Part shown: positions 1 to 64,000 of the stretch, in pieces
Layout of the letters: the number at the start of each line of letters is the position of its first letter
Position numbering within the stretch: the first letter of the stretch is position 1
Source: Gracilibacillus sp. YIM 98692
GTDB taxonomy: Bacteria > Bacillota > Bacilli > Bacillales > Amphibacillaceae
Length of the DNA stretch: 64,000 nucleotides
Reading direction: 5' to 3'
NCBI RefSeq assembly: GCF_010993965.1
Contig: NZ_WIXM01000009.1
Span: forward strand, 1 to 64,000
Program-made: the position numbers and the translations under genes
The notes under the pieces: generated by a model
Databases searched by the model: none
What the model saw: the letters and a program-made list of their open reading frames with translations, nothing else
What the model was told of the DNA's origin: nothing

Positions 1-145
1 AAATTTAAAAGGTCTGTTGGAATTTTATGTTAAAATATTATTGAGATAAAAGTTATTGTACTAACGATGCAGAAGAGTTGAAGAAGTAGCATTTTTGTAA
101 CGAACTTTGATTTTTTACGTCTTATTCTATTAGCGAGGTGGTAAA

Positions 146-598
146 GTGAAAAAGGTATTAACACTAATGTTGTTTATCTTCTTTCTGTTAATGGGGTGTA
201 ATAGTAGTCAAGTTGAATTTGAAAATGGTAGCCTTATTCACGATGAACAAACAGCTGTGGATGACCAAATGAGTAGGATTGTAGAAGTTGCTTTCAGTGA
301 GGAGGAATTCGGTGATTTATGGAATTACTTTAATTTTGAAGAAGAGCATCCAAGTGTTGACTTTGAAAAATCTGGTATTATTGTTGCACAAACAACCGAA
401 AACTCTTGTCCTAAAGAAATTGAAAAATTAGAGTTTGACAATGGAGAAGAAAACCTAATCATTGATACTATGCAAAAAGAAACTACCTGTGATGATATTG
501 GTCTTCCAAGAACATTGGTATTCCAGGTAGACAAAGATAAGTTAGAAAAAGTTGAATCAATAAGATTTGAAGGAGAGGAATTTACCCTAGAAAATTAA
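146..598 (+). CDS. Small secreted lipoprotein, function unknown
   Basis: A 150-residue protein that should be exported and lipid-anchored on the outer face of the membrane. Residues 1-17 form a signal peptide (two Lys, then a hydrophobic core) ending in the lipobox LMGC, so Cys18 would be the lipidated residue. The mature part is acidic and has two further cysteines (near residues 88 and 119) that could pair. The GTG start is chosen because GAGGTGG lies 4 nt upstream. I recognise no domain. The gene is the first of several small unrelated plus-strand genes that are followed by the CTAACGGG spacer element. Lipoprotein assignment is secure; function is open. Confidence 0.85.
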   Translation: MKKVLTLMLFIFFLLMGCNSSQVEFENGSLIHDEQTAVDDQMSRIVEVAFSEEEFGDLWNYFNFEEEHPSVDFEKSGIIVAQTTENSCPKEIEKLEFDNGEENLIIDTMQKETTCDDIGLPRTLVFQVDKDKLEKVESIRFEGEEFTLEN

Positions 599-644
599 AC
601 ATCACCTATTTTCAGTAAATTTTCCCCTCAAATAAACTCTTTCC

Positions 645-700
645 TTAATGCACTAACGGGTGGCGTGTGCGAAACAAGGGTAATTCGCCTTTTCTTGTTG
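645..700 (+). repeat. Spacer element copy A (full-length form)
   Basis: Contains the core CACTAACGGGTGGCG, then AAACAAGGGT, then ATTCGCC followed by a T-rich stretch and CTTGTTG. It aligns over its whole length with the copy at 4027-4085 and starts about 50 bp after the lipoprotein stop codon. The inner arms GGCG and CGCC can pair, so it may also act as a weak terminator. Confidence 0.6.
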
Positions 701-761
701 TGAAGGAAATGGCAGTAGAATTGAAGAAGAAAACCACGAAGAAGTAAGGATGTGATCAAGA

Positions 762-1214
762 ATGACTGAGATGACAACATCCATTGTTTTATATGGAGAG
801 ATGGATAAGATGGATACAAACAAATGGCTAAAATTCTATAAATATTCTAAAAAACTTTCTTCAGAATTGTCTTTTGAACCAAACTACATTGGTCTTATTG
901 GTGAGGACTTTAAATCTGGGAAAGTCTTAACTATAAAGAGAACTGAGAAAAGGCTCTTGAAGTCATTAAGCAATGGGAGTTGTCTCACATCAATGGAACT
1001 ATATTCTTTGCCTGATGACTTTAAACAAGCTGCCTTTGATTATAACTTCTATTTAGCAAGGATTGTAAATGAAATTAATCATAAGCCATCTAAAATAATC
1101 TTAACTGTGCCAACTGAAATGTATGAAATAATAAACACAGATAGTGTAATCTCTAATTTGAAGGAATTCATTCAATTTAAGGAAGGAGAAATCTTTGAAT
1201 TATCAACATTTTAG
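762..1214 (+). CDS. Hypothetical protein, 150 aa
   Basis: A soluble protein of mixed charge with no signal peptide or membrane segment and no domain I recognise. The ATG at 762 follows AAGGATG at a rather long distance; the ATG at 771 is an alternative start. It forms one unit of the small-gene array: element A lies upstream and element B about 30 bp downstream. Predicted to be real from length, codon use and its own ribosome site. No functional call is made. Confidence 0.65.
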   Translation: MTEMTTSIVLYGEMDKMDTNKWLKFYKYSKKLSSELSFEPNYIGLIGEDFKSGKVLTIKRTEKRLLKSLSNGSCLTSMELYSLPDDFKQAAFDYNFYLARIVNEINHKPSKIILTVPTEMYEIINTDSVISNLKEFIQFKEGEIFELSTF

Positions 1215-1240
1215 ATACTTGTTATTAAATCTATAAATTC

Positions 1241-1258
1241 TTCTTGTGTTAACGGGAG
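1241..1258 (+). repeat. Spacer element copy B (half form)
   Basis: Reads TTCTTGTGTTAACGGGAGC and matches the left half of the element (consensus TTCTTGTTGNACTAACGGG) with a small deletion. It lies about 30 bp after the stop codon at 1214. The right-hand hairpin part is missing. Confidence 0.45.
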
Positions 1259-1362
1259 CTTTAGTGAAGATCGATGTTTAACTTTTATTCAATATATGAA
1301 GACGTGGTATAATTAGAAGATTACGAAAATTTGTTCCATCTAAAGACGTACATAATGAGGTT

Positions 1363-1529
1363 ATGATTATGAGAAATAGAGGATCTATATTATTAGTAGA
1401 AAATGACAAGTTGCGTTTATTCAAAGAACTAAAGATGACACAGTTTATTACGTTTTTCATGGTGATGGAGTAGAAATGGAGCATTGGGAAGCGCTGGAAG
1501 CAGGAGAGAAAAGAGAAAGGGGGGAAACT
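1363..1529 (+). pseudogene. NUDIX hydrolase N-terminal remnant, frameshifted
   Basis: The reading frame begins with MRNRGSILLVENDKL and then continues one frame over as QRTKDDTVYYVF followed by GDGVEMEHWEALEAGEKRER, which lines up with the start of a NUDIX fold and the beginning of its GX5EX7REUXEEXGU box. A frameshift sits near 1413. The remnant is cut off at the ribosome site of the next gene, so only about 55 of the usual 130-150 residues are left. An intact NUDIX gene of another type lies at 8228. Family assignment is moderate; the broken state is clear. Confidence 0.55.
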
Positions 1530-2387
1530 ATGACCAAAAAAATACGAAGTAACTTATTTTTTTTGAAACAATTTGGTTTTAATGAATCACTTTTACAAAC
1601 TATTTTTCAGTTAAGATTAGACCCCCTAGAAAGTATTTTTAATAATGAAAACGAAATGATTATGGAAATTGAAAGTAAATTTACAGATAAAGATAGAGAA
1701 TTAGCAAGAGATTATCAAAAATATAAAAATTTCAAATCTGAATTATTTAATACTGAAGCTTTTTTAAAAGATGGTAGCAGTAAGATCTATTTTAAATATG
1801 ATCAAAATGAATTGACGGCATTAATTCCAGAAAAAATTATGCCACTTTTTATGTACTCAAAAGGTGATGTTTCACAATTGTCGTTAGATAGAAAAAGAGT
1901 TGCTATTGTTGGTACCCGTAAGCCATCGGGAAAATCTATTGAATTAACCAAAAAAATAACACAAGAATACGTTCGCAATAATTATATTATTGTGAGTGGA
2001 TTAGCTGAGGGTATAGATACTGTCTCACATGAAATCACTCTTAGTCTTGGTGGGAAAACGATTGCAGTGTTGCCTACAAATTTTAATAAAATTTATCCAA
2101 AAGAAAATCAAGATTTAGCTAATTTAATATCTGAAGAAGGTTTGTTATTAACAGCTATCGGTCCCAAGGAAAACACTTATAAATCAAGCTTTTTAGATAG
2201 AAATAAATATGTTGCCAATATTAGCGATTTAGTAATAGTTATAGAAACAAATTTAAAAAGTGGAACTATGAATACCATTAGAAATGCATATGAAGCGAAT
2301 AAAAAGATACTTTTTGTAGATCAGGGTGAGGAAGAGATAAATAATAAAATATTTGAATTTGGAGGGGAAATGCTAAATGACAAATAA
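1530..2387 (+). CDS. DprA/Smf-like Rossmann (SLOG-type) protein
   Basis: A 285-residue protein related to DNA-processing protein DprA. The Rossmann core is visible: VAIVGTRKPSG near residues 124-134, SGLAEGIDTVSHE near 155-167, then GGKTIAVLPT and a YPKENQDLA stretch, as in DprA. The N-terminal 110 residues replace the usual SAM/HhH region with an unassigned segment. I choose ATG 1530 because AAAGGGGGG lies just upstream; the in-frame ATG at 1476 falls in the NUDIX remnant. The gene overlaps the next one by 11 bp, so the two are translationally coupled. In this setting it is more likely part of a nucleotide-sensing or defence pair than the housekeeping DprA of transformation. No com gene is nearby. 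Confidence 0.85.
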   Translation: MTKKIRSNLFFLKQFGFNESLLQTIFQLRLDPLESIFNNENEMIMEIESKFTDKDRELARDYQKYKNFKSELFNTEAFLKDGSSKIYFKYDQNELTALIPEKIMPLFMYSKGDVSQLSLDRKRVAIVGTRKPSGKSIELTKKITQEYVRNNYIIVSGLAEGIDTVSHEITLSLGGKTIAVLPTNFNKIYPKENQDLANLISEEGLLLTAIGPKENTYKSSFLDRNKYVANISDLVIVIETNLKSGTMNTIRNAYEANKKILFVDQGEEEINNKIFEFGGEMLNDK

Positions 2388-3549
2388 ATTAATTTTCGTA
2401 TCTAAATTAGTTTTTTTTAATGAAAGTAATGAGTTGATTGAGAAAAACTTACGAATCGCTGATTACTTTAATAACGAGAAAGTAAAATTAGCTATTGTAG
2501 CTCAGCAAGCTACAATTGGTATATTGAAAAGAAATTTACCAAAAGAATATGAAGGTAAAATAAAATTTGTTAATAGAAGCTCAGAAACTAAAGAAAAAAT
2601 TAGAGAGTTAAAAGATAAAGGCGGAATTTTTGGTGTAATAGGAATTGTTGAAGAAGATGCTATCTTTTCTTTTAATTGCAAAATTCCATTATTTAATCCA
2701 GAGGCATTAAGTAGTCGAGTAACTGTTTCAGAGAAAGTAAAAAAATATGGTTTGCCCATAATTGACTTTCAAAATGTTATAGATTGTTTTAAGGCAGATG
2801 AGATTCATAAAGATAACTACTTCCAAATGAGCTTTGGAGATTCTTTTAGAGTTATAAGTTTAAATAATGCAAATACGTATTATAGACCCGAAGAAGAAGC
2901 GAGAGTAAAACAAGTTTTTGAAACAAATTTAAAAGGTACCAAATCTGAACGTGATCAAAGAATATTACTTCTTCTATTATTTCACTTGATAAATGAAGTT
3001 ACAACAAACCCTTATTATAATAAGATTGATTATTGGGGAACTTTCCCATCTTCAAGTCCAAAAAATATAGCTACATCAGTTTCTTTTTTAAAAGAGGCTG
3101 TTAGAGTAGTTATTGGTGGAGGACCTAGAAGAGGTCCTGAAATATTAATCAGAAATAAACAAATGCAATCTAAACATAGTAGTGGAGCAATTCGTTTGGA
3201 AACTAAAAGTAATAGTGATTTCGAAACTTTAATTGTGAATCCAGCTTTAAAAAATAACATTAAGGGGAAAGTAATTTGTATTATTGATGATTATATTACA
3301 AATGGCTATTCAGCTGAGGCAGCAAAACACTTACTGTTTGCTGCAGGTGCTAAAGAAGTAATATTTCTCTCATTTGGTAAATTCGGAAAAAAATACTTTT
3401 CAACTAATTATGTAATAGACGGAGATGTATATTCTAAATATACTTATGAGTTTATAGATGAAGAACTTTATGAAGGAAATATTGGTGAAGAAATGTTTTA
3501 TAATCCTAATAATGATTCAGAAATCTTAAATTTTGCAGATTTGATTTAG
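2377..3549 (+). CDS. Phosphoribosyltransferase-domain protein paired with DprA-like gene
   Basis: A 390-residue protein. The C-terminal half carries a type I phosphoribosyltransferase fold with the PRPP loop VICIIDDYITNGYS near residues 299-312, preceded by a region with GGGPRRGPEILIRNK. The N-terminal 170 residues look like a second alpha/beta domain (LFNPEALSSRV and KYGLPIIDF resemble an HAD-like tail), but I cannot assign it firmly. Start ATG 2377 lies inside the end of the DprA-like gene. DprA-like plus phosphoribosyltransferase pairs are described as predicted conflict systems in comparative genomics of nucleotide-centred immunity; I am recalling this, not checking it. Substrate unknown. 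Confidence 0.75.
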   Translation: MTNKLIFVSKLVFFNESNELIEKNLRIADYFNNEKVKLAIVAQQATIGILKRNLPKEYEGKIKFVNRSSETKEKIRELKDKGGIFGVIGIVEEDAIFSFNCKIPLFNPEALSSRVTVSEKVKKYGLPIIDFQNVIDCFKADEIHKDNYFQMSFGDSFRVISLNNANTYYRPEEEARVKQVFETNLKGTKSERDQRILLLLLFHLINEVTTNPYYNKIDYWGTFPSSSPKNIATSVSFLKEAVRVVIGGGPRRGPEILIRNKQMQSKHSSGAIRLETKSNSDFETLIVNPALKNNIKGKVICIIDDYITNGYSAEAAKHLLFAAGAKEVIFLSFGKFGKKYFSTNYVIDGDVYSKYTYEFIDEELYEGNIGEEMFYNPNNDSEILNFADLI

Positions 3550-3690
3550 AACCATTACTCTTTAATTTTTATGTTATAGATTCTTTAGGACCTATTAACA
3601 GTTTAGTTATCTTGCTCCTTTCATTAAAATTTCAAGTATAGACAAAGTTTACGGATTTTAATAAATATCTGCTCGAAAAGAGGTAAAAAT

Positions 3691-3996
3691 ATGGCTTGGT
3701 TAGAAAACGGCAAACTAATATCAGATGCAGAAAGTCGAGAACTTATTTCTAAAGGTTTTCAATTTGTCGAAGGTGTTTTGAAATCACCCGACGAGGTAAA
3801 TGACTTAATAAAGTCTGGGTACACTACACCACATTTAGCAGAGGGCTTACGATATACTTTTACTTCTAAAGAAGCGAAAAGTCTTGGAATTTTAGGGGTT
3901 GGAGTTTTAGGTGTCGGCATAGTTTCATGGGGAGCATGGAATGTTGGAAAGTTTACAAAAAGTAAATTTGATAATAGAAAAAAAGAAAATCTCTAG
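3691..3996 (+). CDS. Small protein with one C-terminal membrane segment
   Basis: A 101-residue protein. Residues 1-60 are soluble and weakly acidic; residues 66-88 form a glycine-rich hydrophobic segment (ILGVGVLGVGIVSWGAW) followed by a basic tail, so a single-pass membrane protein is likely. The ribosome site AAAAGAGG precedes ATG 3691. It follows the DprA-like/phosphoribosyltransferase pair by 141 bp and could be a third, membrane-acting partner, but that is only positional. A hairpin terminator overlaps its stop codon. Confidence 0.65.
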   Translation: MAWLENGKLISDAESRELISKGFQFVEGVLKSPDEVNDLIKSGYTTPHLAEGLRYTFTSKEAKSLGILGVGVLGVGIVSWGAWNVGKFTKSKFDNRKKENL

Positions 3997-4017
3997 CCTA
4001 TTTCAGACTAGAGATTT
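3987..4017 (+). terminator. Rho-independent terminator after 3691-3996
   Basis: Perfect 10-bp stem AAATCTCTAG / CTAGAGATTT with an 11-nt loop; the left arm includes the stop codon of the small membrane protein and the right arm runs into TTTTTCC. Confidence 0.75.
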
Positions 4018-4026
4018 TTCCTTTCA

Positions 4027-4085
4027 CTTGTTCAACTAACAGGGGCGAATGCTGAACAAGGGTATTCGCCTTTTCTTTGTTGAAT
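4027..4085 (+). repeat. Spacer element copy C (best-preserved; attC-like ends)
   Basis: Inner stem GGCGAAT (4044-4050) pairs with ATTCGCC (4064-4070); outer arms TTCAAC (4031-4036) and GTTGAA (4079-4084) are also complementary. The outer borders read GTTCAAC and GTTGAAT, which fit the RYYYAAC and GTTRRRY core sites of integron attC sites. Short consensus matches can arise by chance, and no integron integrase is visible. It lies 30 bp after the stop of the 101-aa gene and is oriented like the other copies. Confidence 0.65.
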
Positions 4086-4120
4086 TAAAGAAGCAGGTTT
4101 GTTTAATGTTGTCTAGTTGT

Positions 4121-4151
4121 GAGTAGGATGTTGTTAAAAGACATCCTGCTC
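4121..4151 (+). terminator. Hairpin terminator
   Basis: Stem GAGTAGGATGT / ACATCCTGCTC with one G-T pair and a 9-nt loop, followed by ACTTTTTAT. It lies 36 bp beyond spacer copy C and would stop plus-strand transcription before the minus-strand gene at 4264-4956. Confidence 0.6.
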
Positions 4152-4223
4152 ACTTTTTATACCAACATACATACCGCTGGGACAGGGGTATTGCTTAAAT
4201 GCCGTGACAAGAATATCTAAAAA

Positions 4224-4246
4224 AAGAACTGTTTTGGACAGTTCTT
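4224..4246 (-). terminator. Terminator of the 4264-4956 gene
   Basis: Stem AAGAACTGT / ACAGTTCTT with loop TTTGG; on the minus strand it is followed by a run of T. It lies 18 bp past the stop codon of the minus-strand gene. Confidence 0.7.
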
Positions 4247-4263
4247 AAAGAATTACTATATTT

Positions 4264-4956
4264 TTAATGATACCTACCATTACCCATACTATCATCAACT
4301 ATATCGTTTACTTTTTCTATGGCTTGCTCTACCATTTCATCAGCAATCATCACAACGTCTGTATCATATTTTTCTTTTTTTGACACATCGAACTGAAGTT
4401 TCTCAGCATAAGGTGCTGGTTTATTCATCATATGAGCCGACATAACCTCACAGAGAAGATCGCGCCCTTCTTCGGCATTTAACTTTCCTGTACAAATATC
4501 GTGCATTACGTTAATGGCAGTGAAATTAGCAGCCTCCATATCACAGCGAGAAGATACCTCGCCCTTTGTCTTTTCCACGATTATACTACCATCAAACTTC
4601 GCAAGCTCATTAAACATCTCTTGGGGGACCTTATAATTAATAACTTGCTCGATAACATCGGTATGGGGTTGTGGAAAGTCATGTGGGATTTCATCACGAT
4701 AGACAATAGTCCGTTTCCACGGTCCATTGCTGTACCAGATTAATCGACTTGGAATCGCTTCATTCGGAGGACCATATTGTTCAATTGTAAGATTTGCTGA
4801 TTTCTTTGACATAGAATTCCAATTATTAATAATCGTTTGAACCTTTTCCATATCTTCAACAGTTTGAGTTATCTTTTCAGCTCCGCCAAAAGTTTGTACC
4901 TTTATATCACTTGCCATTGAGATAGCAGCGGTTTTCCATTTTTCTTCTTGTTCCAT
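4264..4956 (-). CDS. Conserved hypothetical protein, 230 aa
   Basis: A soluble, acidic protein with no signal peptide, membrane segment or domain I recognise. Notable stretches are PSRLIWYSNGPWKRT near residue 70 and a histidine/cysteine-containing centre (RCDMEAANF, MHDICTG, LCEVMSAHMM). The ATG at 4956 follows AAAGGATGG on the minus strand. It is one of the few minus-strand genes of the array region and has its own terminator, so it is probably transcribed alone. No neighbour suggests a role. Confidence 0.7.
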   Translation of the reverse strand: MEQEEKWKTAAISMASDIKVQTFGGAEKITQTVEDMEKVQTIINNWNSMSKKSANLTIEQYGPPNEAIPSRLIWYSNGPWKRTIVYRDEIPHDFPQPHTDVIEQVINYKVPQEMFNELAKFDGSIIVEKTKGEVSSRCDMEAANFTAINVMHDICTGKLNAEEGRDLLCEVMSAHMMNKPAPYAEKLQFDVSKKEKYDTDVVMIADEMVEQAIEKVNDIVDDSMGNGRYH

Positions 4957-5043
4957 AAATATTCCATCCTTTCATCCATTTAGTTATTCTTATTATTATT
5001 TGAAACATTTTGAAATAAATACAGTAAAAATTATGTTTTCCTT

Positions 5044-5075
5044 ATTTAACAAACGGGTGGCTATTGTTTAATAGT
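5044..5075 (+). repeat. Spacer element copy D (partial)
   Basis: ATTTAACAAACGGGTGGC followed by TATTGTTTAATAG. It shares the AACGGGTGGC core with copies A and C. It lies between the divergent starts of the 4956 gene and the acetyltransferase, in the same orientation as the other copies. Confidence 0.45.
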
Positions 5076-5116
5076 GTAATAAATTTTATCAAAAATATCA
5101 GATAAGGAAGGTACGA

Positions 5117-5656
5117 TTGAAAATGTTGCAAGAGATTGAAACGGAACACTTAGTTTTGAGACCTTATGATTTGAGTGATGCACCAAGGGCTCAGAAATTA
5201 GGAGATGACAAAGCCATAGCAGAGACTACTTTTATTCCTTATCCATACACTATAGAAAAAGTCGAAGATTGGATTAAGAAACATTCATCACTCATTGAAA
5301 ATGGAGACGCTTATCCGTTGGCAGTCATATTAAAAAGTGAAAAACAACTTATAGGAACTATGACTATTCGTGTTGATAAAAATCATAATAAAGGCGAATT
5401 AGCATACTGGATAGGCAAAGATTATTGGGGAAAAGGATATGCAACGGAGGCTTCTAAGAAAATACTTGAATTTGGTTTTAATGAATTAAATCTAAATCGA
5501 ATTTAGGCTCCAGTAATGAGTAAGAACAAAGCGTCAGGAAAGGTAATGCAAAAAATTGGATTGAGATATGAAGGTACATTAAAACAAGATATTTTAAGAT
5601 GGGACAAATACGAAGATGTTGATATATATGGTCTTTTAAAAGAGGATTATATCTAA
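5117..5656 (+). pseudogene. RimJ/RimL-type GNAT N-acetyltransferase with in-frame amber stop
   Basis: Codes for a RimJ/RimL-like acetyltransferase: LRPYDLSDAP at the start, then the acetyl-CoA site region (GELAYWIGKDYWGKGYATEA) and LNLNRI. A TAG codon at 5504-5506 interrupts it; the same frame continues with APVMSKNKASGKVMQKIGL and ends at 5656, giving the normal family length of about 179 residues. The single change leaves the rest undamaged, so the lesion is recent or a sequence error. Start is TTG 5117 or, 6 nt on, ATG 5123; AAGGAAGG lies upstream. Acetyltransferases of this type are common passengers of gene cassettes. Confidence 0.8.
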
Positions 5657-5689
5657 CAAGAAATAGTTTAAATGTGCGTTTTTAAAAGG

Positions 5690-5715
5690 GAGTAACGAGA
5701 CATTTATCGTTACTC
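5690..5715. terminator. Bidirectional terminator between GNAT and recombinase
   Basis: Perfect 9-bp stem GAGTAACGA / TCGTTACTC with T-runs on both strands; it separates the convergent GNAT and recombinase genes. Confidence 0.8.
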
Positions 5716-5724
5716 TTTTTCATA

Positions 5725-6573
5725 TTAAAAGTATTTGTTGTAAAATTCTTGTCTAATCTTTCCACTTAATTGAGCATATATTCGTGTTGTTTCACTTTTT
5801 TCGTGTCCGAGCAGGCTCTGGATTACATCAATCGGTGCACCATTATTTAATAGATGGGTAGCATAACTATGCCTCAGTTGATGAGGATGAATCGTTTTAT
5901 TTATTCCAGCTCGATTGGAAATTCGTTTTATGATGTACCTCATTTGAGCAATACTCATTCTATGAGGCGAACGTTCCGTAACGAAAATAGCTGGATCACA
6001 GTCGCTTCTTTCATTAAGATAATTCTCTAACCAAATCTCGCAACGAACATTGAAATAAACTTCTCTCTCCTTATCCCCCTTACCTCGAATGATTGCAGAG
6101 TTACTTCCCCAATTAATACTGTTGCGGTCAAGAGTGACTATTTCTCCTATACGACACCCTGTTGAAAACATAAATTCAAACAATGCTTTTTCCATCGAAG
6201 AATGACAAGCATCTCGCAAATGTTCAATTTCCTTTTCGGTTAAGAATTTCGGAATTCGCTTTCCCAATTTAGGTTCTTTAATTTTTCTTGCAGGATTACT
6301 AACGATTATCCCTTCTTCATGTGACCAACGAAATAGAGATTTTATAAACCTTATTCAGTGAGCTAAGCTCGATGGTTTCAAATCAATACTTGATTCAGCT
6401 AAATATTGCTTTAGGTCATATGTAGTGATCTTACTTATTTGGACATTACTAAAATATTTAATTAGTAATTTCATTTGAAGAGAGTATGCTCTTAGTGTCT
6501 GTGGGGAAAATCCTTCAATCCTTTTATCTGCTTCATATGATTTAGCAGCTTCTGATAAAAACAATTGGATCAC
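5725..6573 (-). pseudogene. XerC/XerD-like tyrosine recombinase with in-frame opal stop
   Basis: A phage-integrase-family recombinase of about 282 codons, the usual length of Xer-type enzymes. The N-terminal SAM-like domain (SPQTLRAYSLQMK) is followed by the catalytic domain with all active-site residues: Arg in TGCRIGEI, Lys in RGKGDKERE, HPHQLRHSYATHLL, LLGHEKSETT and Tyr in RIYAQL. A TGA at 6355-6357 splits it; the frame is unchanged on both sides (SSLAH, stop, IRFIKSLFRW), so CGA (Arg) to TGA is the simplest origin. Start is GTG 6573 or TTG 6564, which has better spacing from AGGAG. It lacks the insertion typical of integron integrases. It is the only recombinase in the array. Confidence 0.85.
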
Positions 6574-6790
6574 TCCTAAACGTTTTGTTTTCAGGATTGC
6601 CTATTTTTTAAAAAAATTTTCAGATATAAATGGAATTTAATGTTAAAATGAATTCAAAGAAGCTATTAAACAAAAGAAGCAAAGAGTCTAAGAAAGAAGG
6701 ATTTTTAAATATTAAAAGAGAACAAAATAACAACGTTATTATTCGTTTAAAAGGTAAATTGTTATTAAATTTGATACTTTAAGGAGGAGC

Positions 6791-7588
6791 GTGCGAACAT
6801 TGAAAAAATTAAAGTTTGAATATCCTGTAATTGAAAAAACATATAAAGAAGTAGAGGAAAGAAATTTAAAATTATATATATTTGAGCCAAAAGTATACCA
6901 AAAAGACAGACCAGCAATTCTATTTTTTAATGGGGGTAGCTTTAAAAAAGACCCAAAAACCCCAGTGCAATTCCAACATCAAGCTGATTATTTTTCTTCT
7001 AAGGGTATGGTTGCAATATGTGTTGATTATCGAAATGGTTCGGATGAAGGTTTCTTACCAACTCAAGCAATTTGTGACGTTAAATCTGCTGTCCGATGGG
7101 TAAGGGGAAATTCCTCTGATTTGGGAGTAGCCCCGAACAAAATAGTTGAATGTGGTTCGTCTGCTGGTGCATATATTGCCGTGTCTTCTATTATGTTTGA
7201 TGATTTAAATGATGAACACGAATATGATAATCAAAGAACAAATCATGTTCCCAATGTTCTAGTTGTTTTTTCAGGAGTCATGGATGGTGTTGATATAATG
7301 AGAAGACGCTATACTGAATTACTTGAAAAAGCTATTGAGATATCACCCATACATAATATCAAAAATTGTTTGCCACAAACTCTATGGTTATGTGGGACAT
7401 CCGATATAGATTATGAACTTAATAAAGAATTTATTAAACTGATGAAACAAGAGGAAAATGATATAACATTTAAAACATTTGAAGGTATGGAACATGGATT
7501 TTTTAATTATGGTAAGCATCAGAACGAGTATTTTCATAAAACAAATCTTGAAATTGAGAAATATTTACATTTGATGAAGGTTATTTAG
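6791..7588 (+). CDS. Alpha/beta hydrolase (esterase/lipase-like)
   Basis: A cytoplasmic serine hydrolase of 265 residues with a BD-FAE/esterase-type fold. Visible parts: an oxyanion region FFNGGSF (the usual HGG has an Asn here), the nucleophile elbow CGSSAGAYIA with Ser as catalytic residue, an Asp in CGTSDIDYE and a His in GMEHGFFNYG. AAGGAGG sits only 3 nt before GTG 6791; the in-frame TTG at 6800 has more normal spacing. It is a stand-alone unit with spacer element E about 80 bp downstream. Substrate cannot be read from sequence; acyl or acetyl esters are likely for the family. Confidence 0.8.
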   Translation: MRTLKKLKFEYPVIEKTYKEVEERNLKLYIFEPKVYQKDRPAILFFNGGSFKKDPKTPVQFQHQADYFSSKGMVAICVDYRNGSDEGFLPTQAICDVKSAVRWVRGNSSDLGVAPNKIVECGSSAGAYIAVSSIMFDDLNDEHEYDNQRTNHVPNVLVVFSGVMDGVDIMRRRYTELLEKAIEISPIHNIKNCLPQTLWLCGTSDIDYELNKEFIKLMKQEENDITFKTFEGMEHGFFNYGKHQNEYFHKTNLEIEKYLHLMKVI

Positions 7589-7665
7589 TAATTAATTGAT
7601 AAAGGTCACTAATAAAAGTTATGAAAGTAAACTTTAGAAATGAAGAGTTTATGAATAATTGCACT

Positions 7666-7690
7666 GAAATTAACGGGTGCGAATATTGAT
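7666..7690 (+). repeat. Spacer element copy E (partial)
   Basis: GAAATTAACGGGTGCGAATATTGA carries the AACGGGTGCGAAT part of the element. It lies about 80 bp after the hydrolase gene, same orientation as the others. Confidence 0.4.
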
Positions 7691-7762
7691 TATGAGTTTC
7701 TGGTACAGAAGCTCCTGTTTTACTAAATGGCAGGTATTTTCAATGACAATGAGGTGTGTTGA

Positions 7763-8152
7763 TTGAAAAAAAGTGATATTGATTTTAGTTATTTTATCGG
7801 ACAGCTAGTAACAGAAGTAAATACAGAGGTAGACCTTCCACTTGGTATGGGCTTTGATCAAGGTGGATTAATAGTAGAATGTCCGTGGAGAATCCGAAGA
7901 GAAAAAGAGATAATAATTGGAGCATCAGATTGTGTACACGCCCCAAATAAATACTCACATAAAAATGTTAAGCAGTTACTACTTGAAAAGAAAATTACCG
8001 ACATAAGTTTCTATGAGGAATTTTCTCTATTGGTAATTGAATTTGATGAGAGTATATTTCTTGATTTGTTCCATGAAAGTAATTATTTTGAGGGTTGGCA
8101 ATTAAATGGATATGAAGGTTTTGACTTAATTTCTTTACCTGGAGGCTTTTAG
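7763..8152 (+). CDS. Hypothetical protein, 129 aa
   Basis: A soluble acidic protein rich in beta-strand-like alternation, with GMGFDQGGLIVECPW near residues 28-42 and a glycine-rich end. This resembles small single-domain proteins found beside toxins as immunity proteins, but no toxin gene is adjacent and I do not assign a family. The TTG start at 7763 is supported by GAGGTGTG 4-10 nt upstream. Spacer copy F begins right after its stop codon. Confidence 0.6.
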   Translation: MKKSDIDFSYFIGQLVTEVNTEVDLPLGMGFDQGGLIVECPWRIRREKEIIIGASDCVHAPNKYSHKNVKQLLLEKKITDISFYEEFSLLVIEFDESIFLDLFHESNYFEGWQLNGYEGFDLISLPGGF

Positions 8153-8153
8153 C

Positions 8154-8175
8154 CTTGTTGTACTAAAGGGTGGCT
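8154..8175 (+). repeat. Spacer element copy F (half form)
   Basis: CTTGTTGTACTAAAGGGTGGC begins 2 nt after the stop codon at 8152 and matches the consensus left half with CTAAAGGG in place of CTAACGGG. Confidence 0.5.
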
Positions 8176-8227
8176 ATCCTTCAAGAAGGACATTACCCTA
8201 TTGTTATTGAAGTTAGGAGGTATTGGT

Positions 8228-8647
8228 TTGAATTCGATTAAAAAAGCATACGGTTATGTCACAAGAAATAAAAATGGAAAAACTCAAGTATTGGTTTTTC
8301 AACATCCAATACCTGCAGCCGGAGTACAGATTCCTAAAGGTACTGTGAAAGATGAAGAAGATACATATAATGCAGTTATTAGGGAGATCGAAGAAGAAAC
8401 TGGATTGAGGAATTTTGATGTTGAACATTTAATTGCAGAAGATTATTGGGAATATGATAATGGTGCTATTCATAATAGGTTTTTTTATAAAATATATATA
8501 TCAGATGCTCCAGATGAATGGGATTACGAACCAACAGGTGGAGGGGATGAAGAAGGGCTATTATTCCATTATTTTTGGATTTCTTCAAAGAACGAAGTTG
8601 AACTTATAAGAGGTCACGGAGATTATTTAAAACACATCTTTATTTAA
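8228..8647 (+). CDS. NUDIX hydrolase
   Basis: A 139-residue NUDIX-family pyrophosphohydrolase. The complete box GX5EX7REUXEEXGU is present near residues 38-60 (GTVKDEE, then AVIREIEEETGL), with the metal-binding Glu residues intact. The tail has FHYFWISSKNEVEL. I choose TTG 8228 because AGGAGG lies 7 nt upstream; the frame is open back to 8201 but without a ribosome site. Substrate (nucleoside diphosphate-X or a polyphosphate) is not readable. Another NUDIX gene is a remnant at 1363. NUDIX genes are frequent mobile-cassette cargo. Confidence 0.88.
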   Translation: MNSIKKAYGYVTRNKNGKTQVLVFQHPIPAAGVQIPKGTVKDEEDTYNAVIREIEEETGLRNFDVEHLIAEDYWEYDNGAIHNRFFYKIYISDAPDEWDYEPTGGGDEEGLLFHYFWISSKNEVELIRGHGDYLKHIFI

Positions 8648-8786
8648 TTCTTTTCAAGTAAAGAATACATTTCCGTAATAATGGTAATATATTCCTTTTA
8701 GTGAAGAGCATGATTATACAAAAAAGGTTTATTTCAATCTGTATTGAACTATTTAGAAAATGGCTAAAAGGGAGAGAGTCAAATCA

Positions 8787-9149
8787 ATGATTTATCGTAG
8801 AAAAATGTACAACGTTGCACCAAGTATTTTAGATGATTTTAACGAACATTTTAATAAAACACTTCTACCAACACAGCTTAAATATGGTGCAAGATTAGTT
8901 GGTAGGTGGATGACTAAGGAAAATAACGGTGTTATAGAGATTTTTGCGATATGGGAATATGACAGCTTTGAGGATTATGAAATTATTGAAAATAAAGTTA
9001 AAAGTGACGAAGAGCATGTTAAGCGTGTTCAGAATTGGTATAAAAAAATGGGTGGAAGAGAAAAACTCAAAGAAGTATTCTTTAAAATTGAACAAGATTT
9101 TTTAGAAACAACTGTTCCGTTTGATAAAACAATCTTGTCAAAAAAGTAA
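8787..9149 (+). CDS. NIPSNAP-family protein
   Basis: A 120-residue protein with a single NIPSNAP-type ferredoxin-like barrel: IYRRKMYNVAP at the start, LLPTQLKYGARLVGRW in the middle and EIFAIWEYDSFEDYE. Family members are small dimeric alpha/beta barrels of mostly unknown function. The ATG at 8787 follows GGGAGAG with good spacing; the ATG at 8760 has no ribosome site. Spacer copy G starts 4 nt after its stop. It stands alone. Confidence 0.75.
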   Translation: MIYRRKMYNVAPSILDDFNEHFNKTLLPTQLKYGARLVGRWMTKENNGVIEIFAIWEYDSFEDYEIIENKVKSDEEHVKRVQNWYKKMGGREKLKEVFFKIEQDFLETTVPFDKTILSKK

Positions 9150-9152
9150 TTA

Positions 9153-9174
9153 TTCTTGTTGCGCTAACGGGATG
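9153..9174 (+). repeat. Spacer element copy G (half form)
   Basis: TTCTTGTTGCGCTAACGGGATGC matches the consensus left half exactly through CTAACGGG and begins 4 nt after the NIPSNAP stop codon. Confidence 0.5.
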
Positions 9175-9254
9175 CATTTCATTCGCTTCTTTCTGTCAGT
9201 GATTTTATTTATTATATCTATTTTAGCGTTTATTTTTTAAGCTTAATAAGGAAA

Positions 9255-9298
9255 AAAGCCTGTATCAATGATTCTTGATAATCTAAGATACAGGCTTT
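9255..9298 (-). terminator. Terminator of the 9364-10581 nuclease gene
   Basis: Perfect 12-bp stem AAAGCCTGTATC / GATACAGGCTTT with a 20-nt loop; on the minus strand it ends in a T-run. It lies 65 bp beyond the nuclease stop codon. Confidence 0.8.
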
Positions 9299-9363
9299 AA
9301 ATTTCATAGATAACTACCTTTATATTTATTTAACTAATTAAGTGTGTCTTATTTTAATGAGTT

Positions 9364-10581
9364 CTATGGTAAACTCTCGCAAACGAGACCATCTTTATCA
9401 CGATCTAATCCGTGTGGATCTTCATTTGGACCACCTGCTGCCTTAAAAAATGCCTGAGCTTCATCGTGCGTATCAAAATCACTGCAATTACGATCTTCAC
9501 CTTTTGGATCATACGGTCCATCATAACTAGATGAAACATCATTAGAAGTGTCCTCTTTTTGTTGTTCCTCTTGGCTCTGTTCATCTTTTGGTTTTTCGTA
9601 ATGGAAACCATCTGATTGAACGTATCCGTCCATACTCCAAATACCAATACCTGCGTTAGTTGCTCTAGTTTGCGCTTTTACAAAAGCATTATAATGCGTA
9701 TACGGTGGATCATAAACATAAGCTAATCGAGCTAACCCTTCTTCTAATAACATCTGGTTGAAGTTTTGTCCATCTACCCATAAATAGGCAAGTAAACGAT
9801 TATATTTGTCACGCTTTGGTCCATCATATTCAACCCTAACTTGCTTTCCAGTTAATTTTTCTTTTGCAAAGGCACTAGCTTCAGGACCAAAAGGTTGTAC
9901 TGGTTTGGATGGGTGTTTCGTTTCTGGTGTATCCACTAATAAAAGCCTTACACCTTCAATTTTACCGTTTAATTTTATTTCAATTGTGTCACCATCTACA
10001 ATACGAGTAACTGTTGCTCGAGTCAGATCTGAGTTATTAGAATCATCTGTTTCTTGAGTTGTTTGATTATCTGAGGATTCTTCTTTCTTGTTCGTTTGTT
10101 CTTCTTCTTTATTTGATGTTTTAGTATTCGAATGTTTAGTTTCATCTTCTGAAGTGTCATTATTGGTAGCTCGTTCTCCAGTGTCCTTATACTCACTGTC
10201 AGTTTCTTGGTTACTATCATTAATTTGATTGTCGGAGGAATTAGATGCTCCATTTTGTTCCGTTTGATCTTTATTTTCACTATCTTCTGATTTACTTGAG
10301 TCATTGTTATTTTCTTCTTCAGATGATTTTTCTTGACTTGATTTGTCGTTTTTATTTTTATCAGTTACAGAATTTACCTGCTTTTCAGAATCCGAAGTCT
10401 CGGCTATTTGATCAGGTGAATCTGCTGTAACTCCAAAAAGAGCAAAACTAACAAATAGAGTTGGAATAAAAATTTTAAGAGCTGTTTTTCTAGAAGCTAA
10501 CTTGATGATACTTGGTTTAATTATACCAAGGAATAGTCCAATAATACTCAATAGAAAAATAAGTAGAAAAATATCAGCCAC
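9364..10581 (-). CDS. Membrane-anchored thermonuclease (SNase) with Excalibur domain
   Basis: A 405-residue cell-surface nuclease. Two hydrophobic segments (residues about 1-23 and 36-53) give membrane anchoring or export. Residues about 55-185 are a low-complexity linker of Asp, Glu, Ser, Asn, Thr and Lys. The staphylococcal-nuclease domain follows (IVDGDTIEIKLNG, VRLLLVDTPET, RVEYDGPKRDKYNRLLAYLW), and the C terminus is an Excalibur calcium-binding domain ending DRDKDGLVCESLP. It should cleave extracellular DNA or RNA with calcium. The domain order matches the wrecked gene at 16244-17404, but there the N terminus is S-layer homology. It has its own terminator and is divergent from 11148. 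Confidence 0.9.
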   Translation of the reverse strand: MADIFLLIFLLSIIGLFLGIIKPSIIKLASRKTALKIFIPTLFVSFALFGVTADSPDQIAETSDSEKQVNSVTDKNKNDKSSQEKSSEEENNNDSSKSEDSENKDQTEQNGASNSSDNQINDSNQETDSEYKDTGERATNNDTSEDETKHSNTKTSNKEEEQTNKKEESSDNQTTQETDDSNNSDLTRATVTRIVDGDTIEIKLNGKIEGVRLLLVDTPETKHPSKPVQPFGPEASAFAKEKLTGKQVRVEYDGPKRDKYNRLLAYLWVDGQNFNQMLLEEGLARLAYVYDPPYTHYNAFVKAQTRATNAGIGIWSMDGYVQSDGFHYEKPKDEQSQEEQQKEDTSNDVSSSYDGPYDPKGEDRNCSDFDTHDEAQAFFKAAGGPNEDPHGLDRDKDGLVCESLP

Positions 10582-10773
10582 TCTAAATTCCCCCTTATTT
10601 TAAAACATTAAAAAGACACACCTAATTAAATGCGCTCTTAATCATGGTCTTATTTTGTTATTAGCTATCTATAAAGGAATTAGATCGAGAAAAATTTATA
10701 TTAACACCTAATATTATCTAAGTCAATTACAGTTGAAAAATCAGGTTAAGTAGAAATTGATGATAAAATTTAG

Positions 10774-11009
10774 ATAGGATATGAATTTGCAAGAAGATCT
10801 TATACTACTATTACAAAATATGAACAAAATCGTAAGAATCCAGCTTTATGGGAGAATCTTTCTTCACAAACTAAAAAACAAATGAACGGTATTGTTGGAT
10901 TAAAATGCAAGAAGTTCAAGCTGCTTGTAAATTAAGCCAAAATCGAAATGAGGAGGACTATCACAACATCATTGATAAACTATATGAGGAAAAAGATTTA
11001 AACAATTAG
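10774..11009 (+). pseudogene. Degraded small gene of unknown family
   Basis: Two overlapping frames read as one former protein: IGYEFARRSYTTITKYEQNR continues to KKQMNGIVG, then after a frameshift MQEVQAACKLSQNRNEEDY and a stop at 11009. Codon composition is protein-like, and no start codon with a ribosome site is left. Family not recognised. It would have been read toward the hairpin at 11029-11052. Confidence 0.4.
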
Positions 11010-11028
11010 CAGAAGTGATTAATTTTTT

Positions 11029-11052
11029 GCCCCCTCATTTCATATGATGGGC
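11029..11052 (+). terminator. Imperfect hairpin terminator, also found at 17420
   Basis: GCCCCCTCAT and ATGATGGGC pair around TTTC with one bulge, followed by TTTTT. The sequence CTCATTTCATATGA recurs in the better-formed hairpin downstream of the broken nuclease at 17420-17440, and it marks the left end of the duplicated block. Confidence 0.5.
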
Positions 11053-11147
11053 TTTTTAATGGTGTTTATATTAACAAATTTTAACAAGGGATATTTTAGA
11101 AAATGTCGAAATTGTTATTGATGTCATATAGAAGGGAGGAGAGAGGA

Positions 11148-11393
11148 TTGAGAAAAAGAGAACTTGAAAAAAGATTTAGTCTAGAATCCATGAGAGATAA
11201 GGAATCAAGAAGAATTGCAGTGAAAGTATACGATGATCACGTAGGGCATTCGTTTGTTTATTACGAAAACGAAATAAAGAACTTAGGAGAAAAGATGCCA
11301 GATTTACAACGCTTCATAGAATTGAACTGGAGAGATATAGAAAATGGGAAATATGAAGTAGAAGCATTTAATCAATTTGAAGTAATTGACTAA
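11148..11393 (+). CDS. Small hypothetical protein, 81 aa (intact copy of a duplicated gene)
   Basis: A small charged cytoplasmic protein (RFSLESMRDKESRRIAVKVY near the start; acidic end) with no family I recognise. TTG 11148 is chosen because GGGAGG lies about 11 nt upstream; the frame is open from ATG 11103 but without a ribosome site. A second, frameshifted and truncated copy lies at 17535-17695 together with about 115 bp of upstream sequence, so the pair marks a segmental duplication. A strong terminator follows at once. Confidence 0.6.
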   Translation: MRKRELEKRFSLESMRDKESRRIAVKVYDDHVGHSFVYYENEIKNLGEKMPDLQRFIELNWRDIENGKYEVEAFNQFEVID

Positions 11394-11400
11394 TGACTAA

Positions 11401-11428
11401 CAGCACCTACTAATTATAGTAGGTGCTG
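11401..11428 (+). terminator. Terminator of the 81-aa gene
   Basis: Perfect 12-bp stem CAGCACCTACTA / TAGTAGGTGCTG with loop ATTA, followed by a short T-rich stretch; it begins 7 nt after the stop codon. Confidence 0.85.
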
Positions 11429-11507
11429 TATTACTTCTTTAATATAAGACGTCTTGTGAAGAATGGGAAATGATACAAAAGAAGTAAACGGAATGATTAG
11501 ATAATTA

Positions 11508-11615
11508 AACAAGGATCCAGATAGGCTATTAGATGATTATCACTTGTTAAGATTTGAACTGAGAGAAACAGAAAAACTAGAATGTAAGAAAGTTACAATG
11601 ACTTATAGAAAGTAA
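11508..11615 (+). pseudogene. C-terminal scrap of an unknown gene
   Basis: A 35-codon open stretch (NKDPDRLLDDYHLLRFELRE, then about 15 more residues ending TYRK and stop) with coding-like composition but no start codon; the region just upstream holds several stops. Probably the tail of a decayed gene. The rest of 11430-11718 shows nothing else. Confidence 0.3.
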
Positions 11616-11718
11616 CTTTTATATGATAATATTTTAAGGAAGGATAATATTCCTATTAATAATGTATTTTAATATATTAATATAAAAATGATTAAACTTA
11701 AAATAGAGGTGGTGTAAT

Positions 11719-11964
11719 TTGGATAAAGCATACTCGGTACTAAGAGAGAAATGGGAAAAATTAAATCAAGAAAGAGCTGTCATAACTGATAAACAAAAGA
11801 AAGCATATAAAAAAAGTTATGAAAGAAAAAGTGTTGCTCCACTATTGTTCTTAGATGATAAAGAAAGTGCACAACTTGATAGTCAGATAAAAATAATCGA
11901 ACAAATTGCTTCTGAGTTAGGTTATGGTGTGTTTAAGGAAGTTTTCAAATGGAAAGAAAAATAG
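11719..11964 (+). CDS. Small hypothetical protein, 81 aa
   Basis: A lysine- and glutamate-rich, mainly helical protein (EKLNQERAVITDKQKKAYKK; ESAQLDSQIKIIEQIASELG), possibly a short coiled coil. TTG 11719 follows GAGGTGG at 6 nt. No family recognised. It precedes the zinc-ribbon nuclease by 100 bp and could be co-transcribed with it. Confidence 0.55.
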   Translation: MDKAYSVLREKWEKLNQERAVITDKQKKAYKKSYERKSVAPLLFLDDKESAQLDSQIKIIEQIASELGYGVFKEVFKWKEK

Positions 11965-12065
11965 AAAGTATTGTGTGGATAATTATAGTTGTTGTTTAAA
12001 TTTATTTGATTATTGTTATTAGATGGTTGTATTTATGTATTGAAATAATTTATAAGGAGAATTTA

Positions 12066-13583
12066 ATGAAAAATTCAAGGGGTTTTGTTGCTGAGGAAAG
12101 ACCTGAATTAATCGAAGAGTGGCGTGAATTAATAAATGGGGAATATACACCACACAACACAAGAGCTGGTTCCGATGTTTATATAAAATGGCGATGCAAA
12201 AAATGTGATCACTATTGGTCGTCGCAAGTTAAAAATAGAGCTATACATAACACCGGTTGTCCTAAGTGTCACGAAAGATATAATGTTGCTTTTCCTGAGC
12301 TCGCAATTTATTTTTATATTAAACGAATCTTTAAAGATGCAAAACTCAATACTTGGTTAGAAGGTATAGGAAATTATACGTCAGTAGATATTTTTATTCC
12401 TATTCTGAATCTAGTCATTGAATATGATGGAGGACATACTCACAGAAATAGATCAGAATTAGATAAAGATAAAAGTAATTTTATTTTGGATAAAGGATAC
12501 GGTTTAATACGAATCAGAGATAATGGGTTGCCACCACTAGAAATTAAAGGAATGCTAGAATACCTTTATGAGAGAAGGTCACACAAATCAGTTGGACAAA
12601 TGATTGAGCAATTATTAGTAATCATAGATGATTGTTATGAAGGGTTTACAACAAAAATTAATGAGGTAAAAACACAAATTGATATAGAACATGATAATAT
12701 ACCAATCCTTGCACAAGTACCACCAGTAGATGTTAAAGAGGATAATTTATTAGAAAACTGCCCTGATATTCAAAAGGTATGGGATTATGAGAAAAATTAC
12801 CCTTTCCAGCCCCGACATTTTAAACAGTATTCTAATCATAAGGCTTGGTTTATATGCGAAAATAAGCACTCAACATTGGTGCAAATTGGTAGTAAGGCTC
12901 GAGGGCATAGTTGCAAAGTATGTGCTGGTCAAAAAGCAACCGAGAAATATAATTTACAGCTATTATTCCCTGAAATAGCAAAAGAGTGGAACTATAAAAT
13001 GAACAATAAACCACCTGAAAAATATCTTCCGTTTTCTAATGAAGTAGTTTATTGGGATTGCCCAAAATGCAAATCAACGTATGATTATCAAATTAATTGG
13101 AGAACTAGTAATAGTGAAAATTGTCCATATTGTGCTGGAAAAAGGGTGAATGAAACGAACTGTCTTGCAACTACTCACCCGGATTTAATTAAAAAATGGG
13201 ATTATAAAAAGAATAAGGAACTAAAACTAACTCCATACAATGTCACCAAAGGACAGCATGATAAAGTATGGTGGATATGTGAGAGGAACCATAGTTATCC
13301 CAAAATGATTTATGATAGTGTAGGTGGAGGAGGTTGTCCTACTTGTTATAATCTCTATGGACGTTTTAAGCCTAAAAAAGTAAAAAGAGAAAAATCCTTA
13401 GCAGTTAAAAAACCTGAAGTCGCAAGACAATGGCACCCAACCAAAAACCGAGATGTCACTGCATATGAAGTAGGGCCTTATGCTAGAGAAAAATACTGGT
13501 GGCTATGTTATAACTGTGGTCATGAATGGCTGAAACCCCCTAATAATCGCAAGAGTGCGAGGTGTGAAAGTTGTAAGAAGTAA
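12066..13583 (+). CDS. Zinc-ribbon repeat protein with VSR/PD-(D/E)XK-like nuclease domain
   Basis: A 505-residue protein built from repeated treble-clef/zinc-ribbon units (DUF4379 type: W-x-C-x-x-C/GH-x-W ... CPxC) at the N terminus, and four or five more from residue about 230 to the end (CPKCKSTYDYQ, CPYCAGKR, CPTCYN, CYNCGHEWL, CESCKK). Between them, residues about 85-190 form a restriction-endonuclease-like domain: VDIFIPILNLVIEYDGGHTH supplies the acidic metal site and GLIRIRDNGLPPL the last strand. ATG 12066 follows AAGGAG; the frame extends upstream without a ribosome site. Proteins of this architecture occur in mobile and defence settings. The OLD-type gene follows after 336 bp. Confidence 0.8.
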   Translation: MKNSRGFVAEERPELIEEWRELINGEYTPHNTRAGSDVYIKWRCKKCDHYWSSQVKNRAIHNTGCPKCHERYNVAFPELAIYFYIKRIFKDAKLNTWLEGIGNYTSVDIFIPILNLVIEYDGGHTHRNRSELDKDKSNFILDKGYGLIRIRDNGLPPLEIKGMLEYLYERRSHKSVGQMIEQLLVIIDDCYEGFTTKINEVKTQIDIEHDNIPILAQVPPVDVKEDNLLENCPDIQKVWDYEKNYPFQPRHFKQYSNHKAWFICENKHSTLVQIGSKARGHSCKVCAGQKATEKYNLQLLFPEIAKEWNYKMNNKPPEKYLPFSNEVVYWDCPKCKSTYDYQINWRTSNSENCPYCAGKRVNETNCLATTHPDLIKKWDYKKNKELKLTPYNVTKGQHDKVWWICERNHSYPKMIYDSVGGGGCPTCYNLYGRFKPKKVKREKSLAVKKPEVARQWHPTKNRDVTAYEVGPYAREKYWWLCYNCGHEWLKPPNNRKSARCESCKK

Positions 13584-13919
13584 TAAAATTAGGGGAAGTA
13601 AAACAAGCTAGATTTCTTACTCCACCTTATGCATTGTTCTGTATACGATCTTCAATAATTTAAGTGTGTTTTTATAAGTGATTAATATTAAATCTATATT
13701 TTTAAGGCAATTGATTAAATACAAATGTCTTCAGCAAATAGGCCATATTATAGACTAACTTCTTGTATAGATTTTGGGAGTTTGAGACAATTATAATAAG
13801 TCTACTCTAAGGGGAATTCTATGATTAATGGAGTCGTCTTTATCTAATCAAACATAAATAAATTATCTAAACCAATAAAGTGTTTAGGAGTTTTATGAAT
13901 ATGGGAGAAGGTTAAATTA
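13584..13919. other. Intergenic region without a recognised gene
   Basis: AT-rich spacer between the zinc-ribbon nuclease and the OLD-type gene. I see no convincing hairpin terminator, spacer-element copy or open frame with a ribosome site. It may hold the promoter of the OLD-type gene. Confidence 0.4.
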
Positions 13920-15419
13920 ATGAATGTGTTGGATTGTGTAATAGTAAACAAACATAAGGGAATAGAAGAGAATATTGAAATAAGTATATTGGGAAAGATA
14001 AACGTAATATGTGGAAAAAACAATAGTGGAAAAACAGTTATACTATCAGCATTAGAACAGGATGAACATTGTATAATAGGGCTTTCAGTTTCAGAAGAAA
14101 AACTATATCAAATCGTTCAAGAAGAAAACTTATCTAATGCTCCGCAGGGGGTTGTTCAAAATCAATTGGATCAACTTAATAAAGAGTTAAAGAAGTTACA
14201 AAAAAATACATGGTTAATAGAAGATATAGATGATGTGTTGGTTCCAAGCATAAATCAACATTGCCCCTCAATAAACGATACAACCAAATTAAGAAATATT
14301 CTTGTAAGCCAACTCAATGACATGGAAAAGTCTAAACGGGTGTTTATACCATCAAAACGAAAAATACATGAATCTTTTGATTTACAGTATGAGGCTCAAT
14401 TTGAACCAAGTGGTCCTGGTGTGTTAAATAGATTATTTGATTTCAAAAACCAGTTAGATTCCACAGAAGCCAAACAGCGATATATTCGAATCAAAGAACA
14501 ATTTAATTATATTACTAGTGGTTACAATTTTGAAATTACTATTAATCACCGAAATATTAATCTTTATTTTACAAATGACAAAGGGGATTGGATTGGTTCC
14601 GAGGATAGTGGTATGGGCTTGAAAGATTTATTAATTATCCTATTTTTTATGAATCTTCCTGATTTAGATGTGATCTTAATCGATGAAGTGGAGACTCATA
14701 TGCATCCGGACATGCAGCGAAAATTACTTTATGTCATGAGTAAAGAAAGTAATAAGCAATACTTTCTGTCAACACATTCTAATGTGTTTTTGGATATTAC
14801 AATGGTTGATAGAATATTTCATTCTTATTTTGATCATGAGAAAGGAATCCAGGTCCATAATGCAACCTCTAGAAGTACTGTTCTGAATGATATTGGTTTT
14901 TCAGTCGCTGACAATTTAATTTCTGATTTAATCATTTTAACTGAAGGGCCTACAGATAAGCCTATATTAGAAGAATTTTTAAACAAAATGGGTTTATTTA
15001 AATATAATATCAAAACTTGGCCTCTTGGTGGAGATGCCATGGATCAAGTAGACTTAAGCGTGTTTAAGGACGCATATAAGATTATGGCTCTTATTGATAG
15101 TGATCCAGATAGCCATAAGGTACGAAATCGGTTTAAAAAACAATGTGACGAAAATGAAATTTACGTATACCAGCTAAAAAGATATGCGATTGAAAATTAT
15201 TTTACTGTTAATGCTCTAAAAAAGATCTACGGTAGACAAATTCCTGAAGATTTCGAGCTTAATTCAGGTGAAAAATTAGAAAAACAATTATTCAATGTAA
15301 AAAAGAAAAATAGACATATTGCAAAGCATATGATGTTAGAAGAGATAAAAGGCACAGATTTATATGACTTTCTTACACAAGTGGAAAATTATCTTACGCA
15401 AGAGTTTTCACCATCATGA
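13920..15419 (+). CDS. OLD-family ATPase with TOPRIM nuclease domain
   Basis: A 499-residue overcoming-lysogenization-defect type protein. The ABC-like ATPase has Walker A CGKNNSGKT near residues 32-40, a signature-like DSGMGLKDLL, Walker B DVILIDEVETHMHP near 250-263 and the H-loop STHSN. The C-terminal TOPRIM domain shows ILTEGPTDKPIL (catalytic Glu, about 338) and ALIDSDPDS (DxD, about 390). OLD proteins are DNA nucleases of phage defence (GajA of Gabija is one class). The usual UvrD-like partner of Gabija is absent; the zinc-ribbon nuclease upstream is the only nearby candidate. The start ATG 13920 is preceded by GGAGAAGG. Confidence 0.88.
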   Translation: MNVLDCVIVNKHKGIEENIEISILGKINVICGKNNSGKTVILSALEQDEHCIIGLSVSEEKLYQIVQEENLSNAPQGVVQNQLDQLNKELKKLQKNTWLIEDIDDVLVPSINQHCPSINDTTKLRNILVSQLNDMEKSKRVFIPSKRKIHESFDLQYEAQFEPSGPGVLNRLFDFKNQLDSTEAKQRYIRIKEQFNYITSGYNFEITINHRNINLYFTNDKGDWIGSEDSGMGLKDLLIILFFMNLPDLDVILIDEVETHMHPDMQRKLLYVMSKESNKQYFLSTHSNVFLDITMVDRIFHSYFDHEKGIQVHNATSRSTVLNDIGFSVADNLISDLIILTEGPTDKPILEEFLNKMGLFKYNIKTWPLGGDAMDQVDLSVFKDAYKIMALIDSDPDSHKVRNRFKKQCDENEIYVYQLKRYAIENYFTVNALKKIYGRQIPEDFELNSGEKLEKQLFNVKKKNRHIAKHMMLEEIKGTDLYDFLTQVENYLTQEFSPS

Positions 15420-16243
15420 ACCACCTGTATTTGAGCATGTGATACATATATGTATTTTATTAAAATTATAACCCTCAATATTTGCAACAGGTAGGATGTA
15501 TATACAAGTATAGATCTTCAACAATTAGTCGCGATTGCTGAATAGCGGTGATCGCTATTTTTTTTCAGATCTGGATCTGCTTTATCCACTATTATCTCTC
15601 TTATTCTTTAGTAAATATTTAACATGACCGATAGCCAATTGCAAATCGTTTCATAAAAGTGCTTTTGTATAATAAGCATTTATTACGCCTCTTTATAATT
15701 AAGTGGACGGGTGGTTTTACAATGATTAGCAGTAGGCAATCTGTCTACGATACGAAGGTGTCGAATACTCTATTGATTCTTGTAATTAAATGGTTATTTC
15801 ATGTTTATAAACGTACACCTTTATAAACTAATAAAAAATAATAGATTTACAGTTTTCAAAGGTATCAAAATAATTTTATAAACCTCCGTAAAGGAAATAG
15901 ACCTAGATCCAGATTTTTCTTACGTGCCACCAATATATTATTTAAGAATATTAGCAGCTTAAAAGAGAGCAACTAATTAATCATTGGGGTATGAAATTAC
16001 TTCAAATGCTATCCTGCACTGTAATCCACTTCTTAAATATATCTTTCCATATATTGACCAAATACTTATAAAGTATGAACTTTCGAACAGTTATGTTCTT
16101 AACACTGTAGGGTTTATCTTCTTTACTTAGAAACATCTCCATCATCAATTCACTTCAGTCCTTTTAACATTTGTTATAGTTGCTAGAGTTTAAAACTAAA
16201 TGTAAATAAATCCTATATAGGGAAAAAGTACAGGGGAATAAAA
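15420..16243. other. Long intergenic region with decayed sequence
   Basis: About 820 bp without a supported gene. It holds a hairpin copy of the spacer element (15517-15567) and a weak AGTGGACGGGTGG match near 15701. Short open frames such as the one at 15721 have no ribosome site. The rest looks like decayed AT-rich DNA. Confidence 0.45.
15517..15567 (+). repeat. Spacer element copy I with hairpin (terminator-like)
   Basis: TTCAACAATTAGTCGCGATTGCTGAATA aligns in two stretches with copy C: TTCAAC, then GCGATTGCTGAA in place of GCGAATGCTGAA. GCGAT and ATCGC pair, and a run of eight or more T follows, so this copy can terminate transcription about 100 bp after the OLD-type gene. Confidence 0.5.
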
Positions 16244-17404
16244 ATGAAAAAATTATTAGTTTTAATTCTTTCAATCTCTTTAGCTTTTGTAACTTTATCC
16301 ATTAAAGTAGAAGCATCAAAAGGCTTTTCTGATGTCAATCAATATTCTGATCACATTTCAAACTTAGTAAGTAAAGGAATCATAAATGGAGATCCCGATG
16401 GTTCTTTTAGGCTTGAAAAAGGTATACTTCGAATTCAGGCTGTAAATATGATTTTACGAGAGATTGGGATAGATGTTGAGAATAGTAATGCACCGGATCC
16501 TGAATTTTCGGACGTATCTACAGAAGATGGAGAATTTAAAGCTGTTGAATTAGACTTTATTAAAGGAAAACCAGACGGAACATTCGACCGGGAAATTTAA
16601 CAAGAGGAAAAATGGCATCGATTCTAGTAAAAGCCTTCATGATATTGTATCTACTTTAGCAGCAAATGGGATTACTACTGGATATCAAGACGGTACTTTC
16701 CGTTCTAATCAAGAGCTTTCAAGACAACATTTTGCTGTATTTTTATCTAGAACCATTCATTCGCTTGAAGATAATATTTGGGCAACCTTATCTGATGTAG
16801 TCGATGGTGATACTGTGAGAATAAATTTGAATGGAGAAGAAGAAACAGTTCGACTACTATTAGTTGATACACCAGAAACAGTTCACCCAACAATACCTGA
16901 ACAACCTTATGGAGTTGAAGCATCTACTTTTGCGAAGGAAACATTAAGTATTGGTAAACAAATTCAGTTAGAATATGATGGTCTTCAGCGTGACTATTAT
17001 GATAGGATGATAGGTTATATTTGGGTAGATGGAAAAATGTTCAATAAGATGTTATTGGCAGAAGGCTTAGCAAGATGCGCTTATTGAATATGATCCACCG
17101 TATACTTATCAAGAAGAGTTAAAAGAAACAGAGCTGAAGCTAAATCTGTTGAATTAGGTATTTGGAGCATAGATGGATATGTAACAGATGACGATTTAAT
17201 AGTTCTATAGACGATTCAGAAGAGAGCACTGACGATGATTCCGAATACGATGGTCCATATGATCCTTATGGTGAAGATAGAAATTGTAGCGATTTTGATA
17301 CGCATGAAGATGCTCAAGCATTCTTTGAAAGAGCAGGAGGCCCTGGAGAGGATCCGCACCGACTTGATGGTGATGGAAATGGTATAGCTTGCGAAAGTTT
17401 ATAA
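16244..17404 (+). pseudogene. Broken S-layer-homology/thermonuclease/Excalibur gene
   Basis: The N terminus is a signal peptide (MKKLLVLILSISLAFVTLS) and S-layer-homology motifs (FSDVNQYSDHISNLVSKGII; GDPDGSFR; GYQDGTFRSNQELSRQHF), then an SNase domain (VVDGDTVRINLNG, VRLLLVDTPETVHP, QLEYDGLQRDYYDRM) and an Excalibur domain ([14 protein letters not shown] ... [11 protein letters not shown]). Frameshifts lie near 16594 (one A lost), 16635-16645 (frameshift, apparently with a short deletion between SLH motifs), 17080, 17130 and 17208. It would have been a wall-bound nuclease of about 385 residues. It is paralogous to the intact gene at 9364-10581. Confidence 0.88.
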
Positions 17405-17419
17405 AACGATCTTCTTCAG

Positions 17420-17447
17420 CTCCTCATTTCATATGAGGGGTTTTTTT
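17420..17447 (+). terminator. Terminator of the broken nuclease gene
   Basis: Stem CTCCTCAT / ATGAGGGG with loop TTTCAT-like spacer followed by seven T; begins 16 nt after the stop codon. Confidence 0.7.
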
Positions 17448-17693
17448 ATGTTTTATATTAACAAATTTTAACAAGTGATATATTGGAAAATGTCGAAAAT
17501 GTTATTGATGTCATATAGAAGGGAGGAGAAAAGGTTGAACTTGAAAAAAGATTTAGTTTAGAATCCATGAGAGATAAGGAATCACGAAGAATTGCAGTGA
17601 AAGTATACGATGATTACGTAGGTCGTTCGTTTGTTTATTACGATAATGAAATAAAGAACTTAGGAGAAAAGATGCCAGATTTACAACGCTTCA
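17421..17693 (+). repeat. Second copy of the 270-bp duplicated block (first copy 11031-11316)
   Basis: Both copies run from the CTCATTTCATATGA hairpin through ATATTAACAAATTTTAACAAG and TTATTGATGTCATATAGAAG to the 81-aa gene, and similarity stops at GATTTACAACGCTTCA. After that the sequences are unrelated. The copies are direct repeats about 6.4 kb apart. Confidence 0.75.
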
Positions 17694-17695
17694 AA
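17535..17695 (+). pseudogene. Truncated, frameshifted copy of the 81-aa gene
   Basis: Matches 11148-11316 (SLESMRDKESRRIAVKVYDD, then GEKMPDLQRF) but the TTG start region has a small deletion that shifts the frame (TTG now leads to a stop within nine codons), and the last 26 codons are replaced by unrelated sequence. An ATG at 17567 could start a chimeric 100-residue frame, but it has no ribosome site. Confidence 0.7.
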
Positions 17696-17786
17696 AAATA
17701 TAATACACTCCCTTCGTTAAAGAGACACTCTCTAATATTTTGGAATAATTATATTCATATTTGTCTTAAATGTGAAATTGAACCAA

Positions 17787-17841
17787 CAAAAAATAAAAAG
17801 GATAAAAATTATCACCTAATTTTTATCCTTTTTATTTTTTG
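17787..17841. terminator. Perfect 24-bp inverted repeat, bidirectional terminator
   Basis: Left arm 17787-17810 and right arm 17818-17841 are exact reverse complements around loop ATCACCT, with GGAT in the centre of each arm and A/T runs at the ends. It lies at the junction between the accessory island and the sugar locus. Confidence 0.75.
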
Positions 17842-17992
17842 TTTAAAAAGCTATGCAATTTCTTATTAAATTTTAATACTAAATTCGTTAATTGTTGAGA
17901 AGAACTGTTTCAAATATTTCCTTAAAATAAACTTATTAGCAAAAAAATGATGAAATATAATCTTATTAACAAATAAAAGGAGTTGAAAAGTA

Positions 17993-18781
17993 ATGCAACT
18001 AGGGAACATATCTACTCCAACAGTTGACAGTTTTAAACGTTCAAAAGAAAGGGGTTTAGATTTTCTAGAGTTTTGTATAAACGAAGGCAACGATGTAGAG
18101 GCGTTTTATCAATCTCGCAACGATTTACTAAATTTCAAAAATGAATATGAAATCGATGTGCAATCAATTGGTCGATGGAAGTCATTGCGCGTAGATGAAA
18201 AAGGAAAAGTAATCGAAGAAGAATTAGAAAAATGTTTTCGGTTAATTGATGTTGCAAGTGAATTAGAATGTCCTAATTTTGTCAGTGGATGTAATTATGT
18301 AGAGGAACTATCCTACTTTGATAATTGTGCCGCTGCAATTGATTTCTTTTCAAAATTAATTGCCTATGGAAAACCTAAGGGTGTTAACGTATCTTCGTAT
18401 AATTGCCGCAAAGTTAATTTTGTCCATAATCCTGTTGCTTGGAAATTGGTGCACGGACATTTGGATGAGTTAGGAATAAAGTTTGACCCATCCCATAGCA
18501 GATATTTTGGCGGAGATTATTTGCAAGAGACGATGGATTGGGGGCACCGTTTTAACCATGTACATTTGAAGGGTTCGATGATCATAAGTGGTGAACGAGT
18601 TGACGACCCTCCGGCTGGACTTGATCAAACAGATTGGAAAACATTTATTTCCATGTTAAGAGTGAAAAATTACACGGGTGGATTAAGTATTGAACCGCAT
18701 TCTCCCGTATGGACAGGCGAATTAGGAGAACATGGAATAAATTACACAATTGATTATATGAAGGGATTACTATTTAAATGA
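17993..18781 (+). CDS. Sugar phosphate isomerase/epimerase (TIM barrel)
   Basis: A 262-residue xylose-isomerase-like TIM barrel. Metal-site elements are visible near the C-terminal half: KFDPSHSRYFGGDY, a His in FNHVHLKG and Glu in GLSIEPHSP. Such enzymes isomerise or epimerise free, phosphorylated or 3-keto sugars and often sit beside Gfo/Idh dehydrogenases, as here. AAAGGAG precedes ATG 17993. It heads a plus-strand group with the dehydrogenase copies and the broken GH43 gene. Its exact substrate is unknown. Confidence 0.8.
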   Translation: MQLGNISTPTVDSFKRSKERGLDFLEFCINEGNDVEAFYQSRNDLLNFKNEYEIDVQSIGRWKSLRVDEKGKVIEEELEKCFRLIDVASELECPNFVSGCNYVEELSYFDNCAAAIDFFSKLIAYGKPKGVNVSSYNCRKVNFVHNPVAWKLVHGHLDELGIKFDPSHSRYFGGDYLQETMDWGHRFNHVHLKGSMIISGERVDDPPAGLDQTDWKTFISMLRVKNYTGGLSIEPHSPVWTGELGEHGINYTIDYMKGLLFK

Positions 18782-18800
18782 AGGTTTAAGGAGCAATTAA

Positions 18801-19066
18801 ATAGCTAACAGAAAGTTAAGATATGGATTGATTGGTGCTGGTGATAATGCAGAAAAAAAGTACGTTAGCCATTTTTCGCAGCTTGATTACTTCGAATTTG
18901 TCTCTGTTTGTGATAGAAATATCCAAAGCAGCAAATAAACTAGCGGTAAAATACAACATTGAAAGAGTTTATCGAAATTATCGTGAGATGTTGAAGCAAG
19001 AGGATTTGGATGTTGTTAGTATTTGTAAACCTTATGAAATTGATAGAAATATCTATTTTTTGCACT
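18801..19066 (+). pseudogene. Gfo/Idh dehydrogenase N-terminal fragment, copy 1 of 3
   Basis: Starts like the intact gene (KLRYGLIGAGDNAEKKYVS) with a ribosome site AAGGAG, but the position of the start codon reads ATA in place of ATG. A stop at 18937 and a frameshift follow; a second frame continues EMLKQEDLDVVSICKPYEID and ends within the Rossmann domain. It is more diverged than copy 2, so it is the older copy. Confidence 0.75.
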
Positions 19067-19138
19067 AGGAAATGGGGTTAATTACGTTTAGTTAATTTAA
19101 CTTTTGCACTAATTAACAAATGATGGGAGAGAAAAGTA

Positions 19139-19429
19139 ATGAGTAATAAAAAATTAAAGTATGGATTGATTGGTGCTGGCAGTAATGCAGTAAAAAAGCA
19201 CGTTAGCAATTACACAAAGCTAAGAAACATAGAATTCGTCGCTGTTTGTGATGTTAATCTTGAGAATGCAACTAAAGTAGCTGAAAAATATAATATTGAC
19301 AGTGTGTATAGTGATTATCGTGAGATGTTGAAGCAAGAGGATTTGGATGTTGTTAGTATTTGTAAACCTTATGAAATTGATAGAGATATCTATTTTTTTG
19401 CACTAGGAAATGGGGTTAATTACGTTTAG
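19139..19429 (+). pseudogene. Gfo/Idh dehydrogenase N-terminal fragment, copy 2 of 3
   Basis: An open 96-codon frame with a good start and ribosome site, nearly identical to the intact gene through SVYSDYREMLKQE, then ending as SICKPYEIDRDIYFFALGN and stop. It covers only the first part of the NAD-binding Rossmann fold and lacks the CEKP motif and the substrate domain, so it cannot be an active dehydrogenase, though it may still be translated. Confidence 0.8.
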
Positions 19430-19464
19430 TTAAGCTAATTAACAAATGATGGGAGAGAAAAGTA

Positions 19465-20544
19465 ATGAGTAATAAAAAATTAAAGTATGGATTGATTGGT
19501 GCTGGCAATAATGCAGTGAAAAAGCACGTTAGCAATTACACAAAGCTAAGAAACATAGAATTCGTCGCTGTTTGTGATGTTAATCTTGAGAATGCAACTA
19601 AAGTAGCTGAAAAATATAATATTGACAGTGTGTATAGTGATTATCGTGAGATGTTGAAGCAAGAGAAACTGGATTTTGTAAGTATTTGTACACCAAATCA
19701 TCTTCATGCAGATATTGCCGTTTATGCTTTGAGACAGGGAATTAATGTTCACTGTGAAAAGCCATTAGCGATTAATGCAAAAGAGGCGCAAAGAATCGTA
19801 GATGCTAAAAATAGATCTGGGAAAAAGGTAATGATTGGGCTAAACAATAGATTTACAAATGAAATGGTAAAACTAAAACAATATATAGATCAAGGATTTT
19901 TTGGAGACATTTATCAAGCAAAAGCTGGTTGGAAACGAAGAAGTGGTATCCCAGGGAGAGGTACATGGTTTACGAATAAAGCTTTATCTGGTGGCGGTGT
20001 TATGATTGATTTAGGTGTCCATTTTCTTGATCTACCGTTATTTCTACTAGGGCTACCAGAACCATCTTATATAACTGGTTCGACTTATCAAAATTTTGCT
20101 AAAACGACAACTCGGAATAGAAACGGTTATAAAGGAGATCCCGAGGGCATCTTTAATGTTGAGGATACAGCTGTTGGATTAATCGGGCTACAGAATGGGG
20201 CAACAATCAACTTTGAATTTAGTTGGGCTTCAAATATTGAGAAAGATGAAACTTTTATGGAGATTCTTGGTACGAAAGGTGGGGCTAGTTATATTAATGG
20301 GGAGTTAAAACTGTTTTCGGAACACTTGGAAACCTGCATTGACATTATCCCAAATTTAAACCCTAACCTCACACTAAAGAATGAGTTCGAACATTTTACG
20401 AATTGTATTTTTAATAATGAAGAGTTATACACACCAGCAGAAGATGGGGCATACATGATGAATATTATCGATCGTTTTTATGAATCGGCTGAACGTAAAG
20501 CCCCTGTATTTTTTGAAAATAAAGCTGCAGTGAACTTTTATTAA
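19465..20544 (+). CDS. Gfo/Idh/MocA-family sugar dehydrogenase, intact copy
   Basis: A 359-residue NAD(P)-dependent oxidoreductase. The Rossmann motif GLIGAGNNAVKKH opens the protein, the signature VHCEKPLAINAKEAQ lies near residues 93-107, and the substrate half shows GGGVMIDLGVHFLDLPL. Family members oxidise sugars or cyclitols at a ring carbon. GGGAGAGAAAAG precedes ATG 19465. It follows two truncated copies and precedes GH43, so a role in xylose or xyloside breakdown with the TIM-barrel isomerase at 17993 is plausible. Confidence 0.85.
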   Translation: MSNKKLKYGLIGAGNNAVKKHVSNYTKLRNIEFVAVCDVNLENATKVAEKYNIDSVYSDYREMLKQEKLDFVSICTPNHLHADIAVYALRQGINVHCEKPLAINAKEAQRIVDAKNRSGKKVMIGLNNRFTNEMVKLKQYIDQGFFGDIYQAKAGWKRRSGIPGRGTWFTNKALSGGGVMIDLGVHFLDLPLFLLGLPEPSYITGSTYQNFAKTTTRNRNGYKGDPEGIFNVEDTAVGLIGLQNGATINFEFSWASNIEKDETFMEILGTKGGASYINGELKLFSEHLETCIDIIPNLNPNLTLKNEFEHFTNCIFNNEELYTPAEDGAYMMNIIDRFYESAERKAPVFFENKAAVNFY

Positions 20545-20597
20545 CTAAGTGATTAAGTTTTTGATAGATTAATAGAAAATAAAAGGAATGAATTAGC

Positions 20598-22213
20598 TTG
20601 AACCAAGAACAATTGAAAAATCCAATCTTACCAGGATTCAATCCAGATCCATCTATATGTCGAGTTGAGGATGATTTTTATCTAGTTACTTCTAGTTTTT
20701 CTATGTTTCCAGGAATACCCATTTTTCATAGTAAGGATTTAATAAATTGGAAGCAAATCGGGCATGTGCTTGATCGACAGTCGCAGCTACATGTGACAGC
20801 GGATAATATTGTCGCTGGCATAATGGCTCCTACCCTACGTTATAATAAGGGGACTTTCTATGTGATTACATCCAATTTTAGTAGTAAAGAAAACTTTATT
20901 GTTACTGCAACTGACCCTTCTGGTCCTTGGTCAGACCCATACTGGTTAAAGGATGACGGTATTGATCCATCTTTGTTTTTTGACGATGATGGGAAGGTGT
21001 ACTATACAGGTACAGCTAGAGAAGCGAGCGGAGAACAAGTCATATGGATAAGTGAGTTCGATCTGCAAAATATGTGTTTTATTGGAGAAAAGAAAACTAT
21101 ATGGGGAGGCGCTTTGAAAAATTGTGCTTCACCTGAGGCGCCTCATCTTTATAAGAAAGATGGGTATTATTATTTGGTGATCGCAGAAGGCGGGACTGAA
21201 CATTTTCATGCTGTTACCGTAGCAAGAAGCACATCCATTTTTGAGTATTTTGAAAGTCACAAGGGAAACCCTATTATGACTCACCGACATTTTGGTAAAG
21301 ATTATCCTATTTGTAATGTTGGTCATGTTGATTTAGTTGAATTAGAAAGTGGCGAATGGTATGCAGTCATGCTAGGTTCTCGTTTAGTAGACGGTCATCA
21401 CAAAAATCTTGGAAGAGAAACATTTATTGCACCTGTCACTTGGGAGGATCATTGGCCAGTGATAAGTCCAGGAACGGGGAGAATAGAACGTAGCTATCCT
21501 GCACCAGATTTACCAACTTCAGTGTTGCAACCAATGACTACAAGAGACGATTTTAACGAAGAAAAGTTAGGGATGGAATAGGTATTTTTTGGTACGAATT
21601 ACGATAAATTCCATTCAATTTCAAACAGTAAATTAACGTTAAGTTTATTACCTCGTTCTATTAGCCAGAAACTACAAAAAATAGGTTTATCTAAAAAGGA
21701 TTTAATGGTAGCAAACTTAAGCTTTGTGGGGCGAAGGCAAGTACACATTAATTTTAGTATTTCAAGTCTGATGCGTTTTAGAGCATTAAAGGAAAATGAA
21801 ACGGCAGGACTTGTTATCATGCAAGCATTAAATCACCAACTTCGCTTGGAACGTTCCATGGAGAATGAGAAGGAGGTCATTAGGTTAATTCAGTGTACTA
21901 GTGAATTGAATGGCTATCCTTTTCATGCTAATTTTACTAGCAAAACACGGAGGTAGAACTTGCTAAGGAAGAAATTGATTACGATGATGTGGTACTCGGT
22001 GTTAGAGCAGTAGGAAATAAATATAGCTTTTTTTATGCTAAGGAAGGTGAACGCTTTACCACACTATATGATAATGGAGATGGAAAACAAATAAATCCAC
22101 CGAATATAGGTGGTATGATGGGTACTCTCCTTGGGGTGTACGCAAGCTCCAATGGTAAAGAAAGTGAAAATAATGTGGAATTCGAATGGTTTGACTATGT
22201 TGGAACAGAGTAA
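20598..22213 (+). pseudogene. xynB: GH43 beta-xylosidase with in-frame amber stop and frameshift
   Basis: The N-terminal five-bladed propeller of a GH43 enzyme is complete: NPILPGFNPDPSICR with the base Asp, DDGIDPSLFFDDDG, and SPEAPHLYKKDGYYYL with the acid Glu. At 21579-21581 a TAG stands where the family has Trp (LGMEWVF), and the frame then continues into the C-terminal beta-sandwich. A frameshift near 21940 leads to the last part (EVELAKEEIDYDDVVLGVRA), ending at 22213. The full length, about 538 codons, fits XynB. The truncated 327-residue product holds all catalytic residues but lacks the sandwich that completes the active site. Confidence 0.88.
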
Positions 22214-22290
22214 ATGATATTTTATCATATTGATTGTCTAGTCTATTAAAGAGTTAGAATTTTACTGCATTTTTTAATTTTTTTAAATAA

Positions 22291-22299
22291 TGATATAAT
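22291..22299 (+). promoter_or_regulatory. Possible extended -10 promoter for the sensor kinase operon
   Basis: TGATATAAT is an extended -10 box in an AT-rich stretch 90 bp upstream of the kinase start. No clear -35 is seen, as is allowed for extended -10 promoters. It suggests the two-component genes are transcribed apart from GH43. Confidence 0.35.
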
Positions 22300-22388
22300 T
22301 TAGATCAATAATGTTAAATCAATCGTAATAATATATTCATTCTAAAAAAACATTTTTTAATTCATCCAGCTTTCTTAGGAGAATGCAC

Positions 22389-24161
22389 ATGCTGCAGCGA
22401 CTACGAAATAGACAGCTTCATATCAAAGTATTTATTGTTTATTCGGTAATTTTGGTGGCCCTTACATCTTTGGTTGCTATACCGATAAATATGTATATTA
22501 AAGATAATTTAAAACAGACATTGGATAATGAAACAAGATCAACTGCCGAAAATATTATGACACGTCTAGATATTTTTTATAATCAGTATGAACAAATCTC
22601 TAAATATTTTTATTTAGATCAAGATCAACAGGGCATTACACCTGTAGAGTATTTTGAGATATGGAAAAACAAACCAGGTGAACAAGCTTATATAACATAC
22701 AATGCAATAATGAACAGCCTAGCCCTTAATACAGAACTCTTTGAATCAGTTACTCGAATTAGTCTTTATACAAATGATTTACTATACTTATCCTCAAAAA
22801 CTACTTCTAATAATCCTTTTAAGAAAATCGATTATCTTGAAGAAACAAGAGCTAAAAAGGGTGGTGTATCCGTACAATATAGTAGTCGTGATCCATGGTC
22901 TAAAACAAGTGATGTACCGGTATTAATATTTAATCGGCAATTACATATTAGTAATAGGGAAGTTGGCTTTTTAGAAGTTCAATTTAATGGATCAGATTTA
23001 TCTACTACTTCGCTAATGCATGGTGGTGAAATCACTGTTGTTTATGGAGATGAGAAAGTCAACAATGCTATCTATCACTCTGGTCAGGATTTGAATGAGC
23101 AACAAGTTAATCATATTCAAGATTTAATAGATTCTGAATCTGTTGGTGTAACCAATAATATGGATGGTTACCTATACCATTATCTTTATTCAAAAGAGTC
23201 TAAATTTCATGTCATTTATTCCATGGAAGAGAATAAAATCTATGCACCGGTTGATCAATTTAACTATTTAATGATTTTTATTGTTTTTATTATCATTACC
23301 TTGGCATCCACCGTCTTTTATATCACAGCTAAACGATTGACTAACCCTTTACGAAATTTAATTCGTGTTATTGACCATATTAGCTTAGAGGAAAAGCCTT
23401 TTAAGTTGGAAAATAAACATCAATTAAATGAAATAGATTCATTAAATCATTCTTTTCATTTAATGAATACAAGACTCCAACATTCACTGAATAAAATAGT
23501 GCAATTTCATACGTCAGAATCTCAATTAAAGCTCAAATTATTACAAGCACAAATTAATCCTCATTTTATCTTTAATATGATAGGTGTTATTACCATCCTC
23601 TCAAAGCGAGGTAATAATAGTGAAGTGGAAAAGGTTAGTAGGAAACTAGCAAATTTTTTAAGATACACAACATCAATGGATTATAGACAAATTGACTTGA
23701 TGAAGGAGATAGAATTTACCAAAAACTATTTAGATTTAATGAAAACAAGATATAAAGACAGGATCTCGTTTGAAATTAATATTCTAGATGAGATGAATCA
23801 TATCCCTATACCTAAAGTGATTATTCAGCCGATTGTTGAGAACTCTCTCACCCATGGATTGGCAAATAATCAGACAATAAATATTAGAGTAAATGCTGAA
23901 ATGGAAAATAATAAATGGAAAGTCCTTGTTCAAGATGATGGGGCAGGGTTCAGTGCAGAGTCAATGAAGAAGCTAGATGACCAAATAGCAGAATATAAAA
24001 ATAACCCAACTAATAATTATGACCTATCTATTGGAGGCATGGGAATTTTAAGCACCTTCATTCGGCTAGATTTGTTTTACTCAGAAAATGTAATTTTTAA
24101 TTATGGAAACAATCCATCTGGTGGAGCTTATGTATTAATTGGAGTTGGACTTAAGAACTGA
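22389..24161 (+). CDS. YesM-like sensor histidine kinase
   Basis: A 590-residue membrane kinase of the LytS/YesM class. One membrane segment lies near residues 14-36, an extracellular sensor region follows to about 295, a second segment (MIFIVFIIITLASTVFYI) and a HAMP domain come next. The kinase core has the His box QAQINPHFIFNMIG and the ATP-site PIVENSLTHGL, with GAGFS later. ATG 22389 has better spacing from AGGAGA than ATG 22383. The response regulator follows after 50 bp. In this family the ligands are usually oligosaccharides or a transporter-bound sugar. Confidence 0.9.
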   Translation: MLQRLRNRQLHIKVFIVYSVILVALTSLVAIPINMYIKDNLKQTLDNETRSTAENIMTRLDIFYNQYEQISKYFYLDQDQQGITPVEYFEIWKNKPGEQAYITYNAIMNSLALNTELFESVTRISLYTNDLLYLSSKTTSNNPFKKIDYLEETRAKKGGVSVQYSSRDPWSKTSDVPVLIFNRQLHISNREVGFLEVQFNGSDLSTTSLMHGGEITVVYGDEKVNNAIYHSGQDLNEQQVNHIQDLIDSESVGVTNNMDGYLYHYLYSKESKFHVIYSMEENKIYAPVDQFNYLMIFIVFIIITLASTVFYITAKRLTNPLRNLIRVIDHISLEEKPFKLENKHQLNEIDSLNHSFHLMNTRLQHSLNKIVQFHTSESQLKLKLLQAQINPHFIFNMIGVITILSKRGNNSEVEKVSRKLANFLRYTTSMDYRQIDLMKEIEFTKNYLDLMKTRYKDRISFEINILDEMNHIPIPKVIIQPIVENSLTHGLANNQTINIRVNAEMENNKWKVLVQDDGAGFSAESMKKLDDQIAEYKNNPTNNYDLSIGGMGILSTFIRLDLFYSENVIFNYGNNPSGGAYVLIGVGLKN

Positions 24162-24211
24162 TAAATAGCTAAATAGAGAACGGACTATAGACATAAGGAG
24201 GGAATTGGTGA

Positions 24212-25756
24212 ATGAAAATTCTAATAGTGGATGATGAACCATTCTTTATAGATGAGCTAAAGTTAATTATCGAAGAATTTGCCAACCAAGCTGATGGGGA
24301 AATTGTAGAAATCACTAGTGTTTATAGTGCTGAAGAAGCTTTACGAGTCATACCTGGGTTAATGCCAGATTGTATATTTACTGATATTAAAATGACTAAT
24401 ATGAATGGTATTGACTTAGCTAAGGAAGTTCATAGTAAATGGCCAACCATTAATGTGGTCATTATAAGTGGTTATCCGACCTTTGATTATGCAAAAGAAG
24501 CAATAAAGTTAGACGTGGTCGATTTCCTTACAAAACCAGTCTATGATGAAGAAGTCATTAACATTCTATCAAAATTAACTCATGAGCACGCGAATAAATT
24601 GTATCATTGGACTGAAAAACAATTAACCTATAAAGTGAAAAATCCAAAAGTAGAGCTAGATCCAAAACTAATAAGTCTATTGAATGATCGGTATCATTTC
24701 TTTTATCCGATTCAGGTAAAAAGCTTTGAGGGAGCATATCCCGTAGACTTTCCATTTCCTCGGCCATCGGAACAGCTGCTCATTAAAAAGATAAATGACC
24801 TATTAATAAATAGAGAGCATGTCTGGGTGGTAAGTGACAGTAATCAAGGGAATATAGTTATTATTCTTGCCTTAAGAAAGGCGGATAGAAATAAAGTTAA
24901 TTCGATTGTATCTGAAACATTTTATTATTTTTCTGAGAATGTGATTGTGTCTGTTGCAAAAGGTGAGGTTCATAAAACAATTGAAAATTTAGTAGATTCT
25001 TTACCCCTAATTCGAAATCGTTTATACAATAATTTGAAGATTGGAAAATCTCAAGTGATAGATGAATCAATGCCTGTTCATCGAAAGTGGACAAGTAAGG
25101 ATATCTTTTCTGATTCTACCTATAACAAGCTGAAGGTCTTAGTTCAAAATCAAAAATGGGATTATCTTCAAAATGAAATTATTAGTCTGTTCTCACTTTG
25201 GGAGAAAGAAGAGTATACATGTATGACAGTTGAACAAAATCTGAAAAAAATTACGAGATTGTTTGAAGAGTTAGAAGGAATCAACCATTCTTCCATATAT
25301 CTCATTGAAAAAGCGGTAGAAGAGATGGTCTACATTACTGAGTCATATGAAGAAATACAGGAGTCATATTTACAAATATTGAATGACCACTTCTATAATC
25401 AAATAAAAGGTGAAAGCAAAGATAATCAACAAATATTTAATGATATCAACAAATATTTGAAAAACAACTTACACGAACCAATCACTTTAACATTTTTAAC
25501 CACAACCTTCAATATATCGAAAACACAATTATGCGGACTGTTTCGAAAAGAGATGAATCAGTCTTTCGTAGAGTACTTAACATCATTGCGGATGGAGAAG
25601 GCCAAGGAGCTAATAGCAGAGAACCCGAAATTGCTCTTAAAAGAAGTGGCTCAAATGGTTGGTTATACGGATCACTTTTATTTCAGCAGAAGCTTTAAGC
25701 ACAATGTAGGAGTGTCGCCTAGCGTCTATAAAGAAACCTTGGTCGATAATAAATAG
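24212..25756 (+). CDS. YesN-like AraC-type response regulator
   Basis: A 514-residue DNA-binding response regulator. Residues 1-120 are a receiver domain with the acidic pair DDE (9-11), the phosphorylated Asp in CIFTDIKMTNMNG (near 58) and the Lys of LTKPV. A long linker follows, then a C-terminal AraC double HTH (LTFLTTTFNISKTQLCGLFR; VAQMVGYTDHFYFSRSFK). It is the partner of the kinase upstream and most likely activates the glycan genes around it. AAGGAGGG precedes ATG 24212. Confidence 0.92.
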   Translation: MKILIVDDEPFFIDELKLIIEEFANQADGEIVEITSVYSAEEALRVIPGLMPDCIFTDIKMTNMNGIDLAKEVHSKWPTINVVIISGYPTFDYAKEAIKLDVVDFLTKPVYDEEVINILSKLTHEHANKLYHWTEKQLTYKVKNPKVELDPKLISLLNDRYHFFYPIQVKSFEGAYPVDFPFPRPSEQLLIKKINDLLINREHVWVVSDSNQGNIVIILALRKADRNKVNSIVSETFYYFSENVIVSVAKGEVHKTIENLVDSLPLIRNRLYNNLKIGKSQVIDESMPVHRKWTSKDIFSDSTYNKLKVLVQNQKWDYLQNEIISLFSLWEKEEYTCMTVEQNLKKITRLFEELEGINHSSIYLIEKAVEEMVYITESYEEIQESYLQILNDHFYNQIKGESKDNQQIFNDINKYLKNNLHEPITLTFLTTTFNISKTQLCGLFRKEMNQSFVEYLTSLRMEKAKELIAENPKLLLKEVAQMVGYTDHFYFSRSFKHNVGVSPSVYKETLVDNK

Positions 25757-25788
25757 TACAAAAATTGTATACGCTTACAATTTTTGTA
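25757..25788. promoter_or_regulatory. Palindrome with cre-like box upstream of the YesL-like gene
   Basis: TACAAAAATTGTA (25757-25769) and TACAATTTTTGTA (25776-25788) are exact inverted repeats around TACGCT. The centre, TGTATACGCTTACA (25766-25779), fits the CcpA cre consensus TGWAANCGNTNWCA with one mismatch. It may act as terminator, catabolite operator or both. Confidence 0.5.
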
Positions 25789-25816
25789 TATATCTAAGCG
25801 AAGGGAGAAATTGCAA

Positions 25817-26455
25817 ATGAATGGGTTAATGAGTGGCGTTTACAAGTACTCTTTGTGGATATCCAGACTTGCTTTCCTAAATGTTTTATGGGTGTTTTTT
25901 TCATTAATTGGGCTCATAATCTTTGGTTTTTTTCCTGCGACAGTAGCTATGTTCAGTATCGTGCGGGATTGGGTAAAAGGTAAGGATGATCAGCCTATCA
26001 TTAGTACTTTTATCAAAAATTACCGAAAGGAACTAATAAAAGGTAACCTATTGGGGATGATTATTCTCTTTATAGGGTTGATCTTAATTATAGACATAAG
26101 ATTTCTTTTTCATAATAATTCGGGAATATGGATGATTGTAAATGGTGTAACGGTAATGGTAACCGTTATATATTTACTAACGGTTCTGTATGTTTTTCCT
26201 GTGTTTGTTCAGTATGAATTAAAGCTCATTGATAATATTAAAAACGCGTTTTTTTACATGTTAGCTAATCCAAAAGCAACATTTATGATGGTAGCTGCGA
26301 CGATAACCTTATATCTAGGAATGGTCTATTTTCCTGCAGTAGCTTTTATCTTTGGAGGTAGTCTCTATGCTTTCTGTTTAATGTATTATGCGAATCAATC
26401 ATTTGTCCATGTCGAACAGAAAAAAACTACAATTGAAAATGGGGCAAATCACTAA
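25817..26455 (+). CDS. YesL-like DUF624 membrane protein
   Basis: A 212-residue integral membrane protein with about five hydrophobic segments (LAFLNVLWVFFSLIGLIIFG; LGMIILFIGLILIIDI; VTVMVTVIYLLTVLYVFPVF; and two more). DUF624/YesL proteins are found next to YesMN and sugar ABC transporters, and their function is not settled. ATG 25817 follows AAGGGAG; the frame is open upstream through the palindrome without a ribosome site. It completes a kinase-regulator-YesL group. Confidence 0.82.
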   Translation: MNGLMSGVYKYSLWISRLAFLNVLWVFFSLIGLIIFGFFPATVAMFSIVRDWVKGKDDQPIISTFIKNYRKELIKGNLLGMIILFIGLILIIDIRFLFHNNSGIWMIVNGVTVMVTVIYLLTVLYVFPVFVQYELKLIDNIKNAFFYMLANPKATFMMVAATITLYLGMVYFPAVAFIFGGSLYAFCLMYYANQSFVHVEQKKTTIENGANH

Positions 26456-26783
26456 TAGGAAATTAATGAATTTGTTAGCTTTACTAGATAAGGAGAAGAT
26501 TGAGCTATTGTAGTAAGAGAATACCCCGTTGAGTGAAGTTACACTTTATAAGCATGTTCTTTATAACATGATTGTCGATCTATAGCATGATAATAGTTGA
26601 AGCTTCAATTCCCTCTTGGAGGGGATTGAAGCTTTTGTATATTGATAGCAGTTACTATAACAATTTGATTTGTGGAAGCATCTCCGCCTCAATTTATAAT
26701 AAATTCCGACAATAACAACAATCTTTGAGAAAATAGACTAAAAAAAGACTTGAAGTGTCCCATTAATGGCTAGTTATAGAGCT
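26456..26783. other. Intergenic region with decayed frame
   Basis: Between the convergent YesL-like and AraC genes. A short broken frame (MNLLALLDKEKIELL, stop, then ENTPLSEVTLYKHVL) may be a gene scrap of unknown family. A clear hairpin lies at 26601-26633. Confidence 0.35.
26601..26633. terminator. Bidirectional-type hairpin terminator
   Basis: AGCTTCAATTCCCTC pairs with GAGGGGATTGAAGCT (one G-T pair) around TTG, followed by TTTTG. A related CTTCAATTCC hairpin lies after the GH35-type gene at 29366. Confidence 0.75.
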
Positions 26784-27608
26784 CTAGTGTAACTCTCTGA
26801 ATTTTGCTGGAGTAATACCTATTTTCTTCTTGAATACCTTTCCGAAATAGCTAACATCTTCATAGCCGCATAATCTACTAATATTTTTTATTTTCTCATT
26901 TCTATCTTGAATGAGTAAAGTTCGTGCATTTGCCAGCCGAACATCTGTAATATAATCAAATATTGAAAAACCATTTACTCTTTTAAATAATTGGCATAGA
27001 TATTCTTTTGAAAGATGGACTTTCGCTGCTAAATCTGATAAAACAATTGGATCCATATAATGTTGATTAATAAAGTCCATAACCATATAGACTTTACTAT
27101 TTTGCTTATGAAAAGAGTTTGCATTCTGTATTGTTGTGGATTTCAGAAATTCGAGTAAGATGTTATAAAGTTTTCCAGAGTATTCATACATCTCGTTTGA
27201 ATTATCCTGAGTATTATTAACAAATAATTCTTCCATATGATTTTCTATTTTATCAGTATTGTTAAGTTTATAAATGCTAGATTGTTCAATTCCAATGTTT
27301 TTAAAAAGATCTTTTATTCCGTATCCTGAAAAAAGTAAAAAATGTACCTTCCATTCATTACTCACTCGGTAATATCGATGGCCGATATTTGGAAATAATA
27401 AAATTCCATTGCCTTTTTCTACGATAAACTGTTTATCATCTAGTTCAAGTACACCTTTACCTTTTACAGTATAAATTAATTGAAAAGCTGGTAACCCTGA
27501 AGGTCTATTAATATATTCCTGACTGTGATTTAATCCTACTGCAGATAAAACAAAAGGAAGATTTACACTTTGATCACTATACTTTGTAAAAAAAACCTTT
27601 TTTAACAT
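26784..27608 (-). CDS. AraC-family transcription regulator
   Basis: A 274-residue regulator. The N-terminal half is a cupin-type sugar-sensing domain (YTVKGKGVLELDDKQFIVEK; GILLFPNIGHRYY), and the C-terminal 100 residues are the AraC double HTH (LSDLAAKVHLSKEYLCQLFK; ISRLCGYEDVSYFGKVFKKK). ATG 27608 is chosen for its GGGAG site on the minus strand; the longer frame to 27683 has none. Divergent from the GH35-type gene, which it very likely controls. Confidence 0.88.
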   Translation of the reverse strand: MLKKVFFTKYSDQSVNLPFVLSAVGLNHSQEYINRPSGLPAFQLIYTVKGKGVLELDDKQFIVEKGNGILLFPNIGHRYYRVSNEWKVHFLLFSGYGIKDLFKNIGIEQSSIYKLNNTDKIENHMEELFVNNTQDNSNEMYEYSGKLYNILLEFLKSTTIQNANSFHKQNSKVYMVMDFINQHYMDPIVLSDLAAKVHLSKEYLCQLFKRVNGFSIFDYITDVRLANARTLLIQDRNEKIKNISRLCGYEDVSYFGKVFKKKIGITPAKFRELH

Positions 27609-27730
27609 TATACAACACTCCCTGCTTCTTCTTAATATATTCATATATTGTTTAATATTATTAGATTTACTATGTTTTCTCAATCTAATAAAATATTAAT
27701 ATAATCTTATTTTGGAAGGGGATATATTTT

Positions 27731-29272
27731 ATGTCAACTATACCTCACATAAAAAATGAAAATAATTTACCAACATTATATGTTCATAATGAACCGTTCA
27801 TTGCGCTAGCTGGAGAGATCCATAATTCTAGTGCTTCAAATCTGGAATTTATGGAGCAAAAAGTATGGCCGAAATTAAAAACACTTAATATGAATTCTGT
27901 TATTATTCCTGTGTATTGGGAATTAATTGAGCCTGAAGAGAACCAGTTTGATTTTTCTGTCGTCGAAGGAATAATAAATCAAGCACGTGAGAATAACATG
28001 CATATTGTTTTTCTGTGGTTTGGTTTATGGAAAAATGCAGAATCATCTTATGTTCCAGAGTGGATGAAGAGAGATACGAAAACTTACTTTCGTGCCTGCA
28101 AACCAACCGGAGAAGTTTTAAATACAATATCACCTTTGTGTGAAGATGCTGTGAAAAGGGATGCAAAAGCCTTTTATAATTTAATGAACTTTATTAAATC
28201 TAAGGATTCTGAAGAAAACACCGTAATTGTTATGCAGGTTGAAAATGAAATTGGATTATTAGGAACAGATCGGGATTATTCTCAAGAAGCAAATGAAGCT
28301 TTCCAGAGTGAAGTGCCTGAATCTGTAGCTAAGGAATTCGGTGTTTCTGGAACTTGGGAAGAAGCATTTGCTTGTGATGCTAGCGAATACTTTATGGCAT
28401 ATTATTTTTCATCCGCTGTTGAAAAAATTACTAAGGCAGGTCAAGATGCTTATCCACTGCCTTGTTATGCAAATGCATGGTTGGAACAATATCCGTGGAG
28501 TGCTGGAACCTACCCAAGCGGCGGTCCTGTAATGAAGATGCATAGAATGTGGAAGCTGATGACTCCATCTTTATTTTGTCTAGCTCCTGATATTTATGTA
28601 CCTTATGTACCAGATGTGATGGATGAATATAGTCAGAACGGCAATCCACTTTTCATTCCGGAGGTCCGTAAAGATGCTGTGTCAGCTACGTATGCACTAT
28701 ATGCGGTTGGGGGGTGTAACGCAATTTGTTACTCACCATTCGGAATCGAGGACCTTATGAAGAATGAGGAAGACATTGAAAAGCCACCACTTGAGCTAAT
28801 GACAGCATTAAATATCGATCCGACAGCATTTGAAATTGAAGGAAGTGCAGCATATCTTGCGAAGAGTTATTCCATTATTGAAAATTTCAAGCCGTTATAC
28901 TTTGACTATAGAAATTCTAGTCATTTGCAAAGTTTTGTAAAGAGAAATGAGCATGACTTTGGTAAACTACTTCATTTTGACAAATATGATATTCTTATTT
29001 CGTATTCACCAAAACAACCGTATAAGCCAACATCTGGTGGGATGATTTTTGAGGTTTCAGAAAATGAGTTTATCATTATTGGAACTATGATAGGTATTAA
29101 ATTTTATGCTAAACCAGGAAGGAATACACAAGTTGAATTTCTAAAACTAGAAGAAGGAGAAATTCAAAATGGAAAATGGAAATCTAGACGTATATTAAAC
29201 GGTGATGAAGCTAAGATGTTTAAATTGAAAGACATGCCATCAGCATATAGAATTAAGGTATATGAATACTAA
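27731..29272 (+). CDS. GH35-type beta-galactosidase-like enzyme with DUF5597
   Basis: A 513-residue cytoplasmic glycoside hydrolase (no signal peptide). The TIM barrel opens with LAGEIHNSSAS and MNSVIIPVYWELIEPEENQF, typical of GH35. The acid/base lies in QVENEIG (near residue 171) and the nucleophile in PEVRKD (near 310). The C-terminal part (MIFEVSENEFIIIGT) matches the DUF5597 domain found on this GH35 subgroup. GGAAGGGG precedes ATG 27731. It acts on beta-galactosides or related beta-linked sugars; exact substrate unknown. Confidence 0.85.
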   Translation: MSTIPHIKNENNLPTLYVHNEPFIALAGEIHNSSASNLEFMEQKVWPKLKTLNMNSVIIPVYWELIEPEENQFDFSVVEGIINQARENNMHIVFLWFGLWKNAESSYVPEWMKRDTKTYFRACKPTGEVLNTISPLCEDAVKRDAKAFYNLMNFIKSKDSEENTVIVMQVENEIGLLGTDRDYSQEANEAFQSEVPESVAKEFGVSGTWEEAFACDASEYFMAYYFSSAVEKITKAGQDAYPLPCYANAWLEQYPWSAGTYPSGGPVMKMHRMWKLMTPSLFCLAPDIYVPYVPDVMDEYSQNGNPLFIPEVRKDAVSATYALYAVGGCNAICYSPFGIEDLMKNEEDIEKPPLELMTALNIDPTAFEIEGSAAYLAKSYSIIENFKPLYFDYRNSSHLQSFVKRNEHDFGKLLHFDKYDILISYSPKQPYKPTSGGMIFEVSENEFIIIGTMIGIKFYAKPGRNTQVEFLKLEEGEIQNGKWKSRRILNGDEAKMFKLKDMPSAYRIKVYEY

Positions 29273-29365
29273 GAATAAGATAAGTCCTGTTGCAGAAACT
29301 AACTTTCTATGATTACTAACAAACTGAATTTAGTAGGGGGAGAATCCCTGTATGATCAAAGTGAG

Positions 29366-29403
29366 AAACTTCAATTCCTTGAGAAGTAAAGGATTGGAGT
29401 TTT
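29366..29403 (+). terminator. Terminator of the GH35-type gene
   Basis: AAACTTCAATTCCTT pairs with AAGGATTGGAGTTT (several G-T pairs), followed by TTTTCATTTTTT. Confidence 0.6.
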
Positions 29404-29615
29404 TCATTTTTTGAATGTCTATTGCTATAACTTAAGTTGGATAGGCAACTGATTATTATGTATTAAAATCCTATAATAACTACCCAGTCTTTTATGTAAT
29501 ATGAAATTCATTTATCCATGCCAAAAAGAAAATACTTCAATAGTAAATAAAAAGGTTTTTATAATTGAGATTTTCAGAAAACAATTATCCATGTTAGATT
29601 GTTCAATATTCTATT

Positions 29616-29629
29616 TGTAAACGCTTGCT
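29616..29629 (+). promoter_or_regulatory. cre-like CcpA operator upstream of the ABC operon
   Basis: TGTAAACGCTTGCT fits TGWAANCGNTNWCA with mismatches only in the last four positions. It lies 63 bp before the binding-protein start, a usual position for catabolite repression of sugar uptake. Confidence 0.5.
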
Positions 29630-29691
29630 AAACTGTTATTCTGATACTGAAAGTTGATATATTAATAAAATTTTTAAGGGAGGCATTTAGT

Positions 29692-31020
29692 ATGAAGAAA
29701 AAAATATTTGGATTTATGTTTTTAGTGGTTATCATTTTATTCATCAGTGCATGTAGTAGTGAATCATCTCAAGAAAATATCGACTCGCAAGCTAGTGATG
29801 ATAACCAAGAAGCTAGTGATGAAAAGGTAACACTTACTACGGCTGTGTTTGCTGGAGATTCAGAAGCAGCTGATGGATGGATGACAGAAATCGCAGAACA
29901 AATTGGTGTGGAAATCGATATTCAAGTGTTACCTGACGGAGATCAAAATCAACAATTGTATAAAACGAAGGCTGCAACGAATAGTTTGCCAGATTTAGTT
30001 TTATATCACCCTGGTACTAAATTTAAAAACGATATTGTACCAGAAAAGAATTTAGTAGATTTATCTGAACAAAAATGGGTAGAAAAACTTAGTGATACTT
30101 CCCCTTTTTCAGTTGATGGTAAAATTTATGCCGCTCCGATGGGAGGAGGAATGGGAGTAGGTATTTTCTATAACAAAGAAGTATTCAACGAACTTGGTAT
30201 AGAAACACCAGAAACTCTAGATGAATTGGTTGCGATTGCAGAGAAAATTAAGTCAGAGAGTGATCAAGTACCATTCTATGTTACTGGAGAGACTCCTGTA
30301 GGACTTGAATCTTTAGGATATGCAGCCACCGCAGTTGATGTAGCAAAGAATGAGAGTTTGATAGAGGATATAAATGAAAATAAAGCAAAATTCACCGATG
30401 CAGAGTACTTTATTGAATCACACCAAATGCTAGAAGAGTTGTATAATAAAGATTTAATCAATTCTGATGTTCTTTCTGCTTCACTTGAACACGCAGTTTC
30501 TGCAATAGCAGAAGGGGAGGCAGCGATGTTTCTTACAGCAGACTTTATAACGAATATACTTGCCGCTTCATATTCAGATGAAGAATTAAATAAATTAGGT
30601 CACTTTGCATACCCGTCAGATGGAGAGGATGTATACGCCTACAAACCAGGCTATGCATTAGGTGTCGCAAACACAAGTGAGCAGCAAAATAAAGCAAAAG
30701 AATTTATTGACTATTTCATGACAGAAGAAGGACAACAAATATTCTTAGAGAATAATAAAGGATTTAAAACCCCTGCATTTGCTTTGGAGAGTGGAACTAA
30801 AAGTTCTAATGAGCTATTCCAAAGTATTGCGCAAACATATGCAGATAATACTCCAGTAGAGATGTTTGATGGGATAGTGGTTGTAAATCCAGGAAGTTGG
30901 GGGCCAAGCGTACAGCAAATGTTAATTGGAGATACTAACCCTGAAGAAATCGCAGAATCAATTCAAGCTACTATTGAACAAAACGCTGAAGCCGCTGAAA
31001 TACCAGAATTTACAGAATAA
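29692..31020 (+). CDS. Sugar ABC transporter substrate-binding lipoprotein
   Basis: A 442-residue extracellular binding protein of the carbohydrate uptake 1 class. The signal peptide ends in the lipobox ISAC (Cys21), followed by an acidic Ser-rich linker. The fold is recognised by APMGGGMGVGIFYNKEVFNE and ALGVANTSEQQNKAKEFIDY. It delivers an oligosaccharide or glycoside to the two permeases downstream. AAGGGAGG precedes ATG 29692. A stem-loop separates it from the permeases, which would give it higher expression. Confidence 0.92.
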   Translation: MKKKIFGFMFLVVIILFISACSSESSQENIDSQASDDNQEASDEKVTLTTAVFAGDSEAADGWMTEIAEQIGVEIDIQVLPDGDQNQQLYKTKAATNSLPDLVLYHPGTKFKNDIVPEKNLVDLSEQKWVEKLSDTSPFSVDGKIYAAPMGGGMGVGIFYNKEVFNELGIETPETLDELVAIAEKIKSESDQVPFYVTGETPVGLESLGYAATAVDVAKNESLIEDINENKAKFTDAEYFIESHQMLEELYNKDLINSDVLSASLEHAVSAIAEGEAAMFLTADFITNILAASYSDEELNKLGHFAYPSDGEDVYAYKPGYALGVANTSEQQNKAKEFIDYFMTEEGQQIFLENNKGFKTPAFALESGTKSSNELFQSIAQTYADNTPVEMFDGIVVVNPGSWGPSVQQMLIGDTNPEEIAESIQATIEQNAEAAEIPEFTE

Positions 31021-31031
31021 TACTTAAATAT

Positions 31032-31062
31032 GGGAATCTCTATTTTTATAATAGAGATTTCC
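31032..31062 (+). terminator. Intra-operon stem-loop
   Basis: GGGAATCTCTATT / AATAGAGATTTCC with a 5-nt loop. It has no strong T-run and lies between binding protein and permease, so partial termination or mRNA stabilisation of the upstream gene is likely. Confidence 0.65.
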
Positions 31063-31083
31063 AAATGATAAGGGGGATAATTT

Positions 31084-31962
31084 ATGGACTCACTTCGAAG
31101 AAAAACCTATTCATTTAAGTTAGTAATACCTTGGTTTGTTATATTCATCTTGTTTTTTATGGGGCCTACCTTAGCAGGATTCTACTTTGCATTTACAAAT
31201 TGGAATTTAACAGATGCTAATTTTGTAGGTTTAGCGAATTTCAAAGAAATTTTTAGTAACCCGAGCATGTCTGGGGCATTTACAAATACATTTTTTTTCA
31301 TGATAGTTACTGTAGTTGTGAAAGTTACGGTTGCTATGCTATTAGCGATATTAGTTAATCAAAAGTTAAAAACACAGAATTTTTTGAGAGGTGCATTTTT
31401 CTTTCCTGTACTTATGACTTTTGTAGCAACAGGTGTCATCTTTAAAGCACTACTTCACCCAGAAACAGGTTTCATCAATACAATGTTAAGTACTATTGGT
31501 TTAGAATCACTTGCAATGGGCTGGTTGATTGATCCAGACATTGTTATGCTATCTATCGCTGGGATCGATATATGGAAGGGTTTAGGGTTTAATATGGTTA
31601 TTTTCTTAGCTGGCCTTCAAAGTATTTCAAAAGAGTACTATGAAGCAGCTGAAATCGATGGTGCATCTGCATGGCAACGATTTAGAAATATTACTTTTCC
31701 ACTGCTCACACCCATCCTTCACGCTAATATCATACTTACAGTTATTCAAGGAATGAAAGTATTTGATCTAGTATTAGTTACAACTGGTGGGGGACCAGGT
31801 TATAGTTCGGTTGTAATCAACACATTTGTGTTTGATGCGTTCTCCATGGGTCGTTATGGATTAGCAGTATCTGGAGAATTATTATTGTTTATTATTATTG
31901 TCCTGTTTACAATAATACTTCGAATCTTCCTAGGAAAGAGAGAGAGGCGTTATGGGTTCTAA
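31084..31962 (+). CDS. Sugar ABC transporter permease (MalF/LacF-like)
   Basis: A 292-residue inner-membrane permease with six predicted membrane segments. The EAA loop that docks the ATPase is EAAEIDGASAWQRFRNITFP near residues 196-215. It overlaps the next permease by 11 bp. No ATPase gene is present in the window; such CUT1 systems of Bacillaceae normally share one multitask ATPase (MsmX type). AAGGGGG precedes ATG 31084. Confidence 0.93.
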   Translation: MDSLRRKTYSFKLVIPWFVIFILFFMGPTLAGFYFAFTNWNLTDANFVGLANFKEIFSNPSMSGAFTNTFFFMIVTVVVKVTVAMLLAILVNQKLKTQNFLRGAFFFPVLMTFVATGVIFKALLHPETGFINTMLSTIGLESLAMGWLIDPDIVMLSIAGIDIWKGLGFNMVIFLAGLQSISKEYYEAAEIDGASAWQRFRNITFPLLTPILHANIILTVIQGMKVFDLVLVTTGGGPGYSSVVINTFVFDAFSMGRYGLAVSGELLLFIIIVLFTIILRIFLGKRERRYGF

Positions 31963-32773
31963 AAAGATAAAAAAATTATTGTTAGAAGTATTTGGATTAA
32001 GTCTTAGTTTAATTATTTTGATCCCTTTTTATATTACGATAGTGAATTCACTCAAAACTACTGCTGAAGCAGCTGTACCAGATTTAAGTCTACCTAAAGA
32101 AATACTTTGGTCAAATTATATAGAGGTTTTTGAAAGAGCGAGGGTTGGTCTAGCATTCCTAAATAGTTCCACCATTACTTTTATTAGTGTAGCATTAATT
32201 ATTCTGTTAGGAGCGCCGGTTGCTTTTGTTATTCAGCGCAACAAATCAAAATTAAGTAAAGCTGTATTAGGATTACTGTTAATTGGGTTAATGATTACAC
32301 CATCTATTGTTCCTTTGGTTTATGTATTAGAAACATTGCAATTAACGGGAACGAAAATAGGAGTTATTTTAATTTATATTGGTTTATTTTCACCAATCTC
32401 TGTCTTTTTAATGCATGAATATTTAAAGGGATTACCTACAGAGTTAGATGAAGCTGCATTAATGGACGGTTGTGGTCCATTACGTTTGTTTTATCAAATT
32501 ATTTTTCCGATGATGTTACCTATTATAGCAACAGTTAGTATTTTTAGTTTTATTATGGTTTGGAATGACTTCATGATGCCAATCTATTTCTTGTCAGGAA
32601 GTGATAACATTACGCTTCCACTAACTATTTACTTTTTCCAAGGGCAATATAGCTCGCAATGGAATTTTATTTTCGCAAACGTAGTGATTGTTACGTTGCC
32701 AGTATTGCTTGTATACCTATTTGCCCAAAGATATATTATTGATGGTATGGCAAGTGGTGCAGTCAAAGGGTAA
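31952..32773 (+). CDS. Sugar ABC transporter permease (MalG/LacG-like)
   Basis: A 273-residue permease with six membrane segments and the EAA loop DEAALMDGCGPLRLFYQIIF near residues 167-186. It partners the preceding permease and ends in YIIDGMASGAVKG, the usual C terminus of MalG-type proteins. Translation is coupled through the overlap. The GH106-like enzyme starts 46 bp later. Confidence 0.93.
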   Translation: MGSKKIKKLLLEVFGLSLSLIILIPFYITIVNSLKTTAEAAVPDLSLPKEILWSNYIEVFERARVGLAFLNSSTITFISVALIILLGAPVAFVIQRNKSKLSKAVLGLLLIGLMITPSIVPLVYVLETLQLTGTKIGVILIYIGLFSPISVFLMHEYLKGLPTELDEAALMDGCGPLRLFYQIIFPMMLPIIATVSIFSFIMVWNDFMMPIYFLSGSDNITLPLTIYFFQGQYSSQWNFIFANVVIVTLPVLLVYLFAQRYIIDGMASGAVKG

Positions 32774-32819
32774 ATGCTTACAAAAAGTCTGACCAAGACA
32801 TTCTACTTTGGAGGTCATC

Positions 32820-35498
32820 ATGGAACAGTTAATTGATCAACTATACAAAAATGAAGGTAAAAATTATATTTTCCCTTTTTTGTGGATGAGGGGAGAAGAA
32901 GATGTTGTTATAAGAGAAGAGATTGATAGAATCTATCAATGTGGTATAAGAGCTCTCTGTGTGGAAGCGAGACCTCATCCGGACTTTGTAGGACCTGGCT
33001 GGTGGCATGATCTGGATATTGTAATGGAAGAGGCAAAGAAACGCAACATGCGTGTCTGGGTATTAGATGATGCTCATTTCCCAACTGGATATGCAAATGG
33101 TTTTATAAAAGAGAAATACCCTAATCGTAAAAAAACTTATATTAACTATAATCTTGTTGATGTATTAGGTGCTCAAAGCGAAGTAACTATTCATATAACG
33201 CCAATGTTAAAACCCAAAAACTCATGGTTAGATTTAGATAAAAAGATAGATATGGAAGAACAAAAAAACAATATATTAATCAGTGTAGTGGCTACAAGAA
33301 TAGTGAAGGATGGAATTATTAAAGAATCGGATGCAATTGATTTAACGCATCATGTAGCAGATGGTTTTATGACATGTTCTTTACCAGAAGGCGCTTGGAG
33401 GCTATTTGTCGTTTATGAAACGAAAACAGATGGTGGAAACCCGACCTATATAAATATGATAGATGAAGAGTCAGTGCATACACAAATTGAGGCTGTGTAT
33501 CAACCACATTACGAACGTTATAAAGAAGACTTTGGCCATACATTTGCAGGCTTTTTTTCTGATGAACCACAATTTGGAAATACAACCGGATTTAATTTTG
33601 ACGAATCCATTGGTCGCAAAGAGATGCCCTTACCTTGGAGTGAAGAAGCAATGATGATGGTAAGGAATGCGTTTGGTTCTAATTGGAGAGTCTACCTACC
33701 GTATTTATGGGTGAATACCGAAGAAATGAATCGCTGTGTGACTACAAGATATACGTATATGGATATTATTACGCGTTTATATGAAAAGAATTTTAGTGGC
33801 CAATTGGGACAATGGTGTGAGGAGCATGGTGTCGAATATATTGGCCATGTAATAGAGGACAATAATCAACACAGTAGGTTAGGAAGTGGCGCTGGTCATT
33901 TTTTTAGAGCATTAAAAGGTCAACATATGTCCGGGATTGATGTAATCGGTGGTCAAATTACATTTGGTGGCGCAGGTATAGAGCGAGATGGAATTTTTAA
34001 AGGGGATGGGGAATTCTATCATTACTCACTAGGGAAACTTGGATCTTCCTATGGACACCTTGATCCGAAGAAGCAAGGAAGAACGATGTGTGAACTATTT
34101 GGAGCTTATGGCTGGAAACTCGGAGTAAGAGATATGAGATATATTTTAGATCATTTGATCGTTCGCGGTATTAACCATCTCGTACCTCATGCCTTTTCTA
34201 TGCGCGAATATCCGGATATGGATTGTCCCCCGCACTTTTATGCAAAAGGGTATAATCCTCAGTTTAAACATTTTTCATATCTTATGCACTATGCGAATCG
34301 ATTATGTCATATTTTTAATGGTGGGACGCACTTTGCACCGGTAGCTATTTTATATCATGGTGAAAGTGAATGGACCGGTAACTATATGAAAATGCAGAAA
34401 CCAGCTAGAACTCTTACAGAGAATCAAATTGACTTTGATTTTGTACCAATCGATATTTTGAACGATTTAGAGTCTTATAATGGTTCATTAGAAAAAGATA
34501 AATTGAAAATAAATGGGGAATCATTTGCTTGTTTGGTTATTCCATACAGTCAATATATAACGAAAGAGTTAGCCGCATTTATTAGAGATGCCATAGATTT
34601 AGAGATAATATTTGTCGATGATCGACCTGAAAATATATCTAATGAGTTAGACCAAGATGAGGTGAAAGTATTTCTAGAAGCGACAGAAAGATGTAAGGTA
34701 GTGCCATTAGAAGATTTAGCGAATGAACTTAGAACGCTTGATATTTATGATATTAATCTGAAGAAACCTTTTAAAGACTTAACTTACTATCATTATTTTA
34801 AAGAAAATAACATCTATATGTTTCAAAATGAGTCAGCGCATGAGACATTTAGTGGGGATATAGAATTATCAATTGAAGAGCCTGCTGTTATATACCAGGC
34901 ATTAGATAACAAATTTGAAAAAATAAATGTTAAAAAAGATAATGGAAAATCGATGATTCATTTAGAGTTAAAACCCTATGAATCATGTGTAGTGTTTGAA
35001 AAAGTAGAAGAGCTACCTAAACTATCAAACTATGTACCAATGTCTACTAAATTGGCAGCATGTAAGCAGCAAAATGATTTGTCTGCACAATGGAACTATT
35101 CTTTGGTAAAGAACAAAGAATATCCAAATTTCAATGAAATCAGGACAATGGAGACATTGGTTCCTGTTTCAAAAGAGCATCCGACCTTTGCTGGAATTAT
35201 TAAATATGAGAAAAGTTTTAAATTGGATGAAGTACCAGAACAAGGGCTATTAGCTTTCGAATATATCTATGAAGCTGCGGATTTGTGGATCAATGATCAA
35301 TATGTTGGTAGGAAAATTTGTCCGCCATATGTGTTTGAGATCGCGGACTATGTGAAAAAGGGAAGAAACACGATTCGGTTAGAAGTAGCAACAACGTTAG
35401 ATAGAGATCAATTTAATCAGCCATCACCTCCGTTCATCTTAAATCATAATCCGATTGATCCAACAGGGATGTTTGGAAGAGTTACTTTGTATAGATAA
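32820..35498 (+). CDS. Large GH106-like glycoside hydrolase (alpha-L-rhamnosidase type)
   Basis: An 892-residue cytoplasmic enzyme without signal peptide. The N-terminal TIM barrel matches GH106-related proteins: FPFLWMRGEEDVVIREEIDR, then RVWVLDDAHFPTGYANGFI, GFFSDEPQFGN with a candidate catalytic Glu, and EYIGHVIEDNNQ. A C-terminal jelly-roll (residues about 780-892) resembles a sugar-binding module (ADLWINDQYVGRK). ATG 32820 follows TGGAGG; the frame is open to TTG 32808. Being downstream of the ABC transporter it probably acts on the imported glycoside. Family membership is a judgement by pattern; rhamnose as substrate is inferred. Confidence 0.68.
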   Translation: MEQLIDQLYKNEGKNYIFPFLWMRGEEDVVIREEIDRIYQCGIRALCVEARPHPDFVGPGWWHDLDIVMEEAKKRNMRVWVLDDAHFPTGYANGFIKEKYPNRKKTYINYNLVDVLGAQSEVTIHITPMLKPKNSWLDLDKKIDMEEQKNNILISVVATRIVKDGIIKESDAIDLTHHVADGFMTCSLPEGAWRLFVVYETKTDGGNPTYINMIDEESVHTQIEAVYQPHYERYKEDFGHTFAGFFSDEPQFGNTTGFNFDESIGRKEMPLPWSEEAMMMVRNAFGSNWRVYLPYLWVNTEEMNRCVTTRYTYMDIITRLYEKNFSGQLGQWCEEHGVEYIGHVIEDNNQHSRLGSGAGHFFRALKGQHMSGIDVIGGQITFGGAGIERDGIFKGDGEFYHYSLGKLGSSYGHLDPKKQGRTMCELFGAYGWKLGVRDMRYILDHLIVRGINHLVPHAFSMREYPDMDCPPHFYAKGYNPQFKHFSYLMHYANRLCHIFNGGTHFAPVAILYHGESEWTGNYMKMQKPARTLTENQIDFDFVPIDILNDLESYNGSLEKDKLKINGESFACLVIPYSQYITKELAAFIRDAIDLEIIFVDDRPENISNELDQDEVKVFLEATERCKVVPLEDLANELRTLDIYDINLKKPFKDLTYYHYFKENNIYMFQNESAHETFSGDIELSIEEPAVIYQALDNKFEKINVKKDNGKSMIHLELKPYESCVVFEKVEELPKLSNYVPMSTKLAACKQQNDLSAQWNYSLVKNKEYPNFNEIRTMETLVPVSKEHPTFAGIIKYEKSFKLDEVPEQGLLAFEYIYEAADLWINDQYVGRKICPPYVFEIADYVKKGRNTIRLEVATTLDRDQFNQPSPPFILNHNPIDPTGMFGRVTLYR

Positions 35499-35520
35499 TA
35501 TGCTAAAGATTACTGTCAAG

Positions 35521-35554
35521 ATAAAGTGTGACTCTGTAAAGGAGCACACTTTAT
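35521..35554 (+). terminator. Terminator of the ABC/GH106-like operon
   Basis: ATAAAGTGTGACTC pairs with GGAGCACACTTTAT with one bulged A, followed by TTATATAAAAA. Confidence 0.65.
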
Positions 35555-35623
35555 TTATATAAAAATCACTTGGGTAAATGTGTCTAATAAGTTACCTATT
35601 ACTTAGAATAGGAGAAGTAATTT

Positions 35624-36841
35624 ATGAAAAAGTCTAACTTGTTAAGTTTATCTTTAATAATTCTGATGACAAATATGTTTATTGCACTACTCGGAGTTGG
35701 ATTGGTCATTCCTGTATTGCCACAATATATTTTGGAATTTAATGGAAGTGGGAAAGACATTGGTTATCTAGTCGCAGCAATGGGATTAACGCAATTTTTC
35801 GTTTCTCCAATAGGGGGGAAGCTATCAGATAAATATGGCCGTAAAAAGATTTTGATCATTGGTTTATCTCTACTTACAGTTTCCCAGCTTTTATTTGCAG
35901 TGGGCATTGAGTTATGGATGCTTTATCTTTCCCGCCTTATTGGTGGTATGGGCGTCGGATTAATTGTTCCTGCGAATATGGCGTATGTGGCTGATGTAAC
36001 TTCTAAAGAAGATAGAGGTAAGGGAATGGGGTATTTAGGAGCTGCTCTTTCGTTTGGCTTTGTCATAGGACCAGGAATTGGAGGTTTTCTTGCCGAACTG
36101 GGAATTCGTGTTCCGTTTTATGTTTCTGCGCTTGTTGCAGGTATTGCTGCGATAATATCTTTATTATTTTTACCCGAGCCTTTGACAAAAGAACAACAGT
36201 TAAAAGCTAGAAAAAAAACGGGAGAAAGTAATAGTATACTCTATTTATTTCAGAAATCTCTTACATCAAAATATCTGATTCTCCTTATTCTTACTCTATT
36301 TATGACTATTGGTATCGCTAAGTTTGAATCGATCTTTGGACTTTATGTTGATCGGAAATATGGCTATTCTCCTAAAGACATTTCCATCCTGTTAACTGCA
36401 GGTGCTCTGTTTGGCGTCTTACTACAGGCACTCTTTATCGATAAATTAATTAAATACATTGGTGAAATAAAGTTAGTCGAATGGTGTTTTGCATTATCAG
36501 CTGCATCAATGATCCTTGTATTACTCTCTGGACACTTTTGGTATGTTCTTCTAATGACTATATGTTTTATTGGTTTTACATCCATTCTGCGACCGGCGCT
36601 AAACACATTAGTATCAAAAATGGCTGGTGAAGAACAAGGGTTTGCTGCTGGGATGGTTAATGCTTATAGTAGCTTAGGAAATATTATAGGACCTGCGATA
36701 GCTGGAATCATATTTGATATTCATTTTGATATTCCGTATGTATTTGGAGCTATTATTTTATTAAGTGGGCTAGTCATATGTGTTATATGGAGTAAAAGAA
36801 AGAAAGGCAATGAGAATGTGGATAGGGATTTGTCTGGTTAA
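35624..36841 (+). CDS. MFS drug/sugar efflux transporter
   Basis: A 405-residue, twelve-segment major facilitator of the drug:proton antiporter group. Motif A reads GGKLSDKYGRKK between segments 2 and 3, and motif C-like GAALSFGFVIGPGIGG occurs in segment 5, typical of exporters. A role in expelling a sugar or phenolic aglycone would suit the setting, but true drug export is equally possible. GGAGAAG precedes ATG 35624. The GH3 gene follows after 40 bp, so both may share a transcript. Confidence 0.82.
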   Translation: MKKSNLLSLSLIILMTNMFIALLGVGLVIPVLPQYILEFNGSGKDIGYLVAAMGLTQFFVSPIGGKLSDKYGRKKILIIGLSLLTVSQLLFAVGIELWMLYLSRLIGGMGVGLIVPANMAYVADVTSKEDRGKGMGYLGAALSFGFVIGPGIGGFLAELGIRVPFYVSALVAGIAAIISLLFLPEPLTKEQQLKARKKTGESNSILYLFQKSLTSKYLILLILTLFMTIGIAKFESIFGLYVDRKYGYSPKDISILLTAGALFGVLLQALFIDKLIKYIGEIKLVEWCFALSAASMILVLLSGHFWYVLLMTICFIGFTSILRPALNTLVSKMAGEEQGFAAGMVNAYSSLGNIIGPAIAGIIFDIHFDIPYVFGAIILLSGLVICVIWSKRKKGNENVDRDLSG

Positions 36842-36888
36842 TATCTGTGACTAGTTGATTAAGTCAATTATGAAAGGAAATGATAACT

Positions 36889-39108
36889 ATGAAAGAACAT
36901 TTTATTAATGAATCTTACGAGAAAAAAATAAATGAGCTTATTAATCAAATGACTTTGGAAGAAAAAATAGGACAACTTATTCAGATTGTTCCATCATTAT
37001 TTGGAGCATTTGATGAGACAATCGCAAAATTAATTAATGGTGAAATTTCGTATGACGAATTTCAAAAACTAGATAGAAACTACCATGAAGATAAAATTAG
37101 AGGTGGAGTTCTCGGTTCAATGGGTGGGGTGACGGGAGCAGAAACGTCCAATAGATTACAAAAGATTGCCGTAGAAGAATCAAGACTAGGAATTCCCCTG
37201 ATTTTCGGATTAGATGTTATTCATGGCTATAAAACGATTTTCCCTATTCCACTTGCAGAAGCGTGTAGTTGGGATTTGGAATGGATGGAGAAGACTGCAG
37301 AAATTGCAGCAAAGGAGGCTGCGGCTGCAGGGATTCACTGGACTTTCGCTCCTATGGTAGATATCAGTCGAGACCCCAGGTGGGGAAGAGTAGCAGAAGG
37401 AAGTGGCGAAGATACCTATTTATCTAGCGAAATTGCGACTGCTAGAGTAAAAGGATTTCAAGGAGAGGACTTAACGGATGCTCAAAGAATTCTAGCTTGT
37501 GCCAAACATTTTATCGGTTATGGGGGAGCTGTTGGTGGTCGTGATTATAATACTGTTGACATGTCTCCTCAAACCCTTCATGAAGTTTACCTTCCACCTT
37601 TTGAAGCTGCAACAAATGCTGGAGTTGGTACGTTCATGAGTGCATTTAATGACCTAAATGGTGTACCTTGTACAGCAAGCAGATATATATTGACTTATCT
37701 ATTAAGAGACAAGCTAGGGTTTAATGGCTTTGTTGTAAGTGATGCGAATTCTATCGCGGAATGTGTAGAACATGGCTATTCGAGAGATCGTAAAGAAGCT
37801 AGTAGAAAAGCTTTACTGGCCGGATTAGACATGGACATGAGCCAAGGAACTTATCTACAAGACTTACCAGAGCAAGTCGAGAATGGTGACATACCAGAAG
37901 CATCTTTGGATGAGGCAGTGAGACGAGTTTTACGGATGAAATTCAATCTTGGGCTTTTTGATAACCCTTACCGTACCAACCAAGAGATAGAGAAAAAGTC
38001 TTTACTTGCACCTGAACATGTGCAAGCAGCAAGGGAGATGGCCAAACGTTCGATCGTATTATTAAAAAATGAACATAATACCCTTCCTTTGAAGAAGAAA
38101 TTAAATAAGGTGGCAGTTATTGGCCCATTAGCAGATAATCAAAGAGAATTGTTAGGGACATGGGCGGTTACTGGTGATCCCAATGATGTTACTACTGTAT
38201 TGTCGGGAATTGAAGGTGCCGTTCATGCAGACACAGAAGTTGCCTATTCCAAGGGGTGTGACGTAAGTGATAAGGAGGAAACGGATATTGACACCGCGCT
38301 CAAAGTAGCTTCGGATTCTGATGTCATTATTGCGGTAGTCGGAGAAAATTCTGATATGAGCGGTGAAGCCTCTAGCCGTATGGAACTTGATCTACCTGGA
38401 AGACAGGAAGAATTATTAAAAGCTTTGCATCAAACTGGTAAGCCGTTAGTGGTCGTTCTTATCAATGGTCGACCGCTCACCATTCCATGGGTTGCTGCTC
38501 ATGCAGACGCTATTGTAGAAGCATGGCAATTAGGAATTCAGAGTGGGAACGCCATCGCAGATGTTCTGTTTGGAGACTATAATCCTAGTGGGAAACTAGC
38601 AGCTACGTTTCCATATTCAGTAGGACAAGTACCGATTTACTACAATCATCCTAGAACCGGAAGACCAGCTAGTGAAGTGAAATTTACTTCTAAATACATT
38701 GATGGTCCCCATGAGCCATTATATCCTTTTGGATTTGGTTTAAGCTATACTACCTTTGAGTATGGCAATCTTAATTTATCATCTTCTGAATTTACTAAGA
38801 ATGAAAAAGCAATTATCAGTGTAGATGTCACCAATAGTGGAAATCAATCTGGTGAGGAAATTGTGCAACTTTACATTGCTGACGTAATTGCAAGTAGGGT
38901 GAGACCAGTGAAAGAACTAAGAGGATTCAAAAAAATTATGCTTCAACCAGGGGAATGTAAGTCAGTAAAATTTGAACTTGAGATGCAAGATCTTGGGTTT
39001 TACAACGAAGAAATGGACTATGTTATTGAGCCGGGTTTATTTAAATTGTACGTAGGACCAAATTCCAAAGAAGGTTTAGAAGGAGAATTTAATATAATTA
39101 AACAATAA
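36889..39108 (+). CDS. GH3 beta-glucosidase/beta-xylosidase
   Basis: A 739-residue GH3 enzyme without a signal peptide, hence cytoplasmic. The barrel contains GVTGAETSNRLQKIAVEESR and FGLDVIHGYKTIFP; the nucleophile Asp is in FVVSDANS (near 285). The alpha/beta sandwich and a fibronectin-like C-terminal domain (YPFGFGLSYTTFEY; VTNSGNQSGEEIVQLYI) follow, as in BglX. ATG 36889 has better spacing from GAAAGG than ATG 36880. It would release glucose or xylose from beta-linked oligosaccharides or aryl glycosides. Confidence 0.92.
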   Translation: MKEHFINESYEKKINELINQMTLEEKIGQLIQIVPSLFGAFDETIAKLINGEISYDEFQKLDRNYHEDKIRGGVLGSMGGVTGAETSNRLQKIAVEESRLGIPLIFGLDVIHGYKTIFPIPLAEACSWDLEWMEKTAEIAAKEAAAAGIHWTFAPMVDISRDPRWGRVAEGSGEDTYLSSEIATARVKGFQGEDLTDAQRILACAKHFIGYGGAVGGRDYNTVDMSPQTLHEVYLPPFEAATNAGVGTFMSAFNDLNGVPCTASRYILTYLLRDKLGFNGFVVSDANSIAECVEHGYSRDRKEASRKALLAGLDMDMSQGTYLQDLPEQVENGDIPEASLDEAVRRVLRMKFNLGLFDNPYRTNQEIEKKSLLAPEHVQAAREMAKRSIVLLKNEHNTLPLKKKLNKVAVIGPLADNQRELLGTWAVTGDPNDVTTVLSGIEGAVHADTEVAYSKGCDVSDKEETDIDTALKVASDSDVIIAVVGENSDMSGEASSRMELDLPGRQEELLKALHQTGKPLVVVLINGRPLTIPWVAAHADAIVEAWQLGIQSGNAIADVLFGDYNPSGKLAATFPYSVGQVPIYYNHPRTGRPASEVKFTSKYIDGPHEPLYPFGFGLSYTTFEYGNLNLSSSEFTKNEKAIISVDVTNSGNQSGEEIVQLYIADVIASRVRPVKELRGFKKIMLQPGECKSVKFELEMQDLGFYNEEMDYVIEPGLFKLYVGPNSKEGLEGEFNIIKQ

Positions 39109-39130
39109 TAGGTCAGAAGGATGTGATTGT

Positions 39131-40624
39131 GTGGAAAAGTTAAAAGTGTCAAAGAATAATAGATATTTCACCTATCAAGACGGGAAGCCTTTTATCTGGT
39201 TATCAGATACCGTTTGGACTATCGCTCAAAGATTAAAGTGGGACGATGTAGAATTTCTAATGCAAAAACGTAAATCACAAGGATTCACAGTCCTTCAAAT
39301 CGTGGCGCTTGATCCGGAACAGGACAAGGAAATAAGAAATCCAGCTGGAGAAAAGGCTTTAATAAAGGATGATCTGAGCACACCAAATGAAGCATACTTT
39401 AAGTATTTAGATTGGGTACTGGATAAAGCAGAGGAGTATGGATTTTATGTACTGTTTCTTCCGGTTTGGGGGGAGCTTGTGGTTGGTCATAATTGGATGA
39501 ATGAGTTTTCGGAAAAAATTGTTACGGAAGAAAATGCATACCTTTATGGAAAGTGGATTGGAAACCGATATAAAGGTCGAAAAAATATAATTTGGTGTCT
39601 TGGAGGTGATCGACAGCCGATTCATCTTGGTGTAGATTACAGGGATGTTTGGAGGAAAATGGCTGAAGGAATTGCAAAAGGCGTTCTGAATAGGGACTTA
39701 TTATATAATGTTGAAGACCCAGACTGGCAAAAGCTTCTTATGACGTATCATACTTGCTTTGAGCGAGAGACAGGCGAATGTTCCACGATGTCCTATTGGA
39801 CGGATAAAGAAGCTTGGATATCGTTTATTATGATTCAATCGGGACATGGGCTAGAACCAAAAAACTATGAGTTAGTAAAAAAAGAGTATGAAAGAGAAAA
39901 CACTATGCCAGTTTTTGATGGAGAACCAGCCTATGAACAAATGCCAACATCATGGCCACCTTCTTCTTCGATGGATTACCATGGAGATTGGATGGTACGA
40001 AAGCGCGCATACTGGAGTTTATTCGCGGGTTCCTTTGGTCACACCTATGGCCATTCATCCATTTGGCCAATGATATCAGAAAAAGAGAGAGAGAGCTTTA
40101 GAAAGTATTCTTGGTTTGAAGCTTTAGATCACCCTGGTGCATGGCAAATCAAAATACTCCGAGATTTTCTTGAGTCAAGAAATATAAGCCAATGTATACC
40201 TAGTCAGGAGATATTAATAAGACAAAATGAAAAGCTTGAAAACATACAGGATGAACATAACCAAGCTTGTATAGAAAAAGATGGCATGTTTGCTTGTGTC
40301 TATTTCCCATCAGGTGGGGAAGAAGTCATTGATATAAGCAAGTTAAATAAAAGGCAATTACAAATGTATTGGTTTAACCCGAGAGATGGAAACTGCTATT
40401 CTCAAGAAAATGTGATTTCTAAAGAAGCAATCAACTTGTTAGAAAGAGTAAAGACAGATGAACATCGTACAACGATTCAAATAAAGACACCAACTCGTGG
40501 AAAAGAAGAAGATTGGATCTGTGTAATTGAACCCAATGATACGAATAAAGTTCTTCCTGGGAAATCACAAGTTTATGGAGAGATGCTAGTACCGAAAGAA
40601 GTTAAAAAAGTTTTTGTGTGGTAG
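39131..40624 (+). CDS. GH140-like (DUF4038) glycoside hydrolase, apiosidase type
   Basis: A 497-residue TIM-barrel enzyme. The start (YFTYQDGKPFIWLSDTVW) and the C-terminal beta domain are typical of DUF4038 proteins, which include GH140 apiosidases. The acid/base candidate is Asp160 in LGGDRQP and the nucleophile Glu265 in DGEPAYE, matching the positions in the family. GTG 39131 follows AGAAGG. It sits 22 bp after the GH3 gene, so they act on the same molecule. Apiose specificity is inferred from family only; other furanosides are possible. Confidence 0.78.
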   Translation: MEKLKVSKNNRYFTYQDGKPFIWLSDTVWTIAQRLKWDDVEFLMQKRKSQGFTVLQIVALDPEQDKEIRNPAGEKALIKDDLSTPNEAYFKYLDWVLDKAEEYGFYVLFLPVWGELVVGHNWMNEFSEKIVTEENAYLYGKWIGNRYKGRKNIIWCLGGDRQPIHLGVDYRDVWRKMAEGIAKGVLNRDLLYNVEDPDWQKLLMTYHTCFERETGECSTMSYWTDKEAWISFIMIQSGHGLEPKNYELVKKEYERENTMPVFDGEPAYEQMPTSWPPSSSMDYHGDWMVRKRAYWSLFAGSFGHTYGHSSIWPMISEKERESFRKYSWFEALDHPGAWQIKILRDFLESRNISQCIPSQEILIRQNEKLENIQDEHNQACIEKDGMFACVYFPSGGEEVIDISKLNKRQLQMYWFNPRDGNCYSQENVISKEAINLLERVKTDEHRTTIQIKTPTRGKEEDWICVIEPNDTNKVLPGKSQVYGEMLVPKEVKKVFVW

Positions 40625-40660
40625 GTAGTTATGTAGTATATAAGATTTGGGAGGAATAAT

Positions 40661-41163
40661 TTGTCTATTATGCCAATGGAGCAACATAAAATAACTAATA
40701 GTAGATTAACATTGGGATGTATGTGGTTAGGTGGAGCTTGGAATCGTTCCCCGTTGACAAATGAGGATATTTTAACAGCTGAAAAGGCAATAGATGCAGC
40801 ACTATCTATTGGAATAAACATGTTCGACCATGCAGACATCTACAAAATAGGGAAAGCGGAAGAAGTATTTGGACGAGTCTTAAAAGAGCGCCCTAGTCTC
40901 CGGAGCAAGTGGTACTGCAAACAAAATGCGGACTACGATTAGGAAATAATAGGACTTTAAAGTATTATGATTTTTCCAAGCAACACATCTTTAATTCCGT
41001 TGATGGAAGCTTACAGCGTTTAGGAACAGATTATCTAGATATATTACTTCTTCATCGTCCAGATTCATTGATGGATCGTGATGAAGTAGCAGAGGCATTT
41101 GATTTGCTGAAACAATCCGGAAAAGTAAGGCATTTTGGAGTTTCCAATACTTTAAAAGATTAG
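40661..41163 (+). pseudogene. Aldo/keto reductase, frameshifted and truncated
   Basis: The start LTLGCMWLGGAWN and INMFDHADIYKIGKAEEVFG show an aldo/keto reductase. Near 40902 a G is lost, so LREQVVLQTKCGL is read as LRSKWYCKQNA. The second frame runs through SLQRLGTDYLDILLLHRPD and GKVRHFGVSNTLKD and then stops at 41163, about 130 residues short of a full enzyme. TTG 40661 has a good GGGAGGA site. The gene once closed the GH3-GH140 operon. Confidence 0.85.
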
Positions 41164-41218
41164 TTAACAAGGTATCAAGACTTAAAAGATTATAAGACTG
41201 TTGTCATATAAACATAGC

Positions 41219-41242
41219 AGACTCATGAGTAATCATGGGTCT
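41219..41242 (+). terminator. Hairpin terminator after the broken reductase
   Basis: AGACTCATGA / TCATGGGTCT with loop GTAA (one G-T pair) followed by ATTTTCAT. Confidence 0.7.
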
Positions 41243-41689
41243 ATTTTCATCTAGTTTGGGATTTAAGAAATATACTTAGAGACTTTATACGACCCGTTCT
41301 CTTCCTGTTTGCACTTCTTTTAAGAACCTCTATGGATTATCCAAAGAAAAACTAGAAAAACAAGTGCTAATTTTACGGATAATTGAAGCACAAGTGAGTA
41401 TTTAAATAATAACTGTTTACTAAATTTGTATGGATAATCTGCTAGAGGGCTTGGTTAAGTATTTTTATAAAATAATCAGGTATTATGAAACGATTATAAA
41501 TTCAGAAAAAAGTTAGGTTAAAAATACTATGCTTATATTTATTCTTTATTAAAGCGTTTTAAGAAATATAGCTAATTACTTAACAATTTTAGGATAAAAA
41601 AACAAAAGGAATTCATAAGAAATTATCATAAAATTTAATATATAAGTAAAAACTTTGAGTTATTCAAAGTGAGAATAGGAGAGGTTTTA
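41243..41689. other. Intergenic region, possible deletion scar
   Basis: About 440 bp with no supported gene, between the truncated reductase and the next dehydrogenase. Short stretches look like decayed coding sequence but no family is readable. GGAGAGG at the end serves the next gene. Confidence 0.4.
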
Positions 41690-42742
41690 ATGAATGTTCA
41701 ATTAGGGATCATAGGATTTGGTGGTATGGGGAAATGGCATGCAGATAATGCTATCCGTGTGGAACATGTTGAAATCGTAGCAGCTTGTGACATAAAAGAA
41801 CAAAGGCGTAAGGAATCTAGTGAGCGGGGGTTAAAAACCTATGAAAACGTAGAAGCATTGCTAGATGATAAAGATGTAAATACGGTATTAATCTCGGTAC
41901 CTAACCATTTGCATAAGGAAATAGTAATAAAAGCTGCAAACGCAGGTAAGCATATTATTTGTGAAAAGCCTGTTGCACTGACCGTAAGTGAGCTGGACGA
42001 AATGATAGATGCAACAGAAAAAAATAATGTTATTTTCACCGTACATCAAAATCGACGTTGGGATCGTGACTTTCAGATTGTGAAAAAAGCATATGATGAA
42101 GGATTAATTGGTGATATTTTTACTATTGAATCTAAGTTGCATACGGCTAATGGAAGAATACACGAATGGCACCTTTACAAGGAATATGGTGGAGGTATGA
42201 TGTATGATTGGGGAGTTCATTTAATTGATCAGTTTCTTCATATGATGGAGGGAGCTAAGTTAATATCCGTATTTGCTGATATTAAAAGTATCATTAACGA
42301 TGAGGTGGATGACTACTTCAAGGTAATTATGAAATTCGATAATGGGATTACAGCACACGCGGAATTGGGAACGTATGTCCTGAAATATCAGCCTAGATGG
42401 TTAGCAGCAGGAAATAGAGGAACAATGGTTATCAATTCATTTGCATGTGATGGGGAAATTATGAGAACTAGTAAGTTGTTAAATAAACTACCTGCACAAA
42501 TAGCTGAAACTGTTGCTGGTCCTACACGACAATTTGCTCCTCAACCTGCAGGAGTACTCTATTCAGATCCACTACCAACAGTTGAGATAGAATGGACAGA
42601 CTTTTATAAAAATATTGTCGAAGTATTAAATGGTAACTCAGAATTAAAAATAAAGTTAACTGAAGTAAGAAGAGTACTAGCTGTAATGGAAGCAGCCTTT
42701 GAGTCTAGCAGAATAAATAAATCTATTTCATTTGAAAGATAA
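41690..42742 (+). CDS. Gfo/Idh/MocA-family oxidoreductase
   Basis: A 350-residue NAD(P)-dependent sugar dehydrogenase. The Rossmann motif is GIIGFGGMGKWHA, the signature HIICEKPVALTVSE lies near residues 86-99, and the catalytic region has GGGMMYDWGVHLIDQFLHM with the conserved Asp and His. ATG 41690 follows AGGAGAGG; the GTG at 41669 lacks a site. It has its own terminator. It is only distantly similar to the dehydrogenases at 19465 and 46787 and may handle another sugar released by the hydrolases. Confidence 0.87.
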   Translation: MNVQLGIIGFGGMGKWHADNAIRVEHVEIVAACDIKEQRRKESSERGLKTYENVEALLDDKDVNTVLISVPNHLHKEIVIKAANAGKHIICEKPVALTVSELDEMIDATEKNNVIFTVHQNRRWDRDFQIVKKAYDEGLIGDIFTIESKLHTANGRIHEWHLYKEYGGGMMYDWGVHLIDQFLHMMEGAKLISVFADIKSIINDEVDDYFKVIMKFDNGITAHAELGTYVLKYQPRWLAAGNRGTMVINSFACDGEIMRTSKLLNKLPAQIAETVAGPTRQFAPQPAGVLYSDPLPTVEIEWTDFYKNIVEVLNGNSELKIKLTEVRRVLAVMEAAFESSRINKSISFER

Positions 42743-42815
42743 TGAAGGGGAAATAATAACTTGCAATATGTCATAAGCGTGGGACTGGCATATAATGTAT
42801 TAATTAGTTCCATAA

Positions 42816-42850
42816 AAGGTTAGAAGCTTTTATTATTGGTTTCTAGCCTT
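42816..42850 (+). terminator. Terminator of the 41690 dehydrogenase
   Basis: AAGGTTAGAA / TTCTAGCCTT with a 15-nt loop, followed by ATTTTCTTTT. Confidence 0.7.
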
Positions 42851-42955
42851 ATTTTCTTTTATTATGATACAATTAATTGGTAGATTAATATTTATACGTA
42901 CTATTATCTTTGTGTGATTATATAAATATGATTTTTATGAGGGAGAGAATTGAAT

Positions 42956-45460
42956 ATGAACAAACTTCCCCAATATGATAAAGATTCAAAAATTGTAAAT
43001 ATCTCGGTGATTAATAATGAAAATAAACTTGAAAATGCCCATAGAGAAATTGAATTAATTTATGTGATCAAAGGTAATTTACAAGTTAATCTCAATAATA
43101 ATAACTATCAGTTAAATAAATCTGATTTTCTATTAATCAATTCAAATAAATTACATTCTATTATATCGAACAGTGATAACTTATTTGTATTACTACATTT
43201 TAACTATTATGAATTAAGCTTACTATTAGAACAAAAGAATCTTATGTTCTCTTGTAATTCATCTGAAAAACAACATTCTTTTGATCAGAAATTAAGGTTG
43301 GCTATTGAAGAGTTGTTATCAGTATTTGTACAACAAAGAGTTGATATACAAGTCGAATTTCTTGAAAAGGCTTATAAATTAATTTCAATTCTTAAAAATT
43401 ATTTAATAAATAGAAACCAATTAGAAGTGAAAAACTCAATAACAAGTAAAGGACAGAGTGATAGGTTAACAGAAATAATAGAATATATTCAAACTAACTA
43501 TCGAGAACCATTATCATTGGATGAAGTTGCTGGTTTTCATTTTTTATCTAGTCCTTATCTATCTAAAATATTTAAGAAGCAAACTGGAAAGACCTTTTCT
43601 AAATACTTAAATGAAATACGTCTTGCACATGCAGTAGACGATTTATTAAGCTCTAATGAAACCATTACTCGTATTGCTTTAGATAACGGGTTTCCAAACC
43701 TAGCAGCGTTTAATAGAATTTTTTATGAATATTATAATATGAAACCGAGTGAATATAGAAAGAAAAATTCTAAATTAGTAAAAAAAGAAGAAAATCAAGT
43801 GACTAAAGAATTGACAAAAAAAAGTGATAAAGCAGAAAAAGAATTGCGTGATTACTTAAATACCAACACAGAACTTAACGAAACTAGTATTGACACCCCA
43901 GAGTTTATAAAACCAGAGATTGTTAAGGTTGGAGAAAGTAAGACTCTTTATAAATATTGGAATAAGTTGATAAATTTAGGCTATGCAAAAGATATTTTAA
44001 ATTCAGATATGCAGGAGCAAGTTAAACTTTTGCAGAATGATATTGGATTTAAATTTGCTAGGTTTTGGGGGATATTTAGTGATGACATGCATGTAGAAGA
44101 TGAATATGATTATACAATCACTTATAATTTTTCTAGTATTAATAAGTTAATAGATTTTCTTCTAAATAATAATATCAAACCCTTTATTGAACTAGGACCA
44201 AAACCTAAAATTATATCAAAATCAACTGAAAAGACATTAATTATCCAATCATGTAGAGAAAGGACTTTAAAAGAATGGACCAACCTTATAAGGGCTTTCT
44301 TACATCATTGTAGGGAAAGATACGGTATTGAAGAAGTAGAGACATGGTATTTTGAGATTTGGAATAAGCATAGTGATCCGTTAAGGACTTCTAATAAAGA
44401 AAACGTTAATAGTAACCTTCAGTTTAGCCATAGTGAATTTAAAGATTATTTTAATCTGTTTCATACATTGAAAGAAAATATTAACGAGATTGTTCCTTCA
44501 GCTAAAGTTGGAGGGTGTGGTTTGCCTATGGATTTAGATGATGATAGACTCTCCTTTTTTTTAGAGAAATGGAAATTGGAGGAATTACAGCCGGATTTTC
44601 TTTCCGTATATATCTACCCGATAGAGGTAGATTGGGGAAACAATCGACTTCCTATAAAAAATATGCAATCTGCTAATCCTGATTTTGTAAAGAATAAGCT
44701 TGTTATGATAAGGAAGGCTCTTAAAAAGGCAGGGCTTGTTGATCTTGAGCTTAATATAACGGAATGGAACATTTCAATATCAAATAGAGATTACCTAAAT
44801 GATAGTTGCTTTAAGGCCTCTTATATAGTTAAAAACTTGGTTGACAATGTGAATCAACATCAGATAAATATGGTAGGATATTGGCTGCTCTCAGATATTT
44901 TTAGTGATTTCAGAGATTCCAAAAATGTTCTGCATGGTGGCGCTGGATTACTTACTAAAAGTGGAATAAAGAAACCAAGTTACCATGCTTTTAGTTTGAT
45001 GAACCAATTAGGTGATTCAATAGTTGGTAAGGGTAAGAATTATATTATAACTAAAAAGTTCGACAATAGATACCAAGTTCTCTTCTTTAATTATAAGCAT
45101 TTTAACTACGCCTATTACTTGCATCCCGAGGCAAGTGCAGGTGTTAATGAACAATACGATATCTTTGAGGATGCAGAACCTTTAAACCTTTCTCTAGAAA
45201 TACAGGGCGTATCAGATGGGAAGTACCGTGTTAAAGAGATTGTTCAAAATCGCCTCCATGGAAGTGTCCTAGATGAATGGTTAAATTTTGGAGCAGTTTC
45301 TGACATGAAAAGAGACGAAGTTGAATATTTGAAACAGATCTGTACACCTTACATGAAGGTAACTTATACTTTTGTGAAAAAAAACAGCGTAGTATTGCAT
45401 GCCCAACTTCAACCCCATGAAGTAAGGTTATATGAACTTAACTTGTTAATAGGTGAGTAA
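42956..45460 (+). CDS. AraC-type regulator fused to a GH39-like domain lacking the acid/base Glu
   Basis: An 834-residue fusion. Residues about 10-90 form a cupin sensor (ELIYVIKGNLQVNLNNNNY), residues about 165-270 an AraC double HTH (LDEVAGFHFLSSPYLSKIFK; ALDNGFPNLAAFNRIFYEYY), and residues about 330-830 a GH39 beta-xylosidase-like barrel and beta domain. The nucleophile motif ITEWNIS (Glu603) is kept, but the acid/base motif WNEP reads WNKHSD, with Lys471. It has no signal peptide. I infer a cytoplasmic regulator that binds a xyloside-like ligand without cleaving it. ATG 42956 follows GGGAGAG. It stands alone between two terminators and may control regions 2 and 3. Confidence 0.85.
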   Translation: MNKLPQYDKDSKIVNISVINNENKLENAHREIELIYVIKGNLQVNLNNNNYQLNKSDFLLINSNKLHSIISNSDNLFVLLHFNYYELSLLLEQKNLMFSCNSSEKQHSFDQKLRLAIEELLSVFVQQRVDIQVEFLEKAYKLISILKNYLINRNQLEVKNSITSKGQSDRLTEIIEYIQTNYREPLSLDEVAGFHFLSSPYLSKIFKKQTGKTFSKYLNEIRLAHAVDDLLSSNETITRIALDNGFPNLAAFNRIFYEYYNMKPSEYRKKNSKLVKKEENQVTKELTKKSDKAEKELRDYLNTNTELNETSIDTPEFIKPEIVKVGESKTLYKYWNKLINLGYAKDILNSDMQEQVKLLQNDIGFKFARFWGIFSDDMHVEDEYDYTITYNFSSINKLIDFLLNNNIKPFIELGPKPKIISKSTEKTLIIQSCRERTLKEWTNLIRAFLHHCRERYGIEEVETWYFEIWNKHSDPLRTSNKENVNSNLQFSHSEFKDYFNLFHTLKENINEIVPSAKVGGCGLPMDLDDDRLSFFLEKWKLEELQPDFLSVYIYPIEVDWGNNRLPIKNMQSANPDFVKNKLVMIRKALKKAGLVDLELNITEWNISISNRDYLNDSCFKASYIVKNLVDNVNQHQINMVGYWLLSDIFSDFRDSKNVLHGGAGLLTKSGIKKPSYHAFSLMNQLGDSIVGKGKNYIITKKFDNRYQVLFFNYKHFNYAYYLHPEASAGVNEQYDIFEDAEPLNLSLEIQGVSDGKYRVKEIVQNRLHGSVLDEWLNFGAVSDMKRDEVEYLKQICTPYMKVTYTFVKKNSVVLHAQLQPHEVRLYELNLLIGE

Positions 45461-45490
45461 TTATTTATTAAACTAAAATAAGTAACAGTT

Positions 45491-45534
45491 AACCCTGGTA
45501 GTAGGAATTATAGTTAATTCCTACTACCAGGGTT
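45491..45534 (+). terminator. Strong terminator of the AraC-GH39 gene
   Basis: Perfect 20-bp stem, left arm 45491-45510 (AACCCTGGTAGTAGGAATTA) and right arm 45515-45534, loop TAGT, followed by CTTTATTT. Confidence 0.88.
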
Positions 45535-45806
45535 CTTTATTTCTCACGTATTATTGGACAGTATACCAAATCAGCTGGGAAAGAGTTAAATACCCCTACT
45601 GATAGGAATCACACTTTATTGGTTAATAATAATATGTAGATATTTAATCTTCGTGAGTGGGATTTATTAAAGGATATTGAAAGTGACGAAAATTTACAGG
45701 TATAGAGTTAATTATTGAAAAGGAATAAAAATGAATACAGGTTAAAATTAATTATGTAAGCGAAATCAATATAACTGGATATATTTGAAATAGGAGGAGT
45801 TGAACT
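45535..45806. other. Upstream region of the C-glycoside operon
   Basis: About 270 bp with no supported gene. A short broken frame (FNLREWDLLKDIESDENLQV) may be a gene scrap of unknown family. The promoter of the operon should be here but no clear -35/-10 pair stands out. AGGAGG lies at the end. Confidence 0.4.
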
Positions 45807-46712
45807 ATGCAACTGGGTTTCAATAGTGCCATTCTAGCTGAATGTACCTTTGAAGAAGTAATAGAATATGCGGCAGAAAATGGTTTTTCCTGTGTGGAAC
45901 TATGTGCATGGCCAAAAGGTAAAGCAGAGCGAAAATATGCTGGAGTAACACATATCGATGTAGACAATTTAGATGTCGAATACATCAAAAATTATACAGA
46001 GGATAGAGGCGTAGCCATTTCGGGCATTGCTTATTACCCTAATCCACTAGACGGTAATCAAGAAAAAAGTAACTATTATGTAGATCATATTAAGAAATGT
46101 ATTGAAGCTGCATCTAAGCTTGATGTCAATCTAGTAAACACATTTATTGGGAGAGATCAGCGTAAAACGATTGATGAGAACTTACAGACAATGGTTAAGG
46201 TGTGGAAACCACTTATTGATTTCGCGGAAGAAAAAGGTGTGAAAATTGCCATCGAAAACTGTCCGATGTTATTTACAAATGATGAGTGGCCAGGTGGGCA
46301 AAACTTAATGACGACACCAGCGATTTTTAGAAAAGTGTTTGAATTGGTGCCGAATGAGAACTTCGGTTTAAACTTTGATCCATCCCACTTTATTTGGCAA
46401 CAAATGGACTATATTAAGCCGTTATATGAATTTAAAGATCGTATGTTCCATATCCACTTTAAGGATATCAAAGTCTATGAAGATAAGTTAGATGATGTTG
46501 GCATTATGGCTACCCCATTGGAATATTTAGCACCAAAACTACCTGGCTTAGGCGATGTGAATTGGGCGCGTTATGTATCCGCGTTGACCGATATTGGCTA
46601 CCGTGGAGCCGCAGTTATTGAAGTGGAAGACAAAGCATTTGAAGATTCGCTTCAGTCCAAAAAGGATTCAATTAAAATTAGTAAAAACTATCTGAGTCAA
46701 TTTTTCGTGTGA
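45807..46712 (+). CDS. Sugar isomerase/epimerase (TIM barrel) of the C-glycoside operon
   Basis: A 301-residue xylose-isomerase-like barrel. The metal site is visible: Glu in IAIENCPM, Asp and His in LNFDPSHFIWQ, His in FHIHFKDIK and Glu in AAVIEVED. Such proteins act on 3-keto sugars or related ketoses, next to Gfo/Idh enzymes. AGGAGG precedes ATG 45807. It is the first gene of a four-gene operon with a DgpA-like oxidase and the two deglycosidase-like subunits. Likely it processes the keto sugar after release. Confidence 0.83.
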   Translation: MQLGFNSAILAECTFEEVIEYAAENGFSCVELCAWPKGKAERKYAGVTHIDVDNLDVEYIKNYTEDRGVAISGIAYYPNPLDGNQEKSNYYVDHIKKCIEAASKLDVNLVNTFIGRDQRKTIDENLQTMVKVWKPLIDFAEEKGVKIAIENCPMLFTNDEWPGGQNLMTTPAIFRKVFELVPNENFGLNFDPSHFIWQQMDYIKPLYEFKDRMFHIHFKDIKVYEDKLDDVGIMATPLEYLAPKLPGLGDVNWARYVSALTDIGYRGAAVIEVEDKAFEDSLQSKKDSIKISKNYLSQFFV

Positions 46713-46786
46713 TCGTGTTATGTAAATAGTTAATTCTACTATAAAGTTTTAACAATAAAAAATAAGAAAATTGGAGTGAATAAGTA

Positions 46787-47902
46787 ATGAGTAAATTAAG
46801 AATTGGTATCATCGGTTGTGGTGGAATCGCAAATAACAAACACTTTCCGGCATTATCTAGTTTTAAAGATGAATGTGAAATGGTAGCATTTTGTGACATT
46901 GTTGAAGAACGTGCAGTAACAGCAGCGAAAAAGTATGGTACGGAAGACGCAAAGGTGTACACAGATTATAACGAACTTTTAAAAGATAAATCTATAGATA
47001 TTGTTCATGTATTAACGCCAAACGTGTCTCATAGTCCGATTACGGTTGCTGCTTTTGAAGCTGGTAAACACGTCATGTGTGAAAAACCAATGGCACACAA
47101 CACTGAAGCAGCGCAAGCAATGATGAATGCTTGGAAAAAATCCGGTAAAAAATTCACCGTTGCTTACCAAAACCGTTTCCGTGAAGAAGTACAATCACTT
47201 CATAAAGCTTGCGAAAAAGATGAGCTTGGCGATATTTATTTTGCAAAAGCACATGCTGTACGTCGCCGTGCCGTACCAACTTGGGGTGTATTCCCGGATA
47301 AATCTCAACAAGGTGGTGGTCCATTAATCGATATTGGTACCCACGCACTTGATATTACATTATGGCTAATGGATAATTACAAACCTGTTTCTGTTTCAGG
47401 TTCTGTATTTCATAAATTAGGTAACCTGCCAGAAGCAACAGAAGGAAACATGTTTGGTCCTTGGGATCCTGAAACATTTGAAGTAGAAGATTCAGCATTT
47501 GGTTACATTAAAATGGAAAATGGCGCAACAATTTTCTTAGAATCCTCTTGGGCATTAAATGTAGTAGAGTCAAAAGAAGCTGCAACAACGCTTTGTGGTA
47601 CAAAATCAGGAGCACATATCAATGCAGGGATGAGCTATCAGGAGAATGAGCTAATTTATAACTCTGCTCATAATGGTATGTTAGTAGCAGAGAAAAACTC
47701 TCCTTTAGGAAACATCGCATTCTTTGAAGGTGGATCAAACAAACCAGAAGTGTTAGAAGCAAAACAATGGTTAGATGCAGTTAAGAATGATAAAGAACCA
47801 TTAGTGAAACCAGAACAAGCATTTGTAGTAACAAAGATCTTAGATGCGATTTATACTGCGGCTGAAACAGGGAAAGAAGTAGTACTTAGCGATCGTGCTT
47901 AA
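46787..47902 (+). CDS. Gfo/Idh/MocA oxidoreductase (DgpA-like glycoside 3-oxidase candidate)
   Basis: A 371-residue NAD-type oxidoreductase with Rossmann motif GIIGCGGIANNKHFPA, signature VMCEKPMAHN near residues 96-105 and GGGPLIDIGTHALDITLWLM in the substrate domain. In known C-glycoside pathways (DgpA of the puerarin-degrading gut bacterium) a member of this family oxidises the sugar C3-OH, which makes the C-C glycosidic bond labile. The gene order here supports that role. GGAGTG precedes ATG 46787; the next gene starts 27 bp after its stop. The specific substrate is not readable. Confidence 0.82.
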   Translation: MSKLRIGIIGCGGIANNKHFPALSSFKDECEMVAFCDIVEERAVTAAKKYGTEDAKVYTDYNELLKDKSIDIVHVLTPNVSHSPITVAAFEAGKHVMCEKPMAHNTEAAQAMMNAWKKSGKKFTVAYQNRFREEVQSLHKACEKDELGDIYFAKAHAVRRRAVPTWGVFPDKSQQGGGPLIDIGTHALDITLWLMDNYKPVSVSGSVFHKLGNLPEATEGNMFGPWDPETFEVEDSAFGYIKMENGATIFLESSWALNVVESKEAATTLCGTKSGAHINAGMSYQENELIYNSAHNGMLVAEKNSPLGNIAFFEGGSNKPEVLEAKQWLDAVKNDKEPLVKPEQAFVVTKILDAIYTAAETGKEVVLSDRA

Positions 47903-47929
47903 AAAGCAACGCACTAAGGAGGAGATCAC

Positions 47930-48370
47930 ATGGCAGTGTCATTAAAAATGCCTTTTGTCGATGCAGTTGTCGATGATAGTTTAAAGCAAACGTATGTTAA
48001 CGGGGAGAAAATAGGATATGAATTTCAGATTCGTTTGAGTAATTATCGAGGACATTATCTATCTTGTATTGAAGAACTTTCCTTTACAGTTGATGGTAAT
48101 AAGATAGATGCAACTAATTTTACGTTCACACTTAACGATAAAGAATTTACGGTTAGTCAATTACCAAATCTCATTTCCGAATTTTGGAGAGTAACAGACG
48201 CAGCTACGATTAAAGTTTATACGCCTGGAGGTGTAGAACCTGGTGAACATCATATAAGCCTAACACTCATGCTACGTATTCCTTATATGCCGATTCCAGG
48301 AAACGCTGAAGGATTGAACTATGCATTATTAGATGCGTGTGGTAGCAAAACATTAACAGTGAAAGAGTAA
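47930..48370 (+). CDS. C-glycoside deglycosidase beta-subunit-like protein (DgpB/CarB type)
   Basis: A 146-residue all-beta protein matching the small subunit of C-glycoside deglycosidases (DUF6379/CGDB family): NYRGHYLSCIEELSFTVDG, then FTLNDKEFTVSQLPNL, a Trp in SEFWRVTD and PGGVEPGEHHISLTL, ending RIPYMPIPG. In DgpB-DgpC and CarB-CarC this subunit packs on the TIM-barrel subunit encoded next to it. AAGGAGGAG precedes ATG 47930. The next gene follows after 19 bp. This subunit is the most specific marker of the pathway. Confidence 0.8.
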   Translation: MAVSLKMPFVDAVVDDSLKQTYVNGEKIGYEFQIRLSNYRGHYLSCIEELSFTVDGNKIDATNFTFTLNDKEFTVSQLPNLISEFWRVTDAATIKVYTPGGVEPGEHHISLTLMLRIPYMPIPGNAEGLNYALLDACGSKTLTVKE

Positions 48371-48389
48371 GGAAAGGAGGAGAAACCAA

Positions 48390-49355
48390 ATGAGTGATAT
48401 AAAATTAGGTGTTTCATTATTTAGTTTTTCAACGGACTATGTCAAAGGTATTCTCTCTTTAGAAGACTGTATCCGTTCGGCAGCTGAAATGGGTGCAGAA
48501 GGATTTGAACTAGTAGGAACTACCATGTTAAGATCTTATCCTTATGCTACTGATAAAGTCTTAGGTGAAATAAAGTCAATGACAGATGCATATGGTGTCG
48601 ATTTTGTTTCTTACGGCGCAAATACAGATCGAGGCTTAAGATCTGATCGAGATTTGACTGAAGAAGAAATGTTACAATCAACGATTATTGATTTGAAGAC
48701 AGCAAATAAATTAGGCTGTAAGATGATGCGGGCACAATATTTATTGTCACCATCAGCCATAGGGAAACTAGCTCCCTATGCAGAAGCTTATGGTGTAAAA
48801 GTTGGAGTGGAAATCCATAATCCGGAATATCCGACATCTCCAAAGATGCAAGAGTACTTGGAGGTTATTGAGAAATCAGGATCAGAATACATTGGATTTG
48901 TACCTGACTTTGGATGTTTTGCGACAAGACCGAATAAAATTTATTGGGATCAAGCGCTTGAAAATGGTGCACCTTTAGAACTGTTAGAATTAGCAGCTAA
49001 ATTACGTTATGACGGTGTTCCAAGGCAGGAAGCAGCAAAACGCTTAAAGGATGCAGGGGCAAATGGCCCTGTTATGGGAGCCTTTAATGGTATGTATGGT
49101 TTTGTACAATTCTCACATGAACCAGATTTTGAGGGGCTAAAGAAAATCATGCCTCACGTGATTTACTTCCATGGGAAATTTCATTATATCGATGAAAACC
49201 TGGAGGAAGCGAGCATTCCATACGGAGATATTCTACCAATTATTCAGGAGTCTAACTTTAACGGTTATATCATGTCAGAGTATGAAGCGTCAGATGATGC
49301 ACTTGGAATGACCAAGCGTCATTTACAAATGCAACGAAACATATTAGGAAACTAG
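48390..49355 (+). CDS. C-glycoside deglycosidase alpha-subunit-like TIM barrel (DgpC/CarC type)
   Basis: A 321-residue xylose-isomerase-like barrel. Metal ligands are visible: Glu in KVGVEIHNPEYP (near 141), Asp in VPDFGC (near 173), His in YFHGKFHYID (near 261) and Glu in YIMSEYEASDD (near 297). In the family it catalyses beta-elimination that splits the C-C bond between aglycone and 3-keto sugar. Proximity to the small subunit supports this over a generic isomerase. AAAGGAGG precedes ATG 48390; a terminator follows, closing the operon. Confidence 0.8.
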   Translation: MSDIKLGVSLFSFSTDYVKGILSLEDCIRSAAEMGAEGFELVGTTMLRSYPYATDKVLGEIKSMTDAYGVDFVSYGANTDRGLRSDRDLTEEEMLQSTIIDLKTANKLGCKMMRAQYLLSPSAIGKLAPYAEAYGVKVGVEIHNPEYPTSPKMQEYLEVIEKSGSEYIGFVPDFGCFATRPNKIYWDQALENGAPLELLELAAKLRYDGVPRQEAAKRLKDAGANGPVMGAFNGMYGFVQFSHEPDFEGLKKIMPHVIYFHGKFHYIDENLEEASIPYGDILPIIQESNFNGYIMSEYEASDDALGMTKRHLQMQRNILGN

Positions 49356-49359
49356 TTAT

Positions 49360-49393
49360 AAATGATGCAGGTGGGTTCTCACCTGTATCATTT
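49360..49393 (+). terminator. Terminator of the C-glycoside operon
   Basis: Perfect 14-bp stem AAATGATGCAGGTG / CACCTGTATCATTT with a 6-nt loop, followed by CATTT. Confidence 0.8.
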
Positions 49394-49637
49394 CATTTAA
49401 GGATGTTTTGTTAGACTCAAAATGGATTTTTCAAGACTTAATAAAAGATAATAATTAGATGAATTTTAAAATATTCGTTAGAACATCAATGTTAAGTTTG
49501 AAAACAAGGTTACTATTTAATAATAATCGAAATGATTAATGGAGAGAAAACGATAAAATAAAAGATTTGAAAAAATATTCAAATAAATTTGCACTTAAAA
49601 AACCCCACAAGCATTAGAATTTTTATAGGAGGATAAA

Positions 49638-50594
49638 ATGAAAAAATTAATTGGTGTTGATTTAGGTGGAACAACAGTAAAATTTGCTATTTTAACAGCA
49701 GAGGGAGAAGTTCAGCAAAAGTGGAGTATAGAAACGGATATTCAAAATGAAGGAAAGAATATAATTCCTAATATTATTAAGTCCATTAACCACCGTCTTG
49801 ACATGTATGGGTTATTAGTTGATGATTTTTCAGGTATCGGAATGGGTTCTCCAGGATCTGTGGATATAAATAAAGGTACTGTAATTGGTGCTTATAACTT
49901 AAATTGGCGTACGTTACAGCTAGTGAAAGAACAAATAGAAGAAGGAACAGGCATTTCTTTTTACATAGACAACGATGCTAATGTTGCAGCCTTGGGAGAA
50001 CAATGGAAAGGTGCAGGCGAAGGAAGTGGCAATGTTGTATTTGTGACACTTGGCACAGGTGTAGGTGGAGGAATTGTTTCTGAAGGTAATTTAGTCCATG
50101 GTGTGGGAGCTGCAGGTGAAATTGGTCATATTAATGTTGATCCTAGTGGCTACGAATGTACTTGTGGTAACGTTGGTTGCTTGGAGACAGTAGCAAGTGC
50201 AACGGGGGTAGTTCGACTAGCAAGAGATCTTTCAAAAGAATATGCTGGGGATTCCAAATTAAAGTGGTTTATTGATGATGGACAAGAAGTTACTGCCAAA
50301 ACAGTGTTTGATCAAGCAAAAAAAGGGGATCAATTAGCTGAAATGGTAGTTGATAAATTTCACTCATATTTAGGCCTTGCTTGCGGAAATATCGCCAATG
50401 TCTTACATCCAGAAACAATTGTTATTGGTGGTGGAGTATCAGCAGCCGGAGAGATGTTGATTAATGGAGTAGAGAAGTATTTCAATAAATATGCATTCCC
50501 ACCAATAAAAACTAGTACAAAGATAAAATTAGCTAAATTGGGCAATGATGCAGGTGTTATAGGTGCAGCATCGCTAGTTAAAATACATGAATAA
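49638..50594 (+). CDS. ROK-family sugar kinase (glucokinase type)
   Basis: A 318-residue ROK kinase. The ATP site is GVDLGGTTVKFAIL at the start, the sugar site includes DNDANVAALGEQW and GEIGHINVD, and the zinc site CTCGNVGCLETV matches CxCGxxGCxE. It phosphorylates glucose or a similar hexose freed by the upstream enzymes. TAGGAGG precedes ATG 49638. It has its own terminator, and sits between the C-glycoside operon and an AraC regulator. Confidence 0.92.
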   Translation: MKKLIGVDLGGTTVKFAILTAEGEVQQKWSIETDIQNEGKNIIPNIIKSINHRLDMYGLLVDDFSGIGMGSPGSVDINKGTVIGAYNLNWRTLQLVKEQIEEGTGISFYIDNDANVAALGEQWKGAGEGSGNVVFVTLGTGVGGGIVSEGNLVHGVGAAGEIGHINVDPSGYECTCGNVGCLETVASATGVVRLARDLSKEYAGDSKLKWFIDDGQEVTAKTVFDQAKKGDQLAEMVVDKFHSYLGLACGNIANVLHPETIVIGGGVSAAGEMLINGVEKYFNKYAFPPIKTSTKIKLAKLGNDAGVIGAASLVKIHE

Positions 50595-50603
50595 TTAAAC
50601 ATT

Positions 50604-50628
50604 GAAGCAAGGGTAGTTCCCCTGCTTC
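50604..50628 (+). terminator. Terminator of the ROK kinase
   Basis: GAAGCAAGGG / CCCCTGCTTC with one mismatch and loop TAGTT, followed by TTTTTAT. Confidence 0.75.
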
Positions 50629-50757
50629 TTTTTATACTATCAGAATTTATGTATTTGTTTTTCGATAGTTTTTCTATTGAGGTGAACAAAACCATCCCGC
50701 TGCTACAAAAATATGATAATATAAAGCTAAAAAAATTGGATATACTGGGAGGCTCTT

Positions 50758-51696
50758 ATGAAATATCCATATGAGAGTTTGGTAATGACGGAAGAAATAC
50801 CAATGTTTATGTTAATGACTAGTGTAAAATATATTGCATTACACTGGCACGATCGAATTGAATTTGTTTTTGTGTTACAAGGAAAAGTTAATACAATTGT
50901 TGGCCAAGAGCAGCATTTGCTAAAGAAAAATGATCTTATACTTATTAACAGTAATGAAGTTCATGGAGTTGAATCAACGGACGAGAATAAATTATTAGTT
51001 CTTCAAATCCCAATATCCTTTATAAAAAAATACTATAGCAATATTGAGGAAGTAGTGTTCCATTGTCAATCTTCTGCGTCTGACCATCAAAAGGATTTAA
51101 ACGTTATTCGGGAGTTAATTGTTCGCCTAATGCTAACAATAAAATCTAAAGGTGAGGGGTTCGATATAAAAAGTCATTCGCTATTACTAGACATTATCTA
51201 TAACCTCATTTCAAAATATAAAGTAGAAAAATACACATACATTAATCAAAATAAAGACATTGAACGATTGACAAGAATCACTAATTATATTCAGGAAAAC
51301 TATATGCATGGTGTTACTCTAAATGAAATAGCCGAGCTAGAGAACTTAACTGCTCCTTATTTATCACGGTATTTTCACCAGCACATAGGACAATCCTTTG
51401 TGAAATATTTAAATAGTGTACGGTTGGAACATGCCGTAAGATACATAACTGAAACAGACTGGCCTATTATTCAAATTGCTATGGAATCAGGCTTTACTAA
51501 TTTGAATACCTTCCATAAATTATTCAAAGATACATTTAAAACAACTCCTTACAAATACCGGATTAAACATCAAATCAACCCCATGAATACTACCCGATTA
51601 GAATATAGTGGCATTGAAAATTATCAATTTAACGAGGAGTATGATGTTGAATTGTTACGAGATTACTTAAATACTTTACAGAATATTAAAAATTGA
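50758..51696 (+). CDS. AraC-family regulator
   Basis: A 312-residue regulator. The N-terminal cupin (HWHDRIEFVFVLQGKVNTIV; LILINSNEVHGV) is followed by an AraC double HTH (LNEIAELENLTAPYLSRYFH; AMESGFTNLNTFHKLFKD). A 45-residue tail ends ELLRDYLNTLQNIKN. The same RDYLNT string lies at the linker between HTH and GH39 in the fusion protein at 42956, so this gene looks like that family without the GH39 domain. GGGAGGC precedes ATG 50758. It probably controls the flanking C-glycoside or aromatic operon. Confidence 0.88.
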   Translation: MKYPYESLVMTEEIPMFMLMTSVKYIALHWHDRIEFVFVLQGKVNTIVGQEQHLLKKNDLILINSNEVHGVESTDENKLLVLQIPISFIKKYYSNIEEVVFHCQSSASDHQKDLNVIRELIVRLMLTIKSKGEGFDIKSHSLLLDIIYNLISKYKVEKYTYINQNKDIERLTRITNYIQENYMHGVTLNEIAELENLTAPYLSRYFHQHIGQSFVKYLNSVRLEHAVRYITETDWPIIQIAMESGFTNLNTFHKLFKDTFKTTPYKYRIKHQINPMNTTRLEYSGIENYQFNEEYDVELLRDYLNTLQNIKN

Positions 51697-51757
51697 TATT
51701 AATTTTGTTAAAAAAATGAACGTTTTCTATAAGAATCGTCTTTATAATTAAAACTAA

Positions 51758-51771
51758 TTAAACCGCTTACA
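51758..51771 (+). promoter_or_regulatory. cre-like CcpA operator upstream of the aromatic cluster
   Basis: TTAAACCGCTTACA fits TGWAANCGNTNWCA with one mismatch (T for G at position 2). It lies about 170 bp before the first gene of the cluster and suggests catabolite repression. Confidence 0.5.
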
Positions 51772-51942
51772 CTATTAAGTTTGAAAAATCACCTTGTAAT
51801 AGAAGCGAAGGATATATCTTTCTAGTAAGTTGTTTCATAGAAAGATTATTTTCAGTAGAGAGTGAAGGGCTCATCATTCTAGAGGTGAAAAACGAATAAT
51901 AAGGGTGCTAATGCGGTTTATTTGTGCATAAGGAGGTGTGCA

Positions 51943-52848
51943 ATGAAGTTTGTTACTTTTTATAACCCTGATGGACAAATTCGAGCAGGATGGCAGGATG
52001 GAGAGAGAGTAGTCGATATGTATCAGGTATCGGGTGGAAGATTACCCGATTGTATGGAAGATCTTGTTGCTAACTACCACACCTATCTACCAATCATAGA
52101 AGAGATAATTGCTAGCGATTATTCAACCATTGCAAAAGACGAGGTTCGAATAACAGCCCCATTGCAAAAGCCTAACAGCTTTCGGGATTTTGTTGCCTTT
52201 GAGACACATGTAAAAAATGCAACGAAACGAAATGGTGATAAGGTAGCACCTGAATGGTATGAGATGCCAATCTTTTATTTTTCTAATACCAATACAATGA
52301 GGGGACCGGAGGAGAAGGTGAAACGCCCATCTAAATGTTCGTGCCTTGATTATGAGTTAGAACTAGCCTGCGTCATTGGCAAGCAAGGTACTAACATTAA
52401 GGCAGAAGAAGCGGAAGATTATATTTTTGGATACACCATTTTAAACGATTGGTCAGCACGAGACTTACAAATGAAAGAAATGAAAGTGCTCCTTGGTCCT
52501 GCGAAAGGAAAAGATTTTGCTACTTCCATTGGACCTTACATTGCAACGAAAGATGAACTTGTATCTTACAAAAGCAATAGTCGGTTTGACTTGGAGATGA
52601 CGGCAAGAGTAAATGGAAAAACTTTATCCAAGGGCAACTTTAAAGACATTTACTACAGCTTCGGGGATATGATTGAACGTGCTTCTGAGGATGTCACATT
52701 ATATCCAGGAGATATTATTGGGTCTGGCACAGTTGGATTCGGCTGTATTATGGAGCATGGCCCGGAAGTACACTGCTGGCTTGAACCAGGAGATGAAGTA
52801 GAACTAACCATTACTGGGCTCGGATCTTTAAAAAATGAAATAGTATAG
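51943..52848 (+). CDS. Fumarylacetoacetate-hydrolase-fold enzyme
   Basis: A 301-residue protein of the FAH superfamily, which includes hydrolases, hydratases and decarboxylases of ring-cleavage products. The metal ligands are in DYELELACVIG (two Glu) and NDWSARDLQ (Asp). The N-terminal domain (FVTFYNPDGQIRAGWQDG) is as in the longer FAH-type members. ATG 51943 has a perfect AAGGAGGTG site; the upstream in-frame ATG has none. First gene of the aromatic cluster. A decarboxylase/hydratase role after meta cleavage or a true C-C hydrolase role are both open. Confidence 0.87.
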   Translation: MKFVTFYNPDGQIRAGWQDGERVVDMYQVSGGRLPDCMEDLVANYHTYLPIIEEIIASDYSTIAKDEVRITAPLQKPNSFRDFVAFETHVKNATKRNGDKVAPEWYEMPIFYFSNTNTMRGPEEKVKRPSKCSCLDYELELACVIGKQGTNIKAEEAEDYIFGYTILNDWSARDLQMKEMKVLLGPAKGKDFATSIGPYIATKDELVSYKSNSRFDLEMTARVNGKTLSKGNFKDIYYSFGDMIERASEDVTLYPGDIIGSGTVGFGCIMEHGPEVHCWLEPGDEVELTITGLGSLKNEIV

Positions 52849-52991
52849 GTGGAAAAAACTACTAGCGAGTTTAGAGTCAATCCATTCCATCTATAATCCA
52901 CTTATAAAAACGCTTTATTTAGGGTGTTTATCAAAAATCACTGATTAGATCGAGATGAATTTTTAAAGATGACTTACATGGAGGGGTTATT

Positions 52992-53930
52992 ATGCCAAAA
53001 AGAAATCATTTTATTTCACAACTTGCTCACGTGGAGATTTACACACCACACTTAGAAGAAACAGTAAAGTTCTATATTGATACAATCGGATTACAAGAGT
53101 CAGATAGAAAAGATAATTCTGTTTACTTACGAGCTTGGGGTGAGTTTTTTCATCATAGCTTAAAAATTACAGAAGGTCCGGAAAAAGGGTTGGGTCATAT
53201 CGGTTGGAGAGCTGAAAGCGAAGAAGACTTACTAGAAGCTGTAGAGTTTATTGAAGAGTTAGGCTGTGGTGAGGGATGGATAGAAGGAGATATTGGACAT
53301 GGTCGCGCTTATCAATTCCGTTCACCTGACGGACACTTAGAGGAAATTTTTTGGGAAGTAGAATTAGCAGCAATTCCTGAAGAGGAAAAAAGTAGATGGA
53401 GAAGTCGTCCACAAAAACATCCAGGTGGTGGGTTTTCAGTTCGTCGCTTAGATCACGTGACACTTTGGACTAGTGATGTACAACGACATCGTGAATTTTA
53501 TCAAAAATTAGGGTTTAAGCATAATGAGGCTATTTTGTTAGATGAACCTGTAAATAAAGAGATCGGTGGTCTTCTTGCTGTTACAAGTCTTTCACATGAA
53601 GTAGCTCTGTTTAGTCTTCCTCCTAATCACCCGAATGAGAGCAATATGAATCATATATGTTATGCGGTGGAAAATCGTGAAGAAGTTCTTGATGCAGCAG
53701 ATTTCATTAAAGAGCATGGTTACAAATTGGATATGAAGCCATCGAAGCATGCAGTGGGGGAAGCTTTCTACTTATATGCACTTGACCCGGGTGGTAACCG
53801 ATTTGAAATATATGCTGGCTCACCACTTTATTTTGCACCGGATTATGGACCAGTAACTTGGAGAGTATCGGAAAATCCAAACGATGCTTGGTCTGAGTCA
53901 AATATTCTAGTTGGAGATAAAAAAGATTAA
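52992..53930 (+). CDS. Extradiol ring-cleavage dioxygenase (VOC, type I)
   Basis: A 312-residue two-domain vicinal-oxygen-chelate protein of the catechol 2,3-dioxygenase class. The catalytic C-terminal domain has the iron ligands His in VRRLDHVTLW, His in MNHICYAV and Glu in GNRFEIYAG; His and Tyr of the active site lie in HAVGEAFYLYALDPGG. It opens a catecholic ring next to the hydroxyls. GGAGGGG precedes ATG 52992. The alpha/beta hydrolase follows after 35 bp, matching a meta-cleavage pathway. Confidence 0.9.
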   Translation: MPKRNHFISQLAHVEIYTPHLEETVKFYIDTIGLQESDRKDNSVYLRAWGEFFHHSLKITEGPEKGLGHIGWRAESEEDLLEAVEFIEELGCGEGWIEGDIGHGRAYQFRSPDGHLEEIFWEVELAAIPEEEKSRWRSRPQKHPGGGFSVRRLDHVTLWTSDVQRHREFYQKLGFKHNEAILLDEPVNKEIGGLLAVTSLSHEVALFSLPPNHPNESNMNHICYAVENREEVLDAADFIKEHGYKLDMKPSKHAVGEAFYLYALDPGGNRFEIYAGSPLYFAPDYGPVTWRVSENPNDAWSESNILVGDKKD

Positions 53931-53965
53931 TTTGTACAAACGAAGTAAACAGAGGAGAGATTTAC

Positions 53966-55072
53966 ATGTTTCATTATTTTCCAGACAACTATATGTGGTC
54001 TTATCAAGTTGTTAGGATGCTAAGTCAAGCTCACTTTGGCGGTGGGGAAGTAAACGAAATACTAGAAACTGCTAGTCGAATAAAAGTTGGGGATTATGAA
54101 AGCTTTCATAAGGAATGGATGAAAACAGGAAGTAAAGCTCTAACAGATGCAAATGAAGCATTGGATCAAGGAAGAACGGAAAGTGCTAGAGCGGCTTACT
54201 TACGTGCATCGAACTATATAAGGGTTGCGGAGTTCTTTTTACAACATGATGACCCAAGAAAAGTTGAAACTTACCTAAAAGGCGTTGAATCTTTCCGAAA
54301 AGGTGTAGAAATGTTAGAACATCCACCTCAAGTGATTCAAATTCCTTTTGAACAGTCACATTTGCCAGGTTATTTCTATCCAGTCCCTGGTAAAGAAAAA
54401 AGTCCGCTTGTGATTATGTTCGGAGGACTAGATTCTACTGCAGAAGAACTTTATTATGGTCACGCCCAACTATTAAATGAGCGAGGAGTTGCATTCCTAG
54501 CAATAGATGGACCTGGGCAAGGTGGTGCGCTAAGGTTGAATCATATTTATTCTCGATATGATTACGATGTAGCTGGAACAGCAGCTTATGAATGGGCTGC
54601 CGAGAATCTTGACATTGATCCAGATCGTGTAGGTGTAATGGCAATATCCATGGGTGGATATATGGCGGCTAGATCAGCAGCATTTGAACCAAGATATAAG
54701 GCTTGTGCCACTTGGGGGGCTGTGTATGATTATAACAGCGTCTGGGCAAGTCGTCCGGATAATCATCCACTAGCAAGAATCTTGCAACATATTCTTGGAG
54801 TAGAAAACATGGCTGAGGCCAGAGAAAAGCTAAACCACTTCAATCTACGAGGGGTTGCAGAGCAAATCAGTATGCCTACTTATATCATACATGGCGAAGA
54901 TGATCGCCAAGTATCCGTAGAGAATGCTTACAACCTATATAATGATTTGAAGTGTCCAAGATGGCTTAACATCATTCCAACAAGTAGTACAGGTTCAGCA
55001 CACTGCCAAGTCGATAACATTACAAAAGCTTATCCATTGTTAGATTGGATGAAAGAACAGTTAAATGCTTAG
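53966..55072 (+). CDS. Alpha/beta hydrolase, C-C hydrolase (DHPON hydrolase) type
   Basis: A 368-residue hydrolase with a helical N-terminal cap and an alpha/beta core. The nucleophile elbow is MAISMGGYMAARS, preceded by IDGPGQGGALR; the acid and base are likely Asp in IHGEDDRQVS and His in GSAHCQVDN. The layout resembles 2,6-dihydroxypseudooxynicotine hydrolase, which cleaves C-C bonds of ring compounds. GAGGAGAG precedes ATG 53966. It pairs with the dioxygenase upstream. True substrate unknown. Confidence 0.83.
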   Translation: MFHYFPDNYMWSYQVVRMLSQAHFGGGEVNEILETASRIKVGDYESFHKEWMKTGSKALTDANEALDQGRTESARAAYLRASNYIRVAEFFLQHDDPRKVETYLKGVESFRKGVEMLEHPPQVIQIPFEQSHLPGYFYPVPGKEKSPLVIMFGGLDSTAEELYYGHAQLLNERGVAFLAIDGPGQGGALRLNHIYSRYDYDVAGTAAYEWAAENLDIDPDRVGVMAISMGGYMAARSAAFEPRYKACATWGAVYDYNSVWASRPDNHPLARILQHILGVENMAEAREKLNHFNLRGVAEQISMPTYIIHGEDDRQVSVENAYNLYNDLKCPRWLNIIPTSSTGSAHCQVDNITKAYPLLDWMKEQLNA

Positions 55073-55084
55073 TAGATTAATAAG

Positions 55085-55116
55085 AAATAGAGGATTTTAT
55101 TTTCAAGATCCTCTAT
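55085..55116 (+). terminator. Hairpin after the C-C hydrolase gene
   Basis: Perfect 10-bp stem AATAGAGGAT / ATCCTCTATT with a 12-nt loop, followed by CTCTTCTG; a weak terminator or processing site within the cluster. Confidence 0.6.
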
Positions 55117-55177
55117 TCTCTTCTGAATTTTAGAGTATTTAAACGTTTTTTCATAAATAGATTAGGAGGTATTTCAA

Positions 55178-56314
55178 ATGCCAAATGCTAATGTGAAAAA
55201 AGTATTGATTGTCGGTGGAGGAATTGGTGGACTATCAACTGCTATTGCTCTAGGGAAGATAGGAATTGAAACAGAAATCATTGAATTAAAACAAAAATGG
55301 GAAGTATATGGTGTTGGAATTTTCCAACCCCCGAATTCACTAAGAGCATTAGATGAAATAGGTGTAGCGGATAAATGCATGGAACTTGGCTATAACTTTG
55401 ATGGGATGGCTTATTGTGATTCACAAGGAAATCAATTCGCAGAGCCTCAAGCTCCTAAAATTGATGGTTATCCAGGACTTAATGTTATTTCACGAAGAAC
55501 GTTGCATGACATCCTTTTTGAGGAAGCAAAGTCTGTAGGAACAAAATTTAGAATGGGAACGACTGTAGCAGCCATTTATCAAGAGGAAGACCAAGCACAA
55601 GTCAAGCTAACCGAAGGGTCTATGGTAACGGCAGATTTAGTTATTGGTTCAGATGGTCAAAATTCTAAGGTTAGAGATCTTATGTTTGGACCTATTGAAC
55701 AGGAGTACGTCGGTCAAGCGGTTTGGCGTTACACATTGCCGCGGATGGAGAACATTAAAAACAGTATTCTTTATTATGGTCCGAATGCAAAAGCAGGTCT
55801 AGTTCCTATGTCAGAGGATGAAATGTATCTGCTATTAACAACTTCAGAGCCTGGGAATCCAAGAATGCCTGAGGATCAGTTAGATCAGCTACTACGTGAT
55901 AGATTAGCAGACTTCGGTGGTCAAGTAGCTGAAGCGAGAGAGCAAATTGTAGACCCGAACGAAGTTGTTTACCGACCGATATTCAGTTTTATATTACCAT
56001 CTCCGTGGTACAAAGGACGAGTATTGTTAATCGGTGATGCTTCCCACTGTACTGCTCCGCACCTTGGCCAAGGCGCTTCCCTTGCAATTGAGGATGCAGT
56101 TGTTCTAAGTGAACTTATTCAACAAGGTTTAAGTGTACCACAATTATTAAGCGCTTTCATTGATAGGCGATATGAACGATGCTGTATGCTTGTTGAAAAT
56201 TGCCATCAACTTGTCAAGTGGGAGTTTTTAGAGTGGGAAGGCAAGTTGCCTGAAGATGCTAATTTTGCCAAATTTTCTTATGAGACATTAGCAAAAATGA
56301 ACGAAGCTATCTAG
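55178..56314 (+). CDS. FAD-dependent aromatic monooxygenase
   Basis: A 378-residue single-component flavin hydroxylase of the 3-hydroxybenzoate 6-hydroxylase/salicylate hydroxylase class. The dinucleotide fold GGGIGGLSTAIALGK is at residues 12-26, a DG motif in VIGSDGQNSKVRD near 165 and the second FAD motif IGDASHCTAPHLGQGAS near 285. It would add a hydroxyl group to prepare the ring for extradiol cleavage. TAGGAGG precedes ATG 55178. Specific substrate not readable. Confidence 0.9.
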   Translation: MPNANVKKVLIVGGGIGGLSTAIALGKIGIETEIIELKQKWEVYGVGIFQPPNSLRALDEIGVADKCMELGYNFDGMAYCDSQGNQFAEPQAPKIDGYPGLNVISRRTLHDILFEEAKSVGTKFRMGTTVAAIYQEEDQAQVKLTEGSMVTADLVIGSDGQNSKVRDLMFGPIEQEYVGQAVWRYTLPRMENIKNSILYYGPNAKAGLVPMSEDEMYLLLTTSEPGNPRMPEDQLDQLLRDRLADFGGQVAEAREQIVDPNEVVYRPIFSFILPSPWYKGRVLLIGDASHCTAPHLGQGASLAIEDAVVLSELIQQGLSVPQLLSAFIDRRYERCCMLVENCHQLVKWEFLEWEGKLPEDANFAKFSYETLAKMNEAI

Positions 56315-56373
56315 TCTATTTTGTTTTAGAAATTTGACTAGATAGATATCAGCATGGAAAGGGAGTTCCGCTT

Positions 56374-57126
56374 ATGAAAATAGTAGATTTAAGTGTATCG
56401 ATAGAAAAGGAAATAAAAGATCCACTACCATTTTCGATTGAATTTGAGAACCATGAAGAGGGAGCAAAGTTTGGTAGTAAGTTAGCGGGTGTTGGGAAAG
56501 ATGCCTTTCCGGATGGGAAAGCTCTAGCTGGAGAAAGGCTTTACGTGAATACACACGCTGGCACTCATGTCGATGCACCATGGCATTACTGGCCAACCTC
56601 AGAAGGAAAGCCCGCAAAAACAATCGATCAACTCCCATTAGAATGGTTTTATGGCAATGGTGTTGTCCTCGATTTTACACACAAACCACCTGGATATGCC
56701 CTCACTGTAGAAGACATAAAAGCAAAATTAGATGAGATACAATACTCATTAAAACCTTTTGATATTGTCATGATTCGTTGTGACGCGGACAAAAAAAGAT
56801 ATCAGGACAATTATGCTGAGATACATGTTGGTGTATCAGCAGAAGCAACTATTTGGTTAGTTGATCAAGGGATAAAGGTAATGGGAACGGACGGCTGGGG
56901 TTGGGATACACCGTTAAAAGTTCAAGCTGAGGATTATAAAAATAATCCCCGCCCCGGTGTTATTTGGGCAGCACACTTTGCAGGTAAAGAGAGAGAATAT
57001 TGTCAGATTGAGAAGCTAGCTAATTTGGAGCAATTACCTCCTTATGGATTCAAAGTTTCGGTATTTCCTGTGAAGATTACTGGAGCAAGTGCGGGATGGA
57101 CTCGTGCTGTTGCAATTATAGAATGA
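56374..57126 (+). CDS. Cyclase-family metal-dependent hydrolase
   Basis: A 250-residue member of the cyclase/kynurenine-formamidase family. The metal motif HxGTHxDxPxH is present as HAGTHVDAPWHYWP near residues 67-80, and a second His lies in WAAHFAGKE. Family members hydrolyse amides, lactones or cyclic ketones. In the cluster it could open a lactone or a cyclic diketone. GGGAG precedes ATG 56374; CoA transferase genes follow 60 bp later. Confidence 0.85.
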   Translation: MKIVDLSVSIEKEIKDPLPFSIEFENHEEGAKFGSKLAGVGKDAFPDGKALAGERLYVNTHAGTHVDAPWHYWPTSEGKPAKTIDQLPLEWFYGNGVVLDFTHKPPGYALTVEDIKAKLDEIQYSLKPFDIVMIRCDADKKRYQDNYAEIHVGVSAEATIWLVDQGIKVMGTDGWGWDTPLKVQAEDYKNNPRPGVIWAAHFAGKEREYCQIEKLANLEQLPPYGFKVSVFPVKITGASAGWTRAVAIIE

Positions 57127-57186
57127 TAGTTTTGGATTCGGATAAGGACATTACCAATATCAATAATTGAGAAAGGATAGAGGTTT

Positions 57187-57882
57187 ATGGGTAGAGCAAA
57201 ATTAATGGAATCATTTAATCAAGCTGTTGAGTATATTCAAGATGGAGCTACTCTCATTGTCGGAGGGTTCGGTTTATGTGGAATACCTGAATATTTAATT
57301 CAAGCCTTAAGAGAAAAGGGGACAAAAGACTTAACAATTGTTAGTAACAACTGTGGTGTAGACGACTGGGGGCTTGGTTTGTTGTTAGCTAATAAGCAAA
57401 TCAAGAAGATGATTTCATCCTATGTCGGTGAAAATAAAATTTTTGCTGAGCAATATTTGAGTGGGGAGTTAGAAGTTGAATTAGTACCTCAAGGAACGTT
57501 AGCAGAACGAATTCGTGCTGGTGGTGCTGGAATTCCTGGCTTTTATACTGCAACAGGTGTAGGGACACCAATTGCTGAAGGAAAAGAACACAAAGAATTT
57601 AATGGTCGCACCTATATTTTAGAAGAAGGTATTGTAGGTGATTTTGCTTTGATAAAGGCGTGGAAAGCAGACCAAAAGGGTAACCTCGTATATTGTAAAA
57701 CAGCTAGAAACTTTAATCCAGTAGCTGCCATGGCCGGAAAAGTAACAATTGCTGAAGTGGAGGAAGTGGATGATAACTTGAATCCAGATTATATTCATAC
57801 GCCAGGTGTTTATGTGCAACGTCTATTACAAGGAGCAGCTTACTCAAAGAGGATAGAGCGTCTTACAGTTAATAGCCATTAA
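57187..57882 (+). CDS. 3-oxoacid CoA-transferase subunit A
   Basis: A 231-residue alpha subunit (ScoA/AtoD/PcaI group). The family pattern is present: [19 protein letters not shown] near residues 18-36 and [11 protein letters not shown] with surrounding [13 protein letters not shown]. With subunit B it moves CoA from succinyl-CoA to a 3-oxoacid such as acetoacetate or 3-oxoadipate. GAAAGGATAGAGG lies before ATG 57187; subunit B starts 30 bp after its stop. Confidence 0.93.
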
Positions 57883-57912
57883 AAACCACAATAAAAAAAA
57901 GAGGATGAATGT

Positions 57913-58554
57913 ATGATGAATGTTCGTGAAAGAATCATAAAGCGTGCGGTAAAAGAAGTAAAGGATGGAATGAACATTAATTTAGGGATTGGAATGCCTA
58001 CCTTAATCGCAAATGAAATTCCTAATGATTTTGATGTCATGCTGCAATCTGAAAATGGGTTATTAGGAATCGGCCCATATCCAAGTGAGAATGAAGTTGA
58101 TGCAGATCTAATTAACGCTGGAAAAGAAACAGTAACGACAGTAACCGGTTCTGCTTTTTTTGATAGTGCAGAGTCTTTTGCGATGATCCGTGGCGGTCAT
58201 ATTGATTTAGCCATTCTTGGAGGAATGGAAGTTTCTGAGCGAGGTGACTTAGCTAACTGGATCATTCCTGGAAAAATGGTGAAAGGAATGGGCGGTGCCA
58301 TGGACATTGTCAATGGAGCGAAGAAGATCGTTATTGTGATGGAACATGTGACGAAACATGGTGCTTCAAAAGTGAAAAAGGAATGCTCCTTACCTTTAAC
58401 AGGTAAACAAGTTGTTAATCGTTTGATTACAGATTTAGCCGTATTCGATTTTACTTCTGATGGAATGGAGCTTGTGGAACTACAGTCAGGAGTTACTGTA
58501 GAAGAAGTTCGAGAAAAAACAGAGGCTGAATTTAAGTTAGCTTTAAAGGTCTAA
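57913..58554 (+). CDS. 3-oxoacid CoA-transferase subunit B
   Basis: A 213-residue beta subunit. [15 protein letters not shown] is at residues 27-41, and the catalytic Glu lies in [15 protein letters not shown] near residue 51. FIGG-type glycine stretch [14 protein letters not shown] follows near 130. It completes the transferase encoded with the upstream gene. AGAGGATG precedes the start; ATG 57916 is an equal alternative to 57913. Confidence 0.93.
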
Positions 58555-58585
58555 AGAGTTAACTAAATAAAAAGGAGGGAACCGT

Positions 58586-59767
58586 GTGAGAGAAGTAGTT
58601 GTTGTCGGGGCTGTTCGCACGGCGATTGGAAAATTTGGTGGAAGCCTATCTGGTTTATCAGCTGTTGAACTTGGTTCCATTGTGATAAAAGAAGTGCTTC
58701 AAAGAGCCAAACTGAATCCTGATAATATCAATGAGGTTATCATGGGGAACGTGTTAAGCGCTGGGTTAGGGCAAAACCCTGCCAGACAATCAGCAGTCAA
58801 AGCTGAATTACCATACCATATTCCTGCTTATACGGTAAATAAAGTATGTGGGTCAGGGCTTAAGAGTATCCACTTGGCAGCCCAATCAATTGCTGCCGGT
58901 GATACTGATGTGGTTGTTGCTGGTGGAATGGAGTGCATGAGTCAATCGCCATACTTACTGAATAAGGCTCGTAATGGTTATCGAATGGGAAATGGTGAAA
59001 TCGTAGATAGTATGGTTCAAGATGGATTGTGGGATGCATTTAACGATATTCATATGGGGGTTACTGCGGAAAATATTGCAGAGAAGCTTAAGCTGAATAG
59101 AACAGAACTAGATGAATTTGCTGCTACATCTCAAAACAAAGCGGAAGCTGCACAAGCGATGGGGAAATTTGAAGCGGAAGTTGTAGACTGTTCTATACCT
59201 CAAAGAAAAGGAGAGACAATTACCTTTAAATACGATGAAAGTATACGTCGTGGTACAACTTCAGCCACACTAGCTAATTTAAGACCAGTATTTAAGAAAC
59301 ATGGCATTGTAACGGCTGGTAATTCTTCAGGTATTAGTGATGGTGCCGCGGCAGTCCTACTTATGAGCAAAGAAAAAGCCGAGGAACTAGGATTAAAGCC
59401 AATGGTGAAGATAGTTAGTAATGCCTCAGCAGGATGTGATCCAAAACTAATGGGGCTAGGACCGGTTCCAGCTGTCCAAAAAACACTTCAAAAAGCCGGC
59501 TGGGAAACAAATGATGTAGATATCTTTGAATTGAATGAAGCCTTTGCTGCCCAATCGTTGGGGGTATTAAGAGAACTAGGTCTTTCTCCGGATATTGTCA
59601 ACGTTAATGGTGGTGCGATTGCTTTAGGGCATCCAATTGGAGCAAGTGGGACTAGAATCGTTGTTACTTTACTTCATGAGATGGTAAGAAGTGAACATAA
59701 GCGAGGAATTGCTGCTCTTTGTATCGGGGGAGGGCAAGGAATTACAACAGCTTTTGAAAAGGCTTAA
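58586..59767 (+). CDS. Acetyl-CoA C-acetyltransferase (thiolase)
   Basis: A 393-residue degradative thiolase. The nucleophile Cys is in NKVCGSGLKS near residue 88, His in GGAIALGHPIGASG near 350 and the second Cys in LCIGGGQG near 380. It splits acetoacetyl-CoA (or 3-oxoadipyl-CoA) with CoA, finishing the pathway to central metabolism. GTG 58586 follows AAGGAGGG. The sequence resembles AtoB-type enzymes more than PcaF by its length and motifs, but I cannot decide without comparison. Confidence 0.93.
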   Translation: MREVVVVGAVRTAIGKFGGSLSGLSAVELGSIVIKEVLQRAKLNPDNINEVIMGNVLSAGLGQNPARQSAVKAELPYHIPAYTVNKVCGSGLKSIHLAAQSIAAGDTDVVVAGGMECMSQSPYLLNKARNGYRMGNGEIVDSMVQDGLWDAFNDIHMGVTAENIAEKLKLNRTELDEFAATSQNKAEAAQAMGKFEAEVVDCSIPQRKGETITFKYDESIRRGTTSATLANLRPVFKKHGIVTAGNSSGISDGAAAVLLMSKEKAEELGLKPMVKIVSNASAGCDPKLMGLGPVPAVQKTLQKAGWETNDVDIFELNEAFAAQSLGVLRELGLSPDIVNVNGGAIALGHPIGASGTRIVVTLLHEMVRSEHKRGIAALCIGGGQGITTAFEKA

Positions 59768-59772
59768 ATTTT

Positions 59773-59809
59773 CAGGACTTGTGTAGATAAACGTTATTCG
59801 CAAGTCCTG
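59773..59809 (+). terminator. Terminator after the thiolase
   Basis: CAGGACTTG / CAAGTCCTG, perfect 9-bp stem with a 19-nt loop, followed by TCTTATT. Confidence 0.65.
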
Positions 59810-59905
59810 TCTTATTCCTATGGGGATAGGTGGGGATGAAGAACATCCAAGTTTTTAATCATAAAAAAGCATGATTTAAAAATTTTACAAAGTGGGTGTA
59901 CGGGA

Positions 59906-61151
59906 ATGACAACTGAAACAAAAAAGAGGTTTAGGAATTATGAAAATTTCTTAACGATTACTATGTTTGCGGTTTTTGGACTTGTCTTCTTAGATCGAAT
60001 GGCTCTTTCCTTTATTTTTCCTTATATCTCAGAAGATTTGGGAATGAATAATACACAATTAGGAATCATTATTGCGGTAATGTCCGTGTGCTTTGCTTTT
60101 TCAAGCATTATCTTTTCTAGTATTTCAGACTTTTTAGGTAAGAAAAAAAACGATGTTAATCTTTTTTATTTTTCTATTTTCATTGGCGACATTTGCATCG
60201 GGTTTAGTAGTATCCTTTGCAACATTATTGTTAGTTAGAGCGTTAATGGCGGCAGCAGAAGGTCCAGTTATTCCGTTAGTGCAATCTACTCTTCTGGATG
60301 AATCATCTGTGAAAAGAAGAGGACTTAACATGGGAGTTGTTCAAAGTGCTTCGTCGTTATTGGGTGGAGCGTTGGCCCCAATTATTGTAATTGGACTAGC
60401 GATAGCATTTGATTGGAGAACTGCTTTTTACGTCATTGCGATTCCAGGTTTTATTGTTGGATTAATTTTATGGAAGTATATGCGCGAGCCAAGAACAACT
60501 GCGGAGAATACAGCGAAACCCACAAAAAAAGAATACCTGCAAATTTTTAAAACCCGTAACATTTGGTTAGGGATGATAATGATGACGTGTAACATGATGT
60601 GGCTAACAACGCTTATGGCGTTCATTCCTACATTCTTAGCAAATATGACTGATAATACGGATGGAATCAATAGTATTTTGTTGGCCGTATTAGGTTTCAT
60701 GATGTTTGTGGGACAAATGGTTGGGCCAGCAGTGTCTGATAAAGTAGGGCGAAAACCAGTATTATATGTTTCTAGTTTCATTGCCATCTTCCTACCAATT
60801 GCAATAACCATCTTTTACAATAACTTTACATTACTGCTGATTTCTATGGCATTTTTCGCATTAGGTAATGCTTATCAACCATTGTTAATTGCGATAATAC
60901 CAGGTGAATCTGTGCCTAGAATCTTTGCAGCTTCAGCAATATCAGCCATTATCTTAGTTGGTGAAGCCATAGGTGCAACTGCAGGTCCTATCTTTGGAGG
61001 AATTCTTGCAGATCAATTTAGTCTGTTTGCTCCATTTTGGGTGGTTGCTGGAGCAGGGATTATAGCCTTCCTATGTTCATTTGGAATGAAAGAAACAGCT
61101 CCAGTTAAAACAAGGGTAGATAGTGATGATAAGGCAAGCATTGTAAGTTAG
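59906..61151 (+). pseudogene. MFS transporter with a +1 frameshift in an A8 tract
   Basis: A twelve-segment major facilitator of about 415 residues, of the type that imports aromatic acids or organic anions. The N-terminal frame (LVFLDRMALSFIFPYISEDL; IIFSSISDFLGKKK) breaks at the eight-A tract 60143-60150; the second frame continues KKKTMLIFFIFLFSLATF and runs to 61151 with motif SDKVGRKP. Deleting one A restores a single frame. It could be a true lesion, a phase-variable switch or a homopolymer sequencing error. It follows the thiolase and would import the aromatic substrate. Confidence 0.85.
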
Positions 61152-61178
61152 TTTGTGAGCAATTATATGAGTGTAGAA

Positions 61179-61210
61179 AAAGGGACTTGTGTATGAAACA
61201 CAGTCCCTTT
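61179..61210. terminator. Bidirectional terminator between MFS and amidohydrolase genes
   Basis: AAAGGGACTTGTGT pairs with ACACAGTCCCTTT (one bulged T) around ATGAA; A/T runs lie on both sides, serving the two convergent genes. Confidence 0.75.
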
Positions 61211-61214
61211 ATAA

Positions 61215-62159
61215 CTATGACTCTAGTAACGAACGTACACCTTGATAAAATTCACCTTGAGGAGGCCAGGAGGACAAATCAAATGGATAATCTGATCCAG
61301 GTACAATCCGGTCTGCCCCAACTGTCTCAATAAGGAAATGTAGACTTTGTTCATTCAACAGGACGGTGTCGTACCAAAAACGTTTTGCATAGGTAGATGG
61401 TGGTAATTGGAGAGACCTTGAAACATCAGTCCATTGTTCATATCCTTTATCTAGTCTTCCAAGTTGGTAAGGGAGAAACCCACCTCCATGTGCAAAGATA
61501 ATTTTCACATTTGGATATTTGTCAATCAACCCACTTAATAAGATATCGGTCGCACAGACAGTCGTTTCCCATGGTACACCGATTAAGTTAGGCATTTTTC
61601 TTCTTAGACGAGGATCTTCACACAGTAGTGGATGGATGAAGAGAATGGCGTGTAAACGATTTGCTTCCTCGAAAAATGGGGTGAACGTTGCATCTGTTAG
61701 CATCTGTTCGCCAATTCCAGGGCCAATAATTACACCTTTTAATCCGATATTCATCGCATCTCTTAGAACTTCAGCAGCTTTTTTAGGGTTGTTTAATGGA
61801 ACGGTTCCTAATGCTGATAAACGGTTAGGTGTCGATTTTGTCCACGTTGCAAGTGACTGATTATAGACAGTAGATAACTCAGATGTAATTTCATCTGAAA
61901 AATCATAAAGAAACAGTTGTGGAATTGGAGAAACGATGGAATGACTAACGCACATGGCATCTTGTTCCTGTAAATAAAGGACTGAATCAATAAATTGCGG
62001 CTTTAGCTCAAAACCCCATTTCCCGTTTACTGTTAAAAACTGATTATTAGTCATTTTGTTATCTACCCATTTAGCGGAAACTATTTGTTGGTTATCCTTG
62101 AGCCATGTTATCACTTGTTCAGGTATAAAATGAGTATGAAAATCATGCATACCAATCAC
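61215..62159 (-). CDS. Amidohydrolase-2 family decarboxylase (ACMSD/gamma-resorcylate type)
   Basis: A 314-residue metal-dependent TIM-barrel enzyme. Zinc ligands are visible: HDFHTHFIP at the start, a His in LFIHPLL, a His in IFAHGGGFLPYQLGRLD and Asp in VPGSDYPFD. Members of this group decarboxylate 2-amino-3-carboxymuconate semialdehyde, gamma-resorcylate or related acids. A role in removing CO2 from an aromatic acid or ring-cleavage product fits the cluster. GAGGTG on the minus strand precedes the ATG at 62159. It lies downstream of the IclR regulator in the same direction. Confidence 0.87.
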   Translation of the reverse strand: MIGMHDFHTHFIPEQVITWLKDNQQIVSAKWVDNKMTNNQFLTVNGKWGFELKPQFIDSVLYLQEQDAMCVSHSIVSPIPQLFLYDFSDEITSELSTVYNQSLATWTKSTPNRLSALGTVPLNNPKKAAEVLRDAMNIGLKGVIIGPGIGEQMLTDATFTPFFEEANRLHAILFIHPLLCEDPRLRRKMPNLIGVPWETTVCATDILLSGLIDKYPNVKIIFAHGGGFLPYQLGRLDKGYEQWTDVSRSLQLPPSTYAKRFWYDTVLLNEQSLHFLIETVGADRIVPGSDYPFDLSSWPPQGEFYQGVRSLLES

Positions 62160-62335
62160 CTCTTTTTATTTGTTCTTAGGTTTCTTTTTAAATGTCTTAG
62201 TTGATAGAAAATCCGACTGATGCAATCTCTAGTCTAATGATAGTAAATGCCATAGATCTGAGACAGTCGGAAATCAATGTTTCCTAAAAGATTTTTGTTA
62301 ATGACAAAAATAAATAGAATTCTACGAGCTTTTAT

Positions 62336-63109
62336 TTAATGGTTTATATATCCTATTCGATTGGAAATCTCTAATCCAGCACGGATCACCTGTTTGGCAA
62401 GCTTTTGTATTTTATGGGAGGAAACCCGTTGTTTGGGCCCAACGATAGTAATGGCAGCAATTACTTTCCCGCGGTAATCAAATACAGGTGCAGCAACAGA
62501 ATTAACCCCTTCATTAAACTCTTCCATGCTGAAAGCGTAACCATTTTCTTTTATTTGTTTTAATTCATGAAGTAATGAATCTGAATTTGTAATCGTATAT
62601 TTCGTAAACCTTTTTAATCCTTTTTCTATTACTTGATTGACTATCTCTGGATCAGCATGTGCAAGTAGTACTTTTCCAGAACTTGTGCAGAATGGAGGAT
62701 TACGCTTGCCGATATGGGTTAGGACTCTAACAGGGTGGTTACATTCTACTTTATGTAAATAGATGTTATCTAGATTGTCTAAGACGGAGATGTGAGCTGT
62801 TTCATCTAATTTTTCAACTAATTTATATAGAACTGGCTGTGACTCTCTGTGAATATCCATGTTTGTGTTAACAATACCGCTTAGCGATAAGATAGAAAGT
62901 CCTAACCGATACTTTCTCGTTTGAGGGTCTTTGTAAACAAATCCTTCACTAGCTAGTGTTGCCATTGTTCTGCTGACAGTGCTTTTACTTAGTCCAAGAG
63001 ACGTTGCTAAATCAGTAATAGATTTTTTTGGTTCATCCATGGAAAAGCTTTTTAACATTTTTAAAGCATTTTTTACGGAGGTTAGGTATTCTTCTTCGGT
63101 ATTTTTCAT
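62336..63109 (-). CDS. IclR-family transcription regulator
   Basis: A 257-residue regulator with an N-terminal winged HTH (KSITDLATSLGLSKSTVSRT near residues 25-45) and a C-terminal effector domain (HKVECNHPVRVLTHIGKRNP; PPFCTSSGKVLLA; VNSVAAPVFDYRGKVIAAI). IclR proteins typically control aromatic-acid genes in response to a pathway intermediate. AAAGGAGTG on the minus strand precedes ATG 63109. It is divergent from the aldehyde dehydrogenase gene, and a palindrome lies in between. Confidence 0.93.
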   Translation of the reverse strand: MKNTEEEYLTSVKNALKMLKSFSMDEPKKSITDLATSLGLSKSTVSRTMATLASEGFVYKDPQTRKYRLGLSILSLSGIVNTNMDIHRESQPVLYKLVEKLDETAHISVLDNLDNIYLHKVECNHPVRVLTHIGKRNPPFCTSSGKVLLAHADPEIVNQVIEKGLKRFTKYTITNSDSLLHELKQIKENGYAFSMEEFNEGVNSVAAPVFDYRGKVIAAITIVGPKQRVSSHKIQKLAKQVIRAGLEISNRIGYINH

Positions 63110-63296
63110 GTATACACTCCTTTCGTAAGCACTTTGTATCTCGTTTGTTTTATATAGTGCAATATAACAGACAATTAATCATTTGAGTAGTGCCATTTTT
63201 TAAAAAAATAATACTTGTATGGTTAATTAATTGCTATAAATGTAGTTGTATCATGGGTTATGTGGGAATCCATATTATGAAAAAATATTTTTACTT

Positions 63297-63313
63297 GTTG
63301 CATATAATGCAAC
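63297..63313. promoter_or_regulatory. Candidate IclR operator
   Basis: GTTGCATATAATGCAAC is a perfect 7-bp inverted repeat around ATA, size and symmetry typical of IclR-family operators. A second palindrome, CGTTACCATTAACG, lies at 63341-63354. Both are in the 289-bp region between the divergent IclR and dehydrogenase genes. Confidence 0.5.
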
Positions 63314-63398
63314 TGCATCGTTGAGTGTCTATAGAAATAGCGTTACCATTAACGTAATCAATTGTTAATATCAAAACGTTACTGAAGGAGAGTTTGCC

Positions 63399-64000
63399 AT
63401 GAAAAAAATACCATCTATTGATTGCCGTCATTTTATTAATGGTAAATACGTTGACTCAAATGACAAAAGAACTTTTGAAAATATTAACCCAGCAACTGAA
63501 GAGGTATTAGGTACTGTTGCAGAAGGTGGAAAGACGGAAGTAGACTATGCTGTTGCAGCTGCCAAAAGAGCATTAGCTGGGCCTTGGAAAAATACAACCT
63601 TAGTTGAACGCTCCAAGATGCTACGCAATATCGGTGATCTTATATTAGAGAGACAAGAGGAGCTTGTACACTTGGAATCGTATGATACGGGCAAACCATT
63701 TTGGCTTGCGAACTCTATAGATATTCCTCGTGCTGCTTATAACTTTCATTTTTTTGCCGATTATATTACGTCTGTTGGCCAAGAAGCTTATCAGCAGAAT
63801 CAACAGGCGCTTCACTATACCCATCGCAAGCCAGTAGGGGTTGTCGGCTTAATCAAACCTTGGAATTTACCTTTATTGTTACTAACTTGGAAGCTAGCCC
63901 CTTGTATTGGTATGGGGAATGCTGCTGTAGTAAAACCGGCTGAATGGACACCGATGACAGCAACTGTCTTAATGGAAATTATTAAAGACGCTGGGGTCCC
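63399..64000 (+). CDS. Aldehyde dehydrogenase, N-terminal part (runs off the window)
   Basis: The first 200 codons of an NAD(P)-dependent aldehyde dehydrogenase. INGKYVDSNDKRTFENINPA opens the protein; PVGVVGLIKPWNLPLLLLTW and VVKPAEWTPMTA carry the cofactor-binding motif and Lys. The catalytic Cys and Glu lie beyond the window. The closest type by eye is 2-hydroxymuconic (or 2-aminomuconic) semialdehyde dehydrogenase, which would follow extradiol cleavage. GAAGGAG precedes ATG 63399. Confidence 0.9.
   Translation, partial: MKKIPSIDCRHFINGKYVDSNDKRTFENINPATEEVLGTVAEGGKTEVDYAVAAAKRALAGPWKNTTLVERSKMLRNIGDLILERQEELVHLESYDTGKPFWLANSIDIPRAAYNFHFFADYITSVGQEAYQQNQQALHYTHRKPVGVVGLIKPWNLPLLLLTWKLAPCIGMGNAAVVKPAEWTPMTATVLMEIIKDAGV

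Follow-up and report, generated by a model that had tools for sequence, protein, structure and literature searches.

What is an AraC-family regulator doing with a glycoside hydrolase domain whose catalytic site is incomplete? Such a protein, P0001, is encoded in the stretch of 64,000 nucleotides from Gracilibacillus sp. YIM 98692 analysed here (the window). Its C-terminal GH39 domain is degenerate and lacks the acid/base Glu. In the reading that we prefer, with a probability of about 0.68, P0001 senses aryl glycosides, perhaps C-glycosides, through the disarmed GH39 domain and controls 3-oxo/C-glycoside deglycosidase (CGD) breakdown through a palindromic operator.

Architecture and catalytic residues of the fusion protein

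P0001 is an AraC/XylS regulator of 834 amino acids, translated from a single uninterrupted frame on the forward strand (42956–45460); the earliest start given by the ORF caller is a TTG at 42950. From the N terminus, it contains a cupin/AraC_binding domain (residues 27–84, 43034–43207), a double helix-turn-helix (residues 178–269, 43487–43762) and the GH39 domain (residues 322–807, 43919–45376). HTH_AraC (PF00165) matches in two stretches, the better one at residues 178–219, and HTH_18 (PF12833) covers residues 197–269 with 71.2 bits, which provides the double helix-turn-helix of the AraC/XylS family. Glyco_hydro_39 (PF01229) matches with an E value of 2.3e-55 and 188.7 bits against a cut-off of 26, and P0001 is its sole match in the genome (E up to 0.001). 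The AlphaFold2 model has a mean pLDDT of 83.7 and a pTM of 0.64, and its best match in the PDB is the GH39 xylosidase 2bs9_A (E 2.2e-37, target TM 0.83). Within the GH39 domain, pLDDT drops below 50 only at the loop 475–488, after Lys471. Translation, Pfam and the model all agree with the sequence-only reading that cupin, AraC and GH39 parts reside in one protein of 834 residues.

The catalytic motif columns were set by alignment to solved GH39 xylosidases and to GH39 enzymes from related genomes. The acid/base motif of P0001 is FEIWN-K471-HSD, and its nucleophile motif is NIT-E603-WNIS. Both alignments place Lys471 (codon 44366–44368, +) at the position of the acid/base Glu of intact GH39 enzymes and retain the nucleophile Glu603 (codon 44762–44764, +), as had been read from the sequence. 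An alternative Glu was looked for by alignment at the acid/base column and none is there. Glu467 was rejected as a replacement acid/base, as it is also found in intact enzymes. P0001 therefore matches the family profile and has the nucleophile Glu, and lacks the acid/base Glu.

A clade of fusions without the acid/base residue

The loss is not peculiar to P0001. In a tree of 102 rows, from which nine duplicate fusions had been removed and three fragments (L107, one of L069, and L126) left out, P0001 belongs to a clade of 48 rows with an SH-aLRT support of 99. The acid/base Glu is missing from 47 of these rows, whereas 46 have the nucleophile Glu. Among the 35 other AraC-GH39 fusions, 34 keep the acid/base residue and all keep the nucleophile. 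The sequence-only reading had asked whether Lys or another non-acid is conserved at this site. Loss of Glu is clade-wide, but Lys is not conserved. The column contains Pro in 15 rows, Asp in 12, Asn and Gly in five each, Lys and Thr in three each, and His, Ser, Ala, Glu and Arg once each. This variability led us to reject Lys471 as a conserved functional residue. The Asn preceding the acid/base position is replaced in most clade rows and kept in P0001.

The residues that became fixed are neighboring ones in the pocket. At residue 371 (codon 44066–44068, +), 48 of the 50 clade rows have Trp, which no other fusion in the tree has there; five GH39 enzymes and 41 other fusions have His. At residue 416 (codon 44201–44203, +), Lys is present in 49 of these 50 rows, and Met in the five enzymes and in 39 other fusions with a residue at that position. 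Less strictly, residue 552 (codon 44609–44611, +) is Tyr in 40 of the 50 rows of the clade and His in enzymes and other fusions. Trp371 together with Lys or Arg at 416 was adopted as a signature after the clade had been seen; it is complete in P0001 and in 46 of the 48 clade tree rows. A Schiff base between Lys416 and a 3-oxo sugar was considered, and is weakened by L161, L162 and L177, which carry Arg at this position.

Several members fit the preferred reading poorly. L056 and L064, the two exceptions to the signature, lack both Trp371 and the nucleophile. L162, of the clade type by Trp371 and Arg416, has Asp as its nucleophile residue, and L075 and L175 carry Glu at the acid/base site. In addition, the acid/base residue is lost without CGD genes in four further fusions (L166, L167, L168 and L170) and in a 14-row clade that has lost both catalytic residues, for which only short stretches were compared.

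The barrel might be a mere structural remnant without a binding role, the ligand being sensed by the N-terminal cupin, as in AraC itself. P0001 does possess the cupin domain. A stand-alone AraC protein of 312 amino acids, related to the N-terminal half of P0001 and devoid of GH39, is encoded in the window at 50758–51696, and L182, which has the CGD β subunit (CGDB) and no fusion, encodes a similar stand-alone AraC of 335 amino acids, CGDB lying within the same 14.8 kb. However, a barrel without a role should decay evenly. Instead, Glu603 (kept in 48 of 50 clade rows), Arg369 (49 of 50), Asp647 and Trp464 (50 of 50 each), Trp371 and Lys416 are nearly fixed, and barrel conservation is alike in Bacilli and Clostridia rows. 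We regard sensing by the cupin as unlikely.

Retention of the nucleophile in 46 of 48 rows would also suit a barrel in which activated or 3-oxo aryl glycosides still react, though slowly, the trapped glycosyl-Glu603 being the signal, in line with the covalent complex raised in the sequence-only reading. A GH39 structure whose acid/base motif is WNAP (PDB 2bfg) is titled as holding covalently bound xylose. Yet a C-glycoside offers no leaving group, and two clade rows have Gln or Leu at the nucleophile position. The residues that we take, by motif, to correspond to His91 and Asn181 of α-L-iduronidase are replaced in most clade rows. A covalent xylosyl complex is less likely because these residues, expected to hold the sugar, have been replaced as well; in the excerpted text of PMC10794756, His91 and Asn181 of α-L-iduronidase contact O2 of the sugar. 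A covalent signal is therefore very improbable.

The CGD operon and its association with the clade

The gene directly upstream of the fusion encodes a Gfo/Idh/MocA oxidoreductase (41669–42742, +), and a CGD operon lies directly downstream. The operon starts with a xylose isomerase-like TIM barrel protein (45807–46712, +), followed by a second Gfo/Idh/MocA oxidoreductase (46787–47902, +), CGDB (47930–48370, +) and a homolog of the CGD α subunit (48390–49355, +). The second oxidoreductase reaches no NCBIfam cut-off and, judged by sequence, may have a DgpA-like role in glycoside oxidation. CGDB matches PF19906 (E 9.8e-36, 122.4 bits), the only such match in the genome, and adjoins the α homolog to form a deglycosidase gene pair. 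The nearest solved relatives of the α homolog are 7bvr_A (E 2e-113) and 7xrf_A; 7bvr_B is named DgpB. Its motifs GVEIHNPE, PDFGCF, FHGKFHY and SEYEA match 7bvr_A in an alignment of the two. The metal-binding Glu, Asp, His and Glu of the α subunit are given for AgCGD2 in the excerpted text of PMC8563793.

The earlier suggestion of a xyloside ligand finds little echo here. The closest characterized relatives of the neighborhood act on C-glucosides, so xylose is not indicated as the glycone, and xyloside degradation is not favored as the regulated pathway, since CGD genes dominate the shared neighborhood. The window also encodes GH3, GH43, apiosidase-like and GH106-like genes.

CGDB neighbors the clade in many genomes. 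With a neighborhood profile made in this analysis from ortholog loci, CGDB is found in the examined stretch around 30 of 48 clade fusions and none of the 35 others. For loci of at least 10 kb, the counts are 28 of 44 versus 0 of 27 (Fisher p 9e-9, uncorrected for kinship). Against the association, CGDB is missing from the stretch examined in 18 of the 48 clade rows, which represent 16 loci; of those 16 genomes, 11 were checked, and CGDB lies elsewhere in ten and is absent from that of L064.

A survey with PF19906 covered two families, that of L032 (Neobacillus cucumis) with 193 genomes and that of L048 (Anaerobium) with 250. In the first family, CGDB and a clade-type fusion (above 1050 bits) occur in the same 15 genomes, six of which have, in addition, an AraC-GH39 paralog that retains both Glu, and CGDB is absent from the 11 further genomes with other fusions only. 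In the second, all 12 genomes with a clade-type fusion have CGDB, versus none of the eight with other fusions only. Over the 443 genomes, CGDB is thus present in 27 of 27 genomes with a clade-type fusion and in 0 of 19 with only other fusions. Conversely, seven of 34 CGDB-positive genomes show no clade-type fusion among the best four to five candidates scored per genome, indicating that CGD genes can be run otherwise. The co-occurrence essentially represents one evolutionary origin: a tree-based test of acid/base loss against CGD had two to three independent contrasts, no power, and showed nothing.

A candidate operator and the proposed mechanism

A 31-bp palindrome, AGRTTAAAAAT-N9-ATTTTTAAYCT, stands before operons of the CGD cluster. 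The window contains three candidate sites versus 0.03 expected: before the TIM barrel gene at 17993 (17799–17829, two mismatches), before the Gfo/Idh gene at 41669 (41515–41545, two mismatches) and before the CGD operon (45620–45650, three mismatches). The first lies outside the stretch that yielded the motif and precedes the ortholog of a usual target gene. This ortholog encodes a TIM barrel protein (17993–18781, +) that shares 77% identity with its L032 counterpart c2, whose gene follows the operator there; Gfo/Idh (19465–20544) and GH43 (20598–21581) genes follow.

Across 15 ortholog loci and positions 28001–60000 of the window, 45 sites occur at up to three mismatches, all intergenic by the rule of the script. 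At this threshold, three rounds of Markov shuffles give none, and neither do 27 control loci that total 491 kb (G+C 0.354 versus 0.358). However, the motif was derived from mostly the same loci in which it was counted, five sites appear in the controls when four mismatches are allowed, and the whole genome contains four sites versus two for a backwards control pattern. The unchanged motif, at up to three mismatches, has no match in 29 other clade loci; a variant half-site, AGNGCAAAAAT, gives seven sites there and none in controls and shuffles.

The palindrome might belong to another regulator, with the fusion controlling something else in the locus. Candidates exist in the stand-alone AraC at 50758 and a two-component pair (22383–25756). 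The sites nevertheless accompany the clade of P0001 in Bacilli and, in a form with a changed half-site, at some loci of Clostridia; the loci of other fusions have none. Moreover, among 13 gene clusters common to at least five of 16 compared neighborhoods, the fusion is the only regulator. Assignment to another regulator is hence quite improbable.

We infer that P0001 binds the palindromes and activates rather than represses, and that the GH39 pocket accommodates the ligand. In this mechanism, a β-xylosidase-like barrel, deprived of the acid/base half of the catalytic apparatus, would have become a ligand-binding domain. An aryl glycoside or its 3-oxo form would be held in the barrel, and ligand-bound P0001, at the palindrome before the CGD operon and two further operons, would activate aryl glycoside 3-oxidation and deglycosylation. 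The substrates may be C-glycosides, flavone C-glucosides for instance, or the corresponding O-glycosides. The sequence-only reading had proposed a sensor domain, and the clade-wide acid/base loss, the changed pocket residues and a degradation locus of the aryl-glycoside type favor it; judged from these, sensing is a likelier role for GH39 than hydrolysis. A broader proposal is more doubtful than probable: a glycosidase barrel may have become a sensor for glycosides that glycosidases cannot cleave, with Glu603, Trp371, Lys416 and Tyr552 holding a C-glycoside or 3-oxo intermediate unconsumed, and C-glycoside degradation from Bacilli to gut Lachnospiraceae may be governed by a single clade with a single kind of palindromic operator.

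Other signals near the operon are modest. A terminator-like stem of 20 pairs lies between the regulator gene and the operon (45491–45534, +); the region has two terminator-like sites versus 1.3 expected in shuffles. The candidate site TGTAAGCGAAATCA (45755–45768, +) is one that we take to be cre-like by the CcpA consensus. A promoter scan returned 18 promoter-like sites, fewer than the 25.0 in shuffles, and no promoter is claimed.

Comparison with known systems

P0001 shares the fold and nucleophile motif of GH39 β-xylosidases (2bs9, 1px8), but their acid/base residue and two His are replaced. Fusions with both Glu (WNEP...TEWN) have the same domain order and a similar length, and ten of them are 28–31% identical to P0001 in alignment A2; they differ in that they keep the acid/base residue together with His at 371 and Met at 416 and lack CGDB (0 of 35 in the stretch examined). 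β-Klotho and similar pseudoglycosidases also use a glycosidase fold for binding after loss of catalytic residues, but β-Klotho-type proteins are partners of cell-surface receptors, not transcription factors.

The dgp, dfg and car clusters likewise combine CGD α/β with a Gfo/Idh gene. Neither PMC8563793 nor PMC12724307 describes a transcription regulator of these clusters in its excerpted text, the words AraC and transcription being absent from both main texts, and the matches listed from open-licence literature include no regulator of CGD clusters. On AraC-GH39 fusions or pseudoenzyme sensors, the matches listed contain nothing on point save a remark, in the excerpted text of PMC8543862, that some GH39 xylosidases have an AraC-like domain at the N terminus. 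The CGD pathway frees the aglycones of dietary and medicinal C-glycosides, and the preferred reading, if true, would provide it with a regulator clade, an operator of defined sequence and a class of ligands to test. It would also reveal a natural series, from intact to acid/base lost to both lost, in which an enzyme domain turns into a sensor.

AryK of Staphylococcus aureus, an AraC/XylS regulator, was compared through its NCBIfam model NF047455 alone. The main text of the AryK paper (PMC3922988) contains no glycos-, hydrolase, domain or xylosidase. Against the model, P0001 reaches 233.7 bits, below the cut-off of 850. The clade that has lost both residues has Ser or Asn in place of the nucleophile, and its member L013 matches the model over the full length with 501.7 bits, also below 850.

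Active site of the AraC–GH39 fusion

The fusion gene is a single open frame of 834 codons on the forward strand (42956–45460). Its product (the query) most likely acts as a ligand-controlled AraC-type switch governing an aryl-glycoside regulon, with a disarmed GH39 pocket as the sensor. The protein contains a cupin/AraC_binding domain, a double AraC HTH and a GH39 domain (188.7 bits), and is the sole PF01229 match in its genome. The fusion locus of G011, a genome marked as congeneric, is identical over 600 bases to the Gracilibacillus massiliensis record L103, making Gracilibacillus the probable genus. An AlphaFold2 model computed from a 50-row alignment has a mean pLDDT of 83.7 and a pTM of 0.64, and its top PDB match is the GH39 xylosidase 2bs9_A. 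Lys471 (FEIWNKHSD) occupies the acid/base position and Glu603 (NITEWNIS) is the nucleophile, bearing out the sequence-only reading of a lysine at the acid/base site together with an intact nucleophile.

Relatives' loci yielded 438 ORFs of at least 400 residues; 130 matched the query, 107 were AraC–GH39 fusions by rule, and 98 remained after duplicate removal. After three fragments were set aside, the fusions and the query entered a tree of 102 rows alongside six references, namely one partial fusion and five GH39 enzymes that lack AraC; the catalytic columns were excluded from its alignment. This quick tree has several long branches, and two of these meet. Three catalytic-site states are found among its rows. 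The clade with the query (48 rows, SH-aLRT 99) has P 15, D 12, N 5, G 5, K 3, T 3 and one each of H, S, A, E and R at the acid/base column, and E 46, Q 1 and L 1 at the nucleophile, whereas the 35 fusions outside it (other fusions) have E 34 and Q 1, and E 35, respectively. The third state (14 rows) has P 8, S 5 and T 1 at the former and S 12 and N 2 at the latter. The query's own subclade (16 rows) has P 12, N 2 and K 2 at the acid/base site. Since the column varies within both clade and subclade, the position has been released and lysine is just one among the residues found there. On the earlier question whether lysine or another non-acid is conserved at this site, the loss of glutamate is shared (47 of 48 clade rows), but lysine itself is present in only 3 of the 48. 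On this alignment, the acid/base position is released and the nucleophile retained in the query's clade.

The pocket was compared between 50 clade rows and 41 other fusions plus five enzymes. In the clade, Trp371 replaces a histidine (48/50), Lys416 a methionine (49/50) and Tyr552 a histidine (40/50), and the asparagine preceding the acid/base is retained in seven rows, including the query. Arg369 (49), Glu412 (46), Trp464 (50), Glu603 (48), Trp643 (48) and Asp647 (50) persist, and position 554 is Tyr (42) or Phe (8). L056 and L064, the sole tree rows without Trp371, are the same two that lack the nucleophile. From motif similarity, we take positions 371, 470, 471 and 603 to be the probable equivalents of His91, Asn181, Glu182 and Glu299 of α-L-iduronidase. 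In that enzyme, also of GH39, O2 is contacted by His91, Asn181 and the nucleophile Glu299, and O1 by Glu182, according to a table in PMC10794756. Judged from the replaced and persisting residues, therefore, the acid/base half of the site is replaced and the nucleophile half preserved. This selective conservation supports a role of the GH39 pocket as the putative sensor.

Co-occurrence with C-glycoside deglycosidase

C-glycoside deglycosidase (CGD) beta, or CGDB, was counted with a profile built from ortholog loci. The stretch around the fusion encodes it in 30 of 48 clade rows versus 0 of 35 other fusions, and, for stretches of at least 10 kb, in 28 of 44 versus 0 of 27 (Fisher p 9e-9); co-occurrence counts are non-independent, the trait having essentially one origin, and phylogenetic contrasts of trait against CGD on the tree had no power. 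Sixteen clade loci lack a local CGDB, and a PF19906 search in 11 of their genomes located one elsewhere in 10. PF19906 was absent from three genomes checked that carry other fusions.

Two families were surveyed, scoring the best four to five fusion candidates per genome. Among 193 genomes from the family of Neobacillus cucumis (L032), CGDB occurs in 15 and a clade-type fusion (> 1050 bits) in exactly the same 15; six of these were assigned by reading their residues and the other nine by score. CGDB was found in none of the family's 11 genomes with only other fusions, nine of which were read. Both glutamates are kept in all nine proteins read from a 660-bit group of fusions; six of the nine share a genome with a clade-type fusion. 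A sample of 250 genomes was taken from the family of Anaerobium (L048); 19 have CGDB at E <= 1e-10, two with weak matches. A clade-type fusion, here defined by Trp371 and Lys/Arg416, a signature chosen after the clade was seen, is present in 12 genomes, all 12 with CGDB, and CGDB occurs in 0 of 8 genomes with only other fusions. Seven CGDB genomes have no clade-type fusion among the four to five best candidates; the stretches around their CGDB genes hold no fusion, and one holds a stand-alone AraC.

One 3.9-Mb genome of the latter family (G453) has 14 CGDB matches and, among the matches listed, four high-scoring AraC–GH39 fusions; the two whose residues were read are of clade type. L177 (its second ORF) and L179 are AraC–GH39 relatives without Trp371 in CGDB-positive genomes, showing further paralogues with other pockets.

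Putative regulon and candidate operator

A terminator-like stem (45491–45534) lies between the fusion gene and the CGD genes. Directly downstream are genes for a TIM barrel protein, a Gfo/Idh oxidoreductase, CGDB (PF19906, E 9.8e-36; the genome's one match) and a CGD alpha homologue (7bvr_A, E 2e-113). Sixteen neighbourhoods were compared, namely 15 ortholog loci and window positions 28001–60000, some being close kin or from one genome. Apart from the fusion, the most frequent clusters are Gfo/Idh (15), TIM barrel cluster c2 (14), CGDB (12), CGD alpha (12) and, in 11 neighbourhoods, an MFS_2 transporter. A cre-like site at 45755 lies near the start of the CGD operon, and intergenic cre-like sites, counted without a chance control, occur in most ortholog loci; they would fit catabolite repression.

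Farther downstream (51922–59767) are genes for FAA hydrolase, extradiol-dioxygenase-like, alpha/beta hydrolase, FAD-binding hydroxylase-type and cyclase-like proteins, CoA transferase and thiolase. The dioxygenase-like protein scores 269.7 bits against the catechol 2,3-dioxygenase model, below its cut-off of 320. Because of this gene set, a pathway for degrading an aromatic aglycone is possible. Upstream of the fusion lie GH106 rhamnosidase-like (32808–35498), GH3 and apiosidase-like (39131–40624) genes, and apiosyl or rhamnosyl glycosides could be further substrates. A stand-alone AraC of 312 residues (50758–51696) resembles the fusion's N-terminal half (109.7 bits) and scores 139.5 bits with the AryK model.

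Intergenic words common to eight of the clusters, the window's included, resolved into a candidate operator, AGRTTAAAAAT-N9-ATTTTTAAYCT. At up to three mismatches, the 16 stretches all contain it, with 45 sites of 42 distinct sequences. All 45 are intergenic, by a rule tolerating 60 bases inside a called start, and 36 are centred 125–200 bp upstream of the next start codon. No site was found at this threshold in three Markov shuffles or in 27 control loci of similar G+C; at four mismatches, controls gave five and shuffles 3.3 on average. The whole window holds three sites versus 0.03 expected, a number reached in 0 of 100 shuffles, and the genome four, including these three, versus two for the motif backwards. 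One site (17799–17829), outside the derivation stretch, precedes a gene whose product is 77% identical to the L032 c2 protein, itself likewise preceded by a candidate operator. In this region (17993–25756), a further putative target operon encodes a TIM barrel protein, Gfo/Idh and GH43, and a two-component system (22383–25756) comes after it. Another 29 clade loci, largely from Lachnospiraceae and further Clostridia, have no site of the unchanged motif at up to three mismatches. These loci gave a variant whose half-site is AGNGCAAAAAT; counted in the same 29, it has seven sites in six loci, six of them intergenic in five loci, and none in controls and shuffles.

The predicted regulator–regulon link is well supported at the sequence level. 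From the enzymes controlled, we infer a C-glycoside or 3-oxo glycoside as the ligand. Activation rather than repression is assumed from the AraC family. A search of open-licence literature found no regulator of CGD clusters.

Other fusions with lost catalytic residues

L013 and L118–L130 form a clade of ~780-residue AraC–GH39 regulators that have lost both catalytic glutamates. The whole of L013 aligns with the AryK model, at 501.7 bits against a cut-off of 850, so a dead GH39 domain may be present in AryK too. Among CGD-less fusions, the nucleophile is lost in L165 (Gln) and L170 (Asp), and the acid/base in L166 (Ile), L167 (Thr), and L168 and L170 (Ser). Because of these losses without CGD, erosion of the GH39 enzyme site looks recurrent.
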